From assembly GCA_937863505.1 (NCBI GenBank), contig CALMGC010000240.1:1-33440 (forward strand): a stretch of DNA of 33,440 nt, read 5' to 3'. Under the pieces are notes generated by a model, which did no database searches, was not told the DNA's origin, and saw only the letters and a program-made list of their open reading frames with translations. The first letter of the stretch is position 1; every line of letters starts with the position of its first letter. The DNA comes from an uncultured Sphingomonadales bacterium. GTDB taxonomy: Bacteria; Pseudomonadota; Alphaproteobacteria; Sphingomonadales; Sphingomonadaceae. Both the position numbers and the translations under genes were made by a program. Shown here piece by piece: positions 1-33,440 of the stretch.

Positions 1-2
1 CG

Positions 3-839
3 TCCGACTATCCGAACTGGACGCTGTACGTTGTTGATAATGCTTCGACCGACGGTTCGGCGCGCGAGCTGGAGACGCACGCGCCCGAGGCCCGGCTGAT
101 CGGCAACGCGGCCAATCAGGGTTTTGCGGGCGGGTGCAACACCGGCATCGCCGCCGCGCTCGCGGACGGAGCGGATGCGGTGTTCCTGCTCAACAACGAC
201 GCGCTGGTCCGCCCGGACACGCTGGGGGCGTTGGCGGCGGCGTCGCGGGCGCACCCCGACGCGGTGCTCGGCGCGGTGGTGCGGTACAAGGGAAGCGGCG
301 AGCTGCAATTCTTCGGCAGCCGCACCGACCCGGGCACGGGCGCGCCCGCTTGGTTCGAGGAGGGTCGCGACGCGCGTGAGCTCGACGCGGCGCTGATCCC
401 GACCGACTTCGTGTTCGGCGCGGCGCTGTTCGCGCCCGCCCGCCTGTTCGAGCGGGTCGGGCTGTTCGATGAGCGGTTCTTCCTCACCTATGAGGAAACC
501 GACTGGTGCTATCGCGCGCGCGCGGCGGGGAGCGGGTGCTTCGTCGTGCGCGACGCGGTGGTGGAGCATGTCGGCAGCGCGTCGCTCGGTTCGGCGGCGT
601 CACCGCTCCAGGCCTATTTCCTGCAGCGCAACCGGCTGTTGTTCTGGGAGAAGCATGTCGGTGCCCGCCGCTTGCTGCGGGGGATGCGGGCGGACCTGCG
701 CTGGTTCCGCGCCGGTGCCGGGGGCGCGAGCGCGCCGACACGCCGGGCATTGGTCATCGCGTGGCGCGATTACCTGCTGCGCCGCTTCGGCGACTGCCCG
801 CCCGCGATCCGCCGCCTGAACGCCGCGCGGTCGTCGTGA
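3..839 (+). CDS. Glycosyltransferase family 2 (rhamnosyltransferase-like), 5' truncated
   Basis: Frame 3 is open from the window edge: SDYPNWTLYVVDNASTDGS...NQGFAGGCNTGI...VFLLNNDA...YEETDWCYRARAAG; GT2 VVDNASTDGS / NND motifs. The listed ORF (180) starts inside the domain. Confidence 0.9.
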   Translation, partial: SDYPNWTLYVVDNASTDGSARELETHAPEARLIGNAANQGFAGGCNTGIAAALADGADAVFLLNNDALVRPDTLGALAAASRAHPDAVLGAVVRYKGSGELQFFGSRTDPGTGAPAWFEEGRDARELDAALIPTDFVFGAALFAPARLFERVGLFDERFFLTYEETDWCYRARAAGSGCFVVRDAVVEHVGSASLGSAASPLQAYFLQRNRLLFWEKHVGARRLLRGMRADLRWFRAGAGGASAPTRRALVIAWRDYLLRRFGDCPPAIRRLNAARSS

Positions 840-1804
840 TCGAGGACAAGCGCGCCGTCGCGGTGGTGATCCCCTTTTACCAGCGCCGCGCCGGGCTGCT
901 CCGCCGCGCGGTGAATAGCGTTGCGCGGCAGGAGGGGCTGGACCGCCCGGTCCACGTCCTCGTCGTCGATGACGAGTCTCCCTTCTCGCCCGCCGCCGAT
1001 CTTGATGGGATGGCGCTGCCCGAGAGCGTATCGGTCGAGGTGCTGCGGCGCGCGAACGGCGGCCCCGGCGCGGCGCGCAATACCGGCGTCGAGCGCGCGC
1101 TGGAGCTCGGAGCCGCGCATGTCGCGTTTCTCGACTCGGACGATTGGTGGGAACCGCCGCACCTCGCGACCGCGCTGGCGGCGCTGGCGGACGCACCGTT
1201 CTACTTCGCCAACAGTACGCATGATGACGTGCCCTCCTTCTCTTATTTCGCCGGAATGCGCGGGCGCGTGGGCGGCGTGATTCCCGCGGCCGAAGCGTTC
1301 CCGCTAGTGCTCGCCGAATGCGTGCCCCACACCTCGCAGGTCGTGTATTCGCTCAGCCGGTTTCCCGACATCCGCTTCGACGAAACGATGCGGCGGACGG
1401 GCGAGGACCATCTGTTCTGGCTGACGATCGCGAGTCGCGGTGTCCCGCTCGCCTATTCGACCCGGATCATGGGCCATCGCGGCGCGGGCGTGTCGGTGTA
1501 TCGCGAAGCGCTTGGGTGGGACGCGCCGGGGTATATACCGCGCCTGCTCGATGCCTTCCACTTCCGCGGCCTGGTCGCGTCGCGTTTCGACCTCACGCCG
1601 CCGCTCGCCCGGCTCAATGCGCGCTTCCGGCGGGAAGCGGCGGACGAGATCGCCTATGCGCTGGTCCGGCGCGCGGCCAAGTCGCCGCGTCGCGGCGCGC
1701 GGGCGCTCGCAGAGGTCGCGCGCGGCGGACCGGCCTTGTGGGCGGCGGTGGCAAAGGCGCTGCCCCGGCTGCGCGCGATCCGCCGGCGGGTCGCGTCGGT
1801 GTGA
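836..1804 (+). CDS. Glycosyltransferase family 2
   Basis: AVVIPFYQRRAGLLRRAVNSVARQE...VLVVDDESP...NGGPGAARNTGVERA...FLDSDDWW. Likely GTG start at 836 overlapping the upstream TGA (GTGA); the listed 506 start overlaps the upstream gene. Confidence 0.88.
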   Translation: MIEDKRAVAVVIPFYQRRAGLLRRAVNSVARQEGLDRPVHVLVVDDESPFSPAADLDGMALPESVSVEVLRRANGGPGAARNTGVERALELGAAHVAFLDSDDWWEPPHLATALAALADAPFYFANSTHDDVPSFSYFAGMRGRVGGVIPAAEAFPLVLAECVPHTSQVVYSLSRFPDIRFDETMRRTGEDHLFWLTIASRGVPLAYSTRIMGHRGAGVSVYREALGWDAPGYIPRLLDAFHFRGLVASRFDLTPPLARLNARFRREAADEIAYALVRRAAKSPRRGARALAEVARGGPALWAAVAKALPRLRAIRRRVASV

Positions 1805-2871
1805 GGTTCCTGTTCGCCTCCGCGCACCCCTACCTGCCCCAGCTCGCGGGCGGGTCGCAGACCAACACGCACGAGATAGCGCGGGCGCTGATCGCGCGCG
1901 GACATCAGGTCGCAGTGCTCGCCGGGCTGACCGGCGCGGGGTGGCTGGGCCTGCGCCACCGCGTCCTCCTGAAGGCGCGCCGCCGCCGGGCCAGCGTCGA
2001 TCGCGCGCTCGGCTATCCGGTGTACCGAAGCTGGCACGCCTGGGAGGGCGCGCGCGAGGCGGTTGCGGCGTTCCGGCCCGACGTGGCGGTGGCGCAGTCG
2101 GGCGCGATCCTGCGCGTGGCGGGTGCGCTGCGCAACGCGGGCGCGCCGCTGCTGATCTACAACCACAATATCGAGTTCGACGACCATGGCGCGGAGATGG
2201 CCGCGTTCCGGGACGAGCTGTTCATCGCCAATTCCGAGTTCACCGCCGCGGCGTACCAGCGCGAATATGGCGTCAACAGCGCCGTGATCGCCCCACTGTT
2301 CGACCGCTCGCGCTACGAAGTGGAGAGCGACCGGCGCGAAGTGCTGTTCATCAACCCGCACCCGCACAAGGGCGTCGACACCGCGCTCCACCTCGCGCGC
2401 GCCTGCCCCGATATTCCGTTCCGGTTCGTGATGGGCTGGCCGTTGTCGCCCGCCGACGACGCGCGGTTGCGCGCGGACGCGGCGGCGTTGCCGAACGTGA
2501 CGCTCCACCCGCAGACCGACACGATGGCGCGGCATTACGCTCACGCACACGTGCTGCTTGCGCCGAGCCGCTGGGCGGAGACCTGGGGCCGGGTCGCGAC
2601 GGAAGCGCAGTTCAGCGGCGTGCCGGTGCTCGCGACCTGCATTGGCGGGCTGCCCGAGGCGGTGGGGCCGGGCGGCGTGCTGATCGCCCCCGATGCGCCG
2701 TTAACGGACTGGATCCCAGCGCTGCGGCGGCTCTGGAGCGACCAGCCCTTTTACGACCGGCTAGCGGCGGAGGCACTTGCCTACTCTCGGCGCGCACAGA
2801 TCGACCCCGCGCGCCAGCTCGACCAACTCGAGGCACTCGCGGCCCGTGCCATAAAGGCACGCGCAAGCTGA
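1801..2871 (+). CDS. Glycosyltransferase, GT-B fold (GT1/GT4-like)
   Basis: VRFLFASAHPYLPQLAGGSQTNTHEIARALIARGHQVAVLAG...LLAPSRWAETWGRVATEAQFSGVPVLATCIGGLPEAVGPGG. GTG start at 1801 overlaps the upstream TGA. Confidence 0.88.
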   Translation: MRFLFASAHPYLPQLAGGSQTNTHEIARALIARGHQVAVLAGLTGAGWLGLRHRVLLKARRRRASVDRALGYPVYRSWHAWEGAREAVAAFRPDVAVAQSGAILRVAGALRNAGAPLLIYNHNIEFDDHGAEMAAFRDELFIANSEFTAAAYQREYGVNSAVIAPLFDRSRYEVESDRREVLFINPHPHKGVDTALHLARACPDIPFRFVMGWPLSPADDARLRADAAALPNVTLHPQTDTMARHYAHAHVLLAPSRWAETWGRVATEAQFSGVPVLATCIGGLPEAVGPGGVLIAPDAPLTDWIPALRRLWSDQPFYDRLAAEALAYSRRAQIDPARQLDQLEALAARAIKARAS

Positions 2872-2932
2872 TCGCCAGGTGATTGCGCGAGGACTTGGTT
2901 TACGGCAAGTAACCATCTCATCGGAGCAGCAG

Positions 2933-3811
2933 ATGGTGAGAACTCGCATCGCGGCGTTGGCGCTGACCGGCCTGTGGTTCGCCGGTTGCGCAGCCGCGCC
3001 GACCCCCGACGATCCGGTCAGGCGGCTCGGCCTGGTTCCGAGCTTCGCGGACGAGTTTTCCGGTCGCGCGGTGGACGCGAAGAAGTGGAACACCGGCCGC
3101 AACAACGACTCGGTCGCGGTGCGCTCGCTGTCGAACAACGGTGAGCACCAGATATACCTCAATCCCGGCTATCTGGGTATCAACGAGCAGCCGTTGACCG
3201 TCGCCGATGGCAAGCTGACCATCACCGCCAAGCCGTTGACCCCCGCCGAGCGGTCGGTGGTGCGGGCGGCGGTGCGGGCGCTGCCGCCGGCGCAGGCGAG
3301 CAGCGCGCTCAAGGACATCGACTACGGCTCGGGCGCGCTCAACTCGCGGTTCCACTTCTCGCAGCTCTATGGCTATTTCGAGATCCGCGCGCGCTTTCCC
3401 GACGGGCGCGGCCTGTGGCCCGCCTTCTGGCTGTTGCCGGAGGACGGGAGCTGGCCGCCCGAGATCGACGTGGTGGAGGAGCTCGGCCACGAGCCGCTGG
3501 TCATCTACCAGACGCTGCATTCCAACGCGCCGACGCTGCCCGGCAACAAGTTCACGATGACGCCGACGCCCGACGGGTTCCACCGCTATGGCGCGCTGTG
3601 GACACCCGCGACGATCGACCTGTACGTCGACGGCGCGAAGGTCGCGTCGCAGCCCACGCCGGCCGACATGCACAGGCCGATGTTCCTGGTCGCCAATCTG
3701 GCGGTGGGCGGGAACTGGCCGGGCTATCCGGATGCGGCGACGAAGTTCCCGGCCCGGATGGAGGTCGATTACATCCGGGCGTGGAAGTTCAAGGGAAAGC
3801 CGGCGCGATAG
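2933..3811 (+). CDS. GH16 family glycoside hydrolase, probable lipoprotein
   Basis: N-terminal signal with Cys (ALTGLWFAGCAAAP); GYFEIRARFPDGRGLWPAFWLLPEDGSWPPEIDVVEELG carries the GH16 ExDxxE catalytic motif. Confidence 0.9.
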   Translation: MVRTRIAALALTGLWFAGCAAAPTPDDPVRRLGLVPSFADEFSGRAVDAKKWNTGRNNDSVAVRSLSNNGEHQIYLNPGYLGINEQPLTVADGKLTITAKPLTPAERSVVRAAVRALPPAQASSALKDIDYGSGALNSRFHFSQLYGYFEIRARFPDGRGLWPAFWLLPEDGSWPPEIDVVEELGHEPLVIYQTLHSNAPTLPGNKFTMTPTPDGFHRYGALWTPATIDLYVDGAKVASQPTPADMHRPMFLVANLAVGGNWPGYPDAATKFPARMEVDYIRAWKFKGKPAR

Positions 3812-3859
3812 TCAGCGATTGGTGTGGGTTGGGCATTTCGCATCAACAGGGGAAGGGCG

Positions 3860-4921
3860 ATGAAGCGGTTTCAGACATTGGATGGATTACGCGGCTTCGC
3901 GGCGCTGTTCGTGATGCTGTGGCACATCCAGCAGGTGATCGCCCCCAACCTGCCGATCATGCCGTCGTCCTATCTCGCGGTTGACCTGTTCTTCCTGATC
4001 AGCGGCTTCGTTATAGCGAACGGTTATACCCGCAAGCTGGATGGAGGCATGACGGTATTCAAGTTTCTGCGGCTACGGGTCGTTCGTCTGTTTCCGCTCT
4101 ACTACCTTGGTTGCGCGGCGGGCCTTGCTTATCCGATGATCGACGTGCTCAAAGACGGGGAGCTGTGGCATCTCAAGGATGCGGCACTGGCGATTCCCGC
4201 CGCACTGTTCCTGCTTCCGGACGTGTTTCATGCCGGTTCGTTCCCGCTGAACCCGCCCGGCTGGTCGCTCTTCTATGAAATGGTGATCAACATCCTGTTC
4301 GCCGCCGGACTGTTTCGGCTTGGCGTCCGACGGACATTGCAGACCGTCTTCGTCCTCGGCGTACTGCTGATTCCGGCCGCGGTGTATCACGACAGGATTA
4401 TTACGTTCGCGAACGTCACGATGCTGCTGAGCACGGCGCGAACCGCGTTCTCGTTTCTGCTCGGCGTCGCGCTGTATCAACTCTGGCGTAACGATCGTCT
4501 TCCATTCGTGCGCGTTCCCGCCTTCGCGCTCATTCCGATCATGATGGTGTGCATGATGCAGTCGCCATCGGGCGTCGTTTCGGCGGCTCTGGTCATGACG
4601 GCGATCGGGATCGCCTTTCCGGTGATCCTGATCGCGGCCGTGCAGAACGAGCCAACGGGTCGCCTCCGCACGGTCTTCAATCGGTTGGGCGAGTTGTCCT
4701 ATCCGATCTACGCCATCCATTACCCGGTCATGCTGCTCGGCGCGCGCCTGCTGAAACCGCTCGGCCTCGATCCGACCCTGATCGGCTTGGCGCTGGCGCT
4801 GGGCATCGTCGGCCTGGCCTGGCTCGCATTGACCTATGTCGACCAGCCGCTGCGCGACGCACTGGCCCCGCGGGTCCATGTGCGTCGCGCGTCGGTGGCG
4901 ACCGAGGCCCCCGCGTTCTGA
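3860..4921 (+). CDS. Acyltransferase family 3 (OafA/ExoZ-like membrane acyltransferase)
   Basis: RFQTLDGLRGFAALFVMLWHIQ...YLAVDLFFLISGFVIANGY...RVVRLFPLYYLG; many TM segments; typical AT3 N-terminus. Confidence 0.92.
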   Translation: MKRFQTLDGLRGFAALFVMLWHIQQVIAPNLPIMPSSYLAVDLFFLISGFVIANGYTRKLDGGMTVFKFLRLRVVRLFPLYYLGCAAGLAYPMIDVLKDGELWHLKDAALAIPAALFLLPDVFHAGSFPLNPPGWSLFYEMVINILFAAGLFRLGVRRTLQTVFVLGVLLIPAAVYHDRIITFANVTMLLSTARTAFSFLLGVALYQLWRNDRLPFVRVPAFALIPIMMVCMMQSPSGVVSAALVMTAIGIAFPVILIAAVQNEPTGRLRTVFNRLGELSYPIYAIHYPVMLLGARLLKPLGLDPTLIGLALALGIVGLAWLALTYVDQPLRDALAPRVHVRRASVATEAPAF

Positions 4922-4922
4922 G

Positions 4923-7730
4923 CTAGAAACCCAGCGCGTGCTGCGCGTCGGTGTGCGACACGCCGAGCAGCTGCACCGTCTCGCCGCCGGACCAATGCGC
5001 CGTCGTGCCCGCATGGTTGTCCATATCGGTCAGCGTCGGCGTCCCGTATTTCGCGAGCAGCGTCGCCACGTCGAGCTTGTCGTGCGCGATATCGAAGTTG
5101 GTTACGGTGTCGACCTTGAACCCCGGCGTCAGGACGAACGTATCCGAGGCCGAAGTCGCCGCCAGCGTCGCATTGCCGCTGTAGGCGGCGATCGTCTTGT
5201 ACGACGCGGCGGTCGTGCCGTCGGCCGCGGTGCCCGCCGCCGGGTCATAGCCGAGCCTACCCTCCGCCTTGCCATAGGTCTCGTAATGCGTGAGCAGGTC
5301 CATGCCCGACGCGACGACATCCAGGTTGTGCGCGGCGTAGAAGGCGGCGTTGAACCCGTCCTTCACTCCCGTCACCACACCCCAATAGGCGTGGCTGGTC
5401 ACGGTCGCGTCATAACCGAGCCGCCCCTCCGCCTTTCCGTACGTCTCGTAGTGCGTGAGCAGGTCCATACCCGACTTGACCACATCGGGATTGTGCGCCG
5501 CGTAGTAAGCGGCGTTGAACCCGTCCTGCACGCCCGTGACCGCGCCCCAATAACCGTGGCTGGCGGCGGAGACGGAAGCCGCGTCGCTCGCATCGGGATC
5601 ATAGGCCAGTCGCCCCTCCGCCTTGCCGTATTTGAGATAGTGCGTGTGGAGGTCGACGCCGGCCGCGACCACGTCCGGATTGTGCGCCGCGTAATAGTCC
5701 GCGTTGAAACCATCGGCCAGCGCCGGGTTCTTGCCCCAATAGCCGTGATCCGCCTTGCTGACCGGGGCCGGAGTGCTGATCCCGACGTCGCTGGTGATCG
5801 CGGTCGAGCCGGTCACGGTCGAAGACGTGCTGGCGGTCGCGGTCGCGGTCGGGTCATAGCCGAGCCGCCCCTCGGCCTTGCCGTACGTCTCGTAATGAGT
5901 GAGCAGGTCCAATCCCGCCTTGACCACGTCGGGGTTGTGCGCGGCGTAATAGGCGGCGTTGAACCCGTCTTGGACGCCCGTGACGGCACCCCAATAACCG
6001 TGGCTGGTCAACGCGACCGTCGCCGCGTCCATGGCGTCGGGATCGTAGGCCAGCCGACCCTCCGCCTTACCGAATTTGAGGTAATGCGTGTGGAGGTCGA
6101 CACCGGCCGCGACCACGTCCGGATTGTGCGCCGCGTAATATTCGAAGTTGAAGCCATCGGCGAGGGCCGGATTTTTGCCCCAATAGCCGTGGTCTCCCTT
6201 TGTGGCGGGAACCGTCGTGGTGCTCGCCGGGGCGGTGGTGATGGTAGTGGCGGTGGTGGCGACGGGAGTGCTCGCCGCCGCCGTGGCCGAGGCGGTCGCG
6301 GTGACGGTCGGGTCCAATCCGTCCGTATACGCGCCGCCATGGATCGCCGCGCTGCCGAGCACGGTGGTGGGTACGTTCGCGAGGCTGTAGGCGCGAACAT
6401 AATCGACCTTCAGCTGGCTGGTGAGGTTGGGGTCGGTCGTCCCCGACGTGACCGCGTTGTTGACGATCATGTACATCGGGCTGTTCATGTCCGCTGGCGT
6501 TGCGACCTGCTTCACCGCCGCGCCGTCGATGTACCACGTCACCGTGGTCGGCGTCCAAAGCACGCCATAGGTGTGGAAGCTGGTGTCCGCGTTGGGAACA
6601 TAATTCCCGCTGCCGTCGGAGGTGTGGGTTCCCGTCTGCTGCGTGTGGATCGTCTCGGTTGCGGTGTTGTCCCCATATTCCTCGAGCACGTCGAGTTCTG
6701 GCGGCCAGGTGCCGTCCTGGCGCACCAGCCAGAACGCGGGCCACGTCCCCTGCCCCGCGGGGACCTCCATTTTCGCTTCGAAATACCCGTAGGTCTGCGC
6801 GAAGCTCTCACGCGTGGTGAGCACGCCGGAAGTGTAGTTGAAATTATAGGCCGCCGCCTTGTCGGCCGCGGGCATCGGCGCTTCCGTGATCGTGAGGACG
6901 CCGTTGTTGATGCTGAACGGGTTCAGCCCCAGCGAGGAGCTGCTCGTTCCCTTGAAGGTTGGATCGACGTACAGTTCCTTCTCGCCGTTTCCGGCGAGCG
7001 TGCGCCCGTCGACGCTGTTCGACGTGGCGCCGTAGCCGTATTCCGTGTCCCAAGTGCCGGTCGCACCCCCGCGCACGCGCGTGCTGAGGCTGTTGAACTC
7101 GTCGTCGAACGTCATGCCGCCGAGCTTGCTTGCATCGAGGTGGAACTGAAAGTTCGAGGCGGTGAGGTCGCCCAGCTTCGTGTTCTGGAGCCGGATGCTG
7201 TCGCTCGCGTCGAGTTGCACCACCACATCCGCGCCGACCTGCTTCATCACCGTCTGGATGTCGCCGAAGCTCTTATACTGCGCATAGCCGCCGACGCGCA
7301 GGATGGAGGTTGGCGACCATTGGGCGATCGTATCGTTGCCCGACTGCGCCTCGAACTGGAAGCGGGTCCCGGTGCCGCCCCAGAGAACGTCATCGCCCTT
7401 ACCGCCGTCGATGAGCGTACCGTTCCCCTGTGCGAAAATGGTGTTGCCGTCGTCGTTCCCGAATGCGGCGCTGCTTCCCCAGACCGTCAGGTTCTCGACG
7501 TTCGCCGGCAGCACATAGGAGTTTTCTGACGTGATCCAGTCGACGCCGCTGCCCGGCTGCTCGACGACCTTCACGCCCATCCCCTCGACGGCGTAATAGT
7601 CGTTGCCCGCGCCGCCCACCAATGTGTGGTTGCCGGTGATGATGTAGCTTCCGTTCGCATTCACGAAATGATCGTCACCGCTCGTTCCATTTACAACCGA
7701 ATCGGTGGAATTCACTAGCACGTCCGACAT
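4923..7730 (-). CDS. Large secreted GH16 glycoside hydrolase with N-terminal RTX-like region and five tandem ~50-aa repeats (probable T1SS substrate)
   Basis: MSDVLVNSTDSVVNGTSGDDHF...LVGGAGNDYY...LIDGGKGDDVLWGG (RTX-like), GYFEAKMEVPAGQGTWPAFWLVRQDGTWPPELDVLEEYGD (GH16 ExDxxE), then five copies of DGFNxxYYAAHNPDVVxxGxDLxTHYxxYGKAEGRLxYDP. No classical N-terminal signal. Upstream in-frame ATG at 7754 is also possible. Confidence 0.9.
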   Translation of the reverse strand: MSDVLVNSTDSVVNGTSGDDHFVNANGSYIITGNHTLVGGAGNDYYAVEGMGVKVVEQPGSGVDWITSENSYVLPANVENLTVWGSSAAFGNDDGNTIFAQGNGTLIDGGKGDDVLWGGTGTRFQFEAQSGNDTIAQWSPTSILRVGGYAQYKSFGDIQTVMKQVGADVVVQLDASDSIRLQNTKLGDLTASNFQFHLDASKLGGMTFDDEFNSLSTRVRGGATGTWDTEYGYGATSNSVDGRTLAGNGEKELYVDPTFKGTSSSSLGLNPFSINNGVLTITEAPMPAADKAAAYNFNYTSGVLTTRESFAQTYGYFEAKMEVPAGQGTWPAFWLVRQDGTWPPELDVLEEYGDNTATETIHTQQTGTHTSDGSGNYVPNADTSFHTYGVLWTPTTVTWYIDGAAVKQVATPADMNSPMYMIVNNAVTSGTTDPNLTSQLKVDYVRAYSLANVPTTVLGSAAIHGGAYTDGLDPTVTATASATAAASTPVATTATTITTAPASTTTVPATKGDHGYWGKNPALADGFNFEYYAAHNPDVVAAGVDLHTHYLKFGKAEGRLAYDPDAMDAATVALTSHGYWGAVTGVQDGFNAAYYAAHNPDVVKAGLDLLTHYETYGKAEGRLGYDPTATATASTSSTVTGSTAITSDVGISTPAPVSKADHGYWGKNPALADGFNADYYAAHNPDVVAAGVDLHTHYLKYGKAEGRLAYDPDASDAASVSAASHGYWGAVTGVQDGFNAAYYAAHNPDVVKSGMDLLTHYETYGKAEGRLGYDATVTSHAYWGVVTGVKDGFNAAFYAAHNLDVVASGMDLLTHYETYGKAEGRLGYDPAAGTAADGTTAASYKTIAAYSGNATLAATSASDTFVLTPGFKVDTVTNFDIAHDKLDVATLLAKYGTPTLTDMDNHAGTTAHWSGGETVQLLGVSHTDAQHALGF
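5238..6200 (-). repeat. Five tandem/interspersed ~150-bp coding repeats
   Basis: DNA encoding (SHGYWGAVTGVQ / DHGYWGKNPALA)DGFN..YYAAHNPDVV..GxDLxTHY..(F/Y)GKAEGRLxYDP; recurring strings such as 'ttgtgcgccgcgta' and 'ctccgccttgccgta'. Approximate units 5238-5397, 5405-5562, 5598-5752, 5850-6005, 6040-6196. Confidence 0.9.
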
Positions 7731-7898
7731 CAATGGCCTCCCTTGACAGGCCATCTATGACGAGCAGGTACTTACCAGGTCCCGCGAGAGAATAGTTAAA
7801 GGATCGAACACCTAAAATCCGTGTCATACCAAGGTCGTCTAATTTCGGCTGGCGATCGCGCCTGCTGAAACCGTGTCCGGCCGCTCCGGCTTCCGTGA

Positions 7899-8924
7899 TC
7901 AGGTTTTCGGTGCCTCAGCGGGTTTGCTATCGCCGTCCAGTCTTGAAACCGCGCTCCGCATCCATTGCTTCCAGAACCCCAGCGACCAGCCAAGATGCAT
8001 CAGCATGGCAGCCGGTCCCGAGGCGACCGCCGCGGGATCGCGCCGCCGGACCGCAAGCGCCGCGCCGCCGCCGATGCAGGCGAGCGCCCAGCCGAGCGCG
8101 GGCAGCGCCAGCCACGGCGCGACGGGAGCCGCAACCCCCGCGAGCACTGCCGGAGCGATCGCCAGCGGCGCGAGCTGGCGCCGTTTCATCCGCATCCGGT
8201 GCTTGCGCACCGTCATCGCGCGGCCCTTGCCGTAGGCGAGATACTGCCGGAACAGCGGGACCGGACGCGACCGGGGGAAATAATCGATCGCGAGCGACGG
8301 CTCGAGCCAGATGCGCGCGCCCGCCAGGCCGAGGCGATAGTCGAGTTCCGCGTCCTCATTGTGCGAAAAGCTCTCGTCATAGCCCCCGACCTGCCGGAAC
8401 AGGTCGAGCCGGCACAGCGCGTGGTGGCCATGGTCGACAAACCGCCCCTCGCCGACATGACGGTGCGGCGATCCTCCGGTGCCCAGCCGCGAGTTCTGCG
8501 CCGCCGCGACCGCGCGTTGGAACCCGCCGCACCCGACCGTCCGCATCGGCACCACCACCGCGTCCGCGCCCGTTCGGCCCGCCGCCTCGACCAGACCGGT
8601 GACATATCCGCGCGGATAATCGCAATGCGCGTCGACGCGGACCAACCACCGGCGGCCGTCGCCGAACGCGCGCACGGCCGCGTTGACGCCCGCGCTCTGC
8701 AGCTTGCGCGGGTTGTCGAGCAGCGCCAGGCGCGGATGGACCGACGCCCGGGCAGCCACGATGTCACGGCTCGCATCGCGGCTGCCGCCATCGGCGACGA
8801 CGATCTGCGCAAGCGGCGCGTCCTCGATTAGCGAATCGAGAAGCCCGGGTAGATGCGTCTCCTCGTTCAGGCATGGGATGACGATCAGCACCCCCTCGCC
8901 CGTCCCTGCGTCGCCATCGCTCAT
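7899..8924 (-). CDS. Glycosyltransferase family 2, ExoA-like (succinoglycan-type)
   Basis: VLIVIPCLNEETHLPGLLDSLIEDAPLAQIVVADGGSRDASRDIV...GYDESFSHNEDAELDYRLGLAGARIWLEPSLAIDYFPRS...YGKGRAMTVRKH; ExoA-type layout. ATGA overlap with the upstream gene (8921-8924). Confidence 0.88.
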   Translation of the reverse strand: MSDGDAGTGEGVLIVIPCLNEETHLPGLLDSLIEDAPLAQIVVADGGSRDASRDIVAARASVHPRLALLDNPRKLQSAGVNAAVRAFGDGRRWLVRVDAHCDYPRGYVTGLVEAAGRTGADAVVVPMRTVGCGGFQRAVAAAQNSRLGTGGSPHRHVGEGRFVDHGHHALCRLDLFRQVGGYDESFSHNEDAELDYRLGLAGARIWLEPSLAIDYFPRSRPVPLFRQYLAYGKGRAMTVRKHRMRMKRRQLAPLAIAPAVLAGVAAPVAPWLALPALGWALACIGGGAALAVRRRDPAAVASGPAAMLMHLGWSLGFWKQWMRSAVSRLDGDSKPAEAPKT

Positions 8925-10084
8925 GCGGCCTCGCCCAGCACCGCGCGGGTGAGCGCGACGCAGTCGGCGCGCGTGGTGGTCACCGCCGATTCGGGAACGC
9001 GTGCCACCGCCGCCGCCAGCGCGGCGAAGCGATCGCGGTCGAGCGACGCGAACACCGCGCCAAGGTCGGCGGCGGGATCGTCGAGCAGCAGCCCGGCACC
9101 CTGCGCCGCCAGCCAGCGCCCCGTTTCAACGCCCGCGAGCGCGATCGGCACGGTGCCGTGCGCCAAGCTCTCATACAGCCGGTTCGGAAGCAGCCAGGCC
9201 GAGTTCTGCCCTTCCTCGAAATAATCGATCGCCCAGGCGAAATGCACATCGCCGTACAGGCGCGCGAGATCAGCGGCGGTGTAGGGTCCGAGATAGCTGA
9301 GGCCGGGTGTGTCGGCGACGTCGCGATGGAAGTCGTCGAACTCCACAAGCGAGGGCACGCCCGCCACCACCGCCTCCACGCGCCCGTTCGCTTCGCGCAC
9401 CAGCCGGCGCAGGACCGCCAGACTGCGGCGGCATCGCAGCATCCCGAACCAGCCGATGCGCCACGGAGGGCCTTTCGAGAGCCTTGAAGCGACGCGCCGC
9501 TCCAGAGAGTTGTCGAGCGCGAACACCTTGTTCTCCTCGATCCGAATCGGGATACGGTAGTGCTGGCGACCGACGAAATACTCGCGCTCGAACGCGGGCG
9601 AACTGGTCAGCACCAGCGCGGCGCGGTTTAGAAGACGCCGCTCCAGCGCCCGCATCAGCGCTCCCGCGGCGCCGTCCGCCGTGAGGAGACGATGAATGTC
9701 GAGACATTCATAGACGATCCGCTGCCCCGGCGCGGCCACCCGCACCGCGATTCCCAGCGCTTCGAGATTGCGCGCGATCACGGTGTCCGCGTCGCGAACG
9801 GCTCGTTTCGCCGATGCGGGGCGGAGCAGATGACGCGCCACCGCCGCCACGCGCTGTTTCAGCCGCGCATCGGCAGTCTGTCCCAGATTAACGGCGAGAA
9901 CTTCCTCGACCGATGGCGGTGCTTCCCGCCGGTGAAACCCGGCCAGGCTGACCGTCGCCCCTCCGGTGCGCAGCATCCGGACCCGCCGCGCCACGGCCGC
10001 GTCGGCGAGATCGTGCACCAGATAAGCGATGTTGGCCAACCTTGTTCCCTCTTCCGCGCTGCTTGGCCGCGCTCGCCCCAGCAT
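8921..10084 (-). CDS. Glycosyltransferase, GT-B fold (GT4-like)
   Basis: NIAYLVHDLADAAVARRVRMLRTGGATVSLAGFHR...LPNRLYESLAHGTVPIALAGVETGRWL. The true start may be TTG at ~10039, which follows a good purine-rich SD. Confidence 0.8.
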   Translation of the reverse strand: MLGRARPSSAEEGTRLANIAYLVHDLADAAVARRVRMLRTGGATVSLAGFHRREAPPSVEEVLAVNLGQTADARLKQRVAAVARHLLRPASAKRAVRDADTVIARNLEALGIAVRVAAPGQRIVYECLDIHRLLTADGAAGALMRALERRLLNRAALVLTSSPAFEREYFVGRQHYRIPIRIEENKVFALDNSLERRVASRLSKGPPWRIGWFGMLRCRRSLAVLRRLVREANGRVEAVVAGVPSLVEFDDFHRDVADTPGLSYLGPYTAADLARLYGDVHFAWAIDYFEEGQNSAWLLPNRLYESLAHGTVPIALAGVETGRWLAAQGAGLLLDDPAADLGAVFASLDRDRFAALAAAVARVPESAVTTTRADCVALTRAVLGEAA

Positions 10085-10169
10085 GAAATGCGCCCCACCT
10101 CGAATGGTAATGGCGCATAAAGCCGCGAACGGCTACTAACCCCGAAACACCGTCGGCGGGACTGCTTGT

Positions 10170-12344
10170 ATGGATGCGATCACAACTTCGGTCGAGGCGG
10201 AAGACGCGCCGGTCAGGCGGGGCTTTCCGCCGCTGCTGCCCGATCCAGCGATGCTGTGGGCGATGTTTCGCCGCCGCTTGTGGCTGTTCGCGCTGATATG
10301 GGCGCTGGTCGCCGTCGGCATCGCCGCGCGCACCTTTCACCAGGTGCCACAATATTCCGCGACCTCCACTTTGGTGATCACGCCCGCGCGCAGCGACGTG
10401 GTGGATGGCGTCCGCGGCGTGACCGCTCCGATCCAGCCCGACAGCGCCGCGATCGAAACCGAGGTGCAGATCCTGAGTTCCCCGGCGCTGGCCGGACGGG
10501 TCGCCGATGCGCTTCATCTCGAGCGCTACCCGATGTTCGGCGGGCAGGCTGGTGCCATGCTGCAGGATGAGGGAGCAAGTACGGAGCCCGGCACGCACCC
10601 GCTCGCGCGCGCGCTCGCGTCGCACATGACGATCCAGCGCGTGGGATTGTCGTTCGTCATCGCGATCTCGGCGACCACGCCCGACCGGCACCTATCGGCT
10701 GCCATCGCCAACGAGTATGTGAAGGAATATATCGACCAGCAGTCGAGCAGCAAGAACGCCGCAACCCATGCGATCAGCGGCGAGCTGCAGGGCAAGCTGG
10801 ACGACATGGAGAAAAAGGTCGTCGCCGCCGATTCGGCGGTGCAGGCCTACAAAATCCAGCACAATTTGATGAGCACCGAAGGCTCGACCATGGCCGAGCA
10901 GCAGGTGTCGACCCTGTCCGGCCAGATCGCGTCCGCGCAGGCCGACCTCGCCGACAAGACCGCCCGGCTCGCGACGGCGCGCCAACAGCTCGCCCATGGC
11001 GGCGGCGGTCAGGACGTGGGCGCGACGCTTGCATCAGGCACCGTGTCCGCGCTGCGCACGCGGGAGGCGGACACCACCCAGCGGCTGGCCGACCTCACCA
11101 CCCGCTATGGCGAGCTCCACCCGGACGTGCAGAAGACGCGCAAGGAGCTGGCGGACATCCGCTCACAGATCCAGCATGAGATCGACCGGATCATCTCCAA
11201 CCTGTCGGCCGAGCGTAACGCGTCGGCCTCGCGGCTCGCCTCGCTGCAGGGCAGCCAGGCGGGGGCCAAGGGTTCGCTGACCAGCAACAATAGCGCCATG
11301 GTCGGGTTGCAGGAACTGGAGCGCAAGGCGGAAGCCGCGCGCAGTGTTTATCTCGCGTTCCTCAACCGCTCCAAGGAGACGGTGTCGCAGGAAGGTATCG
11401 CCCAGCCCGACGCCAAGGTCGATTCGCTGTCGCGCGTGCCGGTGCTGCCGTCCTCGCCCAATATCCCGCTCGCCATCCTGTTCGCGCTGGTGGGTGGCCC
11501 GGTGGCGGGAATGTTCGGGATCGCGCTCGCGGAATATCTCGACGGCAAGGTGCGCACCAAGCAGGATGTCGAGCACAAGCTGCGCGTCCGTTACGTCGGC
11601 GGCGTGCCCGAGCTCAAGTCGACGCTCGGCAGGCTTCGCAATAACCAGAGCCCGCAGGATTACCTGGTCGACCATCCCATGTCCGCCTTCGCCGAGGCGT
11701 TCCGTGGTCTCAGAGCCGCGTTGATGCAGCGCGGGCGACAGATGCCCTCGGTAATCGCGGTCACTTCGGCGCTGCCTCGCGAAGGTAAGTCGACCACCTC
11801 CATCTGTCTGGCGCGCACGATGGTGTCTTCGGGATCGAGGACGGTGTTGGTCGATTGCGACATCCGCCGCCGCTCGGTCAGCGAAGCGTTGCTGCCCCGC
11901 GACTGGTCGGGACTGCTCGACTATCTGGCGGGGACCAAGACGCTTGAACAGGCGGTGTTCAAGGATCCCAAATCTGATCTGCGCATCCTCGGCTCGACGG
12001 TGGCGCCCGACTATGCGCGCGACCTGTTCGCGGACCGCGGGGTGGAGAAGGTGTTGGACGAGTTGCGCGAGCATTTCGAGGTGTCGGTGCTCGACACCGC
12101 GCCGGTGCTGGGCATCGCCGAGACCCGCGCGATCGCCGCCGCCGCCGACTCGACGCTGGTGCTCGCGCGCTGGCGCAGGACGTCGATGAAGGCGGCGGAC
12201 GCAGCCGTCGAAATGCTGCTCGGCGCGAACGCGCACCTGCGCGGGCTGGCGCTGACCATGGTCGACATCCGCCGCTACGCCAGCACCGGCTATCAGGACG
12301 TCTATAGCTATCACAAGAAGTTCAAGGGTTATTATCAGAACTGA
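10170..12344 (+). CDS. Polysaccharide co-polymerase fused to BY-type tyrosine autokinase (Wzc/ExoP/GumC-like)
   Basis: N-terminal Wzz-like TM region, long coiled coil, second TM, Walker A-like LPREGKSTTS, Walker A' VLVDCDIRR, C-terminal Tyr cluster YASTGYQDVYSYHKKFKGYYQN. Confidence 0.92.
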   Translation: MDAITTSVEAEDAPVRRGFPPLLPDPAMLWAMFRRRLWLFALIWALVAVGIAARTFHQVPQYSATSTLVITPARSDVVDGVRGVTAPIQPDSAAIETEVQILSSPALAGRVADALHLERYPMFGGQAGAMLQDEGASTEPGTHPLARALASHMTIQRVGLSFVIAISATTPDRHLSAAIANEYVKEYIDQQSSSKNAATHAISGELQGKLDDMEKKVVAADSAVQAYKIQHNLMSTEGSTMAEQQVSTLSGQIASAQADLADKTARLATARQQLAHGGGGQDVGATLASGTVSALRTREADTTQRLADLTTRYGELHPDVQKTRKELADIRSQIQHEIDRIISNLSAERNASASRLASLQGSQAGAKGSLTSNNSAMVGLQELERKAEAARSVYLAFLNRSKETVSQEGIAQPDAKVDSLSRVPVLPSSPNIPLAILFALVGGPVAGMFGIALAEYLDGKVRTKQDVEHKLRVRYVGGVPELKSTLGRLRNNQSPQDYLVDHPMSAFAEAFRGLRAALMQRGRQMPSVIAVTSALPREGKSTTSICLARTMVSSGSRTVLVDCDIRRRSVSEALLPRDWSGLLDYLAGTKTLEQAVFKDPKSDLRILGSTVAPDYARDLFADRGVEKVLDELREHFEVSVLDTAPVLGIAETRAIAAAADSTLVLARWRRTSMKAADAAVEMLLGANAHLRGLALTMVDIRRYASTGYQDVYSYHKKFKGYYQN

Positions 12345-12548
12345 CCGCCATCGCGTCGATACCAATGCGGTAGATCCGGTGTTGCGGGAGGTAAGCGTGC
12401 ATGGGTCTGCCCGGTCCGCCAATGTCACCGCACGATGCGCCACGGCCAGCGGAGCTAATCTAAGCTAGGAAAACAAACCCGGCGTTTACCTTCTCGCCGT
12501 AAACCGTCCGCATCGGCGACCCGTCCGGGTCACGGCGGAGACAGGATC

Positions 12549-14297
12549 TTGGATCACCCCATCGGAGGCGCGTCGCTGCGCGCCGGGCTGGCGGCGTGCC
12601 GCTCGCATTTCATCAACGCCGCGCTGTTCAGCGGACTGATCAATCTTCTCTACCTCGCCCCGTCGATCTACATGCTGCAGGTCTATGACCGCGCAGTGCC
12701 GACGCGGGGCGCGACGACATTGCTCGCGCTGACGCTCATCTACCTGTTCGCGATCGCGACGATGGGCGCGTTCGACCTGGTCCGCGCGCGGGTGCTGATA
12801 CGCGCCAGCGCCCGGCTCGACCGGCTGCTCGCCCCGCCGATCGTCGCCGCACTAATCCGCACCTCCGTCGCGCAGCCGCGCAGCAGCGCCGCGCTGCGCG
12901 AGTTCGACCAACTTCGCCAGACGCTGACCGGCGCGGGGGTGCTGGCGCTGTTCGACCTGCCCTGGGCACCGATCTACCTCCTGGTCTGCTTCGTCATCCA
13001 CCCGCTGCTGGGCGCGATGGCGATCGCGGCGATGGGCGCGACCGCCGGGCTCGCCTGGGCGAACGAGCGCGCGAGCAGCCGCTCGCTCAAGCTCGCCAAC
13101 GCCGCCGCGACGCATGGCTACACCTCGCTCGAGGGCACGCTCGGCGCGGCGGGCGTGGTGAAGGCGCTCGGCATGGGCCCCGCGCTGCTCGCGCGCCACC
13201 GGGCGGAGCGGGCGGAAAGCCTCGGCTTTCAGGCCACCGCCAGCGCGTCCAACGCCACCTTCGTGTCCGCGACCAAGGCGATGCGGATCGCGCTCCAGTC
13301 GCTCGCGCTCGGGCTCGGCGCATGGCTGGCGATGGACGGGCGCATCTCGGGCGGTGCGATTTTCGCCGCCTCCTTGCTGCTCTCGCGCGCGCTCGCCCCG
13401 ATCGAACAGATCACCGGCGCGTCCAAGGCGCTGGTGCTGGCGCTGCCCGCCTACCGCACGATCCACGCGCTGCTCGTCGAGGCGGGCGACACGCCGGAGC
13501 CGGTTCGGCTGCCCGCGCCCACGGGGCGGCTGCAGGCGGAAGGCTTGACGGTCGCGATCGCCGACACCGATCGCCGCGCGCTCGCGGGCGTGTCGTTCAA
13601 ACTCGCTGAAGGCCGCGTGCTCGGCGTCGTCGGCCCGAGCGGCGCGGGCAAGTCGACGCTGGCGCGCGCGCTGGTCGGCGCGGTGGCGGCGGAGGCGGGC
13701 GTCGTCCGGCTCGACGGCGCCAGCCTCGCCGACTGGCCGGAGGACCAGCTCGGCGCAGCGATCGGCTATCTGCCGCAAGACCCGACGCTGCTGCGCGGCA
13801 CCGTGCGCGAGAATATCTGCCGCTTCCGGACCGGCGACCGCGCCGCGATCGACGCGGAGGTGGTGCGCGCCGCGCAGGCGTGCGGGGCGCACGAGCTGAT
13901 CCTGTCGCTCCCCAAGGCGTATGACACCGTTCTCGGCCAGCGCGGCGCGGGGCTGTCGGCGGGGCAGGCGCAGCGGATCGCTCTCGCCCGCGCGCTCTAT
14001 GGCGGCCCCGCGCTGCTCGTGCTCGACGAGCCCAATGCGCATCTCGACGCGGACGGCGAGGCGCAGCTGTTCGCCACCCTGCAGGCGGTCAAGGCGAACG
14101 GTGCCACCGTGGTCGTGATTGCGCACCGCACGGGCGTGCTCCGGGTGGTGGACGAGTTGCTGGTGCTGCGCGACGGTCGCATCGCGCTTCACGGCGAGCG
14201 CGACGAGGTGATGCGCAAGCTCGCCGAGCCCCCCGCGCCTGTCGCGCCCGCCGCCCCAATTGCCCCCGCCGCCGCGCCCCGCGCGCTTGCCGCCTGA
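12549..14297 (+). CDS. Type I secretion system permease/ATPase (PrtD/HlyB family; AtrD-like in sphingan loci)
   Basis: SGLINLLYLAPSIYMLQVYDRAVPTRGATTLLALT (PrtD-type N-terminus); Walker A GPSGAGKST, signature LSAGQAQR, Walker B LLVLDEPNAHLD, H-loop IAHR. TTG start. Confidence 0.93.
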   Translation: MDHPIGGASLRAGLAACRSHFINAALFSGLINLLYLAPSIYMLQVYDRAVPTRGATTLLALTLIYLFAIATMGAFDLVRARVLIRASARLDRLLAPPIVAALIRTSVAQPRSSAALREFDQLRQTLTGAGVLALFDLPWAPIYLLVCFVIHPLLGAMAIAAMGATAGLAWANERASSRSLKLANAAATHGYTSLEGTLGAAGVVKALGMGPALLARHRAERAESLGFQATASASNATFVSATKAMRIALQSLALGLGAWLAMDGRISGGAIFAASLLLSRALAPIEQITGASKALVLALPAYRTIHALLVEAGDTPEPVRLPAPTGRLQAEGLTVAIADTDRRALAGVSFKLAEGRVLGVVGPSGAGKSTLARALVGAVAAEAGVVRLDGASLADWPEDQLGAAIGYLPQDPTLLRGTVRENICRFRTGDRAAIDAEVVRAAQACGAHELILSLPKAYDTVLGQRGAGLSAGQAQRIALARALYGGPALLVLDEPNAHLDADGEAQLFATLQAVKANGATVVVIAHRTGVLRVVDELLVLRDGRIALHGERDEVMRKLAEPPAPVAPAAPIAPAAAPRALAA

Positions 14298-14315
14298 CCT
14301 GACGGAACCAAGCTC

Positions 14316-15665
14316 ATGGCCAGCCAATATCTTTCCGCCGCCGCCCTGCCCGCCCCCGCCAGCTCCGATGACGCGGGCGGCGCGGCGCGTGTCGGCTGGA
14401 TCGCCGCCGCCCTGTTCTTCGGCTTGTTCCTCGGCTGGGCGGCGCTGTTCCGGCTCGACGCCGCCGCGCACGCCACGGGCTCGATCACCGTGTCGGGCAA
14501 CCGCCAGACGGTGCAGCACAAGGACGGCGGCATCGTCGCCGCGATCCACGTCCGCGAGGGCGGGCGCGTCCGCGCGGGCGAGGTGCTGATCGAGCTTGCG
14601 GCGGGCGAGGTGCTCGCCAACGAGCGCGCGCTCGCGGCGCAATGGATCCGGCTGGAGGCGGAACGCGCGCGGTTGCTCGCCGAGCAGGGCGGCGGCGCGG
14701 TCGTCACGCCCGCCGCCTTCGCCGGGCTGACCGGGGCGGACCGCGACGAGGCGAACCGCGCGATGGCGCTTCAGCGTAGCGAGATCGCCGCGCGCCGGGC
14801 GGCCGTCACTGACCAGAAGCGCGTGCTCGCGAGCCAGGCCGCCGAGCTCGGTCGCCAGATCGACGGCACGTCGGGGCGGATGGGCTTCAACGGCGAGCAG
14901 GACCGGCTGTACCGCGACGAGCTCTCGGGCATGTCCGCGCTCGCCGACCAGGGCTATGTCAGCCGCAACCGGGTGCGCGAACTCCAGCGGCAACGGGCGG
15001 AGGTGGGCGGCCAGATCGCCGGCCTCGCCTCCACCGCCGCGTCCGCGCGCGAGGAGATCGGCGAGAAGCGGATGCAGGCGCTGACCCTCGATTCGCAACA
15101 CCGCGAGAAGGTGTCGGGCGAGCTGCGCGAGGCGGAGGCCGCGTTGAACGAGGTGCTGCCCAAATACCGCGCCGCGCATCAGCAGCTGGAGGCGACGCGC
15201 ATCCGCGCGCCCGCGACCGGGCAGGTGGTGGGCCTCAGCATCTTCACCGTCGGCGGCGTGATCGAGCCGGGGCAAAAGCTGATGGACATCGTCCCCGACA
15301 AGGCGCCGCTGGTGGTGGAGGCGCAGCTGTCGCCCGACGATGCCGACGACGTCCATGTCGGCTTGCCCGCAGAGGTGCGCGTGACCGCGATCCACGACCG
15401 CGCCGCGCCGCCGCTCGACGGCACCATCACCCGCATGTCGGCGGATGCGTTCCACGATGACAAGACCGGGCGGGCCTACTACACCGTCACCGTCACCGTG
15501 CCCGCCGCCAAGCTCGCCGCGCTCGACGCGCGCGAGGGCCGCGCGGATACGCTCAAACCCGGCCTACCGGTGGAGGTGCTGGTGTCGCTCAAACGCCGGA
15601 CGCTGCTGCAATATCTGTTCGAGCCAATCGACCAGGCGGCATGGCGCGGGATGCACGAGCATTGA
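14316..15665 (+). CDS. HlyD family T1SS periplasmic adaptor (PrtE-like; AtrB-like)
   Basis: GSITVSGNRQTVQHKDGGIVAAIHVREGGRVRAGEVLIEL...IRAPATGQVVGLSIFTVGGVIEPGQKLMDIVP...GLPVEVLVSLKRRTLLQYLFEPI; directly downstream of the T1SS ATPase. Confidence 0.93.
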   Translation: MASQYLSAAALPAPASSDDAGGAARVGWIAAALFFGLFLGWAALFRLDAAAHATGSITVSGNRQTVQHKDGGIVAAIHVREGGRVRAGEVLIELAAGEVLANERALAAQWIRLEAERARLLAEQGGGAVVTPAAFAGLTGADRDEANRAMALQRSEIAARRAAVTDQKRVLASQAAELGRQIDGTSGRMGFNGEQDRLYRDELSGMSALADQGYVSRNRVRELQRQRAEVGGQIAGLASTAASAREEIGEKRMQALTLDSQHREKVSGELREAEAALNEVLPKYRAAHQQLEATRIRAPATGQVVGLSIFTVGGVIEPGQKLMDIVPDKAPLVVEAQLSPDDADDVHVGLPAEVRVTAIHDRAAPPLDGTITRMSADAFHDDKTGRAYYTVTVTVPAAKLAALDAREGRADTLKPGLPVEVLVSLKRRTLLQYLFEPIDQAAWRGMHEH

Positions 15666-15729
15666 GCGGGGGCGGTTTTACAAAGTGCGTAGCGGCCGGT
15701 ATGCGAACCGGCGTTCAGGGGGAAATGTG

Positions 15730-17016
15730 ATGCGTAGGCGCGTATGGATCGCCGGACTGACGCTGCCGTTGGCGACCGCGACCGCCGCTCAGGCTCAGAC
15801 TCAGGTCGTCGTGGGGCCGGCTTCGGGAGATCCGCTGCTCGGCGTCGCCGATCGCCCGCGCCCGGATTATTCGCCGATCGGCGGGCGGCTCGGCAGCTTC
15901 TTCCTGTACCCGCGCGTCGACGCGTCGGTGCAATATACCGACAATCTTCGCGGCACGCCGACCGACCAGATCTCGGATGAGATCCTGGATGTGCGCCCCT
16001 CGGTCGACCTGGTTTCGGGCTGGTCGCGCAACCTGCTCGACCTGCGCGCCTATTACGACCATAGCTTCCATGCTCACACGAGTTCGGAAAACTATTCGCA
16101 ATTCGGGGCCGCCGCGCTGACGCGGCTCGACTTCGCGCGCGACACGCGGTTGCAGATCAACGCCAGCGCGGACCGGCTGATCGAGTCGCGCACGGATATT
16201 AACAGCCCCAACGGCACGATCAACGGCTATGACCCGACAATCTCTCCGGTCCGCTACACCAACCTGGACCTGTCCGCGAACTTGTCGAAGCGGTTCAACC
16301 GGCTGACCGTGATTGGCGACGCGGGCGTCAACCGGCAGACGTTCGACAACGCCACGCTCCTTAGCGGACAGACACTCGACCAGACATTCCGCAACAACAC
16401 GGTGTTCGACACCTATCTCGAGGGCCGGTATTTGCTGGGCGGGGCCACGTCGATCATCGCGCATGTCGACCGGTCGCAGATCGACTATGACAATAACGCG
16501 GTGGTCGGGTTTAACCGCAACTCGGTCTCATACACCGCGCAGCTGGGCGTCGGGCTGCAAATCTCGCAGCTGGTCAAGGGCGACATCCGCGTCGGCTATT
16601 TCACCCAGAACAATCGCGACCCGCGCTTCCTCGACTCATCGGGCATCGGCTTCTCGGCGAACGTCGTGTACAACATCACGCCCACCACGACGATCCGGGT
16701 CTATGCCGAGCGATCGGTCGAGCCGAGCGGCTCCATCGTCACCTCGGGCAATGTCCGGTCGACGGGCGCGCTGACGGTCGAGCACGAGCTGCTGCGCAAC
16801 CTCGTCGTCACCGGCTATGCCCGCTATTCGTCGATCGACCCGCAGACGACGGTGAACCTTGGCACCGCGCAGGAATATGAGGGCCGCCTTGGCGCGACTT
16901 ACTATCTCAGCCGCCGCTTCCGCTTTAACGCGTCGCTCGACCATTATTCCCGCCGCGGCGTGTTCGGCAGCTTCGACGTCAACAACGCTTCGCTCGGCGT
17001 GGCCGTGACGCTGTGA
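15730..17016 (+). CDS. Outer-membrane beta-barrel protein of EPS locus
   Basis: Signal peptide MRRRVWIAGLTLPLATATAAQAQ; FFLYPRVDASVQYTDNLRGTPTDQISDEILDVRPSVDLVSGWSRN; alternating strands with terminal aromatic pattern (DHYSRRGVFGSFDVNNASLGVAVTL). Confidence 0.8.
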   Translation: MRRRVWIAGLTLPLATATAAQAQTQVVVGPASGDPLLGVADRPRPDYSPIGGRLGSFFLYPRVDASVQYTDNLRGTPTDQISDEILDVRPSVDLVSGWSRNLLDLRAYYDHSFHAHTSSENYSQFGAAALTRLDFARDTRLQINASADRLIESRTDINSPNGTINGYDPTISPVRYTNLDLSANLSKRFNRLTVIGDAGVNRQTFDNATLLSGQTLDQTFRNNTVFDTYLEGRYLLGGATSIIAHVDRSQIDYDNNAVVGFNRNSVSYTAQLGVGLQISQLVKGDIRVGYFTQNNRDPRFLDSSGIGFSANVVYNITPTTTIRVYAERSVEPSGSIVTSGNVRSTGALTVEHELLRNLVVTGYARYSSIDPQTTVNLGTAQEYEGRLGATYYLSRRFRFNASLDHYSRRGVFGSFDVNNASLGVAVTL

Positions 17017-17060
17017 TATAGCGCGCGCCCGCGTCGCCTGTTCAGCAAGGCCTTCAGTCC

Positions 17061-18530
17061 ATGTCCGTCCGCCGATCGCTCGCCTGGGCCTACTCCGGGC
17101 AGATCACCTCGTTCGCCATCCAGTTCGCGACATCGGTCATCATCGCGCGCATCCTGTCCCCGCACGAGATGGGCATTTACGCCATCGCGATGGCGGTCCA
17201 GGGCATCATCTGGATCTTCACCAATTTCGGCATCGGCGCGTATATCGTGCGCGAGGTCGACCTGAAGCGCGAGACGCTCGACACCGCGTTCACGATCAAC
17301 GCCATCCTGTCCTTCATTCTCGCCGGGCTGCTGCTGGGGGCGAGCTTCGGCGGCAAGCTGTTGTTCGGCGACCCCGCCGCCGCCAACGTGCTCAGGGTCA
17401 GCGCGGTGAGCGTGCTGATCCCCATCTTCGCCTTCCGCGCCAGCGTGATGATGCAGCGCGAGATGCGCTTCAAGGAAGGCTCGATGATCGGCACCGCGAC
17501 CGGCATCATCGGGTCGCTGTCGACGATCAGCTTCGCGCTGCTGGGCGCGAGCTATATGAGCCCGGCCTATGGCGCGCTGGTCGGCAACGTCGTCAGCACG
17601 CTGGCGGTGGTGGTGCTGATCCGCGAGCATTTCAGCACGCGCATTTCCTTCGCCGAGTGGCGGCGGCTAAGCGTGTTCGGAATGCAGATGGTGTCGGTGG
17701 GCGGCGTTTCCGATGCCGCCGCAAGGCTTTCCGACGTGGTGCTGGGCCGGATGCTGGGCGTGACCGCGCTGGGCTTCTACTCGCGCGCCTCGAACCTGTC
17801 GGGGCTGATCTACACCCAGGTCTATGGCACCGCCACCCGGGTCGCCTTTGTTCAGCTATCGAAGAGTTTCCGTGAGACGGGTGAGCTGCGCGCGATGTTC
17901 CTGCGCTCGTTCAGCATGATCACCGCGTGCCTGTGGCCCTTCCTGATCGGGCTGGCGGTGCTGTCGCGCCCCGCGATCCACATCCTGTACGGCGGGAAAT
18001 GGGTCCCCGCCGCCGTGCCGCTGTCGCTGCTGATGGTGGCGCAGTTCTTCACGCTCTGCTTCGGGATGAACTGGGAATTGTTCGTGCTGCGCGAGGAGAC
18101 CGCGCGGCAGACGAAATACGAGGTGATCCGCTCGCTGCTCGGCCTCGCCGTGTTCTCGATCGGATGTCTGATCAGCATCGAAGCGGCCGCGGTCGGGCGC
18201 GTCGTCGATTCTTTCATCGGCTTTCTGTTCTATTACCCGCACGTCCGCAGGCTGGCGAGGACGGAGCCGCACGAGATCCCGCTCATCTACCGCAGCAGCG
18301 CGCTGCTCACGGCGGCGGCGGTGCTCCCCGCGCTGGTGCTGATGGTCGTCTATCGTTGGTCGCCGACCACCCCGCCATTGCTGGTGATGGCGAGCGTGGG
18401 CGGGGGTGTCGCGCTGTGGTTGCTGACCGCGATCCGCCTGCGCCATCCGCTGCGCGATGAACTGCTTCGCCTAGTGACACCGGTCATGCCGCGGCTCGGG
18501 GCGGGAATCGAGCGATTGTCGCCGCGTTGA
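17061..18530 (+). CDS. Lipopolysaccharide/polysaccharide flippase, Wzx-like (MOP superfamily)
   Basis: MSVRRSLAWAYSGQITSFAIQFATSVIIARILSPHEMGIYAIAMAVQGI...LLGRMLG-type segment VVLGRMLGVTALGFYSRASNLSGLIYTQVYG; ~12-14 TM segments. Confidence 0.9.
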   Translation: MSVRRSLAWAYSGQITSFAIQFATSVIIARILSPHEMGIYAIAMAVQGIIWIFTNFGIGAYIVREVDLKRETLDTAFTINAILSFILAGLLLGASFGGKLLFGDPAAANVLRVSAVSVLIPIFAFRASVMMQREMRFKEGSMIGTATGIIGSLSTISFALLGASYMSPAYGALVGNVVSTLAVVVLIREHFSTRISFAEWRRLSVFGMQMVSVGGVSDAAARLSDVVLGRMLGVTALGFYSRASNLSGLIYTQVYGTATRVAFVQLSKSFRETGELRAMFLRSFSMITACLWPFLIGLAVLSRPAIHILYGGKWVPAAVPLSLLMVAQFFTLCFGMNWELFVLREETARQTKYEVIRSLLGLAVFSIGCLISIEAAAVGRVVDSFIGFLFYYPHVRRLARTEPHEIPLIYRSSALLTAAAVLPALVLMVVYRWSPTTPPLLVMASVGGGVALWLLTAIRLRHPLRDELLRLVTPVMPRLGAGIERLSPR

Positions 18531-18608
18531 AGTAAGCGTCGGCCCGGAGTGCAGCTTACGGTCGGGCTGCTGACTTGGCCGGCAACGCGGGATCGAAAGG
18601 ATGCCTCC

Positions 18609-19658
18609 ATGACAAGACGCTACCTTTACGTTCTCGGTGGGTTCGCTGGGGACGACCCGCTCAAGCCCGCGCCGAACGATCCGGTGTTCGAGTACCGCCA
18701 TTTCGCCCGGACCACCGGTGCCGACATCGTGAGCCTGTCCACTCTGGGCGTGCGAGGCGAGGGGATCCAGACCCGGTTGACGTCGAGATCGCTCGTCCTT
18801 CGAATGCGGCTCGGCCTTTTGGTGGCGCGTCGCGCCGCGCGGTATGACGCGATCGTCGCATCGGGAGAAGACATCGGCGTCTTCGTCGCCGCTGCCTTGA
18901 GGGCGACGCGGCGGCGCACCCCGCTCGTGATCGTGACCCACGGTCCGCAGTTCGAGTCGTCCAAGTTCAGGCTGATGCTGTCAATGGTCAAATCCATGCC
19001 GACCGTGACCTACGCATGCCTGTCGCGCTCACTCGCGGACTGGATCGTCACGCATCGCGGCATCGATCCACGGCGCTGCCCGGCAAGCGGGTATGGTGTC
19101 GACACCGACTATTACCACACCGAGCCCGGGCCGACCGATGCGATGATCGCCAGCGCCGGCACGTCGCATCGCGATTATGACACACTGATCCGCGCGGTCA
19201 CCGGCACCGGTCTTGACACCCGCATCGCCGCCCACAGCGTCTGGGTCGGCCCCGGTGACGCGATACGGGTGCCCCTTCCCGAGCATGTCGAGGTCCGCTC
19301 CTATGGCAGCTACGCTAACCTCCGCGAACTGTACCGGCGCGCGCGCGTCGTCGTGGTGCCGACGCACGACGTTCCGTTCGCCGCCGGGTTCGCGGTGATT
19401 GCGGAGGCAATGGCCACTGGCACCCCGGTTATCGCCACGCGGGGGCGTGTGACGTCGGACTTCATCGTGCCGGGCGTGACCGGGCTGTTGGTGCCGCCCG
19501 GCAACGCCGACGCGCTGCGGGCGGCGATCCTGTCGCTGATCGACGACCCGGACCACGCCGCCGCGATGGGCGCCGCCGCCGCCGCGCGCATGCGGGAGCT
19601 ATACTCGCTCGATCGCTATGTCGCGCGGCTGGAGGAAGCCGTCGCCGTTCATGGCTAG
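18609..19658 (+). CDS. Glycosyltransferase family 4
   Basis: ATG at 18609; FAAGFAVIAEAMATGTPVIATRGRVTSDFIVPGVTGLLVPPGNADALRAAILSLIDDP is a classic GT4 C-terminal motif. Confidence 0.9.
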   Translation: MTRRYLYVLGGFAGDDPLKPAPNDPVFEYRHFARTTGADIVSLSTLGVRGEGIQTRLTSRSLVLRMRLGLLVARRAARYDAIVASGEDIGVFVAAALRATRRRTPLVIVTHGPQFESSKFRLMLSMVKSMPTVTYACLSRSLADWIVTHRGIDPRRCPASGYGVDTDYYHTEPGPTDAMIASAGTSHRDYDTLIRAVTGTGLDTRIAAHSVWVGPGDAIRVPLPEHVEVRSYGSYANLRELYRRARVVVVPTHDVPFAAGFAVIAEAMATGTPVIATRGRVTSDFIVPGVTGLLVPPGNADALRAAILSLIDDPDHAAAMGAAAAARMRELYSLDRYVARLEEAVAVHG

Positions 19659-19726
19659 GGGGTGGATGCCCGGCTTGTTCGCTGGCTCGACGCTCACCCA
19701 ATCCGGATGAAACCGGCTCTAGGCGT

Positions 19727-20995
19727 TCACCGCGTGGTTATCCCCAACAACGTCGCGGTTGCGCGCTCGATCCGGTCGGCGAAAGCCGCCTTGGAGAAGG
19801 TACGCTCGAACAGCGCACGACCGGCCTCTCCGATCGACGGCCAATCCCCCCGCCGCGCGAGCGCCTCCTCCAACGCTTGCGCGATCGACGCGGCGGTCGG
19901 CTCCTCGGCTATAAAACCGTCCGCTCCATGCCGGAGATAGGCGGCGGTGCCCGTGGTCCGCGTACACAACAGCACTCGCCCACAGCCCAGCGCGTCCACG
20001 GTGACCATCGGCAGCGTGTCGTCGCGCGATGGCATCAGCACCGCGTCGCACGCCAGCATCGCCTCGCGCACCGGCCCCGCATCAAGCGCGGGACCCAGCG
20101 CGATTTCCGGCATCGTCGCCGCGCGGCGGACGAGCGCGTCGTGGAAATCCTCGAACAGGATACGCCCGTGCATCACCAGCCGCACCCGCGCCCGCGACCC
20201 GGCCGGCAGCAGCGCCAGCGCCTCCGCGGCGAGGTCCTGCCCCTTGCGCGGCTCATATGATCCGAAAATCCCGATCCGCACCGGTCGGTCGGCCGGAACG
20301 CCGGGGGTGCCGCCCATCCCGATCGGGTCGAGCCCGTAAGGCATCACCTCGACATCGGGCCGCAACGGGCGAAGAATGGCCGCAGGCAACTCGCTGCCCG
20401 CCCAAACCATCGTCGGTCGCGCCAGCAGCGCCTTCAGCTTGGGATCGCGGTCGAGCATGGCGCTGAGCAGCGAGATCTCGTGGATGAACCATATCAGGGG
20501 CACGCGCGGGGCCAATCGCGCGACGGCGGCCTCGGTCACGATGGTGTTGCACAGCGCGAAGTCGATCAGCGGCGCGGCCGCGGCAAGCAGCCGGGAGGAG
20601 GCCTTTTCCACATCCGAATCGAGGATCACCGTCGCTCCGGCTTCGAACAGCCGTTGGCGGAACGGGCCATCCTTGGGCGACAGCACGGTGACTTGGTGTC
20701 CGGCGGCGAGCAGCAACAACGCGATTTCGTACACCAGCCGCGGCGCTCCGCTCGCGCTCAGGTCGTTGGTGACCAGCAGCGCCCGCTTGCCGTCGCCGCC
20801 ATCTGCCCCGCCATGGACATGGGTGAAGGGCCTGGCTTTCTCGATTCGCCGAAGCAGCCGGTCCACGCGCCCGGGCAGACGCAGTCGCCCACTCCCGACG
20901 ATGCGTCCGGACAGCGCCGCACCCGCGCGGCGGAGCCGACGCCCTGGCGACCGGTCGAGCGATCGGGCGACCTCATCCAGCGTCCGTCGCCGCAT
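19727..20995 (-). CDS. Glycosyltransferase family 4
   Basis: RALLVTNDLSASGAPRLVYEIALLLLAAGHQVTVLSPKDG...GIFGSYEPRKGQDLAAEALALLP...LMPSRDDTLPMVTVDALGCGRVLLCTRTTGTAAYLRHGADGFI. Confidence 0.9.
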   Translation of the reverse strand: MRRRTLDEVARSLDRSPGRRLRRAGAALSGRIVGSGRLRLPGRVDRLLRRIEKARPFTHVHGGADGGDGKRALLVTNDLSASGAPRLVYEIALLLLAAGHQVTVLSPKDGPFRQRLFEAGATVILDSDVEKASSRLLAAAAPLIDFALCNTIVTEAAVARLAPRVPLIWFIHEISLLSAMLDRDPKLKALLARPTMVWAGSELPAAILRPLRPDVEVMPYGLDPIGMGGTPGVPADRPVRIGIFGSYEPRKGQDLAAEALALLPAGSRARVRLVMHGRILFEDFHDALVRRAATMPEIALGPALDAGPVREAMLACDAVLMPSRDDTLPMVTVDALGCGRVLLCTRTTGTAAYLRHGADGFIAEEPTAASIAQALEEALARRGDWPSIGEAGRALFERTFSKAAFADRIERATATLLGITTR

Positions 20996-22073
20996 GGCGC
21001 ACTCCCTTCCTGTTCGAGCCGGCGCCTATTACCCGATCGAGCGCCAGCGCCATGATCTTTCTGGCGCGACGGTCGTAGAACGAGTCGATCGCGACCGCCA
21101 GCATGAGGACGGCCGCCGTGAAGCCGCCGGCCAACGCCCAACCGGGCGCGATCGCCAGGCTCGCCATGGCGCGATTGGTCAGCAGCAGCAGCGGATTGTG
21201 GATGACGTAGAGCGCGTAGCTGGCGTCGCCCAACATCTTGCCCAGCCGTGGTCGCCGCTCCCGCGCGGACGCGCCGAGATAGATCAGCGCCGGGAAGAGC
21301 AAGCCGACACAGAAGAGTTCGTAACCCGAGGTGAGGCGCGCCGGCACCCGGAGAACGAAGCTGAGTATCAGGACGCCGAGAACCGCGACCGCCGGGACGG
21401 CCGGCGGTCGCCAGCGCCTGTGTAGACGTCGCACGCCTACCCCGGCAAAGAACGAGAAGGTGACACGCGGGAAGCCACCCGCGATGTCGGCCCACAGCCA
21501 ACCCACATTGATGTTGCCGACCTTCGCCTCGACCACGATCAGGCCGATGAAGGACGCCGCGACCAACAGGCTCAGCCCAACGGTACGCAATCGGGACCCG
21601 AACAGTGCGAACAGCACATTCGCCACATACACTTCCAGGAACAGCGACCAGGCGGGCGAGTCCACGGGGAAGAGGTCGATATGCGTGTGGAAGGTCGGCG
21701 ACGGCAGGAGCACCGCGTTGAATGCGATCACCTTGGCCGTCGAGCCCAGCGAGGCGCCGAGCCGCAGGTCGAGCAGGAGCCCGACCGCGCCGATCAGCAG
21801 GCCAAGCCAGTAGATCGGCATCAGCCGGACGAACCGGAGCCGCATGAACGCGGTGAAGCGTAGCCCGCCGGCGAACGCCCCGTCATAGCGGTAGCTCAGC
21901 ACGAAGCCGCTGAGGGCGAAGAACATGTCGACCGCGAGATATCCGAACCGGACGTTGCATTCGCTGATCGCCATGCAGGCCGGACCGTACAGCCCCTGGA
22001 TGTGGAACAGGAGCACGGTCAGCGCGGCCATGCCGCGCATGGCGTCAAGGGTCGCGAACCGTTCCTTGGTCAT
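20973..22073 (-). CDS. Acyltransferase family 3 (OafA-like)
   Basis: MTKERFATLDAMRGMAALTVLLFHIQGLYG...GYLAVDMFFALSGFVLSYRY...RFVRLMPIYWLG; start at 22073 chosen from the domain boundary. Overlaps the downstream GT by 23 nt. Confidence 0.9.
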   Translation of the reverse strand: MTKERFATLDAMRGMAALTVLLFHIQGLYGPACMAISECNVRFGYLAVDMFFALSGFVLSYRYDGAFAGGLRFTAFMRLRFVRLMPIYWLGLLIGAVGLLLDLRLGASLGSTAKVIAFNAVLLPSPTFHTHIDLFPVDSPAWSLFLEVYVANVLFALFGSRLRTVGLSLLVAASFIGLIVVEAKVGNINVGWLWADIAGGFPRVTFSFFAGVGVRRLHRRWRPPAVPAVAVLGVLILSFVLRVPARLTSGYELFCVGLLFPALIYLGASARERRPRLGKMLGDASYALYVIHNPLLLLTNRAMASLAIAPGWALAGGFTAAVLMLAVAIDSFYDRRARKIMALALDRVIGAGSNRKGVRHAATDAG

Positions 22074-22242
22074 GCCCGCCCCAATCGCCTGCGAATCGCC
22101 TGTGCGACGCTCCTTAGGCCAAGCGCCGGTTTCACCCCAGCCACCTTGGAAACGAACCTTTCTGGATATTTTCCGCTGTCCTACAAGCACCCGTTCGGAT
22201 CATAGCCTGCGACGCCCGAGTCGGGCGATGAGGAGGACGAGC

Positions 22243-22512
22243 ATGATCCTGGACAGTTTCAGCAACCGCACGGACAGCGTTTCCGCCCCGGCGACCGCCG
22301 CGGTGCCGATCACGCCGAGCGACTCGGCCCCGCTCGGCACGCTGCCCAAGGCGATCTATGTCGGCACCGGCGGCGACATCGTCATGCGCGGCAAGGCCGA
22401 TACGGCGGACCAGGTCTGGCGCAACCTGCCCAACGGCGCGCTGGTCCCGTTCCGCGCCGCCTATGTCCGCGCCGCCGGCACGACCGCCGCCGACCTGCTG
22501 GCGCTGTACTGA
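22243..22512 (+). CDS. Spike base protein-like, RCAP_rcc01079 (GTA head-spike base) family
   Basis: 89 aa MILDSFSNRTDSVSAPATAAVPITPSDSAPLGTLPKAIYVGTGGDIVMRGKADTADQVWRNLPNGALVPFRAAYVRAAGTTAADLLALY; matches the remembered family pattern (TPSDSxxL...ALYVGxxG...LPxGxxLPxRxxxVxAxGTTAxxIxAL). AGGAGGA SD upstream of ATG. Confidence 0.75.
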   Translation: MILDSFSNRTDSVSAPATAAVPITPSDSAPLGTLPKAIYVGTGGDIVMRGKADTADQVWRNLPNGALVPFRAAYVRAAGTTAADLLALY

Positions 22513-23990
22513 TGCCGACGCTCGACCTGTCGATCGGCCGCGCGGGCACGGCGCTGGGCGGTGGCGCGCCCGCGCCCGTCCGGCCCGCGGCGATGTTGCC
22601 CGCGCTGACCAGCCCGGGCGCGCGCTACCATGCCGTCTATTCAAACGAGCGGCTGCTGGGCGGATATAGCGGCCCGCTCGCCTATGCCGCGCTGGGCGAG
22701 AGCGCGGCGGGCGGCGTCGACCTTGGCGCGGGGCGCGAGCGGATCACGGCGGCGGACCTGCCCGCGCCGGTGACGCCGCTGTACGGCTGGTACGACCAGA
22801 GCGGCGGCGGGCGGCACCTCGTTCAGGACGTGCTTGCGCATCGGCCCAGACTGCGCGCCGATGTGACGGTGGGCGGTCGCCTGGCCACCGCCTTCGCGGG
22901 CCTGGCGAACGACCCGGCCTACGCCAGCCTTTCCGGCCCGCAGTCCCTCATCGCCGGAGCGCGCTGCGAGGCGCTGGTGATCCATCCGACCACCTCGCTC
23001 CAGAACGCGGTGTGGAGCGAGCACGCGGACGCAGCCGGAGCGGTGTGGCGCGACCTGTTCGTGTCGCTGGCCGCCGACGGCGCGCTTGGCGTCGCGCAGC
23101 AGACCACGTCCGTACACATCCCGTCGGTGCCGCAGGTGCTGCTGCTCACCGAAGGGCCGAACGGCACGACGCTGTTCCGCGACGGCGTCCCGGTCGCGTT
23201 GCGGGCCGGCGACTCGTCGGCGCTCGCCCGCCTGACGCTGGGCGCCTCCGCGCTCGGCGCGCAGTTCAACGCCAATTTCCGCCTCGCCGCCTATCTCGCG
23301 ATCGAGGGCGCGATGAACGCGGCCGACGCGGCGGCGATCACCGCGGCGCTCCAGTCCCGCTTCGCGATCCGCCCGGCGCACGACGTCAACCTAGTCCACA
23401 TCGGCGACAGCATCGTCGAGGGCGTGGCGGCGAGCGACACGCTCGCGCTCGGCGCGCAGTTGCTGCCGTTGCTCGCGCGATCGACACGCTACTGGAACCT
23501 GGGCATCGCCGGGCGGACGCAGGCGCAATGTTTCGCGACCCGGACGGCGCGCGAGGGCGCACTGTTCGAGCCGGGCAAGGTCAACCTCGCGCTGATCGAC
23601 GCGGGGATCAACGACCTCGGCGCGGGCGCGCGCGGCGCGGACCTGTGCGCCAACACCACCCGACCTTACCTTGCGGCGCTGAGGGCGATGGGGTTCCGCG
23701 TCGGGCTCGCCACGCTGCTCCCGCAGACCAGCGGCCGTTACCCGACGGGCGACGCCACGATCGAGCAGGAGCGGCTGGCCTACAACGCCGCCGCTCGGGG
23801 TGATTCGGCCGGTGCCGACTTTCTGGTCGACCGAGCCGCGAGCCCGGTGATGGGGCGCTATCCCGCGAGTTGCGCGGACGCGGCCTTGTATAGCGCGACC
23901 GTGGGCGGCGCGGGTCTGCACCCGACGACGCTCGGCTATGCCCTGCTTGCCCCGATCTACGCCGACGCGATCAACGCCGCCATCACCTGA
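22512..23990 (+). CDS. Fibre-like protein: N-terminal ConA/arabinofuranosidase-like region plus C-terminal SGNH/GDSL hydrolase domain
   Basis: TGATG overlap with the spike-base gene; RYHAVYSNERLLGGYSGPL...LYGWYDQSGGGRHLVQDVLAHRPRL (WYDQSG-type lectin/arabinofuranosidase-like); SGNH blocks VHIGDSIVEGV, LGIAGRTQ, DAGINDLG, GLHPTTLGYALLAPIYADAI. Confidence 0.82.
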   Translation: MPTLDLSIGRAGTALGGGAPAPVRPAAMLPALTSPGARYHAVYSNERLLGGYSGPLAYAALGESAAGGVDLGAGRERITAADLPAPVTPLYGWYDQSGGGRHLVQDVLAHRPRLRADVTVGGRLATAFAGLANDPAYASLSGPQSLIAGARCEALVIHPTTSLQNAVWSEHADAAGAVWRDLFVSLAADGALGVAQQTTSVHIPSVPQVLLLTEGPNGTTLFRDGVPVALRAGDSSALARLTLGASALGAQFNANFRLAAYLAIEGAMNAADAAAITAALQSRFAIRPAHDVNLVHIGDSIVEGVAASDTLALGAQLLPLLARSTRYWNLGIAGRTQAQCFATRTAREGALFEPGKVNLALIDAGINDLGAGARGADLCANTTRPYLAALRAMGFRVGLATLLPQTSGRYPTGDATIEQERLAYNAAARGDSAGADFLVDRAASPVMGRYPASCADAALYSATVGGAGLHPTTLGYALLAPIYADAINAAIT

Positions 23991-24108
23991 CCGGTTTCGG
24001 CACGGGCGGTTCCGCCGCCGCCTGTCCGCTCCCTTTACGCCCGCGAGCCGGGATGTAAGGGAGGCGCGCCATGGGCGGTTGCTTCAGCTTCGACACGGAA
24101 CGTCGCCG

Positions 24109-25206
24109 GTGACGCCCGCCGTCACCGGTGGTTCGCGCGCGCCGCGCGCCAAGTTCATCGGGCTCGACGGGCTACGCGGTTTCGCGGCGGTCCTCGTGGT
24201 CGTGTTGCACGTCTGCAATATGCTGTCGGTATGGCGACCGTCCGCCGCCTATCTGGCGGTTGACCTGTTCTTCATGCTGAGCGGCTTCGTGGTGCCCTAT
24301 GCCTATGAAGGGAAGCTGCGGGGCGGACTCGGCTTTTGGCGTTTCGTCGAGATCAGGGCGATCCGGCTCTACCCGCTATATATTCTAGGCGTCGGCATCG
24401 GACTGGGCCTGTATGCCGTGCAGGCCTTGTCAGCCCGTGGCCTCGGGCCATTGCATGATCCCGCGCGGTGGACGCCTTGGGCGATGCTAATGCTGCCCAT
24501 TCCGTCCTGGGTCCCGAGCAAATCCTTTCCGCTCAACCCGCCGGCGTGGAGCCTGTTTCTCGAGATGGTCGTCAACGTCGCCTACGCGCTCGCGTTGCCG
24601 TGGCTGCGCACCCGCGTCGTCGCGGCGGTCGCGGCGACGGCGGCGGTGATGCTCGCGGTGGCGGACCGGCGTTTCGGGACCGGCGATTTCGGCACCGGCG
24701 GGGTGCAGATGATCTGGGGCCTGTCGCGCGTCACCTGCCCGTTCGCCATCGGGGTGCTGCTGCACCGCCTGTGGATGGAGGGACGACTGCCGCCCGCGCC
24801 GGTTCCGGTCCTGCTCCCCTGTGTCCTGTTCGCATTGCTGCTGCTTTTGCCCGGCGAGGGGCGCGTCGCCGCCGCGATCGGGCCGCTGCTGGTGGTCGGC
24901 GGGTTGACGATCATCGTGTCGCTTGCGATCCGGAGCAGCCCCGCAGGACCGACGGTCGGCATCTTCGAGGCGCTTGGGCTGCTGTCCTACCCGCTTTACG
25001 CGCTCCACCTGCCGATCCTGAACCTGTGCCGGGGTGTGCTGCCGATGCTCGGCGTCGGCCTGCAAGCGGCGACGCTGACGGGCGTGCCGGTCGCGTTCAT
25101 CGTCGCCTGGCTGTCGATCCGGCTCTATGACGAGCCGGTGCGAGCGCGGCTGACGCATTGGGCGGCGCTGCGCCGCGCCGAGGTCGAGCGGGCACCCGCG
25201 CTTTGA
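24109..25206 (+). CDS. Acyltransferase family 3 (OafA-like)
   Basis: KFIGLDGLRGFAAVLVVVLHVCN...YLAVDLFFMLSGFVVPYAYE...AIRLYPLYILG. GTG 24109 taken as the start; the listed ORF begins inside the upstream gene. Confidence 0.9.
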   Translation: MTPAVTGGSRAPRAKFIGLDGLRGFAAVLVVVLHVCNMLSVWRPSAAYLAVDLFFMLSGFVVPYAYEGKLRGGLGFWRFVEIRAIRLYPLYILGVGIGLGLYAVQALSARGLGPLHDPARWTPWAMLMLPIPSWVPSKSFPLNPPAWSLFLEMVVNVAYALALPWLRTRVVAAVAATAAVMLAVADRRFGTGDFGTGGVQMIWGLSRVTCPFAIGVLLHRLWMEGRLPPAPVPVLLPCVLFALLLLLPGEGRVAAAIGPLLVVGGLTIIVSLAIRSSPAGPTVGIFEALGLLSYPLYALHLPILNLCRGVLPMLGVGLQAATLTGVPVAFIVAWLSIRLYDEPVRARLTHWAALRRAEVERAPAL

Positions 25207-26303
25207 CGGCCGCTCCCGCCGTGCGCCACAGCTTCGACACGCTGGACCTGCTCCGGGGTGTGGCCGCCTTCTGCGTGCTGTTGTGGCATTTCGTGCCGAT
25301 CGGAGGGAAAAGCTGGTGGTCGGCCTATCTCTCGGTCGACCTGTTCTTCGTGCTGAGCGGCGTGGTCATCGCGCACGCGTACGAAGAGCGCCTGCGCAGC
25401 GGCTGGCGACCGTGGCGCTTCTTCTTGACCCGCGTGATCCGGTTATGGCCGCTGTACCTGCTCGGCTCCGCGATCGGCGCCGGGTCGGTCGCGGCCGAAA
25501 TCCTCCTGAACGGCGGTACGCATCCGTGGCAGTTCAGGCCGCTCGCGGCCGATACGCTGCGCGCCGCCTTTCTCTGGCCCCTGCTCCATCCGCCCACCGC
25601 GCCGATCTTTCCACTCAACCGCAACGCCTGGTCGCTGTTCGCGGAGCTGGTGGTCAACATCGGATACGGCTTCGGCGGGTACCGGTTGGGCAACCGCGCG
25701 CTCGCGGGAGTCGCGCTGATGGGAGCGCTGGTGGTCGGCTGGGGCGCGTTCCACTTCGCGAACTGGGACTCCGCGCTCAATCTTGGCGGTCTGGTCGTGC
25801 ATATCGGTGTCGGGTTGGGCCGGGCGCTATATTCGTTTCCCGTGGGCGTCCTGATCTATCGGTGGTGGCGAGCGGGCGCGCTGCCTCGCATCCGCGTGCA
25901 TCCGCTCCTGCCGGCACTGGCCTTTGTTCTGCTGCTGCTGGTCACGCCCGGTGAAGGACCGCTGGCGCCAGCCGCGTCGTGCCTCGCGGTGTGGCTGGCG
26001 ACGCCGTTGCTGGTGGTGGTCGCGGTGCAGTGCGAGGCGCGCGGCGTGATGCGCTCGGCGGCGCGACTCGGAGGCACGCTGTCCTACCCGGTTTATGTCG
26101 TTCAGGACGGTTGCTACCTGTTCGCGGCATTGCTTGTCGTCCGGGGCGTGACCTCCCCGCTGGCCGCTTATGGATTGGCCGCCGCGACGGTGCTGGCGCT
26201 TGCGCCCCTTGCGGACCGGTTTTTCGACCGGCCGGTCCGGCGAGGGTTGACGCGTTTCGCCCGCATGGACAATCGCTTGCCGGCGCTTGCGCCGACCCTC
26301 TGA
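25203..26303 (+). CDS. Acyltransferase family 3 (OafA-like)
   Basis: FDTLDLLRGVAAFCVLLWHFVPI...YLSVDLFFVLSGVVIAHAYEERL...VIRLWPLYLLG. Probable TTG start at 25203 overlapping the upstream TGA. Confidence 0.88.
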   Translation: MTAAPAVRHSFDTLDLLRGVAAFCVLLWHFVPIGGKSWWSAYLSVDLFFVLSGVVIAHAYEERLRSGWRPWRFFLTRVIRLWPLYLLGSAIGAGSVAAEILLNGGTHPWQFRPLAADTLRAAFLWPLLHPPTAPIFPLNRNAWSLFAELVVNIGYGFGGYRLGNRALAGVALMGALVVGWGAFHFANWDSALNLGGLVVHIGVGLGRALYSFPVGVLIYRWWRAGALPRIRVHPLLPALAFVLLLLVTPGEGPLAPAASCLAVWLATPLLVVVAVQCEARGVMRSAARLGGTLSYPVYVVQDGCYLFAALLVVRGVTSPLAAYGLAAATVLALAPLADRFFDRPVRRGLTRFARMDNRLPALAPTL

Positions 26304-26491
26304 AAGGAGCGGCCGTCGAGCGGGCATGCCTGTCGCCCGCCGTTCCGTCCCAGATCGGGACGTCTCGCAAGTGCGAAAAAAACCGAGAAACTGGTTTGTA
26401 GTCCGAGTAATTTTTGGTAATAGACAATTAAGGACTTGAAGAGCGCAAGTGACGTATGGCGCGTTTTTTAACCTGTGTAAGGGGATTGACT

Positions 26492-27148
26492 ATGAAGAAG
26501 CTGTTAGCCGCCCTGGCATTCTCGGCCGCCTCGATCCTGGCGGTTCCGGCGGGTGCCGTGACGTTCACCGTCGGTGACGCGAACACCGGCCCGACCACCA
26601 CGACGACGCTCACCCGTTTCGCGCCCGGCGCGCGGGTGTTCACGTTTGAGGACGGCACGTCGCCCTTCACGGGCGGCACGGTCGTCAGCGGCGCGAGCCC
26701 CGGTCAGTATGCGGTGCCGCAGGGCGACACGTCGAGGAACTTCCTCGCGGTTGGTCCGGGACCGAGCATCAGCAGCCCGGCGACGCTGGCTCTGTCGGGC
26801 GTGAGCCAGATCGCGTTCTACTGGGGCTCGATCGACTCGTTCAACACCATCACGTTCAACGGCCTCGGCCAGTCGTTCAACGGCCTGGCCTTCGACGGCG
26901 CGGACGGTGACACGTTCCGCAACGGGCGTGAGGTGGTCTTTAACCTTACCGGTGCCGAGGCAGCGGCGCTGACGGGCATCACGCTCAGCAGCAGCACCAA
27001 CGCGTTCGAGCTTGACGACGTGATCGTCGGCAACGCGGTGCCGGAGCCGGCGACCTATGGCATCATGTCGCTCGGTCTCGGTTTGATCGGCGCGGCGCTT
27101 CGCCGTCGTCGCTCCATCACCGGTCTGACGGGCCTCAACTTCGCCTGA
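26492..27148 (+). CDS. PEP-CTERM sorting domain-containing secreted protein
   Basis: Signal peptide MKKLLAALAFSAASILAVPAGA; C-terminal VPEPATYGIMSLGLGLIGAALRRRRS (PEP motif, TM, Arg cluster). AAGGGG SD. Confidence 0.9.
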   Translation: MKKLLAALAFSAASILAVPAGAVTFTVGDANTGPTTTTTLTRFAPGARVFTFEDGTSPFTGGTVVSGASPGQYAVPQGDTSRNFLAVGPGPSISSPATLALSGVSQIAFYWGSIDSFNTITFNGLGQSFNGLAFDGADGDTFRNGREVVFNLTGAEAAALTGITLSSSTNAFELDDVIVGNAVPEPATYGIMSLGLGLIGAALRRRRSITGLTGLNFA

Positions 27149-27170
27149 TCCATACCACCGGACGAACATG

Positions 27171-27208
27171 GAAGGGCTTCCGGTACCCGGGAGCCCTTCT
27201 TCGTTTTA
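27171..27208 (+). terminator. Rho-independent terminator downstream of the PEP-CTERM gene
   Basis: gaagggcttccgg-tac-ccgggagcccttc (13-bp stem with one G:T wobble) followed by ttcgtttt. Confidence 0.8.
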
Positions 27209-27338
27209 AATGCCAGCGCGCCGGTCTGTGCGTCGATACATTCGTTTGGTCTGCGCCGAGGTAAATAATTATCCAGGAAGTCTCAAGGCTTCGATAATTA
27301 TAAACTTCTGCGATCTTCTTGTTTTGAAGGAAGACAGC

Positions 27339-27575
27339 TCACCGTAGCTTCGAGAAAAATTCGAGAAGCTGCGCGCCGGCGAGGAAAATGAAAGCCCAAA
27401 GCGAAATTGCTACCGGCAGGATCCAGATAATCCCACGCGCCGGTGACGAGAACCTTGATCGGTTCGCGATCGAAGTGGACCGTCCACGACGGCGAGCGGC
27501 GTTGCGCTTATGGCCGACATGATATGACGCCGGGATGCTCGTCCTACGGCTGCGGGGCAGGTCTGCTTCCATCAT
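27339..27575 (-). CDS. Small hypothetical protein with C-terminal TM segment
   Basis: MMEADLPRSRRTSIPASYHVGHKRNAARRRG...GIIWILPVAISLWAFIFLAGAQLLEFFSKLR; ATG preceded by GGAGAGG; basic N-terminus and one hydrophobic helix. Confidence 0.4.
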   Translation of the reverse strand: MMEADLPRSRRTSIPASYHVGHKRNAARRRGRSTSIANRSRFSSPARGIIWILPVAISLWAFIFLAGAQLLEFFSKLR

Positions 27576-27990
27576 TGCCTCTCCTATTATTCTAAACGCT
27601 CGGTCGTCGACTTTGTGCCCTGACGGACGCAATTCCGGCCTAGTAGCATATGGTCGCGATCGACCGTACCGCTTGTCTTATTTTCGTCACCCTTGAACCA
27701 AGATCGCGCGAACGGGTCAAGCTTTTCGTGGAGCGCGGCGTCACCAAGGTCCTGATGAGGTGCTTGTCGGCGGCTCGGGCGCAGGCCTTGCTTGCGACGA
27801 TCTCGTGCGTCAAATCGGGTCAGCCCGCCGGATGTCGTTCCTTGCAGCCTTTCGCCGATTAGCTTAGGTGATTGAAATCAGCCTATAGGGGTCCGAACCG
27901 GCCTCGCCGTGACCAGTTCCTGACAACCGCACCATGGGCGAACCCGGCCGACTTGTCGGCGGGCGCGGATAAGTTTTGGGGGAAGTGCGT

Positions 27991-28608
27991 ATGAGCGCTG
28001 TGCGCTGGTTGTGGGCTCGCCCGTGGTTCCGTTTCGGTGCGGCACCTGCCCTGCTGATGCTGCTCGTGACCGTGGAAAGCAGCAACAAGGCGAGGAGCGC
28101 AATCCGCGACGCTCTCCGCGACCCGTACGCAATGCTCAACGGCCGGTCGCCGGGCGGCCGTGACCCCGGCGCTCTGTTCCAGACCAAGCTCGCCTACTCG
28201 CATACGCGTCCAGCCGGCACCAAGCCGCATCAACGGGTGCTGCCGACCGAGCGTGTGCGACCGCCGCTGGGCGGCGGAGGCGCGCCGGGGTTCGGAGACA
28301 CGCCGCTGGGCATACCCGTGTCGACATTAGGCCCGCTGGGCGGTTCGCTGCCCAATTTCGGAAGCGGGGGAAATCCCTCTTTGATCGGCGACACGGCTCC
28401 GCCCTTCGTCGGTGGCGGCGCAACGCCGGCGACCTCCACGGCACCGGTCCCGGCGACGAGCCCTGCCGCCGCGGTTCCCGAGCCCGACACCTGGGGATTA
28501 CTCTTGCTCGGGGTCGGAGCGATCGGTTTCGGTTCACGCCGGCGTCGGGCGGCCCGGCGTCGTACAAAGCGGGACACCGGGTCGGGAACGGCCAGCACCA
28601 ACTCCTGA
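27991..28608 (+). CDS. PEP-CTERM sorting domain-containing protein, Pro/Gly-rich
   Basis: N-terminal hydrophobic segment; C-terminal VPEPDTWGLLLLGVGAIGFGSRRRR followed by a 19-aa tail; GGGGGAA SD upstream of ATG 27991. Confidence 0.85.
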   Translation: MSAVRWLWARPWFRFGAAPALLMLLVTVESSNKARSAIRDALRDPYAMLNGRSPGGRDPGALFQTKLAYSHTRPAGTKPHQRVLPTERVRPPLGGGGAPGFGDTPLGIPVSTLGPLGGSLPNFGSGGNPSLIGDTAPPFVGGGATPATSTAPVPATSPAAAVPEPDTWGLLLLGVGAIGFGSRRRRAARRRTKRDTGSGTASTNS

Positions 28609-28609
28609 C

Positions 28610-29182
28610 ATGCGCGCAAGCCGCTGGTTAGTGCCGCTTTCGCTATGTACCGCCACTTGCGGCCCCGCTCCTACCGGGCCGACACCCGTAAAGCCCGCCG
28701 CTGTGGCGGGAGATCGCGTCGTATTCCCTCCTGATCAGCACTTCGTGCCGGACGCGGGCGAGGACGGACCGATCCACAGTCTCCTCAATGTTCGCCAACG
28801 GCTGCGCTATGGCGAGTTTGTATGGAACGAGGCGCATGTCCCCCCCGGACGCATCTGGGTCCGCATAGACCTTGGCAGGCAGTTGATGTCGGTGTTTCGC
28901 GGCGGCGACGAGGTCGGAACCGCGGTGATCCTGTACGGCGCGGATGAGAAGCCGACCCCGCGCGGTCGCTTCCCCGTGCTGGCCAGGCTCAAGGACCACC
29001 GGTCGAGCCTGTACGACGCGGTGATGCCTTACACGCTCCGGCTGACGGGAGACGGCGTCGCCATTCACGGCAGCAATGTGCGCCGGGGCGCGGCGACCCA
29101 TGGCTGCGTCGGCGTGCCGACCGCGTTCGCGGCGCACCTGTTCGCGGTGGTGCGCGTCGGCGATCCGGTGGTGATCGGCTGA
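28610..29182 (+). CDS. L,D-transpeptidase (YkuD) family protein
   Basis: ATG immediately after the upstream stop; IWVRIDLGRQLMSVFRGGDEVGTAVILYGADEKPTPRGRFPV...VAIHGSNVRRGAATHGCVGVP carries the YkuD H...(S/T)HGC motif. Confidence 0.87.
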   Translation: MRASRWLVPLSLCTATCGPAPTGPTPVKPAAVAGDRVVFPPDQHFVPDAGEDGPIHSLLNVRQRLRYGEFVWNEAHVPPGRIWVRIDLGRQLMSVFRGGDEVGTAVILYGADEKPTPRGRFPVLARLKDHRSSLYDAVMPYTLRLTGDGVAIHGSNVRRGAATHGCVGVPTAFAAHLFAVVRVGDPVVIG

Positions 29183-29319
29183 CGCCACGGCCTCTCTCTG
29201 GCGAAGCGGCAAGACCCTGCCGGAACCGGAACATGCTTGCCGGGCCGATAACTACCCGTCGCAAGTGAATCGTCAGTCGTGTGTGAGATCACTGTGCCTC
29301 CCGGATGAGGAGGCCTGTG

Positions 29320-29841
29320 ATGAACGCGAGACGATGGGCGAGATCGCTGCTGGTGGCGGCGCTGCTGCCGTCCACGCCGCTGATCACCGGGGCGGCGTCG
29401 CTCACCTCCAGCTGGCAGCAACGGGTCCTGGTCGAACAGAACCGGGAGCGCGAGTCGCTTGGACTTCAGCCATTCCGGTGGAACGTCGAGCTTGCCGCTT
29501 CGGCGCAGGACTGGGCCGACCATCTCGCCCGCACCGGCCGCTTCGAGCACGCGCCGGAAAAGCCGACACCGGAGGGTGAGAATCTCTGGGCGGGCACCAA
29601 GGGCTATTACTCGCCCGAGTCGATGGTCGACGGGTGGCTCGACGAGAAACGAAATTTCCGCCCCGGTGTCTTCCCCGCCAATAGCAGGACGGGGAGGATG
29701 GAGGACGTCGGCCATTATACCCAGATCGTCTGGCGCGCCTCGGGACAGGTCGGCTGCGCGATGGCGCGCAGCGCGACGGAGGACCTGCTCGTCTGCCGCT
29801 ATAGCGAAGCCGGAAACTGGGTGGGCGAGCGTCCGTTCTAA
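29320..29841 (+). CDS. CAP (SCP/PR1) domain-containing secreted protein
   Basis: AGGAGG SD; signal peptide; VEQNRERESLGLQPFRWNVELAASAQDWADHLARTGRFEHAP...GENLW...VGHYTQIVWRASGQVGCAMARS...LVCRYSEAGNWVGERPF. Confidence 0.92.
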   Translation: MNARRWARSLLVAALLPSTPLITGAASLTSSWQQRVLVEQNRERESLGLQPFRWNVELAASAQDWADHLARTGRFEHAPEKPTPEGENLWAGTKGYYSPESMVDGWLDEKRNFRPGVFPANSRTGRMEDVGHYTQIVWRASGQVGCAMARSATEDLLVCRYSEAGNWVGERPF

Positions 29842-29859
29842 GGGCGAAACCGATCGAGC

Positions 29860-30693
29860 TCAGCCCGTCGGCATTTTCGCCGGCTCGAACCCGGGCAGGT
29901 ATTTGATGTCTGCGGAACCGCGCAGCTGCTTCACTTCATCTTGCATTGCCTTGCCGATCGACTCGCGCTGCATAACCGACTCGGCGACCTTGGCCTGCTG
30001 GTTGGCCGGCACGGGCGCGTCGCGCGTGTTCAGCACCGTCGTGAACACGATCACGCCGGCATTGCCGATCGCGAGCGGCTCGCCCGCCGGGAGCGAGAGC
30101 AGCTTGTTCGCGAGATCTTTGGGCAGGCTCAGCGTGTCGATGGTCGCGGTACGCTGGTTGAACTGGATATGGTGCGCCTTGAGATAGTCGAGCACCGCCT
30201 GTTGCCCGTGGAGCGGCGCGATCGCCTGCGGCGAGATGCCCGCGGCCGGCGCGCTCGCCTGGCTGGTGAGCAGGATTTTGCGACCGCCGAACATCTGCGG
30301 GTTGGACGCGATGAACGCCTGCACCGCGGCGGAGTCGGGCGCTTTGGCGTGCGCGGCCATTGACTGCGCGAACATCGCCGCGAGCAGGACGTCGCGCTGC
30401 CGCTTGTCGGCGGCGAGGAAGTCGGGGTTCTTGTCGAGCTTTTGCCGCTTGGCTTCGTCGATCAACACCTGACGATCGACCAGGGTCGTGACCAGGCCAG
30501 ACTGCACCGCCTTGAGATCGGCGTCGGAGCGGCCGCCCAGCGCTTTCAGCTCGGTGATCAGGTCGCGGCGCGTGATCTCGCTGCCATCCACGGTCGCGAC
30601 AACCTGACCGGTGGGTGTCCGGTGACATCCCGCGAGCGCGACGGCGACGCCGAGCGTGAGCGTCGCGGAACGGATGGATGCGGTGAACTTCAT
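29860..30693 (-). CDS. epsD: EpsD family peptidyl-prolyl cis-trans isomerase-like lipoprotein
   Basis: Lipobox ALAGCHR; VVATVDGSEITRRDLITELKALGG...TTLVDRQVLIDEAKRQKLDKNPDFLAADKRQRDVLLAAMFAQ, EpsD/SurA-like; downstream of the exosortase and EpsI. Confidence 0.82.
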   Translation of the reverse strand: MKFTASIRSATLTLGVAVALAGCHRTPTGQVVATVDGSEITRRDLITELKALGGRSDADLKAVQSGLVTTLVDRQVLIDEAKRQKLDKNPDFLAADKRQRDVLLAAMFAQSMAAHAKAPDSAAVQAFIASNPQMFGGRKILLTSQASAPAAGISPQAIAPLHGQQAVLDYLKAHHIQFNQRTATIDTLSLPKDLANKLLSLPAGEPLAIGNAGVIVFTTVLNTRDAPVPANQQAKVAESVMQRESIGKAMQDEVKQLRGSADIKYLPGFEPAKMPTG

Positions 30694-30740
30694 GACTTCC
30701 CCCTTTGCGGACCGATCCGCGTGAGCGCGCGACCGTCCTG

Positions 30741-31478
30741 TTAAATGTCGGTGCCGAGCAGCTTGCGGCCGGGCGGGCCCAGCGACGCGATCAGGCTGCG
30801 GTTGAACTGCTCAATCTGGACCAGCGCCGCCGTCCTGTCATCGCCCAGCGTCGAAACGCGGACCAGCACGCCGTCGGGCAAAACCCCGCGCAGATTGGCA
30901 AGCGTCACCGCTATCCGCTCCTGCCCGAGCGTCGCCGGAAAGCGATCGCCGATGCGCACCCAATAGAATACCTGCTCAATCCGATCGCTCCGCTCCGCCG
31001 TGAGGAACGTGGCGACCTCGCGCTGGCCACGATGGAGCGCGACGGGTATGCGATCGATACCCCGGATCGTGTACCCCGACGATGGATAGCAAACCTCGGG
31101 CAGATGCGCCTGCAAGGTATAGTCCTGCGCGCTGCCATAGGCGATCAGCAGCATGATCCCCGGAAGGCCATCGCCGCCATAGACACGGGTGAGGACCTGA
31201 TCATAGATCTGGTCGGTCAACTCGTCCTGCGGCGGAACCACCAGGCCGCTGGCGGTGACGAATTGCCAGCGCCCGATCGTCGTCGGGATCGCGCGGTCGA
31301 GCGTACCGGGGGCGATCCTCTCGACCTGTCGGCGCGGTTTCAGCGCCACCGTCGCGGCGGTGGCGGCGAGCATCGCGCCCCCGATCATCAGTTGGCGCCG
31401 GTCCGGCCGCGCCAGGGTCGCCGGCATCGTCGCCGCGCCGGGCGAAGTCAGCCGGCCCGCGTCGCTCATGTCGGTCAC
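30741..31478 (-). CDS. epsI: Exosortase-associated EpsI family protein
   Basis: RRQLMIGGAMLAATAATVALKPR...IPTTIGRWQ...LTRVYGGDGLPGIMLLIAYGSAQDYTLQAHLPEVCYPSSGYTI (H-x-P-E-x-C-Y motif). GTG at 31478 overlaps the xrt stop; ATG at 31469 is the alternative. Confidence 0.88.
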   Translation of the reverse strand: MTDMSDAGRLTSPGAATMPATLARPDRRQLMIGGAMLAATAATVALKPRRQVERIAPGTLDRAIPTTIGRWQFVTASGLVVPPQDELTDQIYDQVLTRVYGGDGLPGIMLLIAYGSAQDYTLQAHLPEVCYPSSGYTIRGIDRIPVALHRGQREVATFLTAERSDRIEQVFYWVRIGDRFPATLGQERIAVTLANLRGVLPDGVLVRVSTLGDDRTAALVQIEQFNRSLIASLGPPGRKLLGTDI

Positions 31479-32398
31479 GCGGCGGCTCTCCGGCCGAGTC
31501 GACGGCGCAGCGGGGCCAGCGCGGCGTCGCACGCGATCAGCAGCAGCAGCGCGCACGCGAACATGGTGAAGCCCGCCGCTTCGTGCAGGATGCCCTGCGC
31601 GACCTCGTTGCCCAGATATTTGGTCACCAGCAGCAGGATGATGACGCGCAGCAGATTGGCCCCGATGGCGATGGGGATCACCAGCAGCGAGAGCAGCGCG
31701 GCATAACGCCAGTCCGCCTGATGCCGAAGATAGATGTAGAACAGCCCGATCGCCATCAGGCTGACGAGCGAGTTCATCCCCGAACAGGCGGCGGCGACCA
31801 GCAGTTCATATTGGTCGATGTACAGCGTCGTGCCGCTCGACGCGACCTGGAACCCCGCCACCGAGAGCACGTCCACCGCGGCGGTCGATATCCACAGCTT
31901 CAGTGTGCGGGTCAGCGCGAGGATGATCTCGTAGGGCGGCGGGACCAGAAACAGGAGATAGAATAGCGGAAACCACAGCCGCCGCAGCACCGCCGCTCCA
32001 ACGTACAGGTAGAAGGCGGTGACCAACACGACATAGACCGCCGCCCAGCGGAGCCAGACGATGCCGATCATCGCCGCGAGCACATAACCGATCAGCGCCA
32101 CGCCGATCAGCGGCCCCGCCCAGCGGGCGGCTCCCGGCCGGCGTGCGGATAGCGCGCCCGGCACCTCGCGCAGCAAGAGCCACAGGCCGGTGGTGAGGAT
32201 GATCGGCCCGTGCGCGCCCTGCTCGGTCGACCAGACGATCTGGCCGAGCTGCACCAGCGCTGGGATCGCGAGCACCGCCGCCGCGACCAGCAGGAACCAG
32301 TAACGGCGCGCGAACCCGGCCCAATCGATCCTGGGATAGGCGGCTCCGGCCGGTCGGACGGTTGCGCCCTCGCTGATCACGCTACTGACGGTCGCCAT
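31475..32398 (-). CDS. xrt: Exosortase (EpsH/Xrt family, possibly XrtV-type)
   Basis: Multi-TM; ELLVAAACSGMNSLVSLMAIGL (catalytic Cys), IGANLLRVIILLL (Arg), QGILHEAAGFTMFACALLLL (His). Adjacent EpsI and EpsD. Confidence 0.9.
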   Translation of the reverse strand: MATVSSVISEGATVRPAGAAYPRIDWAGFARRYWFLLVAAAVLAIPALVQLGQIVWSTEQGAHGPIILTTGLWLLLREVPGALSARRPGAARWAGPLIGVALIGYVLAAMIGIVWLRWAAVYVVLVTAFYLYVGAAVLRRLWFPLFYLLFLVPPPYEIILALTRTLKLWISTAAVDVLSVAGFQVASSGTTLYIDQYELLVAAACSGMNSLVSLMAIGLFYIYLRHQADWRYAALLSLLVIPIAIGANLLRVIILLLVTKYLGNEVAQGILHEAAGFTMFACALLLLIACDAALAPLRRRLGRRAAA

Positions 32399-32742
32399 CG
32401 TCCCCTCTGTGCGACTCCTCTACTTGCTATTGCCAAAGCCCGAAAGCGGATTTCTGCCCGGCTGCCTCGCGCCTGTCCCGTTTCACGGCTTCAGGCGAAG
32501 CCGATCGCCGCCCCCTTTGCACCGGGGAGAAGTCGCGCTTCCGGACGCCCGGGTCAAAACGGGCGACCGTAGGCGGTGTCGCGTCGACGTACGGCAAACC
32601 GGATCAAGTAAAAAGCGGTCGGGACTGCCCCGGGTAGCCACGGCGACTTGTGCTACCCTCCTTTCGCCTTACAGATGAGTCGTGAAGGCTAATCGCGTCG
32701 GGGCTGGCAACGCTAAGGTGGCAGAACAGGGGAAATGGAGCA

Positions 32743-33440
32743 ATGGGGGCATTCGCATTCTACCGACAAACCGGCGGCGAACATTTACCAGCCAAGTGGC
32801 GTCCGAAGCTAACCACATCGACTTACCGGATTCTGATTGGTGTCATTGCGATCGTTTCGTTGTGGATCAGGTCCGGCATTCCCATCACTGCTATCGGCAC
32901 CTCCATCGCGGACGATGCGCTGTTCATTCAGATTGCCCGTAGCTTTGCGGCTGGACACTGGCTCGGTCCCTTCTACAACATGACATTGGTCAAGGGACCG
33001 GCTTACCCGATTTTTATAGCTTTGTCCTTTTGGGCCGGCGTACCGTTGAAGATCGCGGAAACGTCGGTTTACCTTGCTACGGCGTATTTGACCACGGCGT
33101 GTGTGCGTCGGATCTCGGGATCACTGGTGGTAAGCGCCATCCTCTTCGCCGCGCTGGCGCTCAATCCCGTTTTGTGGACGGGGTCGATGGCGCGAGTCGT
33201 CCGTGAGGGCTTGTACGTCAGTCTCTCGCTCGCGGTCATCGTTTCAACACTCTGGCTAGGCGTTTTCTCCTTTGCCGAGCGGCGTTCGCGAACGCTGATG
33301 AAAGCCGTGCTCTGCGGGCTGGTGTGGGCGGCGTTCTGGCTGACTCGCGAGGAGGGAAGTTGGATTATCCCGTCCGTGGCAGTCTTGATTGTGGGATGCC
33401 TGGTTCGCTCACTGGTCTGGCGCGACCAACAGGTTGGAGC
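32743..33440 (+). CDS. Multi-pass membrane protein, GT-C/ArnT-PMT-like, 3' truncated by the window
   Basis: My translation from ATG 32743 is open to the edge: MGAFAFYRQTGGEHLPAKWRPK...SIADDALFIQIARSFAAGHWLGPFYNMTLVKGPAYPIFIALSFWAGVPL...; DD pair in the first luminal loop is GT-C-like. Not in the supplied ORF track because it has no stop. Confidence 0.75.
   Translation, partial: MGAFAFYRQTGGEHLPAKWRPKLTTSTYRILIGVIAIVSLWIRSGIPITAIGTSIADDALFIQIARSFAAGHWLGPFYNMTLVKGPAYPIFIALSFWAGVPLKIAETSVYLATAYLTTACVRRISGSLVVSAILFAALALNPVLWTGSMARVVREGLYVSLSLAVIVSTLWLGVFSFAERRSRTLMKAVLCGLVWAAFWLTREEGSWIIPSVAVLIVGCLVRSLVWRDQQVG

Follow-up and report, generated by a model that had tools for sequence, protein, structure and literature searches.

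A probable gene transfer agent head-spike pair encoded among exopolysaccharide genes in Sphingomonadaceae

Why would genes for a particle head spike lie among the genes that build a polysaccharide coat? This question is raised by a contig of an uncultured Sphingomonadales bacterium (CALMGC010000240.1, assembly GCA_937863505.1), here called the window, a stretch of 33,440 nucleotides in which a small protein and a larger one are encoded in tandem inside an exopolysaccharide (EPS) locus. The gene transfer agent (GTA) of Rhodobacter capsulatus, RcGTA, carries eleven head spikes, each consisting of a base pentamer and one fibre held by its N-terminal IALGLGLGL (PMC7296036, PMC10218006). These spikes bind the capsule and their genes adjoin co-regulated capsule genes (PMC10218006, PMC7296036). 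How GTAs choose their recipients and why cells keep them remains an open question. We consider, with a probability of roughly three in four, that the window's pair makes up the head spike of the cell's own RcGTA-like GTA, base plus receptor-binding fibre, relocated to an EPS receptor-synthesis locus.

The first-pass annotation, made from the letters alone, had placed the 89-aa protein (22243-22512, plus strand) in the Rcc01079 (GhsA) family and proposed profile and structure comparisons as a check; both similarities were found. The protein scored 99.8 bits (E 7.7e-29) against the NCBIfam model NF048002, 'spike base protein, RCAP_Rcc01079 family', well above the curated cut-off of 28 bits, and matched the RcGTA head-spike base 6tb9 in phmmer (E 3.2e-9). 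Its AlphaFold model, built on 64 sequences, reached a pLDDT of 95 and showed the jellyroll fold of 6tb9, which was also the best PDB match (E 5.3e-6, TM 0.81/0.85); the phage Carin1 spike base ranked next. The ORFs of the base and the 492-aa fibre were present at the positions claimed for them and overlap by TGATG, and this overlap is kept in relatives. Both genes are under purifying selection, with pN/pS values of 0.07-0.41 in comparisons that include genomes without a GTA.

The second protein (22512-23990, plus strand) is a candidate head-spike fibre by virtue of its position, which is that of GhsB, and of the TGATG coupling. It has an anchor-like N-terminus (MPTLDLSIG), a carbohydrate-active-like middle with the motif WYDQSG and a C-terminal SGNH/GDSL hydrolase domain. 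The hydrolase domain had been predicted and was recovered by Pfam (PF13472, 1.1e-12, and PF00657; residues 294-480), while the proposal that the WYDQSG region is lectin-like fared less well. Pfam gave no family match for this region in the window's fibre. The only full-length relative that we found (L046), which likewise follows a spike base within an EPS locus, has in the aligned segment a PF09206 match (arabinofuranosidase-B-catalytic-like, E 4.6e-10), so a carbohydrate-active or concanavalin-like domain is a likelier reading of the region than a specific lectin. In the alignment of the SGNH blocks (A4), S300, G334, N367 and H470 are invariant, and Ala467 occupies the position of the expected Asp of DxxH, three residues before His470. 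Since the Asp is replaced although Ser, Gly, Asn and His are kept, hydrolysis by this domain is plausible but not shown.

The N-terminus of the fibre has alternating hydrophobic residues (TLDLSIG) and is weaker than the GFGFG-type anchors that are clear in many relatives; its anchor is degenerate, with LDLSI instead of LGLGLG. A loose anchor pattern was present in 11 of 32 EPS-locus fibres of named genomes and in 6% of other proteins. The structure model of the fibre, made from three distant sequences, had a pLDDT of 31 and was not used. A search of a phage database with the fibre gave no match, and no relatives were found in the viral contigs searched. Orthology of the fibre to GhsB is an inference, and so, without binding data, is its binding or modification (deacetylation) of the neighbouring EPS.

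Both flanks of the pair consist of EPS genes. They encode a Wzz/AAA kinase co-polymerase (10170-12344, plus; PF02706, PF13614), a Wzx-type flippase (17061-18530, plus; PF13440, 7.5e-52), several glycosyltransferases, among them two of group 1 (18549-19658, plus; PF00534, 5e-19; and 19727-20866, minus; PF00534), four Acyl_transf_3 proteins, two GH16 proteins, an ABC/HlyD export set, an exosortase and PEP-CTERM proteins. Two of the four Acyl_transf_3 O-acyltransferase genes flank the spike pair directly, one divergent (20973-22073, minus; PF01757, 8e-24) and one downstream (24109-25206, plus; PF01757, 2e-28), and a third follows (25221-26303, plus; PF01757, 5.6e-15). The stretch 836-4921 (plus) of this locus encodes glycosyltransferases, a GH16 hydrolase and one more Acyl_transf_3. 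The starts of the three listed acyltransferases, of the minus-strand glycosyltransferase and of the genes at 836-4921 are those of the ORF caller. The first-pass annotation had seen no other capsid, tail or phage gene here, and among the genes that we scanned with Pfam there was likewise no further phage structural gene. It had also named an outcome that would refute it, a prophage remnant unrelated to the EPS genes in relatives. We rejected this candidate, as there were no flanking phage genes among those scanned and relatives share the EPS location. The PEP-CTERM proteins, two in number, and the exosortase, of the EpsH type, are those at 26492-27148, 27976-28605 and 31475-32398. A GH16 domain lies inside a 935-aa protein (4923-7730, minus), in addition to the shorter GH16 at 2933-3811. 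An ARAGORN call of tRNA-Pro (13382-13461, minus), antisense within the ABC transporter ORF 12549-14297, is probably a false positive.

The pair was followed through 301 genomes of the family, of which 57 had a spike base at E <= 0.001 (51 above the cut-off); 20-kb contexts were inspected for most spike loci and grouped by gene order. An alignment of 19 base sequences was too diverse to serve for the locus scan. In 12 genomes base and fibre lie between the capsid gene and gp6 of the GTA cluster, and in 29 genomes, the window included, they lie in a Wzx/Wzy-type EPS locus, which bears out the synteny that the annotation had suggested checking. The remaining spike genomes have the base in prophages or other places. 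Pfam families of cluster representatives in the EPS home were Wzz, Poly_export, GT2, Wzy, dTDP-rhamnose genes, GT1 and UDP-glucose dehydrogenase. A scan of named genomes, a set that overlaps with the 301, gave 80 loci, with 26 in GTA clusters, 35 in EPS loci and 19 unassigned, and the EPS location recurs in many genera. At least two core EPS families were present at 33 of the 46 named spike loci outside GTA clusters, compared with 1 of 20 stretches of 20 kb drawn at random from such genomes (p = 3e-7), so the enrichment of EPS genes near spikes is more than chance.

The GTA-cluster pair (capsid, spike base, fibre, gp6) belongs to the same base family, with which the window's base groups, and has the TGATG overlap; it differs from the window's pair in having no promoter of its own and no EPS linkage. 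Esterase domains occur in fibres of both homes, GDSL in the window's fibre, L046 and L081 and SASA in L094 and L082. Sphingobium (e.g. SYK-6) has a third home, beside dapB and nth, followed where examined by holin and phage lysozyme genes and without EPS genes. Eight such Sphingobium loci (L055, L090, L197, L200, L203, L207, L217 and L231) have base and fibre by dapB/nth, and in L055 the holin and lysozyme that follow make it a separate GTA lysis-and-spike locus. Outside the family, spikes of two other alphaproteobacterial families (L342 and L344) adjoin Wzz genes, and L341 lies within a GTA cluster.

A GTA cluster elsewhere in the genome had been proposed as a further check, and parts of one were found, although the assembly is fragmented (324 contigs, 88% complete). 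The DUF2460 protein (gp12) of an RcGTA-like GTA is on contig C46, and contig C323 holds portal, protease, capsid, gp6 and gp8-gp11 in order. On C323 gp6 stands directly behind the capsid gene, with no spike and no room for a spike pair, and the whole assembly contains only one spike base. PF13547 (GTA_TIM) was uninformative as a GTA marker, being absent from essentially the whole family, and we used DUF2460 and capsid instead. A spike is absent from the GTA cluster in each of the 24 EPS-locus genomes in which a GTA is clear, the window's own genome included, and in most of them capsid and gp6 are adjacent; a second spike base was not found in the 12 GTA-cluster genomes. The GTA-cluster home and the EPS-locus home are mutually exclusive.

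Presence of a GTA was associated with the spike: 49 of 57 spike genomes had one, compared with 151 of 244 spike-less genomes (p 2.5e-4), and for EPS-locus genomes the count was 24 of 29 against 144 of 244 spike-less ones (p 0.009), phylogeny being ignored in both tests. In the partly overlapping named set, a GTA was present in 30 of 36 EPS-locus genomes. Intact spikes without a convincing GTA were seen in 5 of the 29 EPS-locus genomes (about 17%; G039, G077, G246 and G271, and G234, which lacks the capsid) and in 6 of the 36 named ones. These genomes pose the greatest difficulty for our reading. Another use of the spike, or its persistence after GTA loss, is therefore possible, and the constraint on pairs in GTA-less genomes may predate the loss.

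Judging from their upstream regions, EPS-locus spikes have a promoter of their own. An imperfect inverted repeat, AACC-TTTCT-GGAT (22155-22167, plus), lies 88 nt upstream of the spike-base start in the window, and from the counts of WACC-N5-GGWW we take it as a candidate operator common to GTA promoters, its function being inferred. Downstream of it are CTGTCCTACA (22176-22185, plus), an instance of CT[T/G]TCCTACA, a promoter element conserved ahead of spikes outside the GTA cluster, and CATAG (22201-22205, plus), a possible -10 region inferred from the CATA-like sequence often present at a similar distance past the element. The WACC-N5-GGWW repeat was present in 16 of 58 upstream regions of EPS-locus spikes (about a quarter, versus 1.8% in shuffles) and in 16 of 40 GTA-cluster upstream regions (versus 5% in shuffles), there mostly about 10 bases before TTGACA. 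It was present at none of 36 spikes inside GTA operons. Three genomes (G027, G171 and G267) have the repeat at both the EPS-locus spike and the GTA-cluster promoter, and in G196, of the same genus as the window, the GTA promoter reads CGAACC-N5-GGATA.

The inverted repeat was also upstream of all four DUF6456 genes read, DUF6456 presumably corresponding to part of GafA or to GafZ, and CTTTCCTACA was found upstream of a GTA_holin_3TM gene (PF11351). The single DUF6456 gene of the window's own genome (C98:11065-11445) has CTGTCCTACA a short way upstream, at C98:10967-10976, an arrangement that is the same in four of five congeners. We rejected CT[T/G]TCCTACA as a GTA-specific site, because it also stands upstream of alaS, accC, rpsA, typA and other housekeeping genes (named by eye from their N-termini); only the neighbouring inverted repeat is common to GTA promoters. 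Genome-wide, the element gave 122 matches against 20 for reversed controls in 8 genomes and is a common sphingomonad promoter element (L345-L374 and others). In R. capsulatus the head-spike genes are controlled by GafA and CtrA (PMC9638019). For Caulobacter, the GafY element as published includes ACTATG (PMC11150451), and the WACC-N5-GGWW repeat may thus serve a factor other than GafY. Regulation of the spikes by GafA/GafYZ-like factors is inferred, as we have no regulator-binding or expression data.

The tree of the bases, resting on 89 columns, is weakly resolved. In it the window's base falls outside the main EPS-locus group and clusters with bases from GTA clusters and with one from a prophage of S. 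oleivorans, which suggests, with modest support and without excluding a prophage source, more than one move into EPS loci. The closest base in sequence is that of the S. oleivorans prophage (65% identity), which is accompanied by tail, endolysin and spanin genes, and GTA-cluster bases come next. One cluster of related fibres (c30) is found in both homes. In IMG/VR, 75 of the 80 contigs with a close spike base are GTA clusters (L238-L317), which means that this database widely bins GTA clusters as viruses.

The nearest base being a prophage one, and spike bases occurring in a few prophages and phages (S. oleivorans, RcapNL, Carin1), the pair could be a prophage receptor-binding module without any link to a GTA, captured by chance or carried by unrelated phages. 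We hold this to be very improbable, since no other phage gene was found nearby among those scanned, the close IMG/VR matches are nearly all GTA clusters and the EPS location is recurrent in many genera; the exclusive homes and the common operator also speak against it. A spike that no longer serves the GTA deserves somewhat more weight: as a domesticated protein, secreted or displayed on the surface, it would bind or trim the cell's own polysaccharide. The EPS location, the enzyme domains in the fibre and the pairs that stay intact and constrained where no GTA is detectable would all fit such a role. It remains improbable given the significant association with GTA presence, the exclusivity with GTA-cluster spikes and the operator common to GTA promoters, and the base itself is built for capsid pentamers (PMC7296036). 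Our preferred reading, a relocated head spike of the cell's own GTA, draws on observed features, namely family, fold, coupling, exclusive homes, GTA presence, a common operator sequence and purifying selection.

If the pair is a relocated GTA head spike, its genes would be transcribed in the EPS locus from their own promoter and not from behind the capsid gene. Because this promoter has the inverted repeat of GTA-cluster promoters, the spike would be made upon GTA induction. The base would then be seated on capsid pentamers, like that of RcGTA, and would hold the N-terminal hydrophobic peptide of the fibre. On sister cells, the fibre would bind the acylated exopolysaccharide that the surrounding genes produce. 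The SGNH domain could perhaps trim acyl groups before the tail reaches the cell surface. Particle assembly, regulation, binding or deacetylation of the neighbouring EPS and co-inheritance are all inferred at present, without binding, expression or particle data.

With the spike among coat-building genes, the particle's key and the coat that it probably grips may be inherited together, and genetic linkage would let key and receptor be exchanged together as well. Taken furthest, the EPS locus would be a lock-and-key cassette for kin-directed gene transfer, in which a surface polysaccharide is encoded together with the GTA spike for its recognition and trimming; this extension is tentative, and we would not put it at even odds. 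A linkage of receptor binding and receptor synthesis had been suggested by the first-pass annotation. The exclusivity with GTA-cluster spikes and the operator common to GTA promoters lend it support, and binding of the neighbouring EPS is still inference. The pair might also belong to the GTA and have come to its place passively, in a hot spot for variable genes with no selection for linking receptor and key, an alternative that concerns only the linkage. EPS loci are known variable islands, and the Sphingobium home lacks EPS genes. Passive placement nevertheless seems rather unlikely to us, as the arrangement recurs in different genera and in two alphaproteobacterial families besides this one, and the spikes of R. 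capsulatus also adjoin capsule genes (PMC10218006).

GhsA/GhsB of R. capsulatus (Rcc01079/Rcc01080), beside the capsule genes rcc01081-01086, resemble the window's pair in the homologous base, the same fold and the base-fibre order, and likewise lie outside the main GTA cluster, by polysaccharide genes, with the GTA elsewhere in the genome. In contrast to R. capsulatus, the Sphingomonadaceae pair is in full Wzx/Wzy-type EPS loci, the window's fibre is a 492-aa protein with an SGNH domain where GhsB has 325 aa, the sphingomonad relatives alternate between GTA-cluster and EPS-locus homes, and an operator sequence is described. The spike base of phage Carin1 (PDB 8cjz_h) and the 'tail fiber protein' of Rhodobacter phage RcapNL share the fold or the family by weak sequence match, but they are encoded in phage genomes. 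The RcGTA tailspike TspA (Rcc02623) is likewise an ectopic GTA protein acting on polysaccharide, with a promoter bound by GafA (PMC13420450); it is, however, a beta-helix tailspike limited to Rhodobacterales and unrelated to the base-fibre pair. Our literature search for Sphingomonadales found no report of spike genes beside polysaccharide genes. The breadth and recurrence of the arrangement are new, as is the way in which its two homes, GTA cluster and EPS locus, alternate and exclude each other; so are the operator common to GTA promoters and the enzyme-bearing fibres.

The repeated placement of spikes in receptor-synthesis loci, with an operator common to the GTA cluster, makes kin-directed transfer a hypothesis that can be tested in culturable sphingomonads; Sphingobium fluviale and Croceicoccus gelatinilyticus are examples that have a GTA and an EPS-locus spike. 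If the cassette reading were true, exchange of the locus would change the recipient type and the particle specificity in one step, and GTA transfer would remain matched to cells sharing that coat. Inspection of the main cluster alone can overlook GTA parts, and the base family together with the operator offers a sequence handle for distributed GTA loci. In GTA clusters without an NF048002 match (L121-L128, L134 and L135) the slot between capsid and gp6 often holds other genes. That of L122 has a 911-aa protein, a 120-aa protein and a 93-aa Gp77-type fibre-tail adaptor (PF23148), possibly an alternative head-fibre module. The proteins of cluster c43, found at weak spike-base matches (L069, L073, L074 and L075) with the promoter element CT[T/G]TCCTACA, are probably divergent spike bases.
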